From assembly GCF_900095795.1 (NCBI RefSeq), contig NZ_LT608328.1:2659001-2723000 (forward strand): a stretch of DNA of 64,000 nucleotides, read 5' to 3'. Shown here in pieces: positions 1 through 64,000 of this stretch; position 1 is the first letter of the stretch, and the number at the start of each line of letters is the position of its first letter. Source of the DNA: Petrimonas mucosa. Its GTDB lineage: Bacteria; Bacteroidota; Bacteroidia; Bacteroidales; Dysgonomonadaceae. A model generated the notes under the pieces. It was not told the DNA's origin and ran no database searches. It was given only the letters and a program-made list of their open reading frames with translations. The position numbers and the translations under genes are program-made.

Positions 1-6
1 AATCGT

Positions 7-14
7 TAACTTTG
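7..14 (+). promoter_or_regulatory. Putative -7 box for rpmH
   Basis: TAACTTTG matches the Bacteroidetes primary-sigma -7 consensus TAnnTTTG exactly and lies 44 nt before the rpmH start. The -33 element would fall outside the window. Confidence 0.55.
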
Positions 15-58
15 CGCCCCTATATTTTCAGCAACAAAATAAAACATCAGATAATAAA

Positions 59-199
59 ATGAAAAGAACATTCCAACCCTCAAACAGAAAGAGAAAGAAC
101 AAACACGGGTTCCTTTCAAGAATGGCAACCAAGAACGGAAGAAAAGTACTGGCGGCACGTCGTGCAAAAGGAAGAGCTAGACTGACAGTTTCCGACTAA
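59..199 (+). CDS. rpmH: 50S ribosomal protein L34
   Basis: A 46-residue, very basic protein beginning [18 protein letters not shown] and containing [22 protein letters not shown] and LTVSD. These are the L34 family signatures, and the length equals that of E. coli L34. L34 is a structural protein of the large ribosomal subunit. The ATG at 59 gives the conserved family N-terminus, so the start is not in doubt. It is preceded by a -7 box at 7-14 and followed by a strong terminator at 222-257, so it is probably transcribed alone. Confidence 0.97.
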
Positions 200-221
200 C
201 GAAAAAAGAGCTTGTATGGAA

Positions 222-257
222 AGCAGGAGTATGTGATGCATATTCCTGCTTTTTTTA
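222..257 (+). terminator. Rho-independent terminator after rpmH
   Basis: AGCAGGAGTAT pairs with ATATTCCTGCT (11 bp with one G-T wobble) around a 7-nt loop, followed by a run of seven T. It ends the rpmH transcript and separates it from the PASTA gene. Confidence 0.85.
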
Positions 258-290
258 TTGCACTTCACTAGAGGAAAGGCATCTTTTTTG

Positions 291-298
291 TATTTTTG
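291..298 (+). promoter_or_regulatory. Putative -7 box for the PASTA gene
   Basis: TATTTTTG fits TAnnTTTG and lies 28 nt upstream of the chosen ATG at 327. No well-spaced -33 TTTG is visible, so this is tentative. Confidence 0.4.
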
Positions 299-326
299 CA
301 TTGAAATCTCAATATTACATTCAATT

Positions 327-1001
327 ATGAGTGCAAAACCAACTGCCAAAAAAAATCGGAGCAACAGCATTTTCTTCAATCTTGTAGCGATCTGCGTTGT
401 TGCAATATTGCTGCTCCTTGTCACCAATCTTTTCCTCAATATATATACCAGACACGGACAAAACGTGGTGGTTCCCCAATTGCAGGGGTTTCAGGAGGAA
501 GAGGCCGCAGCCATTCTCAGGTCAAAAGGATTGCACATCCGGGTTGTCGACTCGATATACAAAAAGGATGCGGTTCCGGGCTCAATTATCGATCAGACCC
601 CGAAACCGAACAACAAGGTGAAGGAGGGTCGCGAGATCTATGTCACCATCTACTCCCGGAATCCGCAACAGGTTTCCGTACCCGGACTGGTTGATTTTTC
701 CTCGCGACAGGCCATAGCGCTTCTCAACTCCATCGGCTTCACCCAAATTGCGATTGAAGAGGTACCGGCACAATACAGCGGGCTGGTCATTTCGGTTGAA
801 TACCGTGGGAGAAAACTTTTACCCGACGAACAGATTCCGGCCGGTTCGCCATTAAAACTGGTAGTTGGAAGCGGGATGGCCAAAGATTCGTTAAACATGA
901 GCGGGGAGATCGTTGTTCCCCCCGCAAACGGGGAAGCAGTAACCGGATCAACCCAAAACAAGCCCGCACAACCGTCTCGCATGGATGAATCGTTTTTTTA
1001 A
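327..1001 (+). CDS. Membrane-anchored PASTA domain protein
   Basis: A 224-residue protein with a basic N-terminus, one hydrophobic membrane segment (about residues 14-38) and an extracytoplasmic part with about two PASTA repeats. The first repeat runs from VVVPQLQGFQEEEAAAIL to IYVTIY, the second from VSVPGLVDFSSRQAIALL to LKLVVG. A proline-rich tail ends in a polar C-terminus. PASTA domains bind peptidoglycan or related ligands, and here there is no attached kinase or transpeptidase. The in-frame ATG at 258 would add 23 residues, but it overlaps the terminator region; the ATG at 327 places the basic residues directly before the membrane helix. The gene lies 33 nt before the rluD-type start. 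Role: probably envelope related, not determined. Confidence 0.8.
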   Translation: MSAKPTAKKNRSNSIFFNLVAICVVAILLLLVTNLFLNIYTRHGQNVVVPQLQGFQEEEAAAILRSKGLHIRVVDSIYKKDAVPGSIIDQTPKPNNKVKEGREIYVTIYSRNPQQVSVPGLVDFSSRQAIALLNSIGFTQIAIEEVPAQYSGLVISVEYRGRKLLPDEQIPAGSPLKLVVGSGMAKDSLNMSGEIVVPPANGEAVTGSTQNKPAQPSRMDESFF

Positions 1002-1034
1002 ACCATTGATCCGGGAAAGATAAATGATCTACGA

Positions 1035-2120
1035 GTGAAAAAAGAGGAATTATACGACATTCAGGACTATCCGGAGGATGAAGATGATCTTGCGGGGGAT
1101 TCCGTAGAGGGTACAAGATATGAACATTTCCGGTTCGTTGCCGACAAGGGACAGAGCCTGTTGCGGATCGATAAGTTCCTGGCCGACCGCATTGAAGGGA
1201 TTTCAAGAAACCGGATCCAACAGGCCGCCGAAGCCCAATGTATCCTGGTAAACGGCGTTGCCGTAAAATCCAACTACCGAGTCAAACCACTGGATGTAGT
1301 TACCATTGTAATGGATCGCCCGCGAAGGGAGCTGGTCATTCTCCCTGAAGAGATCCCGTTAGATATTGTATACGAAGATGAAGACCTGATGGTGATCAAC
1401 AAGCCACCCGGCATGGTGGTGCATCCCGGACATGGCAATTATACAGGTACACTGGTCAACGCGATCGCATACCATCTGAAATATGAGCACGGTATGGAGA
1501 TGACCGATCCCCGTCTGGGACTGGTACACCGTATCGACAAGGACACCTCAGGACTGCTTCTGGTTGCCAAAACACCCGAGGCCAAGACAGATCTCTCCGC
1601 ACAGTTTTTCCACAAGACAACCAAGAGAAGGTATATCGCACTGGTGTGGGGAAATGTTGCAAATGAAGAGGGGACCGTTACCGGCAATATCGGCCGCGAC
1701 CCTAAAGACAGGATGCTGATGCGCGTTTTCCCGGACGGGGAACAGGGAAAACCTGCAGTTACGCACTACAAGGTATTGGAAAGGTTCGGTTACGTAACGC
1801 TTGTACAGTGCGAACTGGAGACAGGCCGCACCCACCAGATACGTATACACATGAAACAGATCGGACACACGCTCTTTAACGATGAACGCTATGGAGGTAA
1901 CGAGGTGTTGCGCGGCACACATTTTGCCAAATACAAACAGTTTGTCTATAACTGTTTCGCACTCTGTCCGAGGCAGTGCCTGCATGCACAGACACTTGGT
2001 TTCGTACATCCCCGTACGGGCAAGGAGATGTTCTTCGAAAGCGATATTCCCAAGGACATGCAGGAGGTTATCGATCGCTGGCGCACCTATACCGCCGCAC
2101 GCGAATCGGGAGAACAGTAA
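1035..2120 (+). CDS. rluD: 23S rRNA pseudouridine synthase, RluD type
   Basis: A 361-residue protein with an acidic N-terminal extension, an S4 RNA-binding domain (about residues 40-100) and a pseudouridine synthase domain. The signature HRIDKDTSG is at 165-173, with Asp168 expected to be the catalytic aspartate. It also has INKPPGMVVHPG and GRTHQIRIH. Members isomerise uridines of 23S rRNA helix 69; which uridines are modified here is inferred. The start is a GTG at 1035: no in-frame ATG lies between the upstream stop at 999-1001 and residue 93, and the GTG keeps the whole S4 domain. A GGGAAAGA stretch lies 15 nt upstream. Confidence 0.9.
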   Translation: MKKEELYDIQDYPEDEDDLAGDSVEGTRYEHFRFVADKGQSLLRIDKFLADRIEGISRNRIQQAAEAQCILVNGVAVKSNYRVKPLDVVTIVMDRPRRELVILPEEIPLDIVYEDEDLMVINKPPGMVVHPGHGNYTGTLVNAIAYHLKYEHGMEMTDPRLGLVHRIDKDTSGLLLVAKTPEAKTDLSAQFFHKTTKRRYIALVWGNVANEEGTVTGNIGRDPKDRMLMRVFPDGEQGKPAVTHYKVLERFGYVTLVQCELETGRTHQIRIHMKQIGHTLFNDERYGGNEVLRGTHFAKYKQFVYNCFALCPRQCLHAQTLGFVHPRTGKEMFFESDIPKDMQEVIDRWRTYTAARESGEQ

Positions 2121-2151
2121 ACTGAGGCAAATAACACCACAACGATAGAGT

Positions 2152-3135
2152 ATGAAAAAAAACATCGCCATTATCTGGGGAGGATATTCATCCGAAAAGG
2201 AGGTTTCGGAACGAAGTGCCAGAGGGATATTTTCATTTATAGACAAGGAGAGATACAACCTCTTCAAGGTAAGGATCGACAAAGCGGGCTGGGAAGCAGA
2301 ATATGAAAACGGTAGCTATCCCATCGACAGGAACGATTTCAGCTTCACGGCGAATGGAACAAAAACGGTATTTGACTTTGCCTATATTACCATTCACGGC
2401 ACTCCGGGAGAGGATGGTGTATTGCAGGGATACCTCGATATGCTCGACATTCCCTATTCCTGCTGCGGGGTACTGGCTTCAGCACTCACATTCAACAAAT
2501 TCACCTGCAACCGTTTTCTGAAAAGTTTCGGGTTCAACGTCGCCGAATCGGTGATGCTCCGGTCAGGTGAATCGTTTGATGCCGGATCGATCGTTCAGCA
2601 GCTGGGCCTGCCACTCTTTGTAAAACCCAACATCGGCGGCTCCAGTTTCGCCACCACCAAGGTAAAAGAGGCTCCTTTACTGGCAAACGCAATAGATGAA
2701 GCTTTCAAGGAGGCATCAGAAGTGATGATCGAGAGTTTTATCGCGGGGACGGAAGTGACCTGTGGATGCTTCCAGACCGGGAATGGATTTCAACACCTGC
2801 CGCTTACCGAAGTTGTCACCCGTAACGAGTTTTTCGACTACAATGCCAAATACAACGGCGAGGTCGAAGAGATCACCCCGGCACGTATCCCGGACAATCT
2901 GGCGGCAGAGATCCAGGGGCTAACCGAAAGAATTTACCGGATTATCGGGGCGAAAGGTATCATCAGGGCAGACTATATCATCTCCGATGGCGTTCCTTTT
3001 CTACTTGAAGTAAACACTACACCCGGAATGACAGAAACCAGCTTCATTCCACAGCAGGTTCGTGCTGCCGGTCTCGACATCTCCAACGTGATGAGCGATA
3101 TTATTGAATACGAATACAGCAAGGTAAGAAAATAA
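2152..3135 (+). CDS. ddl: D-alanine--D-alanine ligase
   Basis: A 327-residue ATP-grasp enzyme joining two D-alanines for the peptidoglycan stem peptide in the cytoplasm. N-terminal IIWGGYSSEKEVSERSA contains the substrate-binding Glu15 region. HGTPGEDG is at 82-89, the nucleotide-binding KPNIGGSS at 158-165, and the metal/product loop EVNTTPGMTETSFIP near the C-terminus. Length is normal for the family. It lies 31 nt after the RluD-type gene and 23 nt before the acyltransferase, so the three are probably cotranscribed. Confidence 0.95.
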   Translation: MKKNIAIIWGGYSSEKEVSERSARGIFSFIDKERYNLFKVRIDKAGWEAEYENGSYPIDRNDFSFTANGTKTVFDFAYITIHGTPGEDGVLQGYLDMLDIPYSCCGVLASALTFNKFTCNRFLKSFGFNVAESVMLRSGESFDAGSIVQQLGLPLFVKPNIGGSSFATTKVKEAPLLANAIDEAFKEASEVMIESFIAGTEVTCGCFQTGNGFQHLPLTEVVTRNEFFDYNAKYNGEVEEITPARIPDNLAAEIQGLTERIYRIIGAKGIIRADYIISDGVPFLLEVNTTPGMTETSFIPQQVRAAGLDISNVMSDIIEYEYSKVRK

Positions 3136-3158
3136 GGCTATAAATCACCGAACAGAGT

Positions 3159-4313
3159 ATGCAAACAGAAAAGATGAAAAATTTCGACGATATACGTCCC
3201 CTGTACGACAGTGAAGTCCCTTCGGTCATCCAATCCCTGGTGAACGACCCCTATTTTCGAAGAGCAACCGAACCGCTGATCAGGCCGCTCACCTGGGAGA
3301 TGTTCAGCCGGTCGATGATGGCCTGTCGAACGATTTTCGACTTTCAAAGGAGCATCATCCATCCGTTCATGAAGCAGCTGATTGCCAAAACCACCTCGGA
3401 ACTCTCCTGTGTAGGGTTTGAGAAGTACAACGACGGCTCCAGTCACCTCTACATCTCCAACCACCGTGATATTGTACTGGATGCAGCCTTTCTCAACATT
3501 TTGCTGTTCGACAGGGGAACAGACACCTGCGAGATAGCCATTGGCGATAATCTCCTGATCTATCGATGGATTACCGACCTGGTCAGACTCAACAAGAGCT
3601 TTATCGTGAAACGGGGTGTCTCCGTCAGGGAGATGCTGGACACCTCCAGACATCTGTCTGAATATATTTTCGACACCATAGCGAATCGCCGGCAGTCGGT
3701 ATGGATTGCCCAACGCGAGGGCCGGGCAAAGGATTCGGACGATAAGACACAGACAAGCCTGCTGAAAATGCTGACACTACACAACAGCGCAAAGCCGTCC
3801 GAAGCGCTGAGGTCGCTCGACATAGTTCCGCTCGCCATCACTTACGAGTTCGACCCGTGTGACTACCTCAAGGCCAAAGAGTACCAGCTGAAGAGGGATA
3901 ATCCCGAATACAGGAAAAGCCAGGCCGACGATATCGAGAATATGCGGACGGGTATTATGGGATACAAAGGCAGGGTCTCTTTCTCGTTTGGAAACCGGAT
4001 CAATGACACACTGTCGCAAATTGACCCCGAGACCGGACGGTCTGAAGTGCTAGAAATTGCAAGAGAAGCCATTGACAGGGAGATCTACAGGAACTACGTC
4101 TTCTTCCCCATCAACTATGTTGCCTACGACTTGATGGAGAAGAGCAACACCTTTTCTGCCCATTATACCGATAAGGATCGACAATTTTTCGAAAATTACA
4201 TTGCAGGACAGATTGCCAAGATTGAGATTCCTGGAAAGGATCATGCTTTCTTACGTGAAAAGCTGGTCGAGATGTACGGAAATACCGTGAAGAATTTTGT
4301 TTCGGTAACATGA
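3159..4313 (+). CDS. PlsC/PlsB-like glycerolipid acyltransferase
   Basis: A 384-residue protein without a clear signal peptide. SNHRDIVLDAAF around residues 100-111 carries the acyltransferase His102; the partner Asp108 is six residues on (H-x5-D rather than the PlsC H-x4-D). The second block AQREGRAKDSDD (185-195) resembles the phosphate-binding EGxR motif. The family transfers acyl chains to glycerol phosphate or lysophosphatidate. Which step it performs is not clear. An internal ATG at 3174 is an alternative start. The stop overlaps the next gene by 4 nt (ATGA), suggesting translational coupling. Confidence 0.75.
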   Translation: MQTEKMKNFDDIRPLYDSEVPSVIQSLVNDPYFRRATEPLIRPLTWEMFSRSMMACRTIFDFQRSIIHPFMKQLIAKTTSELSCVGFEKYNDGSSHLYISNHRDIVLDAAFLNILLFDRGTDTCEIAIGDNLLIYRWITDLVRLNKSFIVKRGVSVREMLDTSRHLSEYIFDTIANRRQSVWIAQREGRAKDSDDKTQTSLLKMLTLHNSAKPSEALRSLDIVPLAITYEFDPCDYLKAKEYQLKRDNPEYRKSQADDIENMRTGIMGYKGRVSFSFGNRINDTLSQIDPETGRSEVLEIAREAIDREIYRNYVFFPINYVAYDLMEKSNTFSAHYTDKDRQFFENYIAGQIAKIEIPGKDHAFLREKLVEMYGNTVKNFVSVT

Positions 4314-4930
4314 AAAGAGCCATGAGACGGAGAATTATCGCATATCTGACCGTTATTCTTCTTATCTTCGGGGCATGTGAGAAAGATGACGAACGTATCG
4401 ATAACTTCCTCGTAGAGTTTGCCACAGTGATCCAAACGGCCGACCGGCTGACATTTCAACTGGACAACTTCAAGACACTTGTTCCGATTGATCCGCGAGG
4501 CTACTCCGGCAAGGATGGACAGCGTGTTATCCTCAACTACAGCCCATTACGTGGCGACACCATCCAGATCAACAGTGTCAACGATATCTTCACCGGGATT
4601 ATCAGGGAGAGTGATGACCTGAGCACCCTTATCAAGGATCCGGTAAAGATACAAAGTGTATGGGTTGGAGGAAATCACCTGAACATGATTCTCGAGATCG
4701 AATATTTTGAAAAAAGACACGTTGTGGGACTGTTTCGCGACACCCGATCCAAGGATATCGACCTCCATTTCAGCCACTCCAGAGAGGGTGATCCTCCGGG
4801 GTACACCGAGAAGTTCTATGCCTCATTTCCGCTTGCCAATATCAAATCTTCCGACGGATCCCCCACCCCGTTCAGGTTGCATATCCATACACACGGTGGT
4901 GGACGGATATTTGAAATGGAAGTAAGATAG
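4310..4930 (+). CDS. NigD-like lipoprotein
   Basis: A 206-residue protein with a lipoprotein signal peptide (basic start, LTVILLIFG, lipobox Cys at residue 23 followed by acidic residues, typical of surface lipoproteins). The rest is predicted beta-rich and resembles NigD/NigD2 proteins: an N-terminal OB-like part and a C-terminal beta-sandwich ending in HTHGGGRIFEMEV. NigD-like proteins are widespread in Bacteroidales and their function is not established. It is coupled to the acyltransferase by a 4-nt overlap; the glycan-degradation genes begin 35 nt downstream. Confidence 0.65.
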   Translation: MKRAMRRRIIAYLTVILLIFGACEKDDERIDNFLVEFATVIQTADRLTFQLDNFKTLVPIDPRGYSGKDGQRVILNYSPLRGDTIQINSVNDIFTGIIRESDDLSTLIKDPVKIQSVWVGGNHLNMILEIEYFEKRHVVGLFRDTRSKDIDLHFSHSREGDPPGYTEKFYASFPLANIKSSDGSPTPFRLHIHTHGGGRIFEMEVR

Positions 4931-4942
4931 CGTTAATTACAC

Positions 4943-4955
4943 AAATATCATAAAT
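4943..4955 (+). promoter_or_regulatory. Partial copy of the shared operator motif
   Basis: AAATATCATAAAT is identical to 13 nt of the operator element at P2 and P3. It lies only 10 nt before the GH78 start at 4966, with no TAnnTTTG box between them and no second TATCAT 21 bp upstream. It may be a remnant or coincidence in A/T-rich DNA. Confidence 0.25.
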
Positions 4956-4965
4956 CCAATTCCAA

Positions 4966-7650
4966 ATGAAATTAACAAAATTAGTAAAACTGCTCTGTTT
5001 ACTGAATGTTCTGGGCATGATTGCCTGTTCGCAAACCTCAGCCCTGAAAGTTGTTGACCCGAAGTGTGAAAATCTACGTGATCCACTAGCGATAAACACA
5101 TCACGACCCCGCTTTAGCTGGAAGCTTAACTCCGAGACAAACGGCAGCCGACAAACGGCATACCAGCTACTTGTAGCGAGCACTCCGGGTAATCTGAGCG
5201 AAGAGCAGGCCGACTGCTGGAATTCCGGAAAGATCTTGTCGCCCGAGAAAATCATGATCGACTACAAGGGCAAGGAACTTCAACCCGGAGAGTTGTTCTA
5301 CTGGAAAGTCCGCGTGTGGGATGAGAACGACAATGTTTCCGATTGGAGCAAAACAGCCAGCTTCGGCATTGGCTTGCTTGATGAAAGCAACTGGAAAGCC
5401 GCCTATATCGGATATCCTTCTGAAGATGGATTTTTCCAGACTCCCCAGTTCAGGAGACTCTTCAAGGCAGAAAAAGCCGGCCGTGATGAGGTCTATCTGT
5501 TGCATGTCAACAGCCTGGGGTATCACGAAATCCATATCAACGGACAAAAGGTAGGAGATGCCGTGCTCTCTCCGGCAGTATCACAGTTTAACAAACGTTC
5601 ACTGATCAACACCTACGACGTTACCTCCTACATAAAGAGAGGGGAGAACAACCTGATTATCTGGCTGGGTAGCGGCTGGTACTCGGAAGGGTTACCCGGA
5701 GTGACCGGGAAAGGTCCCGCAGTCAGGGCCCAGCTGGCAAAGGTCTCTGGAAACCGGCCTGCGGAGACCATTGTTGTAACCGACGACAGCTGGTCGGCGC
5801 GCAACAGCGAATATACCCGGATCAGCAACTGGTGGACTGGAAGATATGGAGGCGAGGAGATATCCGGCAACCTGGAGACTCAGAACCTCCCTTTCACGGA
5901 ACCGGAGAAGCTGACCTGGAACAAGGTAACCCTGGTGGAGGTTCCAAACCATACGGCAACCCCCCAGATGGTTGAACCCAACAGAATCATGCAGGAGTTC
6001 ACTCCCTCAACAATCGTTAGGTTGAACGACAGCACCTTCCTGGTTGATATGGGAACAACCCTCACAGGGTGGTTCGAGATAACTTTTCCCCGACTGGAAA
6101 AGGGAGACCAGGTGGTCATGGAGTATGCCGACCATCTGGACGAAAACGGGCAGATCGCAAAGCAGGGGCAGATCGATCGTTACATTGCCTCGGGAAACGG
6201 TACTGAACGGTTCAGAAACAGATTCAACTATCATGGATTCAGATATGTGAAGATATCCAACCTTCGTGAAGCACCCGAAAAATCCGCCATCAAGGCACTC
6301 CTCATACATACCGATTTTGAAACCGCTTCAGATTTTGAATGTTCCGACACCGACCTGAACCGCATTCACGACATGATTCACTACACGTTGCGGTGTCTGG
6401 GGCTAGGTGGCTACCTGGTAGACTGCCCCCAGATTGAACGGTTGGGATACGGAGGAGACGGCAACGCCTCCACCCTTACCGCCCAGACGATGTTCAACCT
6501 GGCCCCGCTCTACAACAACTGGCTGGATGCATGGTCTGACGTGATCAGGGAAGACGGCAGCATGCCACACACCGCTCCCAATCCCTATGCAGCTGGTGGA
6601 GGGCCCTACTGGTGCGGCTTCATTATTTCAGCATCATGGCATACCTACCGGAATTATGGTGACATCCGCATATTGGAGAGATACTATCCGGTAATGCAGA
6701 AGTGGCTCGAATATGTCGACAAGTACAGTCCGGAGGGTCTGTTAAAACGGTGGCCCGATACCGACTACAGAAACTGGTACCTGGGAGACTGGGCCACCCC
6801 TGACGGAGTAGGAAACCCCAACCATCTGGATGAGAGGTCGGTCGACCTGGTCAACAACTGTTATCTGTCGGTCTGCTTCAGCCAGATGGCGGAGATTGCC
6901 GGATACCTGGGAAAAAGTGATGAAAGGAGGGTTTATCTGGAGAAGAAGGAGCAACTTAACCGTCGAATTCACGAAACCTACTTCGATAACGAGAAGGGCT
7001 ACTACGCCACCGGATCGCAGATCGACCTGACCTTCCCGATGCTTGCAGGGGCAGTGCCCACGGAGTTACGTGACAAGTTGATCGAGACATTGAAAGAGAA
7101 GACGGAACAGGAGAGTGGCGGCCACCTCAATACCGGGCTTGTGGGCATACCCGTCGTGATGGAATGGGCCACAAGCAACAATCAGCCCGATTTTGTCTAC
7201 TCCATGCTGAAAAAGAGAACCTACCCCGGCTACCTGTTCATGCTGGAAAATGGGGCTACCACCACCTGGGAACATTGGAACGGAGCGAGAAGCCGGATTC
7301 ACAACTGCTTTAACGGTGTAGGACAATGGTTCTACGAATCGGTAGGAGGGATCAGGCAAATTGAAGGGAAAACGGCATACAGTGAACTGCTTATCGATCC
7401 CCAGATCCCCTCGGGTGTAACCTGGGCCAAAACCAGGATCAACACTCCGAACGGCTGGGTTTCACTCCATTGGGAGAGTTCGGAAAGCCGAATGAAAATG
7501 GAGCTGGAGATTCCCGTAGGCTCCCGGGCCAACATTAAACTTCCTGACAATGTCACCGAAGCAACGGTCAACCGCGAACTGCAAACCGCCGTAGGGCAGC
7601 TTGTGATATTGTCAAGCGGAAAGTACAGTGTGGAGTACCCACTGCAGTGA
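4966..7650 (+). CDS. Alpha-L-rhamnosidase, GH78 (copy 1), lipoprotein
   Basis: An 894-residue exported enzyme with a lipobox near residues 18-21 (GMIAC). Domain order follows GH78: an N-terminal fibronectin-like domain (RPRFSWKL, YFYWKVRVWDEND-like), a jelly-roll domain with LLHVNSLGYHEIHINGQKVGDAVLSP split over about residues 165-200, then an (alpha/alpha)6 barrel and a C-terminal beta-sandwich. Catalytic positions expected from GH78 structures are present: Asp486, Glu491 and Asp498 in DCPQIERLGYGGDG, and Glu769 in TTTWEHWNG. It releases terminal alpha-L-rhamnose, probably at the cell surface or in the periplasm. A 230-nt gap with promoter P1 separates it from the next GH78, so it may be transcribed from upstream. 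Confidence 0.9.
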   Translation: MKLTKLVKLLCLLNVLGMIACSQTSALKVVDPKCENLRDPLAINTSRPRFSWKLNSETNGSRQTAYQLLVASTPGNLSEEQADCWNSGKILSPEKIMIDYKGKELQPGELFYWKVRVWDENDNVSDWSKTASFGIGLLDESNWKAAYIGYPSEDGFFQTPQFRRLFKAEKAGRDEVYLLHVNSLGYHEIHINGQKVGDAVLSPAVSQFNKRSLINTYDVTSYIKRGENNLIIWLGSGWYSEGLPGVTGKGPAVRAQLAKVSGNRPAETIVVTDDSWSARNSEYTRISNWWTGRYGGEEISGNLETQNLPFTEPEKLTWNKVTLVEVPNHTATPQMVEPNRIMQEFTPSTIVRLNDSTFLVDMGTTLTGWFEITFPRLEKGDQVVMEYADHLDENGQIAKQGQIDRYIASGNGTERFRNRFNYHGFRYVKISNLREAPEKSAIKALLIHTDFETASDFECSDTDLNRIHDMIHYTLRCLGLGGYLVDCPQIERLGYGGDGNASTLTAQTMFNLAPLYNNWLDAWSDVIREDGSMPHTAPNPYAAGGGPYWCGFIISASWHTYRNYGDIRILERYYPVMQKWLEYVDKYSPEGLLKRWPDTDYRNWYLGDWATPDGVGNPNHLDERSVDLVNNCYLSVCFSQMAEIAGYLGKSDERRVYLEKKEQLNRRIHETYFDNEKGYYATGSQIDLTFPMLAGAVPTELRDKLIETLKEKTEQESGGHLNTGLVGIPVVMEWATSNNQPDFVYSMLKKRTYPGYLFMLENGATTTWEHWNGARSRIHNCFNGVGQWFYESVGGIRQIEGKTAYSELLIDPQIPSGVTWAKTRINTPNGWVSLHWESSESRMKMELEIPVGSRANIKLPDNVTEATVNRELQTAVGQLVILSSGKYSVEYPLQ

Positions 7651-7700
7651 CAACCCCGAAACAGGAGGGCAGCAAAAACGCAAATGCAATTCCTACAGTC

Positions 7701-7748
7701 AAAATATCATTTTTCACAGGTTTAAAGGGGTATCCGGTATTAACTTTG
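7701..7748 (+). promoter_or_regulatory. Promoter P1 with shared operator element
   Basis: AAAATATCATTTTTCACAG (7701-7719) is followed after 21 nt by the -7 box TAACTTTG (7741-7748). The same arrangement occurs at P2 and P3. ACAG recurs exactly 21 bp apart (7695-7698 and 7716-7719). The predicted transcript has a leader of roughly 120-130 nt before the ATG at 7881. This promoter would drive the operon from GH78 copy 2 to GH106. Confidence 0.6.
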
Positions 7749-7880
7749 CCCAGATACAGTTGCTAATTTAATCTCTATGAACAATACTCTCCTGCTCCGG
7801 ACAGGGTAGAACTGCCGATTCAACTTCCGCTAACAGCAGATATGAACCGGACGGCACTAAATCAAAAACAATAGATTGGC

Positions 7881-10577
7881 ATGAAAAAAATATCATTTCC
7901 GTTCTCAATCCTCTTGATAGTTGTAATCAGCTTTCAAAGTTTTTCCCAGGTGACCGTAAAGAACCTGAAGTGCGAATACCTCGAAAATCCCATCGGAATT
8001 GACGAGCCTCATCCTCGCTTCACATGGCAGATGGAACTCGAAAAACCGGGATCACACCAGACAGCATATGAACTGGTTGTGGGTACAACAGAGACCGGAG
8101 TTGCGTTGGGGAGGGGAGATATGTGGGAATCGGGAGAGGTTAACAGCTCCGTGATTCCTGTTCTCTACAAGGGTAAGGAGCTGGAACCCTTTACCCGCTA
8201 TTTCTGGAGCGTGAGGGTAAAGGATGAGGAACAACAGTGGTCTGCCTGGTCCGAACCTCTCTTTTTCGAGACCGGCATGATCTGCCAGCACAACTGGAAA
8301 GGAAAATGGATTACCGACACTTACGATTTCAACGTAAAACCTGCAGCCTACTTCCGCAGGGCATTCCGCACCGATAAAACCATCAGGTCGGCACGGGTCT
8401 ATATTGCTGCTGCAGGTCTATACGAACTCTCCATCAACGGACAACGTATCGGGGATCACCGGCTTGACCCCTCCTACACCCGTTTCGACAGGCGCAACCT
8501 CTATGTAACGTACGACGTCACCGCAGCTTTACAGCAGGGAAACAATGCGGTCGGCGTCCTGTTGGGAAACGGCTGGTACAACCACCAGTCTACTGCCGTC
8601 TGGTATTTCGACAAGGCCCCCTGGCGTGCGCGTCCAAAATTTTGCCTCGATCTGCACATCACCTATTCGGATGGAACGAAGGAGATCATAGCAACCGACG
8701 AACAGTGGAGAACCTCGCCAAGTCCGGTAATCTTCAACAGCATCTATACGGCTGAACACTACGATGCCAGAAAAGAACAGCCGGGATGGGACACCCCGGA
8801 ATTTGATGCGGGACAATGGAACAATATCTACACCACCGGAGCCCCCTCCAACAACATCGTAGCCCAGGCATTGCATCCAATCCGAAATGTAAGGGAATAT
8901 AAGCCAGTAAGTTTGAAGCAGATCGATGCCTCGACCTGGCTCTACGACTTCGGACAAAACATGTCGGGAGTAACCCGGATAAGAGTCGAAGGCCCCGAGG
9001 GTACCACCATCTGGCTGAAACATGTGGAGCGGCTCGATTCGGCAGGACGTGCCGACATGTCGAACATCGACGTGCATTACCGCCCTACGGACGAGTCCGA
9101 TCCCTTCCAGACCGATATCCTTATCCTGAGCGGCAAGAAAGAGGATGAGTTCATGCCCCGGTTCAACTACAAGGGATTCCAGTATGTAGAGGTAACCGCC
9201 GATAAACCGCTGAATCTGACTACAGAGAACCTGACGGCCTACTTTATGCACAGCGATGTGCCGCCGGTTGGCAGCATAAACTCCTCCAATCTCACCCTCA
9301 ACAAAGCCTGGGCGGCATCAAATGCCTCCTACCTCTCCAACCTGTTCAGTTACCCCACCGACTGTCCCCAGCGGGAGAAGAACGGGTGGACCGGCGACGC
9401 ACATATCGCCATCGAGACGGGATTGTATAACTTTGACGGAATCACTGTCTACGAAAAATGGCTGGCCGACCATCGCGACGAACAGCAACCCAACGGGGTG
9501 CTGCCGGCCATCATCCCCTCCAGCGGCTGGGGATACCAATGGGCAAACGGGCCTGACTGGACAAGCACCATCGCCATCATCCCATGGAACATCTATCTCT
9601 TCTACGGCGACACCCGATTGTTGGAGTTGTGCTACGACAACATCAAACGGTATGTGAACCATATCGATGAACACTATCCTTCAGGGCTGACCGACTGGGG
9701 ACTTGGCGACTGGGTGCCCGTAAAATCGGTAAGTTCCAAGGAGTATACCTCCAGCACCTATTTCTACATCGATGCGTTGATCCTGGCGAAAACAGCCCGA
9801 CTTTTCGGAAAAACTGAAGATGCCGACCACTATTTCGCGCTGGCAGAGAAAATTAGAACGGCAATCAACGAAAAATACCTCGACTACGAAACGGGGATCT
9901 ATGGGAGCGGACTGCAGACTGAACTCAGCGTAGCCCTCCACTGGGGTCTGGTTCCGGAAGAGTTGAGGAGCAAAGTGGCAGACAACCTGGCCAAGCGTGT
10001 AATAGCAGACAAGAAACATATCGATGTGGGACTGCTGGGTACCAAAACCATCCTGAACGCCCTGAGCGAGAACGGATATGCACAACTGGCCTACGAGGTG
10101 GCATCACAGGAGACCTACCCCTCATGGGGCTGGTGGATAGTAAACGGAGCTACCACCTTCTATGAAAACTGGCCGCTCGACGCCAAGAGCGACATATCGC
10201 TGAATCACATCATGTTTGGTGAAATTAACGCCTGGTACTACAAGGCATTGGGTGGTATCTTCCCGGATGAGCAAGCTCCTGGTTTCAAAAACATACTGCT
10301 TAAACCCAATTTTGTGGAAGGACTATCCCACTTCGAGGCTACCCACGAGGGACCATACGGCAATATCATCTCCTCCTGGAAACGAAAGGGCAAGACGATA
10401 GAGTATCATGTCACAGTCCCTGCAAACAGTAGCGCCACCCTCTGTCTGAAAGGAAAGAGTATCAGGGAGAAGAATGCACCGCTTGAAAAGAACAAACTGA
10501 TTGAAGTAAGGGAGAAGGGGCAAAATCAATATATCCTGGGACTGAAGGCCGGATCATATACCTTTTCCATAAAATAA
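7881..10577 (+). CDS. Alpha-L-rhamnosidase, GH78 (copy 2)
   Basis: An 898-residue protein with a cleavable signal peptide (MKKISFPFSILLIVVISF, then QSFSQ). GH78 layout as in copy 1: fibronectin-like domain (HPRFTWQM), jelly-roll domain with YELSINGQRIGDHRLDPSYT, barrel and C-terminal sandwich. Asp494, Glu499 and Asp506 lie in DCPQREKNGWTGDAH, and Glu762 in GATTFYENWP, so all four expected active-site acids are present. It has no lipobox, so it is probably periplasmic, acting on imported oligosaccharides. First gene after P1. The isomerase gene follows after 63 nt. Confidence 0.92.
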   Translation: MKKISFPFSILLIVVISFQSFSQVTVKNLKCEYLENPIGIDEPHPRFTWQMELEKPGSHQTAYELVVGTTETGVALGRGDMWESGEVNSSVIPVLYKGKELEPFTRYFWSVRVKDEEQQWSAWSEPLFFETGMICQHNWKGKWITDTYDFNVKPAAYFRRAFRTDKTIRSARVYIAAAGLYELSINGQRIGDHRLDPSYTRFDRRNLYVTYDVTAALQQGNNAVGVLLGNGWYNHQSTAVWYFDKAPWRARPKFCLDLHITYSDGTKEIIATDEQWRTSPSPVIFNSIYTAEHYDARKEQPGWDTPEFDAGQWNNIYTTGAPSNNIVAQALHPIRNVREYKPVSLKQIDASTWLYDFGQNMSGVTRIRVEGPEGTTIWLKHVERLDSAGRADMSNIDVHYRPTDESDPFQTDILILSGKKEDEFMPRFNYKGFQYVEVTADKPLNLTTENLTAYFMHSDVPPVGSINSSNLTLNKAWAASNASYLSNLFSYPTDCPQREKNGWTGDAHIAIETGLYNFDGITVYEKWLADHRDEQQPNGVLPAIIPSSGWGYQWANGPDWTSTIAIIPWNIYLFYGDTRLLELCYDNIKRYVNHIDEHYPSGLTDWGLGDWVPVKSVSSKEYTSSTYFYIDALILAKTARLFGKTEDADHYFALAEKIRTAINEKYLDYETGIYGSGLQTELSVALHWGLVPEELRSKVADNLAKRVIADKKHIDVGLLGTKTILNALSENGYAQLAYEVASQETYPSWGWWIVNGATTFYENWPLDAKSDISLNHIMFGEINAWYYKALGGIFPDEQAPGFKNILLKPNFVEGLSHFEATHEGPYGNIISSWKRKGKTIEYHVTVPANSSATLCLKGKSIREKNAPLEKNKLIEVREKGQNQYILGLKAGSYTFSIK

Positions 10578-10640
10578 AACAATGAAACGTGGGAAAACCG
10601 TAGATGGTTGTTCTGATTTACAAGTTAAAACAATAAAAAA

Positions 10641-12071
10641 ATGGGAAAAGCGGGTCTTTTTAGTGTCGGATTGGACACCTATTGGGGACAGTTCGACAAT
10701 CTGCTGGAAAACCTGACGGGTTACCACAACCAGATTAAGAAAAAATTGTCGGAGCTGGGCGTTGAGGTTGTAGATGCCGGAATGGTGGATAATATAGACA
10801 AATCACAAGATGCGGCAACATTGCTGAAAAACAGCGATGTAGATCTAATTTTTCTGTTCGTGTCGACCTATGCACTGTCGTCCACCGTTCTTCCGATCGC
10901 CAGACAGGCAAATGTCCCCTTTATTTTGCTGAACCTGCAACCGGCGGAGAGTCTCGATTATGATACATTCAATCAGCTCGACGACTATACGCAGAAAACC
11001 GGAATCTGGCTCGAGCATTGCCAGGCATGTGCCATCCCCGAAATTGCCTGCGTAATGAACAGGGCCAATAGCCGTTATCACACCATCACCGGATATCTTG
11101 ACGAACCGGATGTGTGGGATGAGATCAGCGACTGGATCGATGCGGCAAAGGTCTCAAGGAGACTCCGGGCAAACCGGATGGGGGTATTGGGAAACTACTA
11201 TGGAGGGATGCTCGATGTATATACCGACCTGACAAAACAGAGCGTGACCTTCGGTACGCACTTCGAATTACTCGAAATGTGCGAGTTGAAAGAGTTGCGT
11301 GAAAATGTATCGGCAGCGGAATTACGGGAAAAGATCTCTGAATTCGAGTCTGTATTCGATATCGATCCGATGTGTGATCCTGCAGAAATCGAAAGAGCCG
11401 CAAAGACGTCGGTGGCACTCGACAAGCTGGTTTCCAAGTATCAACTGGGCGCTCTGGCCTATTATTACGAAGGACAACCGGGAAATGAATATGAAAATAT
11501 CATTACCTCTGTAATTGCAGGCAACACACTGCTTACCGGCAAAAATATTCCCGTTGCAGGCGAATGCGAAGTAAAAAATGCCCATGCAATGAAACTGATG
11601 AGTGAGTTGGGTGCCGGGGGATCTTTCTCGGAGTTCTATCTTATGGATTTCAAAGAGAACGTTCTGCTTCTCGGACACGACGGTCCCGCCCATTTCAATA
11701 TTGCCGAAGGAGCCGTTAGACTGGTACCGCTGCCGGTATATCACGGGAAACCGGGCAAGGGGTTGTCGATACAGATGTCAGTAAAACATGGGCCGGTAAC
11801 TCTTCTTTCAGTAGCAGAGAGCAATGATTCGGTCTTCCTGCTTGTAGCTGAGGGCGAATCGGTTGAAGGTCCCGTTCTAAAGACGGGCAACACCAACAGT
11901 CGTTACAGTTTCCCATGCAATATCCGCGACTTCGTAAACAGCTGGAGCAGTTATGGTCCTTCACACCATTGTGCAATCGGGGTAGGTCATGTTGCCCGGA
12001 AAATTGAGAAGGTGGCATCCCTGCTCAATATTCCCATGGTAAACGTCTGCAAAGAAATCGAGAAAAGGTGA
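10641..12071 (+). CDS. L-fucose/L-arabinose isomerase family protein
   Basis: A 476-residue cytoplasmic protein (no signal peptide) of the COG2407-like sugar isomerase family: an N-terminal Rossmann-like half (GLFSVGLDTYWGQFDN, DLIFLFVSTYALSS) and a C-terminal half with metal-site candidates Glu277 (YYYEGQPGNEY), Glu308 (VAGECEVKNA), His346/351 (GHDGPAHF) and His450 (GVGHVARK). These parallel the two Glu and two His of arabinose isomerase, though the alignment is by eye. It would interconvert an aldose and a ketose released by the exported enzymes. It does not look like canonical RhaA, AraA or FucI, so the substrate is unknown. It overlaps the next GH78 gene by 4 nt (GTGA). Confidence 0.7.
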   Translation: MGKAGLFSVGLDTYWGQFDNLLENLTGYHNQIKKKLSELGVEVVDAGMVDNIDKSQDAATLLKNSDVDLIFLFVSTYALSSTVLPIARQANVPFILLNLQPAESLDYDTFNQLDDYTQKTGIWLEHCQACAIPEIACVMNRANSRYHTITGYLDEPDVWDEISDWIDAAKVSRRLRANRMGVLGNYYGGMLDVYTDLTKQSVTFGTHFELLEMCELKELRENVSAAELREKISEFESVFDIDPMCDPAEIERAAKTSVALDKLVSKYQLGALAYYYEGQPGNEYENIITSVIAGNTLLTGKNIPVAGECEVKNAHAMKLMSELGAGGSFSEFYLMDFKENVLLLGHDGPAHFNIAEGAVRLVPLPVYHGKPGKGLSIQMSVKHGPVTLLSVAESNDSVFLLVAEGESVEGPVLKTGNTNSRYSFPCNIRDFVNSWSSYGPSHHCAIGVGHVARKIEKVASLLNIPMVNVCKEIEKR

Positions 12072-14815
12072 AAAAACTTATGAATTGCATTCTCTTACTG
12101 CTTGTAGCTACAATCCATCTTAACTGCAACCTGGCCGGTCCAAGCGGGAGCTTGACCATCGGCAAGCAGCTGTGTGAGCTTGAAGAGGCTCCCCTGCTGG
12201 TTGACACACCCACCCCACGTTTCGGATGGCAACTCCATTCAACCGAGAACGGAGTTTCGCAAACAGCTTACGAGCTGGAAATTTTCGACAGTGGAGGCAA
12301 TATCGTCTGGAAATCGGGGAAGGTCATCTCAGACCAAAGCCAGCATATCCCCTACAGTGGGGAGAGACCGCTGGAAGCGGGAGAGCAATATGGTTGGCGA
12401 GTGCGTGTCTGGGACAACAAAGGTAACGGTTCGCCATGGAGTAAAATGAGTCAGTTCCGCATGGCGCCTGATCTGAATAAGCTCAACGCGCAATGGATTG
12501 GAGCCATCAAACGTAAAGATTCAAACCTTCCGGAAGGGAGAGACTATCACAGTGTCTCCGACTCGTCAGAGAAAGGAGAGCGCTGGAGGGCGACCAACCC
12601 CTTGTCGAAGAGAAGCATCTACCTGAGGAGAACCTTTAAGGTTCAAAAAAGGGTCAAGAGTGCAATTGTCTATATTAGCGGATTGGGACACTATGAGCTT
12701 TCACTCAACGGCAAGAAAATTGGCAACGACCAGTTCAATCCGTTATGGAGCGATTACGATAAGACCGTCTACTACAATGGCTACGATCTGACAGCCGAGT
12801 TGACCCGAGGGGAAAATGCAGTGGGCGTACTTCTTGGAAATGGATTCTACAACGAGCAGGGCGGACGGTACAAAAAGATGCAGGTAAGCTTTGGCCCTCC
12901 CACCCTCTTTCTGAAATTGTGCATCACCTATGCAGACGGATCAACAGCCGAGATCATCTCCGACAACAAGTGGAAATATTCGCCCAGCCCCATTCTCTTC
13001 AACAGCATGTACGGAGGTGAAGATTACGATGCGCGCCTGGAACAGCCCGGATGGGACAAGCCCGATTTCGACGATTCCAACTGGAGGCCGGTAGTTGTGG
13101 ATGATGGTCCGAAAGGGGAATTGAGAGCACAAACCGCAACACCGGTAAAGGAGATGGAATATTTCACTGTACGGGAAATCAGAAGAATCGGCGAATCGTA
13201 TATCCTCGATATGGGGCAAAATCTTTCCGGTTATCCCGCCTTTACGGTAACGGGAAAACGGGGCGACAAGATCCGCCTGACGGTTGCTGAACGGATTAAC
13301 GATGATGGAAGCATCAACCAGACCCAATCGGGCGGACCCTACTATTACGAATATACCCTGAAAGGGGAGGGAGAAGAGAGTTGGCACCCCAGATTCTCCT
13401 ACTATGGCTACAGATATATCCAGATAGAAGGAGCCAAGCCGGCAAAATCGCCAGATAACAGGGATATCCCGGTAATAAGGGAGATACGCTCCTGTTTTGT
13501 TTACAACTCGGCCGAACCGGCAGGGCGTTTTCATTCATCGAACGAGATTTTCAACAATGCGCATACCTTGATCGTGAATGCCATCAAGAGCAATATGCAT
13601 GCTGTCTTTACCGATTGCCCCCACCGGGAAAAACTGGGATGGCTCGAGCAGATCCACCTGAATGGACCCGGCCTCTACTACAACTTCAACCTGGGCCGGC
13701 TTGCGCCCAAAATCATGCAGGATATCCACGACGCCCAACTTCCAAATGGGCTAATCACCAGTATCGCTCCCGAGTATGTGATTTTTGAAGGGGGCTTCAG
13801 GGACTCGCCCGAGTGGGGAAGCGCAGGGGTGATCTTCCCGTTTATGTACTATCAGTTTTATGGCGACAATTCACTGATCGTCAAACACTATGATGTAATG
13901 AAAAGGTATGTGGATTACTTGGGTACGACAGCGAAAGAGCACATTGTATCGCACGGGCTGGGCGATTGGTGCGACTATCGGGAAGACCAGCCTTACGGAG
14001 TGTCGCACAATACCCCCGTTCCGCTATCTGCAACCGCCCACTATTATATGGTAATCGATTACTTGGCACAAGCGGCAGAGATGACAGGGCGGGAAGAGGA
14101 TTTGGCATACTATTCCCGTCTCAGGGAAGATGTTAAGAGCGCTTATAACAACGCATTTTTCGATAAGGCTACCGGACAGTACGGAACCGGAAGCCAGGCA
14201 TCCAATGCCATCTCGCTCTTTGCAGGATTGGTCGATCCGGAGCAGAAGGAGGCAGTTATCGAGAACCTGATCAAAAGTATCGAGGCAAACGGATACTGGC
14301 TCTCCACCGGAGATGTTGGAAACCGCTACCTGTTTCAGGCATTGGCGAGAAATGGACTGAATGAAATGATGTACAGGATGCACAATCACAGCGAGGTTCC
14401 AGGTTACGGTTTCCAGCTTCAGTTTGGCGCTACCACGCTTACAGAACTTTGGGATCCGAGAAAGGGAGCTTCCTGGAACCATTTCATGATGGGACAAATT
14501 GAGGAGTGGTTCTACAGGTCGCTGGCAGGCATTGATCTGGAGGAAAACGCTTACAGCGGATTCAAAAGTTTCAAGATCGCTCCACAGGTTGTGGGAGACC
14601 TGACGGATGTGGAGGCTTCCTACAACACCTTGTACGGCACCATTAGCGTAAAATGGAAGGTAGATAATGGTCAGTTCGTGATGGATATCGAGGTTCCGGT
14701 CAATTGTGAAGCGAAAGTATATCTGCCTCGGGAAACCGGATATACCACCGTTAAAGGCGGGAAATATCATTTCAGTAAGGAGTTGGGGCTGCATTGGCAA
14801 TCATCTGGAAGGTAA
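12068..14815 (+). CDS. Alpha-L-rhamnosidase, GH78 (copy 3), lipoprotein
   Basis: A 915-residue GH78 enzyme with lipobox HLNC near residue 20. Starts: GTG at 12068, overlapping the isomerase stop, or ATG at 12080; both keep a usable signal peptide. N-terminal fibronectin-like domain (TPRFGWQL, YGWRVRVWDNKG), jelly-roll domain (YELSLNGKKIGNDQF), barrel and C-terminal sandwich. The active-site block is DCPHREKLGWLEQ: Asp516 and Glu521 are kept, but the third acid position (528) is Gln with Glu527 beside it. I recall this variant from some GH78 members. Glu793 in TTLTELWDP is the C-terminal acid. Probably surface or periplasmic. Confidence 0.88.
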   Translation: MKKLMNCILLLLVATIHLNCNLAGPSGSLTIGKQLCELEEAPLLVDTPTPRFGWQLHSTENGVSQTAYELEIFDSGGNIVWKSGKVISDQSQHIPYSGERPLEAGEQYGWRVRVWDNKGNGSPWSKMSQFRMAPDLNKLNAQWIGAIKRKDSNLPEGRDYHSVSDSSEKGERWRATNPLSKRSIYLRRTFKVQKRVKSAIVYISGLGHYELSLNGKKIGNDQFNPLWSDYDKTVYYNGYDLTAELTRGENAVGVLLGNGFYNEQGGRYKKMQVSFGPPTLFLKLCITYADGSTAEIISDNKWKYSPSPILFNSMYGGEDYDARLEQPGWDKPDFDDSNWRPVVVDDGPKGELRAQTATPVKEMEYFTVREIRRIGESYILDMGQNLSGYPAFTVTGKRGDKIRLTVAERINDDGSINQTQSGGPYYYEYTLKGEGEESWHPRFSYYGYRYIQIEGAKPAKSPDNRDIPVIREIRSCFVYNSAEPAGRFHSSNEIFNNAHTLIVNAIKSNMHAVFTDCPHREKLGWLEQIHLNGPGLYYNFNLGRLAPKIMQDIHDAQLPNGLITSIAPEYVIFEGGFRDSPEWGSAGVIFPFMYYQFYGDNSLIVKHYDVMKRYVDYLGTTAKEHIVSHGLGDWCDYREDQPYGVSHNTPVPLSATAHYYMVIDYLAQAAEMTGREEDLAYYSRLREDVKSAYNNAFFDKATGQYGTGSQASNAISLFAGLVDPEQKEAVIENLIKSIEANGYWLSTGDVGNRYLFQALARNGLNEMMYRMHNHSEVPGYGFQLQFGATTLTELWDPRKGASWNHFMMGQIEEWFYRSLAGIDLEENAYSGFKSFKIAPQVVGDLTDVEASYNTLYGTISVKWKVDNGQFVMDIEVPVNCEAKVYLPRETGYTTVKGGKYHFSKELGLHWQSSGR

Positions 14816-14846
14816 GGAAGAATGGGTAACAATATTTTGAATAACA

Positions 14847-15869
14847 ATGAAAAGAGATAAATTTTCCACAATGATACGGGGGTACAGATTCATTTTTATC
14901 ACTATCATCTGTTTTGCCTGGATACAATGTTCTCAACCAGACCAGTATGTCACGGCCCCGCTGAAAACAACCGATGGCCGATTCATCGGCCTCGGTGATC
15001 CATTTGTATATCAACATGAGGGAACCTATTATATGACCGGCACCTCAGTTCCCGACAGTGGATTTAACTATTACACGTCGACAGACCTGATCACCTGGGA
15101 GTTTCGGGGAGCGCTCTTCCGTCCCTCCGAAAACCATTACGGGAAGGGGTATTTCTGGGCACCGGAAGTCAAATTTTATCGCAACAAGTTTTATCTCACC
15201 TACTCATCCCGTGACGAAGCAAGCGGACTTCTTCTTCCGGCCCTGGCAGTAAGTGACAATCCGGATGGTCCCTACAGGGAGCTCTTCGCTCCCTGGTTCA
15301 ACACCGGACAATCTGCAATCGACTGCCATATTTTTGTCGACGACAACCCGGAACAGACGCCCTATCTCTTTTTCAGTCAAAACGGTGAGGAAGCGGGGTA
15401 TTCCTACGGCAAAAACTATGTGGTAGAATTGTTACCGGACCTCTCCGGTTTTGTCGGAAACCCCGTAATCGTAGGAGAAGCCAGCCAGCAGTGGGAGAAA
15501 GTGGATTACGGAACCAACCGGTGCAACGAGGGGGTATTCGCCTTCAAGCATGCGGGTGAGTACCACATCACCTATTCGGCCAATCACACCTCATACTCGC
15601 ATTATGGAGTAGGTACGGCAAAGGCGGTTCATCCCCTTGGGCCCTGGATAAAGGACATGGATAACCCGATACTTGCATCCAACGACTCACTTCAGATATC
15701 ATCTCCCGGTCACTCTTGTCTGATTACCTCTCCAAATGGAAAAGAACAGTACATTGTATATCATGCACACCGCGATTATAACGGCCCACGACCTTCGGAT
15801 GACCGCATTGTCTATATGAGTAGAATCTACTTCAACAGTAATGGAGAGTTACGTGTCAAATTGCCCTGA
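14847..15869 (+). CDS. GH43-family glycosidase lipoprotein
   Basis: A 340-residue protein with a lipoprotein signal (hydrophobic IFITIICFAWIQC, Cys28) and a single five-bladed beta-propeller domain. The three expected GH43 acids are visible: Asp51 in GLGDPFV (base), Asp159 in SAIDCHIF (pKa modulator) and Glu228 in CNEGVFAF (acid). Other blade motifs are FWAPEVKFY and GHSCL. GH43 members are mostly arabinofuranosidases, xylosidases or galactosidases, and the subfamily is not assignable by eye. No accessory domain follows, making it short for the family. It lies 31 nt after GH78 copy 3. An internal ATG nine codons in is an alternative start. Confidence 0.85.
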   Translation: MKRDKFSTMIRGYRFIFITIICFAWIQCSQPDQYVTAPLKTTDGRFIGLGDPFVYQHEGTYYMTGTSVPDSGFNYYTSTDLITWEFRGALFRPSENHYGKGYFWAPEVKFYRNKFYLTYSSRDEASGLLLPALAVSDNPDGPYRELFAPWFNTGQSAIDCHIFVDDNPEQTPYLFFSQNGEEAGYSYGKNYVVELLPDLSGFVGNPVIVGEASQQWEKVDYGTNRCNEGVFAFKHAGEYHITYSANHTSYSHYGVGTAKAVHPLGPWIKDMDNPILASNDSLQISSPGHSCLITSPNGKEQYIVYHAHRDYNGPRPSDDRIVYMSRIYFNSNGELRVKLP

Positions 15870-15929
15870 AATCTCTTTTGCATATCTTGATCACTAATAT
15901 ATTATAACAGCAAAATTTGAACCTCATTT

Positions 15930-17696
15930 ATGAAAAAAATCTTTTTAATCTTACCGCTGATTGCAGCGCTTACAACACATGCAACGGCCCAGTCGAACAT
16001 TCTGAAGAATCAATTCAAACAGGGTCTCACACAAGACGTGATTACCAGAAGTTACGTCACCCCGGTGAAGATCCTTTGGCAATCGGATACGGAGGGAAAA
16101 CAGGTTATCAATCCGGAGGTACTTCTGACCGGTTATGAGGGTCAACTCTCCACCAGTGGCGCGGGGATGTGCGTGCTCAGATCGGACGATAACAGACAGG
16201 CCTCCATCTTGCTGGACTTCGGCACGGAGCTGTACGGAGGAATTGAAATTTCAGCCGCAATCCGGGGTGTAAAAGATCCGGTCAAGGTGAGGGTACGGTT
16301 AGGTGAATCGGTGTCGGAAGCGATGAGCGATGCCATCGACAACAGCCGTCCCGGAATGCAGTCGGCCACCAACGAACACTCCCTTAGGGATTTCACACTG
16401 GAGATTCCTTGGCTGGGCAGCATCGAGATCGGCAATTCAGGTTTCCGGTTTGCACGGATCGACCTGCTCGACAAGGGGGTAGATCTTCCGATAAGGGCTG
16501 TCAGGGCCATTGCCCGCTACAGGGATATCCCCTATCTGGGATCCTTCAAATCGAGTGATGAACGGCTAAACAAGATTTGGGAAACGGGAGCCTATACCGT
16601 ACACCTCAACATGCAAGATTATCTGTGGGACGGCATAAAACGCGACCGTCTGGTATGGGTGGGCGACATGCATCCGGAAGTTATGACCATCAACACTGTA
16701 TTTGGAGACAACGATGTGGTGAAGAAGAGTCTCGATTTTGCCCGTAATACCACTCCCCTGCCCGGATGGATGAACGGCATCTCCTCCTACTCTCTCTGGT
16801 GGATCATTCTTCACAGGGACTACTATCTGCACCAGGGTGACTTGGCCTATCTGAAGGAGCAACAGGCTTATCTCAAAAAGCTGGTTCCACAGATTGCAGC
16901 CAAGGTTTCGGATGGAAAGGAGAACCTCGATGGTGGCCGCTTCCTGGATTGGCCAACCGCAAAAAACGATGAGGTAATTCACTCCGGACTGCAGGCACTC
17001 TCCCTGTTGGCCATGGAGGCTGGCGCCGATATTGCCGGATGGGTTGGCGACCAGGAACTGAAAAAACTCTGCACCACTACCGCCAACGCGCTTAAGAAAC
17101 ATAGACCATCCGATCAGGGAAACAAACAGGCAGCAGCACTGCTCTCGCTGGTAGATCTCATCTCACCGAAAAAGGCAGCCGAGGTAATCCTCAAGGAGGG
17201 TGCAAACGGGTTTGCCACCTTCTACGGATACTACATGCTGGAGGCGCTGGCCAAGGCCGGGAAGTATCAGGAGGCAATGGATATCATTTCCGACTATTGG
17301 GGTGCAATGCTTGACCTGGGTGCCACTACATTCTGGGAAAACTTTGAGTATGCAGAGAGTGTAAATGCATTACCGATCGACCAGTTGCCGATTTCTGGCA
17401 AGTTCAATATTCATGCAGATGGCGGAGACCATTGCTACATCGGATTACGGGGTAGCCTCTGTCACGGATGGGCTTCCGGCCCCACATCGTGGCTGACCTC
17501 TCATGTATTGGGAATCAAAGTGCTGGAACCCGGATCCAAAGTGGTCCAGATCCGACCCAATCTCGGCAAGCTTCAATATGCAGAAGGCACCTACCCCACA
17601 CCTCTCGGCACGATAAAGGTCAAGCATGTGAAACAGGCAAACGGGAAAGTTGCCAGCGAGATCGAGGCTCCGGAAGGAATCAAGATTATCCGTTAA
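15930..17696 (+). CDS. Compact GH78-like alpha-L-rhamnosidase (copy 4)
   Basis: A 588-residue protein with a cleavable signal peptide (KKIFLILPLIAALTTHATAQ). It lacks the N-terminal fibronectin-like and substrate jelly-roll domains of the other three copies and is about 300 residues shorter. A short beta-domain leads into an (alpha/alpha)6 barrel. The active-site block is DGIKRDRLVWVGD with Asp234, Asp239 (Asp in place of the usual Glu acid) and Asp246; Glu470 lies in TTFWENF. This DGxKRDRLxWxGD form is known in a GH78 subgroup, but specificity for rhamnose is less certain than for the other copies. Probably periplasmic. Confidence 0.8.
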   Translation: MKKIFLILPLIAALTTHATAQSNILKNQFKQGLTQDVITRSYVTPVKILWQSDTEGKQVINPEVLLTGYEGQLSTSGAGMCVLRSDDNRQASILLDFGTELYGGIEISAAIRGVKDPVKVRVRLGESVSEAMSDAIDNSRPGMQSATNEHSLRDFTLEIPWLGSIEIGNSGFRFARIDLLDKGVDLPIRAVRAIARYRDIPYLGSFKSSDERLNKIWETGAYTVHLNMQDYLWDGIKRDRLVWVGDMHPEVMTINTVFGDNDVVKKSLDFARNTTPLPGWMNGISSYSLWWIILHRDYYLHQGDLAYLKEQQAYLKKLVPQIAAKVSDGKENLDGGRFLDWPTAKNDEVIHSGLQALSLLAMEAGADIAGWVGDQELKKLCTTTANALKKHRPSDQGNKQAAALLSLVDLISPKKAAEVILKEGANGFATFYGYYMLEALAKAGKYQEAMDIISDYWGAMLDLGATTFWENFEYAESVNALPIDQLPISGKFNIHADGGDHCYIGLRGSLCHGWASGPTSWLTSHVLGIKVLEPGSKVVQIRPNLGKLQYAEGTYPTPLGTIKVKHVKQANGKVASEIEAPEGIKIIR

Positions 17697-17733
17697 TAAA
17701 ATAATAGAGTTGATCACTTTTCCCCATCGCTAT

Positions 17734-20190
17734 ATGTACAAGCAACGCATCTTTATCTTTTTATGGTTTTACTGGATGCTGCTCTCGGCGAACGGTACTC
17801 CCCAGAAGATTGTCAACATTGCCCATCCGGCGTGGGGAACAACAGTAACAGCCTCATCGACATACTCCTCGCAGCATGGGGCTTATAACCTGACTGACGA
17901 TCGGTTTGAGAAAGGGAACAGTTGGCTCAGTGGAGACAATGTTCCCTATCCCCAAACCGTCACTTTCAGCTTCGACAGACCCTATCCAATCTCCCGGATC
18001 AATCTCTATCAATCTTCCTGGATCGGAAGCATGTATCACACCAGGGGGTTTTGTATCGAAGGGTCTGCCGACGGGGAGAAATTTACTGAAATTGCCAGTG
18101 GAGAACTGCCCGACGAGTCGAATGCAAGATGGAGCTGTGAGACCGGTGAAAAGCGATACCGCAAAGTTCGTATTGTGGTCACCAGCGGTTATTCGCCTGT
18201 TCAGAGTTGCGGTCTGGGAGAAGTGCAACTGCTGGCAGCTGTGCCTCACGAAAGGGAACCGTTGTCCAACAAGATTAGCGAGACGATTGACTGGGTCACA
18301 TTTAGGGGACATTTCAGGATGACCATCGGATTGGAACCGGCTGCCGGTCCATGGCTCTTTCACCGGAAAAGAGACGATGAATCACCTTCTGGCAGATACA
18401 CCAGCGGAGATTATGAACTGGTTGTCACCGAATCTTCTCCCGACTCCCTCTCCAGCATTATCCGGTGGGAGATAAAAAGAGAGGGGGGACTACCGTTTAG
18501 GGTCACGGAAAACACAATTGAATGCAAAACCAGCTATTCGGGTGTTTACAAGCTTTTCACCCCTCACCGGATGAGCCAGCAAAGCTATTTTGTGGACCTG
18601 CCATTTCGCTTCAACCACACTGCAACAGTCCACGACAACTATCCGGTTGTATGGATGCAAGATACGGAGGGGAAAAACACCCTTACGTTGGGGTTGATCG
18701 ACCAACAACCGTATACGGTGATAGAAGGATCCACCTATGACACTGCCAATGGCGGAGAAGCACCCGGTATTGCCAACAGTTATGTCCGGGTGCTTTTCAG
18801 GCGGCAGCCACCATTGTCGGGCAACGGTGCAAGGCAGTACAGCGATGCCTTGTACCTTAATGCAAACCCCCGGCAAGAGTGGCACGACGCCCTGGAAGCG
18901 TATAGTGAAGCTGTCGACAAGGAGCGCTCGTTTGTTCCCGGAAAGATCAGTGAATGGGCAATGAATCCCATGTGGCATTCGTGGTATGCACATGCAGACG
19001 ACATAGACGAGGAGAAGATCCGGAAAGACGCCATCCTGGCAAACCGACTGGGGATGAAGACCATCCAGATAGATGCGGGATGGAACATCCCAACTGGACA
19101 AAATTATAGCTTCGAGAACGAGGGGGATTACTCTTTTTCTGATCGTTTTCCGCGGGGAGCGGAGATGATCTGGGAGATACATCAATCGGGTCAACGTGTT
19201 GTTTTGCATGTGGCACCCCTGATTATGGGTAAAAACGCCAAGGCTTGGCAGGAGATGAAGGATTGCCTGATAAAAGTAGACGGAAATGCAACCCCCTACC
19301 TCGATCCAAGACTAAAAAAGGTGCATGACTACCTGGTCGCCTCCTGGGACTTTCTCTTCCGGGCCTACGATATTGACGGCTTGTGGTACGATTTTCTGGA
19401 ATTTCCCAACGATGCGGACCTGCCAGACTCCACACACGATCTGATCTCTACCGATATCTATTCGGCCTATACCCTGCTGATGCAGTCGCTTTACGACAAG
19501 GCCATGGAACTGAATCCTGACGCGGTGATCATCCTCCGCAGGCCTTATGCCAACCTGAATGCAAAGTGCTACTCTACGCATGTATGGCCCATGGATGTTC
19601 CACAGGACTACAACATGAATCGCAGAGATGTGCTCTTTATGAAAAGATTGGGGAACGGAGTACTTACGCACGCCTGCTGTACCAGTTGGGCCATCAGCGA
19701 GAGTGATCTGAACGTTGCCCGCCAGATGGCCAGCATATCGTTAGCAGGGGTACCCGCCCTCTCGAACATATTGACAGATTCTCCGCCCAGACACGATGCA
19801 ATTATCAGAAAATGGCTGCAGTTTTACGATGCGAACAAGGAGGATCTGATCTTGGGAAGGATGACGCCCCTGTTACCCACCCCTCCCTCCGCCGCAATCA
19901 AGATCGAAGGAACCAAAAAAACCTTTTTCGGTTTTTTCGAAGCTATTCCCGGGCTGGTTGATGCATCGTACAAAAGCGACACGGTAGTTATTGTCAATGC
20001 CTTCAGGGAGAGGACCACTACCCGACTGGAGGGAATCAGGAAAGGAAAGTGGGTGGCCACCATTTTTGATTCCTGCTGGGATCTTGCAGGCACGACTTGT
20101 CTCACTACGGATGCAAATGGTGGAATCGACCTGGATATAAATGGCAAAGAGGCATGCCATACTGTTATCCTGATCAAAATGAACGATTGA
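17734..20190 (+). CDS. Clan GH-D (GH36/GH27-like) glycosidase with discoidin domain
   Basis: An 818-residue exported protein. I chose the ATG at 17734 because it gives a signal peptide (YKQRIFIFLWFYWMLLSANG); the longer frame from 17650 starts inside the preceding gene. Residues about 25-165 are an F5/8 type C (discoidin) domain (TASSTYSSQHGAYNLTDD, HTRGFCIEGSADGEKF). A beta-rich domain and a TIM barrel follow, with MWHSWY, TIQIDAGWN (about 444-452) and GLWYDF, where Asp553 is the likely nucleophile by analogy to alpha-galactosidases. A C-terminal beta-domain closes the protein. Alpha-galactosidase or a related alpha-glycosidase activity is likely; the exact family is uncertain. Confidence 0.7.
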   Translation: MYKQRIFIFLWFYWMLLSANGTPQKIVNIAHPAWGTTVTASSTYSSQHGAYNLTDDRFEKGNSWLSGDNVPYPQTVTFSFDRPYPISRINLYQSSWIGSMYHTRGFCIEGSADGEKFTEIASGELPDESNARWSCETGEKRYRKVRIVVTSGYSPVQSCGLGEVQLLAAVPHEREPLSNKISETIDWVTFRGHFRMTIGLEPAAGPWLFHRKRDDESPSGRYTSGDYELVVTESSPDSLSSIIRWEIKREGGLPFRVTENTIECKTSYSGVYKLFTPHRMSQQSYFVDLPFRFNHTATVHDNYPVVWMQDTEGKNTLTLGLIDQQPYTVIEGSTYDTANGGEAPGIANSYVRVLFRRQPPLSGNGARQYSDALYLNANPRQEWHDALEAYSEAVDKERSFVPGKISEWAMNPMWHSWYAHADDIDEEKIRKDAILANRLGMKTIQIDAGWNIPTGQNYSFENEGDYSFSDRFPRGAEMIWEIHQSGQRVVLHVAPLIMGKNAKAWQEMKDCLIKVDGNATPYLDPRLKKVHDYLVASWDFLFRAYDIDGLWYDFLEFPNDADLPDSTHDLISTDIYSAYTLLMQSLYDKAMELNPDAVIILRRPYANLNAKCYSTHVWPMDVPQDYNMNRRDVLFMKRLGNGVLTHACCTSWAISESDLNVARQMASISLAGVPALSNILTDSPPRHDAIIRKWLQFYDANKEDLILGRMTPLLPTPPSAAIKIEGTKKTFFGFFEAIPGLVDASYKSDTVVIVNAFRERTTTRLEGIRKGKWVATIFDSCWDLAGTTCLTTDANGGIDLDINGKEACHTVILIKMND

Positions 20191-20247
20191 ATATTCTGTT
20201 ATCCAACATGATTGACCTGCAACGTGTAAAACCAAAAAACTGAAAAG

Positions 20248-23200
20248 ATGAAAAATTGCTGCCCCTTTCTGTTTATCCTCTTTTGTTTCTGTAGCGCAAC
20301 CATACAGGCGCAAAGTATTGAAAACCTCAAAAAAGGTTTTCTATCCCCTCCCGATTCGGCAAAGCCCGGTGTATACTGGTATTTCATGGACGGTAATCTC
20401 TCCAGGGAGTCGATGACAAAAGACCTGGAGTCGATGAAAGAGGCAGGTATCGGCAACCTGATGTTTCTGGAGGTGAATGTGGGTGTCCCGAGAGGGAACG
20501 TCGATTTTTTCAGTGAAGAGTGGCAATCTCTCTTTGCTCATGCGGTAAAAGAGGCAGAACGGTTGGATATCGAGATATCACTCGGTTTGGGACCGGGCTG
20601 GACCGGAAGCGGTGGTCCTTGGGTCAAACCGGAGGAATCGATGAAGCATATCGTGGCAGGATCTGTTGATGTAAGCGGTGGAAAAACAATTGAGCTCACA
20701 CTACCGGTACCATCACCCAAAGCCCCCTATTTTGGCATACCGGAGGAGATGAAGGAGCAGTGGGAGAACTACTATGAGGATATTGCGCTGTTGGCCATTC
20801 CCCGGAGCGAGATCAGGGATTCGGTTCCCGATATCGACGAAAAAGCGCTCTATTACCGTCCCCCCTATACTTCGGTAGCTGGCGTCAAGCCCTATTTTAT
20901 TTCATCCGGTCACTACCCTGCAACCGGCACCAAAGGGTTGGACAGATCACATATCCTTGACATTTCACATTTGATGGATAAAAATGGGAAGCTCCGCTGG
21001 GAGGCTCCTCCCGGCGAATGGATCCTGATGCGCTTCGTCAGCCGCAACAACGGTGCTTCCACTAGGCCGGCCCCATTACCGGGACTGGGGTTTGAGTCGG
21101 ACAAATTCGACAAGGTATCGCTAAACAGGCATCTCGATCATTTCATCGGTTCATTGTTAATGAAGAGCGGAACACCCGACAGGAACAAACGAGGAGGATT
21201 GAAGCGGTTGCATATGGACAGCTGGGAGATGGGGGCACAGAACTGGAGTGGGAACTTCAGGGAAGAGTTCCGCTCAAAAAGAGGATATGACCCACTCCCC
21301 TTCTACCCTCTCTTCTGTGGAATCACGGTAGAAAACAGGGAGATCAGCGAACGGTTCCTTTGGGACCTGCGTCAGACCGCCCAGGAGCTGGTAATTGAGA
21401 ATCACGCAAAAGAGGCGAAAAGATATGCCAGAAAACACCAGATGGATTTCTCCATTGAGCCTTACGACATGAACCCTACAGCCGATCTGGAACTGGGCGA
21501 CGTTGCGGATATCCCCATGTGTGAATTCTGGAGCAAGGGGTACGGGTTCAACTCGGCATTCAGTTGCATTGAAGCTACCTCCATAGGGCATATAAACGGA
21601 AGTTCCATTATTGCGGCAGAAGCATTTACTGCCGATCCGGGTGAGGGATGGAAACAGTATCCGGCAGTCATGAAAAATCAGGGAGATTGGGCGTTGTCCA
21701 CAGGCATCAACCGTTTTGTATTCCATACTTTCCAGAATCAGTTCCTCGCAGATTCGCTCAGACCGGGGGCAACCATGGGACCCTACGGTGTTCATTGGGA
21801 CAGGAACCAGACCTGGTGGCCAATGGTTCATGCATATCACGAATACCTCTCCCGTTGTCAATACCTGCTGCAGCAGGGACGGGCCGTGGCCGACATCCTC
21901 TTTCTCACACCCGAAGGGGCTCCACACGTCTTTACCCCGCCACTGTCGGCAATGACAGGTTCAGATACCATACCCGACAGAAAGGGATACAACTTCGACG
22001 GGGTGGCCCCGGGCCAATTGATGAGAGCCAGCGTCGAGAACGGCATGATCCTCTTTCCCAGTGGTGCACGATACCGCATGCTGGTTTTACCGCTGATTGA
22101 AACCATGACCCCCGAGTTGCTGGAAAAGATCGGGAAGTTGATTGCCGACGGAGCAGTAGTGGTGGGTATACCTCCAGTCAAATCGCCCAGTCTCTCCGGA
22201 TATCCGCAATGCGATACAGAAGTGATGCAGTTGAGCCGGAAGATATGGAGCAGAGGCAGACTTTCCGAAGAGATCATGAAAGTTCCATACGGAAAAGGCA
22301 TCGTAATCAGCGGGAAAGGATTGGAACAGAGGATAGATAATCTTTATCCCCATTATGACATGCTGGCATCGATACTTCAGGAGATGGGAGTGTCGGAGGA
22401 TTTTCGGTCCGACAACAACACTATCCGCTATACCCACCGGACCCATTCCGACTGGGATATCTATTTTTTGTCCAACAAGACCGATCAACGCCTGGCAGCC
22501 AACTGTCAATTCAGGGTAAATGGCGGAACGGCTACCCTCTGGGATCCCGTTAATGGAAAGAGCTACCGGATAGAAGATGGCCGGTTTGCAAACAACTCCT
22601 TCCTGGCATCCTTGCAATTTGAGCCTTATCAAAGCTTCTTCCTGGTATTTGACCGGAAGGGAAAGGAGTCAACCAAACGGTACACCTCGTTTCCTGGAGA
22701 GGAGCGACTCATCTCCACACTTGAGGGATCGTGGGAGGTAGCCTTTGATCCTGACCTTGGAGGACCCGGGGAAAACCGTTTCCATTCACTGATCGACTGG
22801 ACGCAACATCCCGACGACGGTATAAGGTACTATTCGGGCATAGCCACTTATAAAAAGGAGTTTACATTACCCGACTCCTGCTTCTCTGGCGGAAAGCGGT
22901 CCATCTTCATCGACCTTGGAGAGGTTTACCATATGGCCCGGGTAAAGGTGAACGGCAAGGAGGCTGGCATAGTATGGACCTCTCCGTGGAAGCTGGAAAT
23001 TACATCCCTGGCAAAAAAGGGGGTCAACCGGTTGGAGATAGAGGTGGCAAACCTTTGGGTGAACAGGCTGATCGGAGATGAATTTCTCCCTTCGGACGGT
23101 ATCGAGAAGGGACAATGGCCCGACTGGCTGACAAACCGGCAAAGTAGAACGGGAGAACGGATCTCCTTTACCACCTATCCCCATTATACAAAGAGAGATC

Positions 23201-23253
23201 CTCTGGTGAAATCCGGACTGTTGGGACCTGTAACCATCAAACTGGCAAAATAG
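20248..23253 (+). CDS. Alpha-L-rhamnosidase, GH106
   Basis: A 1001-residue protein with a signal peptide ending near AQSIEN. The N-terminal PGVYWYFMDGNLSRESM and KDLESMKEAGIGNLMFLEV are typical of GH106. A central TIM-barrel part contains LGLGPGWTGSGGPWV and HMDSWEMGAQNWS, and a C-terminal galactose-binding-like sandwich contains IDLGEVYHMARVKVNG and GIVWTSPWKLEI. GH106 enzymes are large calcium-dependent inverting alpha-L-rhamnosidases found in Bacteroidetes PULs for rhamnogalacturonan. Last gene of the P1 run; there is no evident terminator before P2, so read-through into susC1 is possible. Confidence 0.9.
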   Translation: MKNCCPFLFILFCFCSATIQAQSIENLKKGFLSPPDSAKPGVYWYFMDGNLSRESMTKDLESMKEAGIGNLMFLEVNVGVPRGNVDFFSEEWQSLFAHAVKEAERLDIEISLGLGPGWTGSGGPWVKPEESMKHIVAGSVDVSGGKTIELTLPVPSPKAPYFGIPEEMKEQWENYYEDIALLAIPRSEIRDSVPDIDEKALYYRPPYTSVAGVKPYFISSGHYPATGTKGLDRSHILDISHLMDKNGKLRWEAPPGEWILMRFVSRNNGASTRPAPLPGLGFESDKFDKVSLNRHLDHFIGSLLMKSGTPDRNKRGGLKRLHMDSWEMGAQNWSGNFREEFRSKRGYDPLPFYPLFCGITVENREISERFLWDLRQTAQELVIENHAKEAKRYARKHQMDFSIEPYDMNPTADLELGDVADIPMCEFWSKGYGFNSAFSCIEATSIGHINGSSIIAAEAFTADPGEGWKQYPAVMKNQGDWALSTGINRFVFHTFQNQFLADSLRPGATMGPYGVHWDRNQTWWPMVHAYHEYLSRCQYLLQQGRAVADILFLTPEGAPHVFTPPLSAMTGSDTIPDRKGYNFDGVAPGQLMRASVENGMILFPSGARYRMLVLPLIETMTPELLEKIGKLIADGAVVVGIPPVKSPSLSGYPQCDTEVMQLSRKIWSRGRLSEEIMKVPYGKGIVISGKGLEQRIDNLYPHYDMLASILQEMGVSEDFRSDNNTIRYTHRTHSDWDIYFLSNKTDQRLAANCQFRVNGGTATLWDPVNGKSYRIEDGRFANNSFLASLQFEPYQSFFLVFDRKGKESTKRYTSFPGEERLISTLEGSWEVAFDPDLGGPGENRFHSLIDWTQHPDDGIRYYSGIATYKKEFTLPDSCFSGGKRSIFIDLGEVYHMARVKVNGKEAGIVWTSPWKLEITSLAKKGVNRLEIEVANLWVNRLIGDEFLPSDGIEKGQWPDWLTNRQSRTGERISFTTYPHYTKRDPLVKSGLLGPVTIKLAK

Positions 23254-23283
23254 CAAAAAGTGTAGGGTAAATTGTAATGACTG

Positions 23284-23349
23284 TATCATTTGTCTCTATT
23301 AAAATATCATAAATTACAGTCGTGCAGTTTGGACAATCGTTTATTTTTG
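23284..23349 (+). promoter_or_regulatory. Promoter P2 with tandem operator half-sites
   Basis: TATCAT occurs at 23284-23289 and again at 23305-23310, exactly 21 bp apart. The downstream copy is part of AAAATATCATAAATTACAG (23301-23319). After 22 nt comes the -7 box TATTTTTG (23342-23349). P3 has the same architecture, which makes a shared activator site likely. The leader to the susC1 ATG is about 150 nt. Confidence 0.65.
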
Positions 23350-23407
23350 CGAGGCATCAACGAGTTTGAACCCTTTTAATTTATAACCCACAAAAAACGA
23401 ATAGACT

Positions 23408-23422
23408 ATGCCAGAGAGTTAA
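23408..23422 (+). other. Tiny leader ORF (M-P-E-S)
   Basis: ATG CCA GAG AGT TAA in the susC1 leader. The susC3 leader has the matching ATG CCA AGC AGT TAA at 36644-36658, within a conserved context CTATGCCA...AGTTAAT. It may be translated, or the conservation may only reflect recent duplication. Confidence 0.25.
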
Positions 23423-23510
23423 TATTTAATCCATGATCTAGAATTATTAATGATTTTATTTAAAACCTTAAAGCAAGTTTTATCATCTAATTAACCTAAA
23501 AAAAGAAAGA

Positions 23511-26500
23511 ATGAAAAGGACAGTTCCAGTAAATGTCGGTAGAAAACTCATGTTCTTTTTTTTGTGCCTATATTCCATCGGAATATTTGCACAGAACATC
23601 GATGTAACAGGCCACGTAACAGACGAAAACAATGAACCGCTCATCGGAGTAACCGTGAAAGTTCTCGGTGAAAGCGAGAAGGGAACGGTAACCGATTTCG
23701 ACGGGAAATTCATCCTGCCAAATATTCCGTCAGACGCAAAGATAGAGGTCTCTTATGTAGGCATGCAGAAGCAGGTGATTGATGTCAATAACCGGAAGGT
23801 TATAGATATCGTACTTAAGGAAGATAGTGAAATCCTGGAGGAGGTTGTAGTTGTTGGATATGGTATCCAGAAAAAGGCATCGGTAACGGCTGCCATTTCG
23901 AGCGTCGACACCAAAAGCTTGAAACAGAGCTCATCAGCCAACCTATCGGCAGCATTGGCAGGCCGTCTCCCCGGATTGACAGCCATGCAGACCTCGGGAC
24001 AGCCGGGAAATGATGTGGTCAATCTATATCTCCGCGGAGCCGGAACACTGAATGATGCTTCTCCCTTGATCCTGATCGATGGGGTACCTAGAAGCAACAT
24101 CAGCAAGATCGACCCTAACGAGATCGAGTCGGTCAGCATCCTCAAAGATGCTTCTGCTACAGCAGTCTTCGGGGTGCGTGGAGCAAACGGGGTTATCATG
24201 ATCACAACCCGCAGGGGACAACCCGGGAAGTCTGAGCTCAACATTACGGTAGACCACAGTATCCAGAAATTCCTGGCGCAAGCCGACAGAATCCACTCCT
24301 GGGAATTTGCACGACTCCGCAACCAGGCTTTTCTCAATGACAATCCGGGTGCTTCCGATGATCAGTTGCCATTTACTCAATACATGATCGACAAATACAT
24401 CAGCGGAGAGGATCCGGTATTCTATCCCGACCGTGATGTATTTCACGACTATTTTACCGACTGGGCACCCCAGACGAGGGTGAATGCCAATTTCAACGGT
24501 GGTGGCGATCGATTCAGCTACTTCCTCAATGCCGGTTATATCGGACAGGGAGGTAACTTCAATACGGAACCCAAAAGTTTTCTGGGATACGACCCCAGCT
24601 ATAAAATGGACCGTTACAATTTCCGCGGAAATATCGACTATAGTATTGCCAGCAATTTGAAGGCAGCACTCAATATTGCTACCTACCTGGAAAAAATGAA
24701 CACCCCTCAGACAATCGACCTGTTTGGTGGAAGTGTAGCCGGGATGGTGCAGAACATGATTGCCTACACCTGGGCAACACCACCAACCGATCCGGGCCCC
24801 ACAACCGTTGAGGGTTATGGCGTGCCTGGCAATGAGATTGTTGCACAATCGGGGCAGGACAGAAATACTTATGGTGAAATCAACCGCCGGGGATATCGCG
24901 AGGAGATGACCAACAACCTCAACTCATCACTTTCGCTGGACTGGGGCCTCGACTTTATCACCAAGGGATTGTCGGCAAAGGGGATGATTGCTTTCGACAG
25001 CCACGCCAGTACGGTCTTGCAAGGGGTACGCAGCCTGGACACCTATGCTTTTCAAGTAGCCAGAAGTGCAGACGAGACCAGCGGCTACAATGCAATCCGT
25101 ACCAACCAGGATCCGGCCATACGTTTGTCCAAAGAGATGAGGACCCGTTACTACATGAACATCCAGACCTCACTGAACTATGCAAGGTCGTTCGGAAGCC
25201 ATAATGTGACGGGTATGTTTCTATACCAGCGAGACAACTGGGACCAGTACGGCGCAGATCTTCCATACAATGTGGTCGGTATCGTCGGTCGAGCCACCTA
25301 CAACTACGACAACCGCTACCTGGCCGAGTTCAACTACGGCTACAACGGTTCTGAACAGTTTGCACCCAACAACCGGTTCGGATCATTTCCGGCATTCTCG
25401 TTCGGATGGGTTGTCAGCAACGAAAAATTCCTTCTTGACAATAACGTGCTGACCAACCTCAAACTGAGGGCTTCAAGAGGGTTGACCGGAAATGACAAGC
25501 TGGGTTCGCAACGTTTCCTCTATCAAAGTTTCATCAATATGGGAGCAGGCGTCTTCCCGACCCTTGGAAGAGGTCAAAGTGTAATACAAGGAAGAATGGG
25601 AAATGAATCCCTGCAGTGGGAAATGGCCAAAAAGACCAACTTGGGTGTTGATGTAGAAATCCTGCAGAGTCTGGGATTGACCGTAGATCTCTTTAAGGAA
25701 GACCGCAACAAGATCCTCATCGGCCGCAATACCATACCTCAGTTGCAGGGTGTCCCCCTCGGCAACATACCAAGAGTCAATATCGGAGAAGTGGACAATA
25801 AGGGGTTTGAAGCAGAGCTTACCTACAGAAAGGTTGTAAACAAGGATTTCAATTTCCTGATCAAAGGGAACTATGCCTACAACAAGAATAGGGTTGTTTA
25901 TGCCGACGAGGTACAATATGGCGAAGATTATGCATACCGGAACCGTGTCACAGGATTCAGCATTGGTCAGCAATTCGGTTATAAGATCGACTATAGCAAC
26001 GGCAACGGCTATATCAACACCCAGGAGGAGCTGGATAATCTACCCGAATACCAGGTAGGCGGCACGCCCCGCTTGGGAGACTTTAAATATGTTGATGTCA
26101 ACAAAGATGGGGTAATCAATGACCGTGACATGGTTCCCATCGGATATCCCACAATTCCGCGAGTAACCTATGCACTCTCCGGTTCACTGAACTACAAGAA
26201 GGTCGATTTTTCGTTCCTCCTCACGGGCGTGGGACAGACACACCGTTACACCAACGGATGGGGTGTAAATGAATTTGCGCTGGTGGGCTTCTACACCGGA
26301 TGGCATAAACAGGCCTGGACAGCCGAAAGGTACGCCAACGGAGAAGAGATACTATATCCGGCATTGGGTATGTCAAGTGGTGTAAGCCATCAGCCCAACG
26401 ACTTCTTCATCATGAATCGCTCGTTCCTGCGCCTTAAAACAGTTGAGATTGGATATACAGTCCCGAAAAAGATTTTGAACCCGCTGCGAGTTGAGAATGT

Positions 26501-26636
26501 CAGGGTTTACATGAATGGCAACAATCTACTCACTTTCAAGAAGATGCCGATAAACACGGTAGACCCGGAACAATCCGATGCATTGGTGTATCCCTTGACC
26601 AGAATGTTCAATTTTGGGCTCAACATCACGTTTTAA
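23511..26636 (+). CDS. SusC-like TonB-dependent receptor 1 (canonical)
   Basis: A 1041-residue outer-membrane receptor. A signal peptide (MFFFLCLYSIGIFAQ) is followed by a carboxypeptidase-D-like domain (DVTGHVTDENNEPLIGVTVK to about residue 105), the TonB box EEVVVVGYG (110-118), a plug domain (IDGVPRSNI, ESVSILKDASATAVFGVRGANGVIMITTRRG in two blocks) and a beta-barrel ending in an aromatic residue (NFGLNITF). It should import a glycan oligosaccharide together with a SusD lid. Its own partner, susD1, is broken by an IS element. Its N-terminus is about 70 percent identical by eye to SusC3. First gene under P2. Confidence 0.93.
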   Translation: MKRTVPVNVGRKLMFFFLCLYSIGIFAQNIDVTGHVTDENNEPLIGVTVKVLGESEKGTVTDFDGKFILPNIPSDAKIEVSYVGMQKQVIDVNNRKVIDIVLKEDSEILEEVVVVGYGIQKKASVTAAISSVDTKSLKQSSSANLSAALAGRLPGLTAMQTSGQPGNDVVNLYLRGAGTLNDASPLILIDGVPRSNISKIDPNEIESVSILKDASATAVFGVRGANGVIMITTRRGQPGKSELNITVDHSIQKFLAQADRIHSWEFARLRNQAFLNDNPGASDDQLPFTQYMIDKYISGEDPVFYPDRDVFHDYFTDWAPQTRVNANFNGGGDRFSYFLNAGYIGQGGNFNTEPKSFLGYDPSYKMDRYNFRGNIDYSIASNLKAALNIATYLEKMNTPQTIDLFGGSVAGMVQNMIAYTWATPPTDPGPTTVEGYGVPGNEIVAQSGQDRNTYGEINRRGYREEMTNNLNSSLSLDWGLDFITKGLSAKGMIAFDSHASTVLQGVRSLDTYAFQVARSADETSGYNAIRTNQDPAIRLSKEMRTRYYMNIQTSLNYARSFGSHNVTGMFLYQRDNWDQYGADLPYNVVGIVGRATYNYDNRYLAEFNYGYNGSEQFAPNNRFGSFPAFSFGWVVSNEKFLLDNNVLTNLKLRASRGLTGNDKLGSQRFLYQSFINMGAGVFPTLGRGQSVIQGRMGNESLQWEMAKKTNLGVDVEILQSLGLTVDLFKEDRNKILIGRNTIPQLQGVPLGNIPRVNIGEVDNKGFEAELTYRKVVNKDFNFLIKGNYAYNKNRVVYADEVQYGEDYAYRNRVTGFSIGQQFGYKIDYSNGNGYINTQEELDNLPEYQVGGTPRLGDFKYVDVNKDGVINDRDMVPIGYPTIPRVTYALSGSLNYKKVDFSFLLTGVGQTHRYTNGWGVNEFALVGFYTGWHKQAWTAERYANGEEILYPALGMSSGVSHQPNDFFIMNRSFLRLKTVEIGYTVPKKILNPLRVENVRVYMNGNNLLTFKKMPINTVDPEQSDALVYPLTRMFNFGLNITF

Positions 26637-26654
26637 CACATAAATACAGAGAAT

Positions 26655-26673
26655 ATGAAACTAAATAAGTTTT
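26655..26673 (+). pseudogene. 5' end of susD1, cut by IS1595-type insertion
   Basis: The first 19 nt of susD1 (ATG AAA CTA AAT AAG TTT T), 18 nt after the susC1 stop. Joining it to the sequence after the right target duplication restores an open frame with a normal lipoprotein signal peptide (MKLNKFLITILTLLLFFTSC). Inside the IS the frame stops immediately at TAA. Confidence 0.85.
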
Positions 26674-27758
26674 AATGATTATCCGCAGTTATTCCTAAAG
26701 AATTTAACGGGAAAAAGTTATAAATAAGTTTCAAAAACACTTGCACAATTCACTGATATTCATTATATTTACATCGCTAACGATATAAAGATTCAAACTA
26801 TGAATATCCTGGATTTTGCTATAAATTACCCCGATGAGGAATCCTGTCGGAAAAAATTCAAAGAACAAAGAGACCAAATGGGAGTAACCTGTCGTCATTG
26901 TAATTGTAAAGAACATTATTGGCTGGAAAACAAGCAGGCCTATGAATGCAAGCGTTGTCGCGCACGCCAAACCTTGCGTTCAGGCACCGTCATGCAGCAC
27001 TCCAACCTGCCTTACCGTTACTGGTTCGTGGCCATGCACCTGCTCACGGCGACCAAGGGCTCCTTTTCCGCGGCGGAGCTGCAGCGCCAGCTGGGGCACA
27101 AGCGTTACCAGCCCATATGGGAAATGGTCAATAAACTGCGTGACGTGATGGGCAAACGCGATGATGAGTACACCCTCGAGGGAGCCATCGAGTTGGACGA
27201 CGCCTTCTTTTCCACCGAAATATCCCTTGAAGAGAGGGACAAACCGTTGAAGCGCGGCCGCGGGAGCCAAAAAAAGACCAAAGTGCTGGTAATGGCTGAA
27301 AGCAAAACGGTTGAAAACCCCAAGCCGGGTAAGAAACCCAAGAAGGTTAGATACCTGAAAATGAAAGTGATCAGTGACTTGAAGTCCGGTACAATTACAA
27401 GGAATGTCAAAGAGCACGTTGAAAGCACGGCGGATCTGACCACCGATGACTCAACATCTTACACTAAATTGAAAGAGCATGTTCATTCACATACGGCATC
27501 TGTTATTCCACACCAGGATCTTTCCAAGGTGCTGCCCTGGGTGCATACCGCGATCAGCAATGCCAAACGACAGCTCCTGGGCGTGTATTACAAGATAAAA
27601 CCAGAATACTTGCAATATTACCTCAACCAGTTCTGTTATAAATTCAACAGGCGTTACTTCGGGGAAAACCAGTTTGAAAGACTGTTGATAGCCGCTGTAA
27701 CGTATGCTCCTGATTTCAAGTCAAGAATTTACAATAGGAACTATTGCGGATAATCATT
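26674..27758 (+). mobile_element. IS1595-family insertion sequence (1085 bp)
   Basis: Terminal inverted repeats of about 23 bp (left 26674-26696, right 27736-27758, 20 of 23 matching) begin AATGATTATCCGCA. A perfect 8-bp target duplication TAAGTTTT flanks it at 26666-26673 and 27759-27766, as expected for IS1595. The element carries one transposase gene and looks complete and recently inserted. Confidence 0.92.
26800..27753 (+). CDS. IS1595-family transposase
   Basis: A 317-residue transposase. An N-terminal zinc-ribbon (CRHC and CKRC pairs, residues about 31-52) is followed by QTLRSGTVMQHSNLPYRYWF and the ISXO2-like catalytic domain with acidic residues (EGAIELDDAFF, LTTDDSTSY), then a C-terminal YLNQFCYKFNRRYFGENQF block typical of this family. 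The gene ends 5 nt before the right end of the element. It is oriented with the PUL, so read-through into the susD1 remainder is possible. Confidence 0.92.
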   Translation: MNILDFAINYPDEESCRKKFKEQRDQMGVTCRHCNCKEHYWLENKQAYECKRCRARQTLRSGTVMQHSNLPYRYWFVAMHLLTATKGSFSAAELQRQLGHKRYQPIWEMVNKLRDVMGKRDDEYTLEGAIELDDAFFSTEISLEERDKPLKRGRGSQKKTKVLVMAESKTVENPKPGKKPKKVRYLKMKVISDLKSGTITRNVKEHVESTADLTTDDSTSYTKLKEHVHSHTASVIPHQDLSKVLPWVHTAISNAKRQLLGVYYKIKPEYLQYYLNQFCYKFNRRYFGENQFERLLIAAVTYAPDFKSRIYNRNYCG

Positions 27759-27765
27759 TAAGTTT

Positions 27766-29568
27766 TTAATCACCATATTGACCTTACTACTTTTCTTCAC
27801 CAGCTGTGCCGATGTACTCAATATGGCTCCCGACGGAAACATGCAGATGGAAGATGTACTATCTGATCCGGACAAGGTGGAAGCGCTTCTGAACACTTGT
27901 TACAACAATATTCCCCAGAAAGGATATTCCTATTGGTTTTTCGAATCGCTCGTGGTAGCTGCAAGTGACGACGGTTACACCTCGGATGAAGCACAAGGGG
28001 TACCTACCACCGGGCTTTACAGCGACAACAACTCAGCCAGCAACCATCATCTTCGTGACGCGCATGACGGTCACGGCGGAGGCAACACCGGTTACTGGAA
28101 CCGCTCATGGGAACAGATCCGCCTCTGTTCGCAGTTTATTGAACTGATCGATCAGGCTGCGGTCAACAAGGAGACCGACAGAGGACGTTTCAAGGCAGAA
28201 GCAAGGGTGCTGAGGGCATTCTTCTATATGGAACTGATCAAATGGTTTGGAAAAGTTCCCGTATTGGAAAGCACGATCCCGTTTGATGCAGATTTTTCGA
28301 CAATGACCCGGGCATCGGTTTACGATGTGGCCAAGTTTATTGTCGCCGACTGCGACGCTGCACTAGCAGAGCCCAACTTGCCTTGGAGAATAGATAATCC
28401 AAATGATGCAATGCGCGTCACCAAGGCATTGGCTCTTGCCCTGAAGACAAAAGCGATGTTATTTGCCGCCAGTCCGTTACACAACGAAGGCCAAAACCAT
28501 TGGGAGGAGGCCTACACCACCGCAAAAGATGCTGTAACCCGGCTTAAAGCTAATGGATATGAGCTCTTCACCAAGACCACACAACCTGCAGTTTATGGAG
28601 ATGGTCCCGCGGCAGCCTTCCGTCAACTGGTCACACAAAATGCCGACTACTCGGCTACGCCACGCGACAAGGAGACAATTTTCCAGGTCAGGTCGGGCAG
28701 CGTTTTCGTATGGCATATCGGTTATATCGGGAGCAATATGGCAAATACCTACAAGTGTGGGACCTCTCCTACCCAGGAATTGGTAGACGCTTTCGAGACT
28801 ATCGACGGCCAACCGGTGCTTAACTTGGCAAAGCCCTATCATGATGAAAAGCACCTGGAACCAAATTACAATACCGCAAATACAGTTTACGATCCGAACA
28901 ATCCCTATGCAAACCGCGACCCGCGTCTGTACCAAACCGTATTGATAAACGGAAGCGTTATACAGTTCGACAGCAAGCCGGTAACCATCGAAACCTATAT
29001 CGGTGGAGCTCACCAACTCAGTTTTGATGTCACCAACCGCGGATCTTCCAGAACTGGATATTACCACTGCAAGATGGTTACACCGGGTGCAAGCGGCAAC
29101 AACCAGATCAATAACTCCAACTGGAAATATTACCGTTTGGGTGAAACAATACTCGACTTTGCCGAAGCGGCGGCCGAGGCCGGCCATCTGGAAGAGGCCA
29201 GATCAGCTGCAAATGAAGTAAGGGCCCGTTCAGGCATGCCCAACCTGCCATCGGGATTGTCGCAACAGGAACTGATTCTGCGCATCCGCAACGAGCGCAG
29301 GGTTGAACTTGCCTGGGAAGAACAACGCTATTTCGACCTGAGGCGCTGGCAGAAGCCCGACGGCGATTTGAGCGAGACCTGCAAATGGCTTACTGCCATG
29401 GTCATCACTAAAAACGGCGACGGCACTTTCAGCTATAAACGTCAGAGTATTACAAACAATCCAAGAGGTGGCTGGCAAAACAGGGATCTGTTGCTTCCTC
29501 TGCCACTGAACGAAGCAGCAACCCTTGAATCGGTAACAGGTCAAAAATGGCAAAATCCGGGATGGTAA
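27766..29568 (+). pseudogene. SusD-like lipoprotein 1, remainder after IS insertion
   Basis: Coding sequence continues in frame from the right target duplication. Intact, the protein would be 606 residues: a surface lipoprotein (lipobox FFTSC) with SusD tetratricopeptide-like helices (FKAEARVLRAFFYMELIKWFG, WEEAYTTAKDAV) and the C-terminal block ILRIRNERRVELAWEEQRYFDLRRW ending NPGW. The insertion removes the start codon and the basic n-region of the signal peptide. The nearest in-frame start is TTG at 27778, without a visible ribosome-binding site, and would make a signal peptide lacking positive charges. Probably not exported, though weak expression cannot be excluded. Confidence 0.85.
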
Positions 29569-29588
29569 ATTCAATAATTCTGAAAACA

Positions 29589-32500
29589 ATGAAGAGAATA
29601 ATAGTAATCATAACGTCAGTTCTTATTTGCTTTTTCATGACTGTGCCATCTGTCGCACAGAACAAGAACAACATATTGAACCGGATAGTCAACAAGTATA
29701 ACCAGCCGGTGAAAGATGCATTGATTGAGACGGAAGATGGAAAATATATTTCAAAAACAGCCTCCGACGGCACATTCAGATTGCCTGCGGAGTATTTAAG
29801 TGAAGCCATATCCATCTCCGCAGACGGGTACCTCAACTCCAGGGTCACAATTGCCGATCTCCCGGAAGAGGGAGATGTTGTGCTTGCCTTCGATCCGCAT
29901 GGCATGGGAGGAAAGGTCAATTATGGATATCTGGCACAGACAAAAGAGTCGGTAACCGGTGCCGTTGCCACGGTGTCGGGGGCGATACTGGACAAAACCC
30001 CATCAAATGTACTCTCTGACACATATGAAGGAAGACTACCTGGTTTGACGGTAATCAACAACATTGCCGAATTGACCTTCTTCGGATATGGCAACTTCAG
30101 TAAATCCATCAGGGGATACTCCTCAATCAACGGAAACACCCCCTTGGTAATTATTGATGGAGTAATTGCACCCACCCAGTACATCGAGTTCATCTCCCCC
30201 AAGGAGATCGAGAGCATCGCTGTGCTGAAAGATGCATCTGCCACCGCGGCATACGGAATCCAGGGATCGGCAGGGGTAATTGTCATCACTACCAAAAGGG
30301 GGCATGACGGCAGCCTGAATGTAGAGGCCTATGCCGATCAATCGTTCCAACAGCAGACCCGAAAACCGCTCTTCATCAATTCTGCGCAATATGCCACTCT
30401 GCGTAATGAAGCGGCCGAACGTGACGGACTGGCTCCCTATTCACAATTCAGCCAGGAAGAGATCGATCTGTTCAGGGCAGGAGATGATCCGCGCTATCCC
30501 AACAACAATTGGTACGACATGTTTATCAAGGATGTTGTAATGAGACAGAGAGTTGGCGTAAACGTATCCGGAGGAACAGAGAAGTTCCGCTACTACTCCA
30601 ACCTGAGTTTCGTACATCAGGAGGAGCCGTTCAAGATCGTTGATGAACCCAATAGGAAATATGATCCCACACCCAATGTCAACATCGGGAACTTCAGAAC
30701 CAACATGGATGTAAGATTCAACAATTACATCTCGGGATATATGCGCCTGACCGGAAATGTGAAACGGGAGGTGCTGGCCGGCGGCAATCTCGGCTGGAAC
30801 ATTTACAGCCAGATCTTCAACCAGCCTCCTACGATGTATGGCCCGCTCTCTCCGGTCAATGAAGAGAATCCCGACCTGAGTGAACAGGTTGTGACTGTCG
30901 ACGGGGTAGACAATCCTGTATACGGGATGTTGAACCGCTCTGGATATCGTACCGTGATCGAAACAAATATTCTGGCACAGACCGGTCTGAAATTTGATCT
31001 CGGTTTCCTCACCAAGGGATTATCATTGAGCGGAGGTATGGCTTACCAGACCTACGTTCGAAACGAGACCGGAACCACCCAAAGCTATAAGCGACTGATC
31101 CGGGAAAGTGATTTTTCCACTTTAGATAACTTTGTACCCTACAAGACGTTTGAAAATACGCCGTTGAGTTATAACAAATCCGCGGTCTTCTTCTATTACC
31201 TGAACTTCAAAGGAAGTATCGATTACAGTCGCCGTTTCGGAGACCACTCCATCGACGCGTCGGCCCACACCTACTACCTGAGGCAGGAGAAGGAGGCGGC
31301 AGGCTCCTCAAATAGTGTTCTCCCGTACAAACGCCAGAACTTTGGTGTCACTGCCCTCTACGGATACAAGGATCGTTATTACCTCAAGGGCGACATGGGC
31401 TATTCCGGTTCGGAACAGTTTCACCCGGATAACCGTTATAGCACGACACCGGCAATATCGGGTGCCTGGATCGCTTCGAATGAAGATTTCTTTACTTCCA
31501 GCCTGATCTCTCTCCTGAAGTTGAGGGCCTCCTATGGAATCAGCGGGAACGATCAGCTCGGCGACTCCAGATTCCTTTATCTGGACAATATCAGATCCGA
31601 CGGTTCCGAGCTGGAAAGAGGAAACCCGAGCCTCGAAGCGGAGAAGATCAAGAAGTTGAATCTGGGAATTAATCTGGGATTACTCAATAGGTTCACTGTT
31701 GACTTTGATTATTTCAAGGACCATGTTGACAACATGTTAATCAATAGCAACTACAGAATTCCAGAGTACCAGGGAATCCCGCTCGGATATTTTCCGAAAT
31801 TGAATGGTGGTGTAATGGAGAACAAGGGCTTTGAACTCTCGCTGGGTTACAGGACAAATCTCACCGAAGAGTTCTCTATCTTCGCACAAGCAAACATGAT
31901 GCAGGCTGTCAACAAAGTGATCGACATCAATGAGGCACCACTTGGCAGCGACTATGCATATCCGTTGCGTACCGAAGGGTACTCCATCGGTCAGCTCTGG
32001 GGGTATAAGATTGATCGCTCCAACGGAAATGGCATGTTCAACAGTCTCGAAGAGCTGGACGCCTCCGGACTCACCTACTCATTCGGCAATCCGCGTGTGG
32101 GAGACTTTATCTATACCGATCTCAATAATGATGGCATCATCGATGAAAAGGACAAAGCTCCGCTTGGTTACGGTTCGTTGCCTCAACAGGAGTTCAGTCT
32201 GACCGGTGGTTTCCAGTGGAAAAACTGGGACTTCTCCTTCCTGCTCCACGGTATAAGCAAATGTTCACAATTCCTGAGCGGTGTTGGAGCATACGAGAGT
32301 CTGGGAAAAGGAATCTTCAACGATATCCACCTGAAGGCATGGACTCCCGAACGGTATGCCGCGGGAGAAGAGATCACATTCCCGGCCCTCTCTCTCTCTC
32401 CATCAACCAACCATGTAGCCAATGATTTCTTTTTGAGCGATCGCTCCTACTTGCGCTTACGGAATGTCGAGCTGGCTTACAGCTTGCCACAACATCTGTC

Positions 32501-32660
32501 GAAAAAGATTACGGCCGAAAACATCCGGGTAGCATTGAATATCCAGAATCTGCTGACATTCGACAAGATGAAGTCTAAATACATTGATCCGGAGATTGGC
32601 AGCATGAATACGTTCCAGCCCTACCGGGTTTTCAATATTGGCATCAGTGCAAACTTCTAA
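29589..32660 (+). CDS. SusC-like TonB-dependent receptor 2 (divergent)
   Basis: A 1023-residue receptor. I chose ATG 29589 because it begins a normal signal peptide (MKRIIVIITSVLICFFMTVPSVAQ); the frame opens upstream at 29547 inside susD1. The N-terminal carboxypeptidase-D-like domain is degenerate, and the usual EEVVVVGYG TonB-box region is replaced by GGKVNYGYLAQTKESVTG (107-124). Plug (IIDGVIAPTQYIEF, IAVLKDASATAAYGIQGSAG) and beta-barrel follow. It most resembles SusC4. It lies 20 nt after susD1 and 11 nt before susD2, so expression depends on P2 or IS read-through. Confidence 0.88.
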   Translation: MKRIIVIITSVLICFFMTVPSVAQNKNNILNRIVNKYNQPVKDALIETEDGKYISKTASDGTFRLPAEYLSEAISISADGYLNSRVTIADLPEEGDVVLAFDPHGMGGKVNYGYLAQTKESVTGAVATVSGAILDKTPSNVLSDTYEGRLPGLTVINNIAELTFFGYGNFSKSIRGYSSINGNTPLVIIDGVIAPTQYIEFISPKEIESIAVLKDASATAAYGIQGSAGVIVITTKRGHDGSLNVEAYADQSFQQQTRKPLFINSAQYATLRNEAAERDGLAPYSQFSQEEIDLFRAGDDPRYPNNNWYDMFIKDVVMRQRVGVNVSGGTEKFRYYSNLSFVHQEEPFKIVDEPNRKYDPTPNVNIGNFRTNMDVRFNNYISGYMRLTGNVKREVLAGGNLGWNIYSQIFNQPPTMYGPLSPVNEENPDLSEQVVTVDGVDNPVYGMLNRSGYRTVIETNILAQTGLKFDLGFLTKGLSLSGGMAYQTYVRNETGTTQSYKRLIRESDFSTLDNFVPYKTFENTPLSYNKSAVFFYYLNFKGSIDYSRRFGDHSIDASAHTYYLRQEKEAAGSSNSVLPYKRQNFGVTALYGYKDRYYLKGDMGYSGSEQFHPDNRYSTTPAISGAWIASNEDFFTSSLISLLKLRASYGISGNDQLGDSRFLYLDNIRSDGSELERGNPSLEAEKIKKLNLGINLGLLNRFTVDFDYFKDHVDNMLINSNYRIPEYQGIPLGYFPKLNGGVMENKGFELSLGYRTNLTEEFSIFAQANMMQAVNKVIDINEAPLGSDYAYPLRTEGYSIGQLWGYKIDRSNGNGMFNSLEELDASGLTYSFGNPRVGDFIYTDLNNDGIIDEKDKAPLGYGSLPQQEFSLTGGFQWKNWDFSFLLHGISKCSQFLSGVGAYESLGKGIFNDIHLKAWTPERYAAGEEITFPALSLSPSTNHVANDFFLSDRSYLRLRNVELAYSLPQHLSKKITAENIRVALNIQNLLTFDKMKSKYIDPEIGSMNTFQPYRVFNIGISANF

Positions 32661-32671
32661 TACAATAGATC

Positions 32672-34954
32672 ATGAAGAAAGAATATATCAAGTTAATATT
32701 TACCGCATTAATCTTACTCTGCATACAGTCGTGCGCCGACCTGGACCTGCCATCCGATGGAAGGTTGACACTCAAGGACATGTTCAGCAGCTATCAGAGA
32801 ACAAAGAACTATTACAACTCCTGCAAGGCATATTTTCCCCAGGTAGGATTCATGTATCAGGAGCAACGCACACCATTGGCCTCCTTCAGCGATGAAGCAC
32901 ACGATGCCAGTGATGGTGTAAGCGGTGCAGTTTTCGACTGGTACAACAACCGCACCTCCTCTTCAAACAATCCTGTTGCCGGAAGCTACTCCTGGGCACA
33001 CTATTTTCAAGGTATCAGGAAATGCAATACATTCCTGGCCAGCATCAATGACCCGGAACTGGCAACAGCAGTCATCGACGAGGATGAAAAGAATGGATGG
33101 ATCGGCGAGATACTTGTTTTGCGCGCATTCTACTACCTGCAATTGATCAAGCGCTACGGCGGCGTACCCATCATCGATACGCCTTATGAGGTCACTCACG
33201 ACTTCTCGCAAGACAGAAGGGCCTCTTTCGAGGAGTGTGTCGACTTTATCATGGCAGATTGTGATGCAGCTCTGGCAATCCCCGAGAGTGAAAAGTCGGA
33301 CATCGGGTTCAGGTGGTACATCAATGACAATGAACGGGGTGTGATTACCCGGGCTTTTGCATATGCCGTCAAATCGCAGGCTGCACTCTATGCAGCGAGC
33401 CCCTTGTGGAAAACGGGCGAGAGCAAATATGACTGGCAAAAGGCTACTGAAATTACCAAAGAGGCATTGGATCAATGTCTGGCACATGGATTTGAACTGT
33501 TTAACACCAAACCTGCTGAAGATATTGCACAAAATGCATATGCCTATTACTTTATTCTCCGTTCAGATCCGAGCCGCTCGGTCGACAAGGAGACAATCTT
33601 TGAAAGTACCAGCAGCCGTACCAACGTATGGAAATATGCCGGAACGCCCATCACCGAAGGGGCAGAGAAAGCCGGAGCCGGTCCCTCCCAGGAACTGGTT
33701 GACGCCTACGGCATGCAAGCTACGGGTGAAATGGCGATTTTAGGCTATAACGATCAGGATCACCTGCAGCCCATCATCAATACAGCTTCCGGATATGACC
33801 CCTCCAATCCTTATGAAGGGAGAGATCCCCGCTTCTATGCATCCATCTACTACAATAATTCCCCACGGTCTCTCTCTACAGGGAATATCGAAAAGGATCT
33901 CTACCCGATGAGCCTGAACGAAGGTGTAAAGAACAACGTGACTGTAACCCGTCAGGGAGATGAGATCACCCTGACAACTACCGGCAGCGACCCTTGGATA
34001 CATGGTAATCCAATAGGAAGAAAACTCTCGAATGCAGAAAAAAGGGTAGTTAGCTTTGAATATAAGAGTAGCCAGACTGTCTCCAGTGTCGAATTCTTCT
34101 TTTGCGTGGCTGGCGGTCCGCAGGGAGGTGTTTCAACAGGTGAGAATATCCGCATTGAAGCATCCTCCGAATGGAAACGTTTCGAATATGACTTGAGTGA
34201 TGCCATTGCAAGATGGGGATTCGGGGTCAACGCAAACGGAGGAGCACAACCTGAAAATCACTTCTTGCGGTTCGATCTTACCGGAGGGGCAGGTTACGAG
34301 ATCACTATCCGGAACCTCCGTATTGAAGCATTTACCCCTCCACCTGCTCCCGTTCCAGTGGAGACCTTCGTTGGTGGTAACTGTGGAATATCCGATGATA
34401 TAACCGAGACACGCTATACCCGTACAGGATACTATCTCAGAAAGTTCAACAACTACAAATCCAATGTCAATGTAGATGGTGACGGTTTCATGAAGGTGTT
34501 CAGGCTGGCCGAACTCTATCTCAATTTCGCCGAGGCAGCCTCCAATGCAGTGGGTCACGAAACGGCCGTAGCCGGAACAACTCCCGGCGCAGCACCTCTT
34601 TCAGCAAGAGAGGCTGTAAATATTGTAAGAGCTCGCGCCGAGATGCCTCCCCTTCCAACCGGACTAACTCCAGAGGAGTTCCAGGTACGTTACCGCAACG
34701 AACGACAGGTGGAACTTGCCTTCGAGGAGCATCGCTTCTTTGACGTGAGAAGATGGAAGATCCTGAACGAAACCGATAAATTTGTCACCGGTATGAGAAT
34801 AGTCAAGGAGAACGACAAATTTATCTACAACAGATTCAAGTTGCAGGAAAGGGGAACCAATGCCGACAAGTACCTGATTCTCCCGATCAGCCTGTCGGAA
34901 GCATCCAAGATGGAATCATTTACTGGCGTAAACTGGCAGAATCCGGGCTGGTAA
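32672..34954 (+). CDS. SusD-like lipoprotein 2 with inserted beta-sandwich domain
   Basis: A 760-residue surface lipoprotein (ILLCIQSCADLD). The SusD core is complete: the helical part with GEILVLRAFYYLQLIKRYGG and the C-terminal FQVRYRNERQVELAFEEHRFF block ending NPGW. It is about 130-150 residues longer than SusD1 because of an insert at about residues 412-556: LTTTGSDPWIHG, VVSFEYKSSQTVSSVEFFF, EWKRFEYDL and LRFDLTGGAGYEITIRNLRIE. The same domain is inserted at the same place in SusD4 and opens the protein at 56724. It probably adds a glycan-binding surface, which is inference. A terminator follows. Confidence 0.88.
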   Translation: MKKEYIKLIFTALILLCIQSCADLDLPSDGRLTLKDMFSSYQRTKNYYNSCKAYFPQVGFMYQEQRTPLASFSDEAHDASDGVSGAVFDWYNNRTSSSNNPVAGSYSWAHYFQGIRKCNTFLASINDPELATAVIDEDEKNGWIGEILVLRAFYYLQLIKRYGGVPIIDTPYEVTHDFSQDRRASFEECVDFIMADCDAALAIPESEKSDIGFRWYINDNERGVITRAFAYAVKSQAALYAASPLWKTGESKYDWQKATEITKEALDQCLAHGFELFNTKPAEDIAQNAYAYYFILRSDPSRSVDKETIFESTSSRTNVWKYAGTPITEGAEKAGAGPSQELVDAYGMQATGEMAILGYNDQDHLQPIINTASGYDPSNPYEGRDPRFYASIYYNNSPRSLSTGNIEKDLYPMSLNEGVKNNVTVTRQGDEITLTTTGSDPWIHGNPIGRKLSNAEKRVVSFEYKSSQTVSSVEFFFCVAGGPQGGVSTGENIRIEASSEWKRFEYDLSDAIARWGFGVNANGGAQPENHFLRFDLTGGAGYEITIRNLRIEAFTPPPAPVPVETFVGGNCGISDDITETRYTRTGYYLRKFNNYKSNVNVDGDGFMKVFRLAELYLNFAEAASNAVGHETAVAGTTPGAAPLSAREAVNIVRARAEMPPLPTGLTPEEFQVRYRNERQVELAFEEHRFFDVRRWKILNETDKFVTGMRIVKENDKFIYNRFKLQERGTNADKYLILPISLSEASKMESFTGVNWQNPGW

Positions 34955-34987
34955 TTGACTCTTGAATAGTTAGGCATTCATTTTACT

Positions 34988-35040
34988 GAACTTCGATAGC
35001 TTTCATAAGAGGGATGAAAGTTATCGAAGTTCTCATTTTT
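34988..35040 (+). terminator. Strong Rho-independent terminator after susD2
   Basis: A 19-bp stem (GAACTTCGATAGCTTTCAT against its complement, one G-T wobble), 7-nt loop AAGAGGG, then CTCATTTTT. It closes the susC1-susD2 unit. Confidence 0.85.
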
Positions 35041-35211
35041 AGACAAGTGAGCAGACCTGCCCAATAACCACTCTTTTTAATTAACACTTCATTGTGTTAC
35101 TGCCACAGTTGCACGCCTGGATAAAACGATTTAACGATTTTTTAAAATTATGCGATCCGCTATATAATTGAATCATAATTTTTTCACGCAGCGACTTTAA
35201 CGATAATATCA
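35041..35211. other. A/T-rich spacer before the IS4-type element
   Basis: No gene seen. It ends with the left copy of the 14-bp direct repeat TAACGATAATATCA (35198-35211) that flanks the IS4-type element. Before insertion it was continuous with the P3 region. Confidence 0.5.
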
Positions 35212-36506
35212 CACTACTGTCCACTTAAAATAAATTGAGCGTCAGTTGATTATCATTTCGATCTTTGACATCATTGATATCTATATTGGTAAATAGTTCA
35301 TTTACAGGAGTTCTATCTAAAAGAGAGATTCCTAAAATTTGCAAAATCTCGTAAGTTGTTCGCTTGATTTGTAAATCGTGTCCTACAATCGCAACCAAAC
35401 AATATGCGATAATTGCGCTGTATATTTGGATTCTAACCGCATTCCGGGAAGTTCCCCAAAAAGATTTGATCTTTAGATGCTGTTTGATCCATTTGAAGAA
35501 CAGTTCTATTTGCCAACGGTTCTTATAAAGCATTGCAACCTGATCGGCTGTGAGTTCAAAATTATTTGTAAGGAATATGAGCGTCGTGTTCTTATCCCTG
35601 TCATAAAATGCAACTCTCCTGAGGCTTTCAGGATAATCTTTAGATGTGTAGAATCCTTTCAAGAAACCTGTCTGATCGGTCATGACACCTGTAGTTTCAT
35701 CTACCGGATTATGAGACTTAACTTCAAACTTCAGGTTCTTTTTGGCTCTGACTACAAATGAAGATTCCAGTTTTGTAATCCTATAAAGACGGGTGTAATC
35801 AACATATCCTCTGTCGAAGATATAATAGGCACCCACCTCATATGGAATTACATCCATTGCATTCATGTCATTAACCGAAGCAGTTGTAATATGCACAAAA
35901 ACCGGTATTTGTGTGGTTATATCCAGAAGAGTGTGGATTTTTACTCCACCCTTATTCTTGCGAAACTTAGCCCACCAGAATACTGACAAGCATAAATCGA
36001 CGGTTGTGGAATCGAAAGCATAGACTTTACCTTTTATCTCAAAATCATTGTTTTCCAGCTTTTGTCTGGCAACTCCGATGAGATAATAAGCAAATTCTTC
36101 AAAGATCCTATAATCGCGATTTTCATTTGCTTTTGAAAGATTACTACGGGTAACACTTTTTCCAAAACCGAGATGGTAACTTTTTCTGCTGTGGGCTTCA
36201 ATTGCCACAATCAAATCACGTAAACTGTCACGGTTGGTAAGTTGCCCGAACACCATTACAAGAAGTTGATTCCAACATGTAAAATGTTTTACATATCTGT
36301 TACCATCATACTTTAAGACAATGGTGTCAAAAACTCGCTGAGGTAAGAATTCTACAATCTGAGCATATACGAATTTGCCTTTGTTCATTGTTCCTTCATA
36401 ATAAAAAGAACAAAAATAAAAATTCAAATCGTCACGCCGAAAAAAGTACTGTAAAGTATAGTATATCAATAATTTCAAAGAACATTTTCTAATTTTTAGT
36501 GGACAC
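35212..36506 (-). mobile_element. IS4-family insertion sequence (about 1.3 kb)
   Basis: Inverted ends CTGTCCACTTAAAAT (35217-35231) and ATTTTTAGTGGACAC (36492-36506) match at 13 of 15 positions. A perfect 14-bp direct repeat TAACGATAATATCA lies outside (35198-35211 and 36507-36520), a plausible target duplication. About five extra bases (CACTA) sit between the left repeat and the inverted end, so the exact left boundary is uncertain by a few bases. The element landed at the upstream edge of operator P3. Confidence 0.85.
35225..36388 (-). CDS. IS4-family transposase (DDE, with N-terminal DUF4372-like part)
   Basis: A 387-residue transposase. I chose the ATG at 36388 (MNKGKFVYAQIVEFLPQRVF), the usual start in this family, preceded by AAGGAAC; the frame opens 30 codons upstream. 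DDE residues: Asp in VYAFDSTTVDLCLSVFWW, Asp in AYYIFDRGYVDYTRL, and Glu in the YREK-like block YKNRWQIELFFKWIKQHL. It appears complete, so the element may be active. Confidence 0.92.
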   Translation of the reverse strand: MNKGKFVYAQIVEFLPQRVFDTIVLKYDGNRYVKHFTCWNQLLVMVFGQLTNRDSLRDLIVAIEAHSRKSYHLGFGKSVTRSNLSKANENRDYRIFEEFAYYLIGVARQKLENNDFEIKGKVYAFDSTTVDLCLSVFWWAKFRKNKGGVKIHTLLDITTQIPVFVHITTASVNDMNAMDVIPYEVGAYYIFDRGYVDYTRLYRITKLESSFVVRAKKNLKFEVKSHNPVDETTGVMTDQTGFLKGFYTSKDYPESLRRVAFYDRDKNTTLIFLTNNFELTADQVAMLYKNRWQIELFFKWIKQHLKIKSFWGTSRNAVRIQIYSAIIAYCLVAIVGHDLQIKRTTYEILQILGISLLDRTPVNELFTNIDINDVKDRNDNQLTLNLF

Positions 36507-36515
36507 TAACGATAA

Positions 36516-36581
36516 TATCATTTATCTTTATTTAAATATCATAAATTACAGCCCCAGAATGTAGCCAATCTTCTACTTTTG
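36516..36581 (+). promoter_or_regulatory. Promoter P3 with tandem operator half-sites
   Basis: TATCAT at 36516-36521 and 36537-36542, exactly 21 bp apart; the downstream copy lies in AAATATCATAAATTACAG (36534-36551). After 22 nt comes the -7 box TACTTTTG (36574-36581). This is the same layout and spacing as P2. The IS4-type element ends 9 bp upstream of the first half-site, and its target duplication preserves that half-site. Confidence 0.65.
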
Positions 36582-36643
36582 TAAAGAATTAATAAAATTT
36601 AAGCCACATTTTTTAATTTCTAAACCCATAAAACGTGTAAACT

Positions 36644-36658
36644 ATGCCAAGCAGTTAA
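36644..36658 (+). other. Tiny leader ORF (M-P-S-S)
   Basis: ATG CCA AGC AGT TAA in the susC3 leader, equivalent to 23408-23422 in the susC1 leader. Whether it is translated is unknown. Confidence 0.25.
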
Positions 36659-36749
36659 TTAACCTAAGAATGAAAATTAGCAATGATTCTGTTTTTTAAA
36701 ACCTTAAAAAAGTAAGTTTTTGTCATCAATAATCTAAAAAAAAGAAAGA

Positions 36750-37287
36750 ATGAAAAAGACAATTCCAGTAAATATTGGGAGAAGGCTCATGTTCTTTTTT
36801 TTGTGTTTGTATTCTTTCGGAATATTCGCACAGAACGTCGATGTTACAGGTTATGTAACCGATGCAAAGAATGAGCCTCTCATCGGGGTAACCTTGAAAG
36901 TTATCGGCGAAAGCGAGAAAGGAACGGTAACTGATTTCGACGGGAAATTTATCCTTACGAATGTTCCGTCAAACGCAAAGATCGAAGTATCTTATGTAGG
37001 CATGCAGAAGCAGGTGATCGAGCTCAAGGGTAGAAAAACGATAAATATCGTCATGAGCGAAGATACCGAGCTTCTGGATGAAGTTGTAGTTGTTGCTTAC
37101 GGTGTACAGAAGAAAGTTTCCGTAACAGGTGCAATTTCCACCGTCAGCACAAAGGATTTAAGGGTCTCCACTTCTCCCAGCCTTGCAAACGCACTTGCTG
37201 GCCGTATCGCCGGTCTTACCTCAATGCAACGTGTTGGAGGACAACCGGGGGTGGACGATGCCACAATGTACCTACGCGGGGCAAGTA
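36750..37287 (+). pseudogene. SusC-like receptor 3, N-terminal part, split by IS256-type element
   Basis: 179 residues of a canonical SusC: signal peptide (MFFFLCLYSFGIFAQ), carboxypeptidase-D-like domain (DVTGYVTDAKNEPLIGVTLK), TonB box DEVVVVAYG (110-118) and the start of the plug. It is interrupted after MYLRGAS. Removing the IS and one target copy rejoins it with 38770-41408 into one frame of 1058 residues. As it stands the reading frame ends a few bases into the IS, so no receptor is made. Confidence 0.9.
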
Positions 37288-37372
37288 GGTAGTGTTACAT
37301 TTAGTGTGTCTCTAGTCTATTGCTTTATCAGTCTTATAACAAATTTATTTCTTTTTTTTAATTTCACCTAAT

Positions 37373-37479
37373 CCATGACATGTATTTTTTAATTCCGATA
37401 CTTGCACAAGGATTACATGCGCAGCATGCAACTTGCTTGTCCTTGTGCAAGTAAGAGGAATTAAGGACCTTTGTCATGG
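37373..37479. repeat. Nested hairpin inside the IS256-type element
   Basis: Four nested stems: CCATGACA/TGTCATGG, TTAATTCC/GGAATTAA, ACTTGCACAAGGA/TCCTTGTGCAAGT (13 bp) and CATGC/GCATG. It lies just downstream of the transposase stop on the minus strand. It is not followed by a T-run on that strand, so it is not an ordinary intrinsic terminator. Confidence 0.6.
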
Positions 37480-37496
37480 GTTGGCGGGAAATACCT

Positions 37497-38657
37497 TCAC
37501 TCACCGGGGAACAACGTCTTGTCCCTGTCAATACCGGGTAATTCCCTGTTATAAGCATCCTTGTCCATCGCCACTTTACCGATGAGTACCAGTACCGACT
37601 CCTCATTGGGCATTGCCCCTCGCATCTTCAATACGCGCCGGAAGTCCTTGTTAAGCCGCTCTATCCAATTTGTGGTGTAGACCATTGACTGGATACGGGG
37701 GTGGAATTGCAGATAGGTGAAGTAATATTTGTAGGAAATATCCTCCCCCATCCTTTTGATGCTCCTGTAATCCTTTCCCCATTTTTGGCAAAGTGCCGTC
37801 CAGTTTTGCCAGGCTTCGCACTTGGTGTAGTCTTTCTGGCCCGTACGGAACACTTCGCGTAAATCCTCCGCCAGCTCCATTTTGTCACCATGGCGCACTT
37901 TGGAGAGCATGTTGCGCTTCAAATGGGTGACGCACCGCTGCAGCAGGGTCTTCGGATAAACGACCGACAGGGCCGAGTCCAGGCCTGTCAGCCCGTCGCT
38001 TACCAGCAGTCCTATATGACCTGCCCCACGACTTTGGACATCCCGGAAGATATCTTCCCAGCCCGCGGCACTCTCCGTGGGGCGGTTGTAAATACCCAGC
38101 ACCTCACGCTTCTTGTCCTCTTTCACCCCCAGGACCACATAGAAAGCCTCAGTGGCTACTGAACGTTTACGGTGGATCTTGATATGGATGGCATCCACCA
38201 ATACAATCGGGTAATAACCCTCCAACGGACGGTTCAGCCACTCCTGCACATCGGAGCGCAAGTAGTCAATCATGCGCGAAATGCTGGCTTTGCTGTAATG
38301 CTCACCGTAAATCTCACCGAAGATCTCGCCGACCTGCCCCTGGGTCAAACCCCTGCAATAAAGGCTGCCGGCCAAACGTTCGCACTCCAGTTCCTGGTCA
38401 CGCAACAATGCAAGAATCTTTGGATGGAAGTTGCCGTAACGGTCACGTGGAATCCTGAATTCCAGAACACGGCCATGCCCGAAACTGCGACCCTGACGGT
38501 AACCATTCCCTTTGTTACCTTTTGACTGGTCTAAAAACTCGCGACGCTCTGCCAGCATCATACTCTCAAGCATGATTTCCATTAAATCGTGTAACCCGTT
38601 TTCGCGCTCTGAATGTTTGGCCATTACGGAAGAAAGCTGTTCCTTTGATAGTAACAT
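37497..38657 (-). CDS. IS256-family transposase
   Basis: A 386-residue mutator-type transposase. The N-terminus has GLHDLMEIMLESMMLAERREF. The DDE domain begins at YYPIVLVDAIHIKI (first Asp), then HIGLLVSDGLTGL (second Asp), the VYPKTLLQRCVTHLKRN signature typical of the family, and the third acid in TTNWIERLNKDFRRVLK. Complete, starting at ATG (MLLSKEQLSSVMAKHSE). Confidence 0.93.
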   Translation of the reverse strand: MLLSKEQLSSVMAKHSERENGLHDLMEIMLESMMLAERREFLDQSKGNKGNGYRQGRSFGHGRVLEFRIPRDRYGNFHPKILALLRDQELECERLAGSLYCRGLTQGQVGEIFGEIYGEHYSKASISRMIDYLRSDVQEWLNRPLEGYYPIVLVDAIHIKIHRKRSVATEAFYVVLGVKEDKKREVLGIYNRPTESAAGWEDIFRDVQSRGAGHIGLLVSDGLTGLDSALSVVYPKTLLQRCVTHLKRNMLSKVRHGDKMELAEDLREVFRTGQKDYTKCEAWQNWTALCQKWGKDYRSIKRMGEDISYKYYFTYLQFHPRIQSMVYTTNWIERLNKDFRRVLKMRGAMPNEESVLVLIGKVAMDKDAYNRELPGIDRDKTLFPGE

Positions 38658-38761
38658 AGTCTTTGAATTTTATTGTTTGTTATGGTTATTTGCAAAACTA
38701 ATAAAGTTTTTAGACTATGTTCTTTTTTTACAGGTACAGACACACTTTTTGGAACAGTATC

Positions 38762-41408
38762 GGCAAGTACCACAAACGGCACCAACCCGTTGATTCTGAT
38801 TGACGGAGTTCCCCGCGACAATATCCGTACACTTGACATCAATGAGGTAGAATCTATCTCGGTATTGAAGGATGCATCTGCTACAGCCGTATTTGGAGTC
38901 CGTGGTGCCAATGGTGTCCTGATCATTACTACCAAACGTGGATCGGAAGGGAAACCGGAACTTTCGGTAAATGTCACACAAAGTTATTCGAAACTTACCC
39001 GTGAACCTGATATGCCAGGATCTGTAGAGTATATGAACCTTCGTAATGAGGCGATGGCGAACGACGGATTGGAACCGGCTTTCACCCCCGACATCATTGC
39101 CAAGTTCGAAAATCCGTTGGCAGGACTCGATCCGAATGATCCCGACTATGAATCGAAAGCTGCTATCAGAAAATGGATGTATCCGAATAACAACTGGTAC
39201 CGGATGCTGATCAAGCGTTGGTCACCGCAAACCACCGTCAATGCCAACATGAGCGGTGGAACGGATAAGATCTCCTACTTCATGAATGTGGGCTACCTCC
39301 ACCAGGGCGGAAACATGAACACCCTCTCCAAGGATATCCTGAAGTATGATCCCTCCTTTAAGCTGGATCGCTACAGTTTCCGCTCCAACATAGACTACAA
39401 GGTGACCAAATGGATGAAAGCCTACCTTAACCTGGGTAGCTATATCGAAAAGGTAAATATGCCCAACCCGGGTGTAATGTATGGAGGTGACCGCAACTGG
39501 CTGGTACGCGACATGCTATACCAGGCACAGACCATCCTTCCCATCTCGCCGGGTCCGTCTACAATTGAGGGATTCGGCGTTCCAGCCAACCTCCCGCTCG
39601 ACCCGACCTATCTGAATGTGGGACACTATGCCGACCGCTCGCCGGTGATGATCATGAACTGGTATGGTTACAACCTCGATACCCGTTCGAACCTCAACTC
39701 CTCTTTTGGTCTGGATTTCGACTTGGGAGGTATTACCAAGGGCCTCGCATTGAAAGGTATGATCTCCTACGACGCCTATGGCAACAACATGACCCGTGGA
39801 AACATGTTTCAAACCGACTACCAAGCTTTTGTTGACCCGAAAACGGATGAACTCACCTTCTCGGTTCACGAGTTGAAACAGGATAACTTCTACATGTCTT
39901 ATGCCGAAGGATCACGATACAATGTCAACCTGCAGGGACAACTTCTCTACAACCGCACCTTTGGAGATCACACCGTTGGCGGTATGTTGAGAACAGAACG
40001 TGATTACTGGGATTCGGGCGGCAGCGAGATCCCCTTCAACGTGTTGGGTTTCTCCGGACGCGCTACTTACGACTATGCATCCCGCTATTTTGCCGAGGTC
40101 AACTTCGGTTATAACGGTTCCGAGCAGTTCTCACCGGAAAAACGTTTCGGGTTCTTCCCATCGGCTGCAGTCGGCTGGGCTGTTTCAAACGAATCCTTCC
40201 TTCAGGACAACCCGACCCTCACCTTCCTGAAGCTTCGTGCCTCCTACGGAAAGGTAGGTAATGACAAGATGGGTGGAGCGCGCTTCCTATACCTGGATGA
40301 TATTACCATGGGAGACGGTTTCTCTGGAAGCCTTGCAGCCGGCAAGGGTGTAAACGAGGGGTTACTGGGTAACAAGATGCTGACCTGGGAAACGGCCGAC
40401 AAGTATAACTTTGGTATCGACTTCTCCATCATGAAAGATATTACCGGTCAATTCGAACTCTTCCGTGAAGATCGTTCGGATATCCTTCTTTCCAGACAAA
40501 GTATCCCCGCATGGCAGGGAACACCGCTCAGCAATATTCCCAAGGTGAATATGGGCGAGATAACCAACAAAGGATATGAAATCGAGTTAGGATATAACAA
40601 ACAGATCAACAACGACCTCTTCATCAATGTAAAGGGGCAACTCTCCTACAACCGGAACAAACGGATTGTGATGGACGAAGTTCCTCGTGACGAAACCTAT
40701 GCGTACAGATACAGGTCAACTGGCTACCCGATCGGACAGAGCTGGGGTTACCTGATCGACTGGGATCAGGATGGCGGATACTGGACTGAAGAGACGTTGG
40801 CCAACCCCGACAGGGTAACTTACGACTTCGGAACCCCGGGGCCTGGGGACTTTGTTTACAAGGATCTCAACGGTGACGGCGTAGTCAATGATAAGGACCA
40901 GGCTCCCATCGGTGTGGGAAATATTCCGCAATACAGCTACGGTGCCTCCTTCTCGGCACAGTGGAAAGGATTTGACGCCTACATCTTCTTCCAGGGTCTG
41001 GCGAAGTTCAACTCTACCTACGCACAGCAGGGTACATATGAATATATCATCAGAGGAACCTACTTCCCCTACCATAAAACTGCATGGACACAAGAACGGT
41101 GGGAAAATGGCGAGAAAATCACCTATCCGGCACTTCACACAGGTGAATCGACCAACCACAAGGCTAACTCATTCTTTGTGTTTGACCGCGACCTCTTCCG
41201 CTTGAAGAACTTCGAGATCGGGTATACCTTGCCGAAAAACTCGCTCAAGAAACTTGGAGTTACCAATCTCAGGCTGTTCCTGAATGGACAGAATGTACTG
41301 ACATGGTCTCCCAAATTCAGACCAGCTCACCTGGATCCTGAAAATGATGACTCGATCGGTTATCCGCAAACAAGCGTTTTCAGCTTCGGTACGAATATCA
41401 AGTTTTAA
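38762..41408 (+). pseudogene. SusC-like receptor 3, C-terminal part after IS256-type element
   Basis: About 880 residues: the rest of the plug (TTNGTNPLILIDGVPRDNI, ESISVLKDASATAVFGVRGA) and the entire beta-barrel, ending VFSFGTNIKF. An open frame reads in from IS sequence at 38673, but that product lacks a signal peptide and TonB box and could not insert as a receptor. Apart from the insertion I see no other damage, so the disruption looks recent. The intact susD3 follows after 29 nt. Confidence 0.9.
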
Positions 41409-41437
41409 ATTTGTTAACAAGATAAATTGGAGATATA

Positions 41438-43336
41438 ATGATGAAGAATAACAAGATAATCAAAATCGGAGGTATGGCGCTTCTGCTATCGCTATTTCTC
41501 TTTTCATGCAGTGATGTGCTGGATCAGGCCCCCGATGGAAAAATATCGCTTGCCGATGTTTTTAATGATGATGAAAAGACAGCAGCATACCTTAACAGCT
41601 GTTACCTTTACATCCCTGCAGAGGGACATACCTACTTCTTCTGGATGCGCGGACCTGTAGACTGGAGTGACGAAGCGTGGGATACCGACGCCGAAGCCGA
41701 GTCGTGGATCACATCGGGTCTGCTCTATAATGGAAACGTATCGGCTGCGTCGCACTTCAATACCAGTTGGGCCGAAAACGGAAACGGCAACTACTGGGTG
41801 CGGATGTGGACAGGCATACGGAAATGTACTGTCTTCCTCGACAATATCGAGACCGCGAAAGTTAAGGACGAGAATAACCGTTCGAGATGGAAAGCGGAGG
41901 CTCACCTGTTACGGGCCTATTACTACATGTTCCTGCTCAAATTCTTCGGATGCCCGCTCCCGATTGAACGGACTGCATACTCCTACACCGATGATTTCTC
42001 CACCACTGAACGCAGCTCATACTACGATGTGGTGAAATTCATCATCGAAGACTGCGATGCGGCTCTTGCTAGCCCCCATCTCCCTTGGCGAATCACCTCT
42101 AATGCCGAAGGATACCGGTTTACAAAAGCTGTTGCTGAAGCAATCAAATCGAGAATGTCACTCTATGCGGCCAGCCCGCTTTACAACGATGGCCAGAACC
42201 ATTGGGAAGAAGCTTACCAGATCAGCAAAAACGCACTGGAGAATTTAAAAAAGAACGGTTACGAACTGTACGACAAGGTCAACTTCCCATCGTGGAAAGA
42301 CAACCCGGATGTTCATCTGCCCAACGATGCAGCCAAGCTGTTCAATGAATATTTCTGCAACAACATGGGCTTTGAAACCAATCCGACCGACAAAGAGACC
42401 ATCTATCAGACCAGTGCCGGCCAGGACTGGATCAACACCGAGGGTATCGGTGCCGTAATGGGCTACAAATCGGGATCGTGCCCCTCACAGGAGATTGTGG
42501 ACTGCTTTGAGACCGTTGACGGCCAGCCTATCCTTGATCTTGCCAAACCGTATGTAGATGAGGTGACACACCTGCAACCCAACTACAACCCGGCAAATAC
42601 GCTGTATGATCCGCAGGATCCATATGCAAACAGGGATCCCCGCTTCTATGCATCGATCTATTATAACGGATCGAAACGGACCTGCTTCTGGATTTTCGAT
42701 GAGACGTCAGAAAGCGTGGAGAATTACCCGGCTAATAAGGGATATCGCACCCGTATCATTGCCACCTGGGCAGGCGAACCCCAGACCGGCAGACATCCGA
42801 CCACACGTAAAGCTACCCGTACGGGCTACTTCCTCCGCAAATTCCTGCATCCCAATTCAGGACAGGAAGTGGTTACTGCCGCACACGCCAAGGCCAAAGT
42901 GATGCGCCTGGGTGAGATCTACCTCAATCTGGCAGAAGCCGCTGCAGAGGCCAACCACCTGGAAGAGGCCTACGAAGCTGTAAATACAATCCGCCGCAGG
43001 GTTGACATGCCACCGCTTCCCGCCGGTCTTTCGAAAGAGCAACTGGTTCTCCGTATCCGCAACGAACGCAGGGTGGAGCTGGCTTTCGAGGCACACCGCT
43101 ATTTTGATGTACGCCGCTGGCACAAGCCGGACGAGACACTCGAAACGACAGACCGCTGGATTACTGCAGCTTATGTGACCCGTAACTTGGATGGCTCTTA
43201 TACCTACAATCGGGGCCCCGTCTCGAAGGAGCGCTTATGCTATCAAAATAAGTTTTTAAAATTCCCGATTCCGCTGAATGATGTCAATATCATGCTGGCA
43301 CTCACCGGTGAAAACTGGCAAAATCCGGGTTGGTAA
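41438..43336 (+). CDS. SusD-like lipoprotein 3 (canonical)
   Basis: A 632-residue surface lipoprotein (ALLLSLFLFSCSDVLDQAPDG). The SusD fold is complete, with RWKAEAHLLRAYYYMFLLKFFG, WEEAYQISKNALENLKKNGYELY and the C-terminal LVLRIRNERRVELAFEAHRYF block ending NPGW. Paralogue of SusD1 (about half identical by eye over the N-terminal region), with no inserted domain. Its SusC partner is split by an IS256-type element. Start ATG at 41438, or 41441 (MM). It would bind glycan over a SusC pore. Confidence 0.92.
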   Translation: MMKNNKIIKIGGMALLLSLFLFSCSDVLDQAPDGKISLADVFNDDEKTAAYLNSCYLYIPAEGHTYFFWMRGPVDWSDEAWDTDAEAESWITSGLLYNGNVSAASHFNTSWAENGNGNYWVRMWTGIRKCTVFLDNIETAKVKDENNRSRWKAEAHLLRAYYYMFLLKFFGCPLPIERTAYSYTDDFSTTERSSYYDVVKFIIEDCDAALASPHLPWRITSNAEGYRFTKAVAEAIKSRMSLYAASPLYNDGQNHWEEAYQISKNALENLKKNGYELYDKVNFPSWKDNPDVHLPNDAAKLFNEYFCNNMGFETNPTDKETIYQTSAGQDWINTEGIGAVMGYKSGSCPSQEIVDCFETVDGQPILDLAKPYVDEVTHLQPNYNPANTLYDPQDPYANRDPRFYASIYYNGSKRTCFWIFDETSESVENYPANKGYRTRIIATWAGEPQTGRHPTTRKATRTGYFLRKFLHPNSGQEVVTAAHAKAKVMRLGEIYLNLAEAAAEANHLEEAYEAVNTIRRRVDMPPLPAGLSKEQLVLRIRNERRVELAFEAHRYFDVRRWHKPDETLETTDRWITAAYVTRNLDGSYTYNRGPVSKERLCYQNKFLKFPIPLNDVNIMLALTGENWQNPGW

Positions 43337-43368
43337 CCATACTTATAAATTTTTAAATAGATCTATCT

Positions 43369-46300
43369 ATGAATAATTATAATAAAAAAATTCTTTGGTC
43401 GTTCACCTGTTTACTGCTATGGGTCTTCTCGCTGAATGCCCAGGTAAGAGGGACGGTTAAAGATGGATATGGCCGTATCCTTCAAGGAGTCTTGATTGTC
43501 TCTGAGAATGAAAAGAACATTACCATTACAGACAAGAACGGAAATTACGACCTCACGGTCAACGACGAGAGCGGGTACATCACATACTCCCTGGAGGGTT
43601 ATATCTCACATCGTGTTGACTTAACCGAGGCTATCTTCGAGGAGAAGACTGATGTTACCCTTGAGAGGGCAGAGACTTTCGATCTCGATGAGCAGGTCTT
43701 TACCGGCAATTACAAGCAGAACAAGGAGAAGGTTACAGGATCGATCTCACGTGTAACGGGAAAGGAACTGGAACGTTCACCGGTAGGAAGCTTGTCGATG
43801 TCGCTGGCAGGTAGGTTGCCGGGACTTTTCACCCGCGAAACCTATTCCGAACCGGCACGTACAAATACCGAACTTTGGGTCAGGGGGTCAACCTCTCCCA
43901 ACGGCGGTACAGCATTGGTTGTAATCGACGGCTTCCCCTACGATTATAACGCAAATCAGCTTTTTGAATACATCACTGCCAATGAAGTGGAATCGATAAG
44001 CGTCCTGAAAGATGCTTCAGCACAGGCGCTCTACGGAATTCAGGGAGCTAACGGGGTAATCGTGATCACCACCAAAAGGGGGATCAAGCAGCCACTGAAG
44101 ATTGATGTGACTGTCAATCATACCCTGGAGCAGCGCACCACTACTCCTTCCCATATCAATTCGGCCGACTTTGTACAGTTACGCAACCAGGCCGGATTCA
44201 ACGATGGTAACGGTGAATACTCCTATTTCAGCAAAACAACAGTGGAGGGCTTCCTTGCTGGGGACAATCCGCAATATTTCCCCAATAACAACTGGCGGGA
44301 GATGAACGCCAAGGACATTACCCAGATGAGTCGCCTCAACATGAACCTCACCGGAGGTAACGACAAGGCTGTCTTCTATACCAACGTCAATGTGTTGAAC
44401 CAGGACGGCATGTGGAAGGTGGATCCGGGAACCACACAGTATAACCCCAATAACCAGTTCATCTGGGCCAACATCCGCTCCAATGTTGATGTGCAACTGG
44501 CAAAATACCTCTCAGTGGGGTTGAACCTGAGCGGTAACATCAAACGGGAAAGGACTCCGGGTGGTCATGGCGTGGAACTGGCACACGGCGGAAGCTGGGA
44601 CGGTTTCGCAAACAAAATATGGTACCGCTTCTACTCATTGCCACCCTACGTATACGGACCGACCACCCCACTGGTACAAGATCCTGAGACTGGAGAGATC
44701 AGCGGAGGCGACGTGGTGATTACGGAGACCGAACCGGTTACATCGTGGGCCCTGATCAACAGACTGGGTTATGACCAATATACGGTTACCAACATCTATG
44801 CACAGTTCATGCCGAAACTGGACCTCAGTTTCATTACTCCTGGACTCAGCATCAGCGGCAGCTACGGTTATCAGACAAATGCCGTGAAAGGGCTGTTTGT
44901 AAACCGGACCTACGAAGGCTGGGTTCGCACAAGGGATTATAGCGAGCTGGAGTTCCAGAAAATCGGCACCCAGGTTAACTCACCGCTGCAATACAGATCC
45001 AGCGCAAGTTTCTATTACAACCTGAACTACAAAGGGACTCTCAACTACCAGCGCCGTTTCAACGGTGTACACGATATCAACGCAATGGCATACAGCTTCT
45101 ATCAGCACCTGAACAAGGCGGGTGGTGGTCTGCCCTATAAACGGTCAAACTCGGGGATCGGTGTTGGCTACGGATATGACGATCGCTATCTCGTAAGGGT
45201 TGATCTCGGTTATTCCGGTTCAGAGCAGTATTCACGTAATAACCGCTTTACCGCCTTCCCGGCTCTCTCTGCCGGATGGGTTGCCACCAACGAGGAGTTT
45301 CTTGAAGAAAATCAGCTATTGACCTATCTGAAACTGAGGGGATCATGGGGAAAAACCGGTAACGACCGGGGGATCGGACGTTATGTCTACCTCGACAACG
45401 TCACCCTGACCGGTGGTGGCTTAGGCTTCCTCGGGGGACACAACGTGAACGAGGGACAGGTGGCCAATCCATTTCTGGATCCCGAAATCATCACCAAGAA
45501 AAACCTCGGTATCGATCTCTCACTGCTGAACAACTTCACACTTACAGTTGACATCTACAATGAAAGGACAGAAAATGGTGTGACCAGCGCAACTTCAAAA
45601 ACACCCGAATACCAGGGTGTTCCCCTGGGCAACTACCCCAGAGCGAATGTGGGTATCTTTGAAAACAAGGGTTACGAAATCTCGCTGGGGTACAACAAGG
45701 ATATCACCCGCGATCTCAACCTCACCTTGGGTGGATGGTTGGCACAAAACAAGAACAAGGTGATCTTCTGGGATGAAAGCCAGAGAGTCGAGGATTTTGC
45801 CTACCGCATCCGCACCGAAGGATATCCTCTTGGACAGGCCTGGGGTTACATCGTTGATGATCACAACGGCAACGGCTACTTCAATAGCCAGGAAGAGATC
45901 GACAACAGTGGGCTGGTATATGAGATCGGCACACCCAGACCGGGATACCTGAAATATTACGACCTGAATGCAGACGGCAAAATCAATGACAAGGACAAGG
46001 CTCCGCTTGGAAACGGTTCAATGCCACAGTTCTTCTACGCGTTCAATGGCGGACTGAAGTACAAGAACTTCGACATGAGCGTACTCTTCCAGGGTATTGC
46101 CGACTACTGGACGGTAGATATGTCGATGGGACGTGTTGAATATTCGTTTGAGGGTGTCTACTCGGAGTGGCATAAGAACGCCTGGACCGCTGAGAGGTAT
46201 GCCAACGGCGAAAAGATTACCTATCCGGCATTGTCGGCACAAAAGAATTCAAACCACGAAGCGAGCAACTTCTTCCTTGAGGATAAATCTTACCTCCGGC

Positions 46301-46491
46301 TGAAGAATCTGGAGATCGGTTATACTTTTGATCTGTTTAACGGCACGAGGCTCTATTTCAGCGGACAGAACCTGATTACCTGGGATAAGCTGAAACATGA
46401 TCTCTATGGTCCTGAAGCGCACTATGCAGGCAGTTTGGAAGCTGTTCCCGTCTACCGTCTCTACAATGTTGGACTCAGTATTAAATTTTAA
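43369..46491 (+). CDS. SusC-like TonB-dependent receptor 4 (divergent)
   Basis: A 1040-residue receptor with a signal peptide (ILWSFTCLLLWVFSLNAQ), an N-terminal carboxypeptidase-D-like domain (VRGTVKDGYGRILQGVLIV), plug (VVIDGFPYDYNANQLFEYI, ESISVLKDASAQALYGIQGA) and beta-barrel ending YNVGLSIKF. Like SusC2 it lacks the EEVVVVGYG TonB box; that position reads DEQVFTGNYKQNKEKVTG (107-124). SusC2 and SusC4 form a subgroup distinct from SusC1 and SusC3. It is followed after 3 nt by its SusD, susD4. Confidence 0.9.
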   Translation: MNNYNKKILWSFTCLLLWVFSLNAQVRGTVKDGYGRILQGVLIVSENEKNITITDKNGNYDLTVNDESGYITYSLEGYISHRVDLTEAIFEEKTDVTLERAETFDLDEQVFTGNYKQNKEKVTGSISRVTGKELERSPVGSLSMSLAGRLPGLFTRETYSEPARTNTELWVRGSTSPNGGTALVVIDGFPYDYNANQLFEYITANEVESISVLKDASAQALYGIQGANGVIVITTKRGIKQPLKIDVTVNHTLEQRTTTPSHINSADFVQLRNQAGFNDGNGEYSYFSKTTVEGFLAGDNPQYFPNNNWREMNAKDITQMSRLNMNLTGGNDKAVFYTNVNVLNQDGMWKVDPGTTQYNPNNQFIWANIRSNVDVQLAKYLSVGLNLSGNIKRERTPGGHGVELAHGGSWDGFANKIWYRFYSLPPYVYGPTTPLVQDPETGEISGGDVVITETEPVTSWALINRLGYDQYTVTNIYAQFMPKLDLSFITPGLSISGSYGYQTNAVKGLFVNRTYEGWVRTRDYSELEFQKIGTQVNSPLQYRSSASFYYNLNYKGTLNYQRRFNGVHDINAMAYSFYQHLNKAGGGLPYKRSNSGIGVGYGYDDRYLVRVDLGYSGSEQYSRNNRFTAFPALSAGWVATNEEFLEENQLLTYLKLRGSWGKTGNDRGIGRYVYLDNVTLTGGGLGFLGGHNVNEGQVANPFLDPEIITKKNLGIDLSLLNNFTLTVDIYNERTENGVTSATSKTPEYQGVPLGNYPRANVGIFENKGYEISLGYNKDITRDLNLTLGGWLAQNKNKVIFWDESQRVEDFAYRIRTEGYPLGQAWGYIVDDHNGNGYFNSQEEIDNSGLVYEIGTPRPGYLKYYDLNADGKINDKDKAPLGNGSMPQFFYAFNGGLKYKNFDMSVLFQGIADYWTVDMSMGRVEYSFEGVYSEWHKNAWTAERYANGEKITYPALSAQKNSNHEASNFFLEDKSYLRLKNLEIGYTFDLFNGTRLYFSGQNLITWDKLKHDLYGPEAHYAGSLEAVPVYRLYNVGLSIKF

Positions 46492-46494
46492 AAC

Positions 46495-48738
46495 ATGAAA
46501 GTAATGAAAACATATATCCAGATATTGTTTATCTTATTGGCGCTGGGATTCGCCACCTCCTGCAATGAGGCGCTGGAGCTGGAATACGACGGGCGCACCT
46601 CGCTGGATGAACTATTCAAGACGCGAAACGGAGTAAGGGGATACCTCAACTCCTGCTACGGAGCCAGGATCATGCCCGATATCAACCGGGCGACCCTTAC
46701 CGACGAATCTCAAAGTTCGGACATGCTTTTTCAGGGATCACATGCTGCCCTCTGGTACGTGGATGCATTCAACGCATCCAACTACTCGAATGTGGATGGT
46801 CAACCCTGGGGTTCCATCTACCAGGCGATACGTCGCTGCAACATCTTTCTCAACAGGATCGAAGGGGTCACCGCAAACGAACTGGCCTCCCTCGAAGAGG
46901 AACTCTCCTCCTGGAGGGCACAGGCTCATACCCTGAGAGCACTCTATTACCTGCAGTTGATGAAACGTTACGGGTCTGTTCCCTTGATCACCGAACCCTA
47001 CGAAATCAATCACGATTTCTCGAAAGATCTCCGCGCACCGGTTTCGGCTGTAGTAAAACAGATTCTTGACGACTGCGATGCAGCAATGAGCGAACCCGTT
47101 TCAACCCTCAGCTTCTCCTGGACAGTCAGGACCGGGGAGAACTTTATCATGAACAGGGCGGTTGTCCAGGCTATTCGCTCGCAAGCCATTCTTTACGCTG
47201 CCAGCCCGCTCTATGCCGATGGCACCTACACATGGCAGGATGCCGCAGAAATCACCGGCAACGCACTCTCCAACCTGCTGGTTAACGATTACAAACTCTG
47301 GACCGAGGAACCGGAGAACAACAGCGCACAGAACCTGTATGAACTCTATTTTATCACCCCGCACGATGAACAGCGTGCCCGTGACAAGGAGACCATCTAT
47401 CCCGGCAACAGGGTAAACATCTGGGGAAACCACGGTATGCCCTCTACCCCGGGACAGACAACAGCCGGCGCTTGTCCGACACAGGAGCTGGTAGACTGCT
47501 ATGAAATGCAGGCCACCGGCATGCTTCCTATCTCGGGCTATTCAGATCAGCAACACCTGCAACCCATCATCAATACGGCGTCGGGGTATGATCCGAACAA
47601 TCCCTACGAAGGACGTGATCCCCGTTTCTATGCAACCATCTATTTCAATGGAGCTGTTCGGGATCTCGGACCCTCCGGAGGTTTGGCCAGGGACGACCAC
47701 TATCCGTTGAGCATATCGCTGGCAGGCGGCAGCCATAGTATCGATGCAACCGAACTTGAAGAGGAGGGCGCATTCAGGCTTGAGACAACGGGAGGAGATC
47801 CCTATATCCCAACCACCCCGCTCACCCAGGACATCAACGCCACTACCGGCTCGATTCTGCTCAAATTCAAGTACAAGAGCAACAACAACATCACCAATGC
47901 CCAGTTCTTCTTTGCTGCTCCTAACCCTGCAGGTGGAGAGTCGACACCGGAAAACGTGGTGCTGAACAAAGCAACTGAATGGACCGACTTTGAACTGGAT
48001 CTCACCCCCTACAGGAACAATAGCTGGTGGAAATGGGGAAAACCTGGGCACTACCTCCGTTTTGACGTGGGTGCAGATGCTGGAAATATCGTAGAGATTA
48101 AAGATATCGAGATCAATGTAAGGGTCGAGTCAGTTCCTGCAGATCCCTGCGAAAGCTTTGTAGGCGGCGTGGACGGCATCTCCAACACTAACCGGAGAGC
48201 AACCTTCACCGGATACTATCTCCGCAAATATAATAACTGGAAATCGGGTCGCGATAACGATGCAGATGGCGAAATCCGCATGTTCCGCCTTGCAGAGATG
48301 TACCTCAACTTTGCTGAAGCAGCATATCAGGCTACCGGTAATCCGGAAACGGCAATCAATATTGGAAACGGTATAACGATGAGCGCCCGTGATGCAGTAA
48401 ACGCCATCCGTCGCAGGGTAGGAATGCCCGACATACCGGCAGGATTGTCAAAAGATGAATTCGAGAAACGTTACAGGAATGAACGCCGTGTGGAACTTGC
48501 CTACGAAGGTCACCGCTATTTCGATGTCCGCAGGTGGAAAATCATGGAGCAGAGTGAACGTTACGTGACCGGCATGCGCATCACCAAAAACGATGATGGT
48601 AGTTTCAACTATGAGCGTATCGGTTTCGAACGCGAATCTTATAAGGAAAAAATGTACTTCTATCCGATCCCGCAAAGTGAAATCGACAAGATGTTTACTC
48701 ACACAGGTATGGATTGGCAGAACCCCGGATGGAATTAA
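46495..48738 (+). CDS. SusD-like lipoprotein 4 with inserted beta-sandwich domain
   Basis: A 747-residue surface lipoprotein (LLALGFATSCNEALELEYDG). The SusD core is complete (SWRAQAHTLRALYYLQLMKRYG, the C-terminal FEKRYRNERRVELAYEGHRYF block, ending NPGWN). An insert at about residues 402-548 carries LETTGGDPYIPT, LLKFKYKSNNNITNAQFFFA, EWTDFELDLTPY and YLRFDVGADAGNIVEIKDIEI, matching the inserts in SusD2 and the N-terminus of the protein at 56724. It probably binds a feature of the target glycan. ATG at 46504 is an alternative start. Confidence 0.9.
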   Translation: MKVMKTYIQILFILLALGFATSCNEALELEYDGRTSLDELFKTRNGVRGYLNSCYGARIMPDINRATLTDESQSSDMLFQGSHAALWYVDAFNASNYSNVDGQPWGSIYQAIRRCNIFLNRIEGVTANELASLEEELSSWRAQAHTLRALYYLQLMKRYGSVPLITEPYEINHDFSKDLRAPVSAVVKQILDDCDAAMSEPVSTLSFSWTVRTGENFIMNRAVVQAIRSQAILYAASPLYADGTYTWQDAAEITGNALSNLLVNDYKLWTEEPENNSAQNLYELYFITPHDEQRARDKETIYPGNRVNIWGNHGMPSTPGQTTAGACPTQELVDCYEMQATGMLPISGYSDQQHLQPIINTASGYDPNNPYEGRDPRFYATIYFNGAVRDLGPSGGLARDDHYPLSISLAGGSHSIDATELEEEGAFRLETTGGDPYIPTTPLTQDINATTGSILLKFKYKSNNNITNAQFFFAAPNPAGGESTPENVVLNKATEWTDFELDLTPYRNNSWWKWGKPGHYLRFDVGADAGNIVEIKDIEINVRVESVPADPCESFVGGVDGISNTNRRATFTGYYLRKYNNWKSGRDNDADGEIRMFRLAEMYLNFAEAAYQATGNPETAINIGNGITMSARDAVNAIRRRVGMPDIPAGLSKDEFEKRYRNERRVELAYEGHRYFDVRRWKIMEQSERYVTGMRITKNDDGSFNYERIGFERESYKEKMYFYPIPQSEIDKMFTHTGMDWQNPGWN

Positions 48739-48758
48739 TTATCGAAAATTTTTAGCAT

Positions 48759-49706
48759 ATGAAAAATAGAATAGCATTGCTTCTCTGTGCCTGTTGGGGA
48801 ATTTTTGCCCTCAACTCATGCAATGACCCCTATCCTGAAACAATCGAACTGGAACAGTTTATGTACATTTCATTGTCAGGAGCAGCAGACAACCCGGTAA
48901 TCAAAGCGGTGGAGGTGGATAGAAACACAACCTTTCCCATCACCATCTCCTACGGTGGCACCACCAATTACAACCAGGGTGAATATGTAGCGCAAATTGC
49001 GGTTGACAACTCGCTTGTTTCAAGTTACAACAGCACCAACAACACCAGCTATTTGCAGTTGCCCGAAGGTTCCTTCTCGTTGGACAAGACCAGCGTGACA
49101 ATCGAGAACGGCAGCAGGATATCCGATCCGATAGTGGTGACCATTGAAGCGCAGAAGATCAATTTCGAACATGAATACCTCCTGCCGGTAACCATTCAAT
49201 CGGTTACCGAAGGAAAGGTTCCGCTGAACGAGGAGTTGAGGACTGTATACTATGTGGTTAAAGGCAAGGAGTACGACTGGGAGAAAAAGAGCTGGAAGGT
49301 GATTGCCTACCGTTCGCAATGGAACGACGACTGGGCCGTATCAAAAATTTTTGATGGGGATAAGAATAGCACCTGGCACAGCGATCCGTTCAATGAAGAG
49401 ATCAACGGCATGCCTCAATGGTTCGTGGTAGACATGAAGAAGGTGAGGCCTGCCATCAGGGGATTCCTGATCTGGCAACGTCAGGACGATCATGGTATGG
49501 AGCCCAAGCATGTTGTATTCTCTGTCAGCGAGGACAACGAAAACTGGACCGTTGTACTCGAGGAGACCAACTTGTCTAACGATTATTCCAAGGAGTTGGA
49601 CTACAGGACAACCAATCCTGTCCCTGGCCGTTATCTGAAAGTAGAGATCAAGGCAACCTGGGGAGCGAGTCCGTGGACTTACTTCGGTGAGATTACCCCA
49701 TATTAG
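48759..49706 (+). CDS. DUF1735/discoidin surface glycan-binding lipoprotein
   Basis: A 315-residue lipoprotein (CWGIFALNSCNDPYPET). Residues about 35-165 form a DUF1735-type domain (AVEVDRNTTFPITISYGG, LPEGSFSLDKTSVTIENGS). The C-terminal half is an F5/8 type C (discoidin) domain (VSKIFDGDKNSTWHSDPF, FSVSEDNENWTVVLEETN). This architecture and its position after susCD are typical of surface glycan-binding proteins that capture polysaccharide. It is the last gene before a strong terminator. Confidence 0.85.
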   Translation: MKNRIALLLCACWGIFALNSCNDPYPETIELEQFMYISLSGAADNPVIKAVEVDRNTTFPITISYGGTTNYNQGEYVAQIAVDNSLVSSYNSTNNTSYLQLPEGSFSLDKTSVTIENGSRISDPIVVTIEAQKINFEHEYLLPVTIQSVTEGKVPLNEELRTVYYVVKGKEYDWEKKSWKVIAYRSQWNDDWAVSKIFDGDKNSTWHSDPFNEEINGMPQWFVVDMKKVRPAIRGFLIWQRQDDHGMEPKHVVFSVSEDNENWTVVLEETNLSNDYSKELDYRTTNPVPGRYLKVEIKATWGASPWTYFGEITPY

Positions 49707-49717
49707 GAGAATCAACG

Positions 49718-49747
49718 GAAGGGGGAACTTGTTTCCCCCTTCTTTTT
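49718..49747 (+). terminator. Rho-independent terminator after the surface lipoprotein
   Basis: GAAGGGGGAA pairs with TTCCCCCTTC (10 bp) around a 5-nt loop, followed by TTTTT. It separates the uptake genes from the downstream enzyme run. No clear TAnnTTTG box is seen in the 66 nt before the next gene. Confidence 0.88.
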
Positions 49748-49813
49748 GACATTCCATTCCTGATACCAGATTACATATTCAGTTACATCAACCTATCAAT
49801 CAATAATAAAGCG

Positions 49814-51313
49814 ATGAGTATCATCAAAAACCGCATGCACAATTCCAAAAAAACATACTCTCAGACAACGTTATTCCTCCTCCTCTTTGCCATTCCACTA
49901 TTTTTCAATGCTTGTGATAAAGAGGAGACCGGGAAAGTTGAAGAGATATTCCTCGATATCGAAATCTCAAAACTTCCCGACAAGACAACCTTCCGGCTGG
50001 GCGAAACACCTGATTTCACAGGAATAGAAGTTCAGGAGATCTATACAGACGGAACGAAAAAACCAAACAACAACTTTAAAATCGACTGGTCGACCGATAT
50101 TTTCAAGCGTGGCACCACCCAGGCAACCGTTACTGCAAGAGGACGACGTGCCACCTTCGAGATCTCCTTTGGAGGCGATCTCGTGGATACCGGCCTTCCT
50201 GTTGTCTACATAGAGACGGTGGATCAGGCTCCCGTTGCATCAAAAGATAACTATGTTGAAGGTACGCTGGTAATCAAGGAGAATGGAAAAACTGTCACCG
50301 AAAAGAGCATGCGTATCAAGGGCAGGGGTAATGCAACATGGACCTACCCCAAGAAACCCTATAAGATCAAACTCGACAAGAAGGCATCCATCCTGGGTAT
50401 GGAAGAGGCTAAAGATTGGGTTTTACTGGCAAACTACTGCGACAAGACGCTTCTCCGCACGGCCATTGCATTCAAGTTAAGCAGGTTGATGAGATTCCCG
50501 TGGACTCCGGACGACCGTTTCGTAGAGTTGGTGCTTAACGGCGAATACCTAGGCAACTATCAGCTGGTGGAACCGGTTGAACAGGGAACTAACCGTGTAG
50601 ATATTCCGGACGATGGTTTTCTCTTCGAACGTGACGGATACTATAATCAGGAGGTCAACTATTTCGTATCCTCTAGGGGGTATGGATTCTCTTTCAAGAA
50701 CCCAGATCCGGAGGAAGACCTGACTCCCCAGCAATGGGAATATATCAAAAATTATGTCGACACCTTTGAGGGTGTACTCGCCTCTTCCACGTTCAATGAC
50801 CCGCAAGACGGATATGCACGTTTCATTGACGTTGCCAGTTTTGTACGCTGGTTCGTTTACCACAATATCCTGGCCAACATGGACACAAATGTCTACATGG
50901 TCAAGGAGGATATGGGAAATTCAAAAATCGAAATGTACCCGGTGTGGGACTTCGAGTGGTCTCTAGGCATTGGCTGGTACGATGGCGCCCGGCCCCGCCC
51001 GGCCAATTATTACGTATGGGAATCCAACGCATTCTATTACGACAAGCTTTTACAGGATCCGGCATTCAAGGCAGAGATCAGGAATTTGTGGAACAGTACG
51101 GCTGTCACCGATGAAATTCTCAACTTCATCGATGAGACCGCCGAAATGCTTGACCAATCACAACAGCTCAATTTCAAACGTTGGAATATCCTGAACGAGC
51201 GCGTGAGTGTCGGAGGCATACCCCTGGGCTCCTACAAGGCTGAAGTGGATTGCGACCGGCAATTCTTCATCAATCACATGAACTGGCTTAACAGTCAATT
51301 CTCGACTTATTAA
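49814..51313 (+). CDS. CotH kinase family lipoprotein with Ig-like N-terminal domain
   Basis: A 499-residue lipoprotein (LFLLLFAIPLFFNACDKEE). Residues about 45-122 resemble a bacterial Ig-like domain (IEVQEIYTDGTKKPN, TQATVTARGRRATFEI). The rest matches the CotH kinase family: MRIKGRGNATWTYPKKPYKI (about 166-185), DWVLLANYCDKTLLRTAIA, LNGEYLGNYQLVEPVE and YPVWDFEWSLG near 375-385 with the likely metal-binding Asp. CotH of Bacillus is a spore-coat protein kinase; the substrate in Bacteroidetes is unknown. ATG at 49835 is an alternative start. Its presence in a PUL operon suggests a surface role. Confidence 0.82.
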   Translation: MSIIKNRMHNSKKTYSQTTLFLLLFAIPLFFNACDKEETGKVEEIFLDIEISKLPDKTTFRLGETPDFTGIEVQEIYTDGTKKPNNNFKIDWSTDIFKRGTTQATVTARGRRATFEISFGGDLVDTGLPVVYIETVDQAPVASKDNYVEGTLVIKENGKTVTEKSMRIKGRGNATWTYPKKPYKIKLDKKASILGMEEAKDWVLLANYCDKTLLRTAIAFKLSRLMRFPWTPDDRFVELVLNGEYLGNYQLVEPVEQGTNRVDIPDDGFLFERDGYYNQEVNYFVSSRGYGFSFKNPDPEEDLTPQQWEYIKNYVDTFEGVLASSTFNDPQDGYARFIDVASFVRWFVYHNILANMDTNVYMVKEDMGNSKIEMYPVWDFEWSLGIGWYDGARPRPANYYVWESNAFYYDKLLQDPAFKAEIRNLWNSTAVTDEILNFIDETAEMLDQSQQLNFKRWNILNERVSVGGIPLGSYKAEVDCDRQFFINHMNWLNSQFSTY

Positions 51314-51336
51314 CTCTGACTATCCATATATCTGGT

Positions 51337-53310
51337 ATGCGCATACATTTGACACCACTCCTCTCCGTTCTGATCGGTATCGCTTCATTTTTCCCGGTAA
51401 ACGGACAGGATAAGTTCACCGCCCTACCCTACGGATCACTCTCAATTGGAGGAGAAGTAGGTGAGAAAATCGACCTCTGCATCGAGAACAGGGTAATGGC
51501 ACAGGATATCGGACGCCTCATCCTCCCCTTCCAGCTCAGAAACGACGAGAATTGGGGGTTCAGGTGCGAATTCTGGGGGAAATGGGTTACATCGGCCATG
51601 CTCGGATATGGATATAAACCTGTGCCGCCATATCGGGAGATTATCGACAACGCGGTAAACGGGTTGCTACTCACACAGACTGCAGATGGATATATTGGCA
51701 CATATCCCGATCAGCACCATTTGAAAGATTGGGACATTTGGGGCCGTAAATATGTGCTGCTGGGACTATTGGCCTATTACGACCAGATTGGCGACCCGGC
51801 AACACTTGAAGCTGCGGAACGGGTGGCGGATCACCTGATAGGCGAGGCCGGTCCCGGCAGCAGTGTAAATCTGGCAGAAACCGGGTGGATCGGGTGGAAA
51901 GGACTCGCCTCCAGCTCGGTACTGGAGCCGATTGCCCTGCTTTACCAGAGAACCGGCAAACAGAAATATCTCGACCTTGCCGAACATATCGTACAACTCT
52001 GGAAAAGTCCCAACAAGCTGACACCGACAGGCATCAGGCTTGTGGATGAAGCAGTTGCAGAGACCCCGCTCTGGGAGATGGCCGGCGCACCCAAGGCATA
52101 TGAGATGATGTCGTGCTTCGAAGGTCTCTGCGAGCTCTATCGGATCACCGGAAACCAAGACTACCTCAAAGCAACCCGGCAGCTGGTCAAATCGATTATC
52201 CGCGACGAGATCATGCTGGTGGGTTCGGGCTCCCTGCATGAGATCTGGTGCAATGGGAAGATGCGTCAGAACGACCCGATGTATCAGGGTCTGGAGACCT
52301 GTGTCACCGTAACCTGGATGAAACTTCTCTACCAGATGTTGCGTCTCACCGGTGACAGCATGTATGCCGATCAGCTAGAAATCAGTCTCTACAATGCACT
52401 TTTGGCATCCCAGACACCGGATGGCGAGTGGTGGTCATACTACACCGGACTGATGGGAGAAAGGGTGCCCAGTCACCTCCAGTTTGCAGATGTCGTGATG
52501 AGCTGTTGCGTGGCCAACGGTCCCAGGGCAATGTTGCTGACACCTTCATGGGCCGTCATGAGATCGGAAAACGGATTTGCGGTAAACCTCTATGCTCCCA
52601 TGCAAGGCAAGATGCAGTCGCCCGGCAATCAACCCTTCACCCTAGAGATGTCGACCCGCTATCCGGTTGGTGGCAATGTGGCAATCACCCTCTCCATCCC
52701 GAAGAAGGAGCGCTTTGATATCCGCCTTCGCATTCCCGAATGGAGCAAAAAAACGGTGGTTACAGTCAACGGTGAACGTTACCGGAAGAAAGTCTCCCCG
52801 GGAAGCTATCTGACCCTCAAGCGGGAATGGTGCAACCGGGACAAGATTGAGGTGAGCTTCGACATGACCGGCTATGTGGTGAATGCACCGTCAGGGGTTC
52901 CGGATGCGGCAATCCGGCGCGGTCCGGTGATACTGGCATCCGATACCCGGCTGATACCGTTTCGTCATGGGGTGGAGGTTCCGCCAATGTATCGTTACAG
53001 CTTCAGGAAAAACCGGGATGGCTCGATCGATCTCACACTGGTCGATAATCCCCCGGTGAAAGAGATATGGATGACATTCCAGGTGCCGGTAACGGATGAA
53101 AGCGGGAAGCAGCACGAGTTGCCCATGTGCGACTACGCCTCAGCCGGAAACAGCTGGAAAGCGGGCAACCTGTTCAGGGTATGGCTCCCTCAACCTTTCG
53201 ACTTCCGTCACCTCTATATCAATAATCTCGACTGGAGGATAAATGTCACAGATAACGGACCACGTCCCGAGATACCTGAAATTTATAAAAAACAGAACAA
53301 TGAAGAGTGA
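51337..53310 (+). CDS. PF07944/GH127-like beta-L-arabinofuranosidase (copy 1)
   Basis: A 657-residue exported protein (LLSVLIGIASFFPVNGQ signal). An (alpha/alpha)6 barrel contains GWIGWKGLASSSVLEPI, KAYEMMSCFEGLCELYR and the zinc-cysteine site of GH127: Glu320 and Cys322 in GLETCVTVTW and the Cys390-Cys391 pair in MSCCVANGP. A C-terminal beta-sandwich has FDIRLRIPEWSKKTVV. In GH127 one cysteine of the pair is the nucleophile. Related families (GH146 and others) share the site, so the exact substrate is open. Its last 11 nt overlap the next gene. Confidence 0.85.
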   Translation: MRIHLTPLLSVLIGIASFFPVNGQDKFTALPYGSLSIGGEVGEKIDLCIENRVMAQDIGRLILPFQLRNDENWGFRCEFWGKWVTSAMLGYGYKPVPPYREIIDNAVNGLLLTQTADGYIGTYPDQHHLKDWDIWGRKYVLLGLLAYYDQIGDPATLEAAERVADHLIGEAGPGSSVNLAETGWIGWKGLASSSVLEPIALLYQRTGKQKYLDLAEHIVQLWKSPNKLTPTGIRLVDEAVAETPLWEMAGAPKAYEMMSCFEGLCELYRITGNQDYLKATRQLVKSIIRDEIMLVGSGSLHEIWCNGKMRQNDPMYQGLETCVTVTWMKLLYQMLRLTGDSMYADQLEISLYNALLASQTPDGEWWSYYTGLMGERVPSHLQFADVVMSCCVANGPRAMLLTPSWAVMRSENGFAVNLYAPMQGKMQSPGNQPFTLEMSTRYPVGGNVAITLSIPKKERFDIRLRIPEWSKKTVVTVNGERYRKKVSPGSYLTLKREWCNRDKIEVSFDMTGYVVNAPSGVPDAAIRRGPVILASDTRLIPFRHGVEVPPMYRYSFRKNRDGSIDLTLVDNPPVKEIWMTFQVPVTDESGKQHELPMCDYASAGNSWKAGNLFRVWLPQPFDFRHLYINNLDWRINVTDNGPRPEIPEIYKKQNNEE

Positions 53311-56300
53311 CAGAAGAACATTTATCAAGAAATGGAGTATCGCCTCCCTGGGCCTGGCCACTGCCATCCGGAGCGATCTGCATGGCATGCCCTTGAACAG
53401 CAGTCCAACCTCAGCTATCGAGCCGGAGATTGAACCGCTACCTTCGGGTCAGTTGCACGCACGCCTTACCGACCATGGTGAAGCTTTGATCAACCCCGGA
53501 ATGGGATGGGTGACCTATTACTATTCAAATCTGTACCAGAATTACGGTTCAAAGTTGGAACCCTCCGATACGGTCCGCTACTTTCCCGGAATGAACACCG
53601 TCTTTCTTCGTATACCCTGGGCATTCGTGGAGCCGGAAGAGGGACAGTATGTATGGGAAATCCTGGACACCCCCGCCCAACGATGGATTGAACAGGGTGG
53701 CCAGGTGGGAATCTGCATCACCGCGACTGAAAACTGGATGGGATCGGGAACCCCTAAATGGATCTACGATGCGGGGGCCAAGTCATACGAAGTGGATGGA
53801 TATCTTGAGCCGGACTACGACGATCCGATCTTTCTGGAAAAGGTGGAGAATTTCGTCCGGGTACTGGCTGCCAGATATGACAACAATCCCAACGTGGCCT
53901 ACCTGTTTGTGGGTCATTACGGAATGTGGGGCGAAGGCCATACCGTATTGACCACACCCAAACATGGCAAATCGTGGGGAGTGGAGACACAGAAAAGGAT
54001 GATCGACCTCTACCGCAGGCACTTCAAGCACACCACGCTCTGCATATCGGATGATTATGCGGGACATGACCAGCGAGGAGAACGTTTCCCGATCACGGAC
54101 TACGCCTTTTCACAGGGAGTGACCATACATGACGACAGCATTCTGGTACAACCACCTCCAAACAGTTGGTTTCACAGCGAAATGGCACAGCTCTTCTGGC
54201 CCACTCTTCCGGTGGTCCTGGAACATGAGCACTATGGAGGATCGGTCGAAAGGGGAGCTTGGGACAACGATCTGCTCATGAAAGCGGTAGAGGATTATCA
54301 CGCTTCGTTCCTCTCGATCCACTGGTGGCCCGATCGTTTTTACGAAGCAAACAAGGAGATCATCCGACGGATAAACAGGCGTATCGGCTACCGCCTGCAG
54401 GTACCGGAAATCACCTGGCCCCGAACCGTAAGAAAAGGGGAAAAGTTTACCATCAAGAGCAGGTGGGCCAACGCCGGGGTTGCACCATGCTACGGGGGTG
54501 GTTATCCCTGTTTCACCCTTAAGGATGAGAAGGGCGGAATCGTATCGGTTCTTACCGACTCTTCCTGCAACCTGAAGGAGCTCCCCGTAAGTGAGGCCGA
54601 CAACCTGAAGAGCAGGGAGATCACCTCCACCTTCACCATTGCACCTGCTCACCGGGATCACAAGGGAACATTTTTCCGCACATGCAAGCCCGGAACCTAC
54701 GACCTGTATCTGTCGGCCGGCAAACTCGACGGGACCCCCATCTATGAACTGCCATATGGCAATCACGACGGGCACAGGCGTTATAAGATAGGGAGAATTG
54801 TTTTATTGGATTACGCCTCCCGTATGAAAGCAGACAGCCAGATACCTGTTGAATGCAGGCATAGATTGCTCTCTATTGTCACCATGTGCCTCTGCATGCT
54901 ATCTGTTTATGCCGGCAGGCCAGCACAGCTCCACTGCCTGGGAAACGGAAACTACTGTGTATTCGGCCAGGGAGCAGACATTGAGAGCATATTCGGGCCG
55001 GGATACAGTTCACCCTCATACATCCGGCTGATCGTGCAGGATATGGACTCCACCAGCAGTTCACGGATACCGGGAACTGCTATCTGGGAGCATACGCTCT
55101 ACAAGGGAGGGGAGATTGTGGCGAGATTCAAGGATTTCATCGACAGCAAATCGGCAATCTATACCCGGATGGTGGAGTGCCTCAAGCCTTTTGCCATCAA
55201 TATCCATATAGAGGAAAGCGACAGGATCACCCTCCACCACACCTCATCCCTGCTGCTCTACAAAGGGAGGGGATTACCCTTTTACGGTGATTATAATCAT
55301 CCATATGAGCAATTTCAAAATATCTGCTCAACGGGTAACAGTGAACTGAATCAGGTTGAACCCGATCTCTTCTCGCTCAGTTTCAAACCGGGAAAAAGCG
55401 AACTCTACTGCATTGGTGGAGCCTCATTTCAGGAGTGTGACGAGAACAGCCGCCTGGCATTGACAGCCACGGCTCCATTCCTGCTGGAGAGAACCAAAAA
55501 ATATTGGGAGAACTATACAAACCGACGAAAGGCATTCGAGAAGCTCATTCCGGAGAGCTTCCCCATGAGGCGGAAGGTGCTCGACCAGATCGACAACGTG
55601 GCCATTATCTTGAAGACCCAACAGGCTACCCAGGGAGCGGTGATTGCCGGACACCGCTACCACCTGGGATATGTAAGGGACCAGTACGGTGTCTCAAGGG
55701 GATTCCTGGCGATGGGATATTTTGAGGAAGCCCGGAAAATTCTGCAATTCTACTGGGATATCTGGCAACATTTCGGATATATCCGCAACGCCCAGGCTAT
55801 TGGAATTCCCGGCATCTTCCACCAGCATGAAAATGACGAGGTTGAAATTACCGGATACCTGATCATTCAAGCTTTCGACTACTTGAACAACACAAACGAT
55901 GTCGCTTTTACAAGGGAGATCCTCCCCATGTTGGAGTGGGCCTGGCAGGCGCAAAAAAGACACCTGATCAAAGGGATGTTGCCCTTCAACGGAGATGAGA
56001 CCTACGTGGCCGGTGGGATATTGCCCCGAAGTGCACTGAACGACGGTTCTGCCGAAGCGACTCTCCTTTTCATCGAATCGGGGAAAAAGCTCCTCTCCTT
56101 CGTGGAGAAGTACGGGTTATGGAACAGTTCAACCATCCTATCCGACAGGAGACTACTCCATCAGACCGAGAGAGCTTATCTGCAGAACTTCGTATCCGGC
56201 AGACAAATTATGGCCAACAACCCTTTGCGGATGGATATTGAATCGATGCCTGAATACCGTCATGGCTTCTGCGCCGGATCACACGGCGTGTTGGAGACCA

Positions 56301-56746
56301 GAAAGGATAGCGGAGGCAATTACCTCTGTCCCAAATGTATCGCCGAGGGGTTAACCCTCCCGGTGATCGAGCGGAAAAGCTATTTCCTCCCCTCGCTGGC
56401 GCTGACCCCACTCTATCTGCGTTCTACCGTGATCCCCCGGAAGATTCTGGATCACAACCTGGCACTTATCATTGACAATTACAAGAGGAAAGGAGAGGTC
56501 TCCTCGCGCGAAGGATCCGCCATAACCATCGGATACGAGTATGGCTTCTTTCTCTACGCGCTGAGCAGGTACAAGGAGCCGCTTGCAGCAAGGATTCTTG
56601 CCGACATGCTCTCCATCGTGGATGAAACCGGAGCCTGGGTGGAATATTATAACAACGGGGTCCCCATGGGTTGTAACTACAGGCCTTGGGAAAGTGCAAT
56701 CAATATAGAAGCCATCATCTCGTATGCAACAAGCTATAACAAATAG
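53300..56746 (+). CDS. Probable fusion: Tat-exported DUF4832-like glycosidase plus six-hairpin hydrolase
   Basis: An 1148-residue open frame. Start ATG 53300 gives a Tat signal (SDRRTFIKKWSIASLGLATA). Residues about 50-500 resemble DUF4832/DUF4874-type TIM-barrel proteins (ALINPGMGWVTYYYSN, FLRIPWAFVEPEEGQYVW, VLEHEHYGG) with a C-terminal sandwich ending HRRYKIGRIVLLD. Then comes an in-frame Met509 (ATG 54824) followed by a signal-peptide-like stretch LLSIVTMCLCMLSVYAG. Residues 540-1148 resemble an (alpha/alpha)6 GH15-like hydrolase (HLGYVRDQYGVSRGFLAMGY, GIFHQHENDEVEITGY). Two separate genes joined by a lost stop codon is my favoured reading; a true fusion with an internal membrane segment is the alternative. 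Confidence 0.7.
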   Translation: MKSDRRTFIKKWSIASLGLATAIRSDLHGMPLNSSPTSAIEPEIEPLPSGQLHARLTDHGEALINPGMGWVTYYYSNLYQNYGSKLEPSDTVRYFPGMNTVFLRIPWAFVEPEEGQYVWEILDTPAQRWIEQGGQVGICITATENWMGSGTPKWIYDAGAKSYEVDGYLEPDYDDPIFLEKVENFVRVLAARYDNNPNVAYLFVGHYGMWGEGHTVLTTPKHGKSWGVETQKRMIDLYRRHFKHTTLCISDDYAGHDQRGERFPITDYAFSQGVTIHDDSILVQPPPNSWFHSEMAQLFWPTLPVVLEHEHYGGSVERGAWDNDLLMKAVEDYHASFLSIHWWPDRFYEANKEIIRRINRRIGYRLQVPEITWPRTVRKGEKFTIKSRWANAGVAPCYGGGYPCFTLKDEKGGIVSVLTDSSCNLKELPVSEADNLKSREITSTFTIAPAHRDHKGTFFRTCKPGTYDLYLSAGKLDGTPIYELPYGNHDGHRRYKIGRIVLLDYASRMKADSQIPVECRHRLLSIVTMCLCMLSVYAGRPAQLHCLGNGNYCVFGQGADIESIFGPGYSSPSYIRLIVQDMDSTSSSRIPGTAIWEHTLYKGGEIVARFKDFIDSKSAIYTRMVECLKPFAINIHIEESDRITLHHTSSLLLYKGRGLPFYGDYNHPYEQFQNICSTGNSELNQVEPDLFSLSFKPGKSELYCIGGASFQECDENSRLALTATAPFLLERTKKYWENYTNRRKAFEKLIPESFPMRRKVLDQIDNVAIILKTQQATQGAVIAGHRYHLGYVRDQYGVSRGFLAMGYFEEARKILQFYWDIWQHFGYIRNAQAIGIPGIFHQHENDEVEITGYLIIQAFDYLNNTNDVAFTREILPMLEWAWQAQKRHLIKGMLPFNGDETYVAGGILPRSALNDGSAEATLLFIESGKKLLSFVEKYGLWNSSTILSDRRLLHQTERAYLQNFVSGRQIMANNPLRMDIESMPEYRHGFCAGSHGVLETRKDSGGNYLCPKCIAEGLTLPVIERKSYFLPSLALTPLYLRSTVIPRKILDHNLALIIDNYKRKGEVSSREGSAITIGYEYGFFLYALSRYKEPLAARILADMLSIVDETGAWVEYYNNGVPMGCNYRPWESAINIEAIISYATSYNK

Positions 56747-58901
56747 ACGAAATCGTGCACTTGGAAGATGCCGGCTCTACATGGCCGTGCTGATCATTTC
56801 ATCCGGTATCTTCCAGGCTTGTCAGAAGGAGGAAGGGAAAACAGGAGCGCCGATAATTGTCAAATCAAACACCCAATACCTGAAGTTTAACCTTGCATCG
56901 GCAAACCAGCTGACCATCAGCAAGGATGACAAAAATGGCTACTCGATCACCACTACAGGCGGTGATCCCTATATCATGACCGAGGAGATATCAAAGGCGA
57001 GGCACGCAGATTCCGTGGTGCTCTCTTTTGAATACAAAAGCTCAAAAGATATCGACCGGCTACAGGTTTTCTTTGGCCCCGACATTGCAGAATCGCGTTC
57101 TCTCTTTGGCCCATTGCTGAGTGCCTCCTCCGGATGGAGAACCTATTCGTTGATCATGCCAAAAGAGTTGGAAAAATTCTCCTGGGGAAAAGCGGGTGAT
57201 ATTCTCCGGTTTGATTTTGGCACCGAGAGTGGCGTGAATCTGGCTATCAGAAACATCTACTTCAGAAAGATGAATGCCTTGGAACTCCATGCGTTTGAGG
57301 AGGAGGAGGCTCGCATCAGGCAGGAAGAGTCGATCCAGCGCGCATGGGAGGAGTACTTGGCGAAAGATTACGCATCGAAGATTAGCGAAGTGAAGATTGA
57401 TGCCACAACGGTGACCATCACGGGCGAATACAATGGTGACGGAGCGTTCAGCTTGTGCGAGGTGGTGCCAATGGACACGTTGGTTGCCATGAAGAGTTTC
57501 AGAGAGAGAACACCCCTGGATAGCCGCTCCTTCCAGGTCACGCTACCCAGGTTCGTCACCCGTAACGGATTGAATTACGACCGATTGCTATCCAGGTGGG
57601 TGATCGTCAAGGAGGGCGGAAACGGCCTCTTAATTGATTCTCATGCCCGGTATCCAGATCTCATTGCCGCCCAACAATCGATGCCTCCGGGAGTGTTAAA
57701 GAGCAAAAAGGGGTTGGGAGGCTTTTTCATGAACAGTTTCGCAAGCGACTTGGACCTCCTCGGCATCACCAGCATCACCATCAATATTCCCATAACCGCA
57801 ATGATGTACACCTATCCGGCAGCAAATACAATCGAGCATGAGTATGGGGGCAGGAGGTACTACTTCTCGAGAAACTACCTCAATGGCATCGATGAAGCAT
57901 TGAGACTGACAGCCTCCAGAGAGATTGTGGTTGCGGCAATTATCCTGATACAGAAAGCGGCCGAGTGTGTGGATCCGGAAATTGGCAGGCTGCTACAGCA
58001 TCCCGCATATACCCCGGAAGGAATCTATACAATGCCCAACCTGACAACCGATCGGGGAGTCAACTGTTACGCCGCGGCGCTCGATTTCCTTGCGTCCCGT
58101 TACAACAGGCCCGACAACGGTAACGGGAGAATACACAAATGGATCATGCACAATGAGGTGGACGCCGGTCTCACCTGGACCAACATGGGACGGAAGCCAA
58201 TGATGATTTACCTGGAGAGCTACCTCAGCTCCATGCGGATCTGCCATGCCGTCACCCGGCAATATGATCCCCACAGTGAAGTGATGGGGTCGTTCACCCA
58301 TTCGTGGTCAGAGCCGGTGGAGCTCTACTCCTCCAAGGAGATGCTGACAGCCATGCAAAAGTTCAGTATCAGGGAGGGGGACTTTCAATGGGGTGTGGCC
58401 TACCATCCCTATCCGCAAGACCTGAACGAACCCAAAACATGGAACGATACAAGAGCCACATTCAGCATCAACACTCCCCTGGTCACCTTCAAGAATCTCG
58501 AAGTAATCGACTACTGGATCCGAAAAAATGAAAACCGTTACCTCTCAAGCCAGAAAAGAACATTGTGGCTCTCCGAGAACGGAACCAACTCCAGGAGCTA
58601 CAGCAACAAGGATCTGATGGAGCAGGCTGCCGGTTTTGCCTATGCCTGGAAAAAGTTGTCTCTCCTGGAGGGAATCGATGCCATACAATGGCACAACTGG
58701 ATCGATAACCGGACAGAATTCGGTTTGAGAATTGGCTTACGACGCTTTCCAGATGACGAGACGGAGCCGGGAGGTGTCAAGCCGGTCTGGTACGCCTACC
58801 AGGCTGCCGGCACGGAGAGGGAAGATGAGGTTTTCGAGCCCTACAGATCAATCATCGGTATCCGGCAATGGAATGAAATCATGCACAATGTCATACCCTA
58901 A
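56724..58901 (+). CDS. DUF5722-like TIM-barrel glycosidase with N-terminal SusD-insert domain, lipoprotein
   Basis: A 725-residue lipoprotein. ATG 56724 (overlapping the preceding gene by 23 nt) gives a basic n-region before LIISSGIFQAC (Cys33). Residues about 47-183 form the same beta-sandwich found inserted in SusD2 and SusD4 (SITTTGGDPYIM, LSFEYKSSKDIDRLQVFFG, LRFDFGTESGVNLAIRNIYF). The C-terminal part has LLIDSHARYPDLI and a TIM-barrel with candidate acid/base Glu478 (MHNEVDAG) and nucleophile Glu618 (LSENGTNS), as in retaining clan-A enzymes. The DUF5722 assignment is from memory, and activity is unknown. The shared domain ties it to the import system. Confidence 0.72.
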   Translation: MQQAITNRRNRALGRCRLYMAVLIISSGIFQACQKEEGKTGAPIIVKSNTQYLKFNLASANQLTISKDDKNGYSITTTGGDPYIMTEEISKARHADSVVLSFEYKSSKDIDRLQVFFGPDIAESRSLFGPLLSASSGWRTYSLIMPKELEKFSWGKAGDILRFDFGTESGVNLAIRNIYFRKMNALELHAFEEEEARIRQEESIQRAWEEYLAKDYASKISEVKIDATTVTITGEYNGDGAFSLCEVVPMDTLVAMKSFRERTPLDSRSFQVTLPRFVTRNGLNYDRLLSRWVIVKEGGNGLLIDSHARYPDLIAAQQSMPPGVLKSKKGLGGFFMNSFASDLDLLGITSITINIPITAMMYTYPAANTIEHEYGGRRYYFSRNYLNGIDEALRLTASREIVVAAIILIQKAAECVDPEIGRLLQHPAYTPEGIYTMPNLTTDRGVNCYAAALDFLASRYNRPDNGNGRIHKWIMHNEVDAGLTWTNMGRKPMMIYLESYLSSMRICHAVTRQYDPHSEVMGSFTHSWSEPVELYSSKEMLTAMQKFSIREGDFQWGVAYHPYPQDLNEPKTWNDTRATFSINTPLVTFKNLEVIDYWIRKNENRYLSSQKRTLWLSENGTNSRSYSNKDLMEQAAGFAYAWKKLSLLEGIDAIQWHNWIDNRTEFGLRIGLRRFPDDETEPGGVKPVWYAYQAAGTEREDEVFEPYRSIIGIRQWNEIMHNVIP

Positions 58902-58917
58902 ATAACTATCATTACAA

Positions 58918-60834
58918 ATGAAACGAATTTCAAGCATCATCACACTTATCACGGTTGTTTCACTTGCAATCCTTGTTTCGTGCAGTGATCACAAAGAAAA
59001 GGAAGCCGTCCGGGATACAATGTCTCCGCTACCGCCCGGTTCGGCAAGGCTGGAGGGCTTTTTCGAACAGTACATCCAGCACTCCATTAACCATTGGAAC
59101 AAGGGCGATCTGCCTTACGACCAGTTTGTAGACTTCTTCAGAAACGGGCGACCCCAGTTCGCATTGGGCGAGATGTGGGGAAAAGCAGTTCGTTCCGGCA
59201 GCATGTTTTACCGGTATACCAACGACCCTGAGCTTCGTCAGATTCTGGAGACAACCGTCAACGACCTGCTTACCACCCGGAGGGAGAATGGCAGCATCAG
59301 CTGTGTCCCAATTGAAAATCAGCCCGAGGAGAGTGAGTTGTGGGAACGGAAGTATGTAATGTTGGGTCTGGAGGAGTATTACGAGTGGGTAAATCCCGAT
59401 CCTCAAGTCCTTGACGCCCTGATCAGCCAGGCCGACAATATTATCTCCCTGATCGGCCCCTCACCGAAAACTGAAATCACGGACGTGGGATGGAGTGCCA
59501 CCAATATCGGACATGAACCTTGCCACATTGAATCCAGTACCCTGCTGGAACCTTTCATGCGACTCTATAAATGGACCGGGGAGAAACGTTTTCTCGACTT
59601 CGCCGCTTACATCATAGAATCGGGAGGCACAAAAGAGTACAACCTTTTCCAGAATGCCCTGAACAACGTCAATCCCTGGGAAATGGCCGGTCACTACCCC
59701 AAAGCCTACGAAATGATGTCGCTCTTCGAAGGTTTGGCCGAATATTACAGGGTGGTGGGAAAACCGGAACACAAGGAGATGCTGATGAATATGTTCCGGA
59801 ACATCGCATCCAAGGAGATCACCATCATCGGTAACGGGGGATCGGATCAGCCCTATCACCCTTACGTCTATGGTGAGGCATGGGGAAACACTGCACTGGA
59901 GCAGACCAATCCCGACATTACCCGCATGATGGAGACTTGCGTAGGGGTGACCTGGATGAAGTTTTGCAGCCAGTTGCTCCGCCTGACGGGCGATCCTGCC
60001 ATCGCCGGCTACATTGAAAAGTATGCCTATAACGGACTGATTGGTGCGATGAAACCTACAGGCGATGGATTCAGTTACGTCAACCTGCTGAATGGCTCGA
60101 AGGTGACCGATGAGGGTTGGGGTTGGAAATTCGACTCGCTGCAGGTAACCTGTTGCAATCTCAACGGACCGATGGGACTGGCATATATTCCCTACGTGGC
60201 AGTAATGAATTCCGACAGTGGACCGGTTATCAATCTCTATAACAGGGGAGATTTTGTTTTTGAAACTCCCGGCAAGAGATCGGGCTCCATTGCCATCAAC
60301 ACCGACTATCCGGTTTCTGGCAAAATAGAGGTTAAGGTGGCGCTTGACAAGAGTGAAACATTTACAATCCGTTTACGGATTCCGGAATGGAGTCTCGCCA
60401 CAACGCTCACCGTGAACAACGGGCCGGTTGAGGTGACCCCCGGCAGCTATACGGAAATAAGCCGCAAATGGGAATCGGGCGACTCTATCAGGTTGGAGTT
60501 GGATATGAGGTGCAGGGTGATTGACGCACCACGTGGAAGCAATCGCGCTGGCGACAATTTCCAGGCGGTGATCTACGGACCGGTAGTGTTGGCAAGGGAT
60601 GAGCAGATCGACAGCAACTACGACAAACCGGTACGTCTGGCATCGGAGAACGGTTTCATCAATGCAGTCCAGGAGAAGCCTGCTGCCGGCAGAAGCAACC
60701 TGCAGTTCTCGGTACCCTTGGAAGATGGCGGATATATTACCATGACCGACTACGCCTCCGTGGATAACTGGAACAATGGCATGCATATCTGCACATGGCT
60801 TCCGATAAAGGAGGGTGAATCACATGGTAAATAG
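58918..60834 (+). CDS. PF07944/GH127-like hydrolase (copy 2), lipoprotein
   Basis: A 638-residue lipoprotein (VSLAILVSCSDHKEK). Barrel motifs DVGWSATNIGHEPCHIES, NPWEMAGHYPKAYEMMSLFEG split around 252-272, the zinc site Glu339-Cys341 in METCVGVTW and Cys412-Cys413 in VTCCNLNGP, then a C-terminal sandwich (FTIRLRIPEWSLATTL). It keeps the full cysteine-glutamate set of GH127-type enzymes. It differs from copy 1 by its lipid anchor and many loops, so it probably attacks a different linkage. It starts 16 nt after the DUF5722-like gene and its end overlaps the next gene by 11 nt. Confidence 0.84.
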   Translation: MKRISSIITLITVVSLAILVSCSDHKEKEAVRDTMSPLPPGSARLEGFFEQYIQHSINHWNKGDLPYDQFVDFFRNGRPQFALGEMWGKAVRSGSMFYRYTNDPELRQILETTVNDLLTTRRENGSISCVPIENQPEESELWERKYVMLGLEEYYEWVNPDPQVLDALISQADNIISLIGPSPKTEITDVGWSATNIGHEPCHIESSTLLEPFMRLYKWTGEKRFLDFAAYIIESGGTKEYNLFQNALNNVNPWEMAGHYPKAYEMMSLFEGLAEYYRVVGKPEHKEMLMNMFRNIASKEITIIGNGGSDQPYHPYVYGEAWGNTALEQTNPDITRMMETCVGVTWMKFCSQLLRLTGDPAIAGYIEKYAYNGLIGAMKPTGDGFSYVNLLNGSKVTDEGWGWKFDSLQVTCCNLNGPMGLAYIPYVAVMNSDSGPVINLYNRGDFVFETPGKRSGSIAINTDYPVSGKIEVKVALDKSETFTIRLRIPEWSLATTLTVNNGPVEVTPGSYTEISRKWESGDSIRLELDMRCRVIDAPRGSNRAGDNFQAVIYGPVVLARDEQIDSNYDKPVRLASENGFINAVQEKPAAGRSNLQFSVPLEDGGYITMTDYASVDNWNNGMHICTWLPIKEGESHGK

Positions 60835-62305
60835 CGTTATGATGAAGAAGCGTTGGTTATTACCGCTACTTATCTCCTTACTGTTGCTCCCCTGCTGCAG
60901 TGAACAGGAGAAGGGAGGCCAGGAGGAAACAGGCCCAAAAGCCGTGAAGGTCTTCAAATTAAAGAACAGTGGATGGGACATATATGAGGGGGAGAATTAT
61001 CGCTACGGCCCCTCCATCATCATCAACGACGATGGGTCGATCGACGCCTGGTTTGCCGCAGTGGGTGATTTTTACGGCAAGTGGCACGAGTTGTACAATA
61101 AAACCGGAAAAAATACGGCATATCCGGTCTCGGCATACGGTACCGTCGGCCAGAAATTTACAGCCGATGTTCCATTCTGGGGCGTAAAGGTAGTAAGCCC
61201 CAACTGGCACGGACAACCCTGTGGATTGACCCTGAAACTCTTTAAATGGGATGATCCGTCGATGAGTTACGCCGACGTGGTTGCACAACCTGCGATTGCC
61301 ACGGAGAGGTATACAAACTATGCCGACGGAGAGAAACTGGGAATTACAAGATCGGAGAAGTTTCCGCCCGGAACCTATCTTTGGGAATTGTCAGAGAGCC
61401 TTACCGACCAATCGGGCGTATGGTTGCGTGAAGGAGAGGTCGCCGGTGTCACCAGCTACCGGAATGGTGCTCCTATAATCGAAAAGAGCCATTGGGAAGC
61501 CATGTGGTCGGAAGAGGAGACCAGCGGTGATATCTTTTGGGACCAGGCATCCTATCAGCGCTCCACCGACGGGGGCAAAAGCTGGACCCGGGAGGTAATC
61601 TCATTGCTCCCCACCGAATTCTCATCCGATCACTATTCAGTATGTGATCCGGGAGCAGCCTACTGGAACGGGTACTATTACATTGGATATACTTCGACTG
61701 AAAATATTGCCATGACGCAAAACAATGTCTATGTGGCACGGAGCAAAAGTCAGACCGGTCCCTGGGAGAAGTGGGACGGAGAGAAATGGGGAGTGAATCC
61801 CGAACCGGTAATACGATACGATGGCAATCCCGAAAAGTTCGGTGCCGGTGAACCCTCCATCGTGGTGGTAGACAACACCATATACTTTTACTACTCCTGG
61901 AACGATGTAGGGACCACAACCCGGGTGGCTACCGCACCTGCCGATGATCCCGACTGGCCCGGGAAGCTGAACGAGCGGGGGGTGGCCATCGACAAGAGCC
62001 ATATTGCCGGAGCGGACCACGCAGATGTAAAATACTGCGAGGTTACTGGAAAATTCCAGGCGATTCATACTGCCGACAGGATGAGCGAAAAGGGTTACCT
62101 TGTGATCTGGGAGTCGGAAGACGGGTTGACCTTCAATAAGATCGGAGAGGTGAGAAAAAACCTGATGCCCGGCATTCACAACTGTGGATGGAGTGGTGAT
62201 GGAAAAGGACACATCCGGAAAGGAACACCGCAATATCTCTCCTATGCCTATGGGATAGGCACATGGGGAAGGTGGAAGACAAGGTGGGTGGAGATTGAGT
62301 GGTAA
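60824..62305 (+). CDS. Five-bladed beta-propeller lipoprotein, GH43/GH62/GH117-like
   Basis: A 493-residue lipoprotein (PLLISLLLLPCCSEQEK). I prefer ATG 60824 because GGAGGG (60810-60815) lies 8 nt upstream; ATG 60842 also gives a good signal peptide. A beta-sandwich-like segment (about 40-230) is flanked by propeller blades: YGPSIIINDDGSIDAWFA, SVCDPGAAYWNGYYYIGYTS, GAGEPSIVVVDNTIYFYYSW and GADHADVKYCEVTGKFQAIH. These Asp/Glu-bearing blade starts resemble the GH43-like propeller superfamily, but I cannot place it in a family. It is the last gene of the run, next to a hairpin shared with the convergent gene. Confidence 0.65.
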   Translation: MVNSVMMKKRWLLPLLISLLLLPCCSEQEKGGQEETGPKAVKVFKLKNSGWDIYEGENYRYGPSIIINDDGSIDAWFAAVGDFYGKWHELYNKTGKNTAYPVSAYGTVGQKFTADVPFWGVKVVSPNWHGQPCGLTLKLFKWDDPSMSYADVVAQPAIATERYTNYADGEKLGITRSEKFPPGTYLWELSESLTDQSGVWLREGEVAGVTSYRNGAPIIEKSHWEAMWSEEETSGDIFWDQASYQRSTDGGKSWTREVISLLPTEFSSDHYSVCDPGAAYWNGYYYIGYTSTENIAMTQNNVYVARSKSQTGPWEKWDGEKWGVNPEPVIRYDGNPEKFGAGEPSIVVVDNTIYFYYSWNDVGTTTRVATAPADDPDWPGKLNERGVAIDKSHIAGADHADVKYCEVTGKFQAIHTADRMSEKGYLVIWESEDGLTFNKIGEVRKNLMPGIHNCGWSGDGKGHIRKGTPQYLSYAYGIGTWGRWKTRWVEIEW

Positions 62306-62307
62306 AG

Positions 62308-62332
62308 ACCTGGGGAATTACTTTCCCCAGGT
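62308..62332. terminator. Hairpin between convergent genes
   Basis: ACCTGGGGAA pairs perfectly with TTCCCCAGGT (10 bp, 5-nt loop) directly after the propeller gene. There is no T-run on the plus side, so termination efficiency is uncertain. The ancestral stop of the minus-strand gene lies in the loop. Confidence 0.5.
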
Positions 62333-62458
62333 AAAAATTACCATATCACCAGGCCCGACCATTTCAACCGCTGGGAATTCCCTCGCAGAAGCCATGGTTC
62401 CATCCTTCAACACCCGTTTCACCTTTTTTTCCGTCACGGCAGAAAGCGACATGGGCGA
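62318..62458 (-). pseudogene. Untranslated C-terminal remnant of the TIM-barrel lipoprotein
   Basis: After the TAA at 62459-62461 the same frame stays open for 46 codons and ends at TAA 62318-62320. It reads SPMSLSAVTEKKVKRVLKDG and continues to MVGPGDMVIFTWGK, with alternating hydrophobic residues like a final beta-sandwich. It looks like coding sequence cut off by a nonsense mutation. Confidence 0.7.
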
Positions 62459-63559
62459 TTAAAAATCGCGGTTAACCACCACCAGGTAGTGCCGTTCACC
62501 GTTTTTCAATAACGATACAACTGCGCCACCATCACCGGTATCCAGTCTTCTTATCTCCGCGGGTAACTGATCAATCGGCCGGGTCCCTTCAGGTATCTGA
62601 CTGCCAGTGTGCCAAACCGATAGCAGTTCGGCTCCAAGAAATAGGTGAGAGAGCGAGTGTATCTCCCGGTTTACCTCCTGTATGCGGTCGTAAACAACCG
62701 TCCGGGAACCATCCAGGTTAATGGGAGAGTCATGAAAATCCCAGGGCGTGTCATCTCCCGGATGCCAGTATGTGAAGTATTGCAATGCCTGTGCGCCGTA
62801 TGCCAGGTTACTGAACATCTGAAGCCGCAACTCCGCAACCGTTGGAATTGGATAGGGTTTATGGGCGATGGCAAGAGCAAAGGCCCAGAAAGGTTTCGAA
62901 GAGGTTCTGGAGGCTTCTGCAATGATCTCAAGATTTTTATACCAGCCCGGGCGCAGACTCCTCATCCCGTTCTCCTCCACCACCGGATAGTGATCAAACG
63001 AGATAAACTGGACCGGAACCTCAGCAAGAAACATCTCCACATGTTTTGCATATGGATCTTCACCGGGCGCCAACACCCCCTCCTTCCCTATCAATACCTC
63101 CTGTCCCGCATAATTGGGAAAGAGATTGATATAGCAGGGATGCCTGCTGTCTATCGCTTGAATCTTCCGCACCCACTCTCCCAGCATGGAGAAATCATCC
63201 GCGCCCGGTTCATCCCTCAGGTGATAGCCGGCCAAAGCGGGATGATTCATCAGCCGTTTGACGGCATTTTCGGTATCCATGCTCAATTCGGGACATGCTG
63301 GCATCAGTTTGACGCCGGTTTGCCGGGCAACCTCCAACGCCTTTTCCACCGCCTCGAGACTGGAATATACCGAAAAGTTGATGTTGATTCCCGACTCTTT
63401 CAACTCCTTGAACCGTTCAACGGTTGTCTTGCTTTCCGGAACCCCTATCCACGCCATTATCGGAAATTGGTCGCCACTATTCTCCGGCATTTCAGTTTTT
63501 TCACCGCTGCAACTGCATAGCATTGCAATAGCTGCTAATAAAAACAGATACTTTCTCAT
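62459..63559 (-). CDS. TIM-barrel glycosidase-like lipoprotein, apparently truncated
   Basis: A 366-residue lipoprotein (LFLLAAIAMLCSCSGEK). A clan-A-like TIM barrel: FPIMAWIGVPESKTTVERF, HPALAGYHLRDEPGADDF (Glu as likely acid), CYINLFPNYAG, FISFDHYPVVEENGMR, KPFWAFALAIAHKPY and FSNLAYGAQALQYFTYWHPG. The C-terminal beta-domain begins (GGAVVSLLKNGERHYLVVVNRDF) but is cut by TAA; the same frame continues downstream to a second stop. Related proteins are annotated as putative glycosidases; activity is unknown. It is convergent to the rest of the locus, so it is regulated separately. Confidence 0.75.
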   Translation of the reverse strand: MRKYLFLLAAIAMLCSCSGEKTEMPENSGDQFPIMAWIGVPESKTTVERFKELKESGININFSVYSSLEAVEKALEVARQTGVKLMPACPELSMDTENAVKRLMNHPALAGYHLRDEPGADDFSMLGEWVRKIQAIDSRHPCYINLFPNYAGQEVLIGKEGVLAPGEDPYAKHVEMFLAEVPVQFISFDHYPVVEENGMRSLRPGWYKNLEIIAEASRTSSKPFWAFALAIAHKPYPIPTVAELRLQMFSNLAYGAQALQYFTYWHPGDDTPWDFHDSPINLDGSRTVVYDRIQEVNREIHSLSHLFLGAELLSVWHTGSQIPEGTRPIDQLPAEIRRLDTGDGGAVVSLLKNGERHYLVVVNRDF

Positions 63560-63946
63560 AAGTTTTTCAAATGTTTTAAATATATAAGTTCAAATTTCAC
63601 TGATGGTCGACTGTTTCCGCAAATATCGACGCTGCCAACCGGTTACGGTGAGATGGCATAACATGGCTTAGACAGAGTCCGGGGCGCTAAGGTAATGAAT
63701 TTGATCAATAGATCGCACTCATGCAAGCGTTATCGGTCATTTTTCTTACCTCATTTATCAATTCTATCAGTTATCATCTGGCCTGATATGTTACATTTGT
63801 AAAAACTTTACAGGAGAGTGCAATCTGTATAATGTTATAATCTTCGCCTGAAGTAGATGCTCGTCACATCTGATCTACCCGATTGACGCCGGCAAACATA
63901 AATTACTGATATACTGCGACAGCAATAATCTTAAAAAAAGAAGGTA
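63560..63946. other. Intergenic region, divergent promoter region likely
   Basis: No gene of credible length on either strand. It contains TACATTTG (63792-63799), which fits the -7 consensus, and TATCAT (63772-63777), but without the P2/P3 spacing. Near the end, CTTAAAAAAAGAAGG resembles the pre-ATG leader of susC1 and susC3, so a further outer-membrane receptor gene may begin here. Confidence 0.4.
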
Positions 63947-63982
63947 ATGAAAATAAAGATTCAAGACTTCAAAAACGCTTAA
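63947..63982 (+). other. Short ORF at window edge overlapping a possible next start
   Basis: MKIKIQDFKNA (11 codons) ends in TAA that overlaps an ATG (TAATG, 63980-63984) reading MLPNGL to the edge. It could be a leader peptide coupled to the next gene, or the start of that gene with a one-base frameshift. Confidence 0.3.
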
Positions 63983-64000
63983 TGTTACCAAACGGGTTGA

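What the first reader, a model, noticed from the sequence alone, without database searches (positions are those of the whole stretch)
56724..57275. One beta-sandwich module is shared by two SusD proteins and a hydrolase
Residues 47-183 of the protein at 56724 match the inserts in SusD2 (33908-34340) and SusD4 (47698-48138). Shared blocks: a TTGGDPYI/TTGSDPWI motif, FEYKSS or KYKSNN followed by an aromatic-rich strand, a W-x-x-[FY]-x-L/I strand and an LRFD-[FVL] block ending in an IRN/IKD strand. Insertion at the same place in two SusD proteins, plus fusion to an enzyme of the same locus, suggests a glycan-binding domain for one substrate feature. I do not recognise it as a named CBM family.
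Basis: partly seen in the sequence, partly recalled or inferred. Interest (0 to 1): 0.75.

Follow-up and report, generated by a model that had tools for sequence, protein, structure and literature searches.

The report
Shared sugar-binding-type module in rhamnose locus
A so far unnamed protein domain with the shape of a sugar-binding module is built both into two sugar-importing surface proteins and into a probable sugar-cutting enzyme of the same gene cluster, which suggests that the bacterium uses one kind of grip at several steps of eating one, probably rhamnose-containing, polysaccharide.

Summary
Residues 47-185 of the protein at 56724 and the inserts of two SusD proteins are homologous (28-32% identity; shuffle Z 21-29); nothing else in the window matches below E 0.2. 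A fourth copy sits 3.4 kb past the window, in a second DUF5722 protein. The fold is predicted confidently (pLDDT 94.7) and 39 of the 50 best PDB fold matches are CBMs by title. Pfam, NCBIfam and PDB sequences hold no family for it; CAZy could not be searched. DUF5722 itself looks like a GH-A glycosidase barrel. The module is detachable: DUF5722 exists without it, and it also occurs in SGBP-like, NAGPA and WbsX-type proteins. Two corrections: SusD insertion fits one ancestral event rather than two, and the module-bearing SusD is the second in a conserved SusC-SusD-SusC-SusD tandem (20 of 21 named loci with room). In the own genome and one distant genome it sits among alpha-L-rhamnosidases. Glycan binding is inferred, not shown.

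The parts
56724..58901 (+). Module + DUF5722 protein (725 aa): lipobox-like FQAC near the N terminus, module, helix, beta-rich region, barrel
   Evidence: ORF; PF18989 E 3.3e-120 at aa 326-719; lipobox read by eye
56862..57278 (+). Module copy in the DUF5722 protein (aa 47-185)
   Evidence: AF2 model of 56841-57293, pLDDT 94.7
57699..58880 (+). DUF5722 region (aa 326-719)
   Evidence: AF2 model of 57291-58898, pLDDT 93.8; fold hits
58155..58157 (+). E478 of HNEVD, invariant in 23 sequences; candidate acid/base (inferred)
58575..58577 (+). E618 of SENG, invariant in 23 sequences; candidate nucleophile (inferred)
32672..34954 (+). SusD2 carrying the module
33908..34340 (+). Module insert in SusD2 (aa 413-556)
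46495..48738 (+). SusD4 carrying the module
47698..48138 (+). Module insert in SusD4 (aa 402-548)
23511..29568 (+). First SusC and plain SusD of tandem 1, with an IS1595-type transposase gene between them
29547..32660 (+). Second SusC of tandem 1, before SusD2
36750..43336 (+). First SusC (split by a transposase gene) and plain SusD of tandem 2
43369..46491 (+). Second SusC of tandem 2, before SusD4
4966..23253 (+). Enzyme block: three GH78, one GH78-like, one GH106, one GH43, one F5/8-GH31-like, one isomerase-like gene
51337..60834 (+). Two GH127 genes flanking the DUF4832/GH42-like gene and the module-DUF5722 gene

Best explanation
The segment is a non-catalytic, CBM-type beta-sandwich of about 135 residues, of a sequence family not found in the libraries searched, that serves several proteins of a probably rhamnose-containing-glycan utilisation locus. 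On the lipoprotein at 56724 it would hold the polysaccharide near a clan GH-A glycosidase domain (DUF5722). In the second SusD of a tandem SusC-SusD-SusC-SusD set it is looped out between two strands and would give the transporter lid an extra binding site for the same or a related glycan. Shown by sequence or model: homology, fold class, detachability, carriers, gene order, co-occurrence with DUF5722. Inferred: surface location, glycan binding, shared ligand, activity of DUF5722, rhamnose-containing substrate.
For: Homology. Fold: pLDDT 94.7; 70 PDB matches at E<=0.001, 39 of the 50 listed titled as CBMs. Carriers of 85 distinct copies in the sequences fetched: 38 DUF5722, 33 SusD, 14 others, one or three in tandem. 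Two DUF5722 proteins lack it. Co-occurrence with DUF5722: 14 genomes both, 7 module only, 1 DUF5722 only, 79 neither of 101 family genomes, Fisher 3e-11, uncorrected for kinship; in a phylum sample of 395 the same two genomes have both. Rhamnosidase linkage: 9 of 12 GH78-domain matches of the genome in the 95 kb that hold all four modules, and 2 of 2 in distant genome G203 inside its module cluster.
Against: No binding data. Structural similarity is at fold level (query TM 0.37-0.60, identity 8-16% in the 50 listed), and 11 of the 50 are not titled as CBMs (MAM domains, Cry1Aa, a tailspike, GH43 and other chains). Four aromatic positions are nearly invariant (F102, Y104, F116, W138) but which are exposed is unknown, and the fully invariant D81, P82, R162, D164 could be structural. 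By similarity to the window's own genes 31 of 45 named loci show no GH78/GH106 and 24 show neither these nor GH127; in G100 no rhamnosidase match lies on the contig of the modules.
Confidence: 0.72

Rival explanations
1. Docking module: copies on enzyme, transporter lid and glycan-binding protein bind each other or a common partner and hold the components together at the cell surface.
For: The same domain sits on components that would work side by side; in L054 it is on the SGBP-like neighbour while the SusD before it lacks it.
Against: DUF5722 carriers occur in Planctomycetota, Lentisphaerota and Hydrogenedentota loci (L089, L069, L065) in which no protein similar to SusD4 was found; three tandem copies on one enzyme; fold hits are mainly CBMs.
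Confidence: 0.12
2. Structural spacer without ligand, placing the enzyme or lid at a distance from the membrane.
For: Position between lipobox and DUF5722 in the enzyme; the invariant residues could be structural.
Against: A spacer does not readily explain insertion between two strands of SusD, a place between Big_2 and NAGPA domains, or the C-terminal place on SGBP-like proteins.
Confidence: 0.1
3. Distant members of a known CAZy CBM family (CBM4/9/16/22, 29, or a recent one such as CBM112) whose profile was not available here.
For: CBM folds are the best structure hits; one of 61 copies matches Pfam CBM_4_9 at E 0.009.
Against: CBM29-2 gives no meaningful profile match; a GH26 insert of CBM112-like architecture gives hhalign probability 0.4%. 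CAZy/dbCAN models could not be run.
Confidence: 0.06

Closest known systems
CBM29 (Piromyces, PDB 1gwk/1gwm)
   Same: Beta-sandwich CBM fold (query TM 0.55-0.60). By eye both have R-x-D in the penultimate strand and I-x-I-[KR]-N in the last; R112 of CBM29-2 contacts ligand (PMC9079177, passages).
   Different: No significant sequence relation (the profile aligns to another strand); counterparts of its binding aromatics were not located; the R-x-D equivalence is inference from strand order.
CBM112 (internal CBM of Bacteroides GH26; PMC13357471: abstract and sections 17, 21, 22, 23 read)
   Same: A CBM inserted inside another protein of a PUL and also on SGBPs and several enzyme classes: the same way of use.
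   Different: A GH26 insert with that architecture (L146; presumed, not shown, to be CBM112) does not match the module; the sections read report mainly beta-mannan loci and name no SusD or DUF5722 carrier.
SusD/RagB glycan-binding lids (PF07980, PF14322)
   Same: Both carriers pass both Pfam cut-offs.
   Different: About 145 extra residues between two strands; the plain SusDs of the same locus lack them.
Clan GH-A glycosidases, e.g. B. cellulosilyticus GH39 (5jvk)
   Same: Barrel-type fold hits; invariant NE and ENG glutamates.
   Different: Query TM 0.28-0.44 only, best target TM 0.65 to a xylanase; no PDB sequence match at E<=1; no activity known from the tools used.

Membership tests
Carbohydrate-binding module (kind) | Discrete non-catalytic domain attached to carbohydrate-active proteins | tested here: met
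   Carriers, and DUF5722 homologues without it
Carbohydrate-binding module (kind) | CBM-type beta-sandwich fold | tested here: met
Carbohydrate-binding module (kind) | Demonstrated carbohydrate binding | not testable with these tools
   needs bench work
CBM29 | Sequence membership | tested here: not met
   hhalign 49.5% over 23 columns in another register; hmmsearch 6.1 and 6.6 bits
CBM112 | Sequence membership, tested by proxy against two GH26 proteins with an interrupted catalytic domain | tested here: inconclusive
   no match of the profile to either, hhalign 0.4% for one insert; founding sequences not available
CBM_4_9 (PF02018) | Pfam match | tested here: not met
   1 of 61 copies at E 0.009; no match in the three window proteins
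Other CAZy CBM families | dbCAN/CAZy profile match | not testable with these tools
   library not held
SusD (PF07980/PF14322) | Both SusD Pfam domains above cut-off | tested here: met
Clan GH-A glycoside hydrolase (DUF5722) | (beta/alpha)8 barrel fold | tested here: met
   193 PDB matches at E<=0.001, the 50 listed being glycosidases by title; TM scores low
Clan GH-A glycoside hydrolase (DUF5722) | Acid/base Glu after strand 4 and nucleophile Glu on strand 7 | tested here: inconclusive
   Invariant E478 and E618 fall at the 4th and 7th barrel strand by my count of the strand list; no coordinates to confirm
Clan GH-A glycoside hydrolase (DUF5722) | Hydrolytic activity | not testable with these tools
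   needs assay

The most novel reading that the evidence does not exclude
One mobile recognition module acts as a locus-wide tag: the same domain on lid, surface binding protein and glycosidase either grips one rhamnose-containing epitope at capture, cleavage and import, or makes modules bind each other so that the enzyme is physically held at the second of two tandem SusCD transporters. A tandem of one plain and one CBM-bearing SusCD pair would then be a two-stage importer.
Probability: 0.2. Interest if true: 0.75.

Novelty: new variant of a known kind. Interest (0 to 1): 0.5.

Why it matters
SusD lids are usually taken to be the glycan-binding part themselves. A CBM-type domain looped out of the lid and also fused to an enzyme of the same locus gives a direct handle on whether capture, cutting and import use a common grip. 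It would give a name to a domain in proteins now annotated only as SusD or DUF5722, points to DUF5722 as a probable GH-A glycosidase of rhamnose-containing glycans, and can be tested with small soluble proteins.

Tried and rejected
Independent double insertion into SusD: disfavoured; the tree needs two changes, compatible with one gain and one loss. Chance similarity: rejected. Membership in CBM29: rejected on sequence. Identity with CBM112: not supported by a proxy insert. PDB sequence searches for the module gave chance-level hits only, for DUF5722 none. Literature: 'DUF5722' in 0 papers; four searches for SusD with an inserted CBM or extra domain, or for new CBM families listed 44 entries (15 of 99), and no listed title or abstract start reports such a SusD; only open-licence PMC papers are held, and I opened parts of three papers. 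A search on the lipoprotein export signal returned 0 papers, so surface exposure rests on recalled knowledge. Three of 308 neighbour proteins (from L088) were left out of the Pfam tallies, whose tables stop at 25 families; neighbour ORFs were picked mechanically and some may not be genes. In one search the query named GH42like was cut out of frame, so its count of 0 is void and is not used.

Full report
Check of the observation. The three segments exist at the stated places and are homologous: 28, 32 and 30% identity, Smith-Waterman scores 21 to 29 standard deviations above 1000 shuffles. Among 796 window ORFs of at least 40 residues the three-row profile gives these three at E below 1e-60 (they built the profile) and nothing else under 0.2; single-copy searches, which are not circular, give E 4e-9 to 5e-17 for the other two. 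The own genome (one contig, 3.72 Mb) has four copies, all within 34 kb; the fourth is in a second DUF5722 protein just past the window.

Fold. An alignment of 61 copies gave an AlphaFold2 model of 56841-57293 with mean pLDDT 94.7, strands apart from short helices. Foldseek against the PDB gives 70 matches at E<=0.001. Of the 50 listed, 39 are CBMs by title (families 29, 86, 11, 6, 35, 4, 16, 27, 30, 8, a hyaluronan-binding module and others) and 11 are not (GH43 chains, MAM domains, a B. thetaiotaomicron surface glycan-binding protein, Cry1Aa, a tailspike and others). TM-scores normalised on the query are 0.37 to 0.60, so this is a fold class and not a family. Only the copy of the DUF5722 protein was modelled; sameness of fold for the SusD copies follows from profile homology (domain E 2e-41 and 2e-40 with the iterated profile, which includes them).

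Family and carriers. Loci came from the named-genome scan (45 loci), the family scan (21 of 101 genomes) and the phylum scan (2 of 395; at most 10 candidates scored per genome). Not every match was fetched. In what was fetched there are 85 distinct copies: 38 before DUF5722, 33 in SusD, 4 in two WbsX-type proteins, 3 in NAGPA phosphodiester-glycosidase proteins, 2 at the C terminus of SGBP-like proteins (BT_3987-like or DUF4959 plus F5/8 type C), 2 in one protein with a module at each end, 2 in short ORFs, 1 in a cut-off ORF. The classes other than DUF5722 and SusD were assigned by hand from a Pfam scan of 10 proteins; L021, L023 and L068 were not scanned and are labelled by likeness or length. 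Loci were found by the module, so carrier frequencies are biased. An independent DUF5722 search gave 22 matches in 15 of 101 family genomes; I looked at two of the shorter ones, L102 and L103, and both go from the signal region straight to DUF5722 without a module. Three tandem modules precede DUF5722 in Neolewinella (L067) and in two proteins of genome G203.

No existing family found. Pfam's best stretches leave the module uncovered in the window proteins; 61 copies scanned alone give five families at E<=0.05, each in one or two copies, among them CBM_4_9 at 0.009 and DUF5114 at 0.004. NCBIfam shows no match over the module. PDB sequences give nothing better than E 0.4. CAZy/dbCAN could not be run. 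CBM29-2, the most frequent fold hit, gives only a 23-column local match in another register. By eye, the invariant R162-x-D164 of the module resembles R112-x-D114 of CBM29-2; R112 hydrogen-bonds ligand according to PMC9079177 (passages). This equivalence is inference.

SusD insertion. The insert stands between the DPRFYASIYYN and ETFVGG strands; the window's two plain SusDs show the empty site. A tree of 59 SusDs with the module removed puts all 33 module-bearing ones together with a single plain one (34 rows, support 95 after midpoint rooting, quick method; the label needs two changes; the program warns that a very long plain row, L066, joins the branch to this group, which may be false). The plain row inside, L054, has the module at the end of the next gene, an SGBP-like protein, which suggests loss from SusD or transfer between neighbours. 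On the tree of modules, DUF5722 and SusD copies need one change between them, but 29 of 82 inner branches are unresolved. Gene order: of 27 named loci with a module-bearing SusD, 21 have 5.5 kb or more upstream; in 20 of these it is preceded by SusC and a plain SusD, and in 17 also by a further SusC (the other three contigs or loci begin too near). In the exception, L071, the second SusC was not detected. Both sets of the window have the full order (counted by eye).

DUF5722. The rest of the protein models at pLDDT 93.8. Foldseek gives 193 matches at E<=0.001, the best a GH39 of B. cellulosilyticus (E 9e-12), then beta-glucuronidases, beta-glucosidases, xylanases, mannanases; query TM is only 0.28-0.44 and superpositions of long chains are poor, target TM up to 0.65 for a xylanase. 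Glutamates of HNEVD and SENG are invariant in 23 sequences and by my count sit at barrel strands 4 and 7 of the strand list, as recalled for clan GH-A. I infer a retaining glycosidase.

Substrate. The window has three GH78, one GH78-like, one GH106, one GH43 and two GH127 genes. I asked for the GH78 domain in six genomes. Own genome: 9 of 12 matches lie in 2.665-2.760 Mb around the modules (two of the nine in one ORF; one of the other three is below the cut-off). G203: both matches lie inside its module cluster. G050, G072 and G024 have one or more matches within about 15 kb of a module or DUF5722 gene besides others elsewhere. G100 has none on the contig of its modules. The same call finds the domain in 5 of 14 control genomes, 2 over cut-off. 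Among 305 of 308 neighbour proteins 17 have the GH78 catalytic domain, at least 8 GH127 and at least 4 GH106; 9 of 69 in the second part of the DUF5722-type set are sulfatases. By similarity to window genes, 14 of 45 named loci have a rhamnosidase and 21 have that or GH127; 31 and 24 do not; some contigs are short. A rhamnose-containing glycan is the best guess.

Co-occurrence. In the family 14 genomes have module and DUF5722 (one of them, G063, only a DUF5722 fragment), 7 module only, 1 DUF5722 only, 79 neither (Fisher 3e-11 on counts taken by hand, not corrected for relatedness). In the phylum sample the same 2 of 395 have both, one of them the window's own genome.

Verdict. It is best called a CBM-like domain of a new sequence family, used as a shared module in a probably rhamnose-glycan locus; binding and shared ligand remain to be shown.

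Noticed in passing
36750-41408: The first SusC of tandem 2 is split: an N-terminal piece, a Mutator-family transposase gene on the minus strand (37497-38657), then the rest. The plain half of this tandem may not work in this strain.
   Followed up: partly
26800-27753 and 35225-36478: Further transposase genes (IS1595-type; one judged by eye only) lie inside the locus.
   Followed up: no
G000:C1:2665322-2759872: A stretch of about 95 kb, reaching well beyond the window, holds 9 of 12 GH78-domain matches of the genome.
   Followed up: partly
L005:1026-2495: 489-aa protein without Pfam match, homologous (29% over 281 columns) to the middle of L061:9719-11656, which carries a module at each end: an unnamed domain of the same loci.
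   Followed up: partly
L054:6378-9745: Here the SusD lacks the module and the next gene, SGBP-like, carries it at its C terminus: loss or transfer between neighbouring genes.
   Followed up: partly
L022, L024, L032: The module sits between Big_2 domains and the matched NAGPA part of phosphodiester-glycosidase proteins.
   Followed up: no
49814-51313: A CotH-kinase-type gene lies two genes after SusD4; homologues occur in 10 of 45 named module loci.
   Followed up: no
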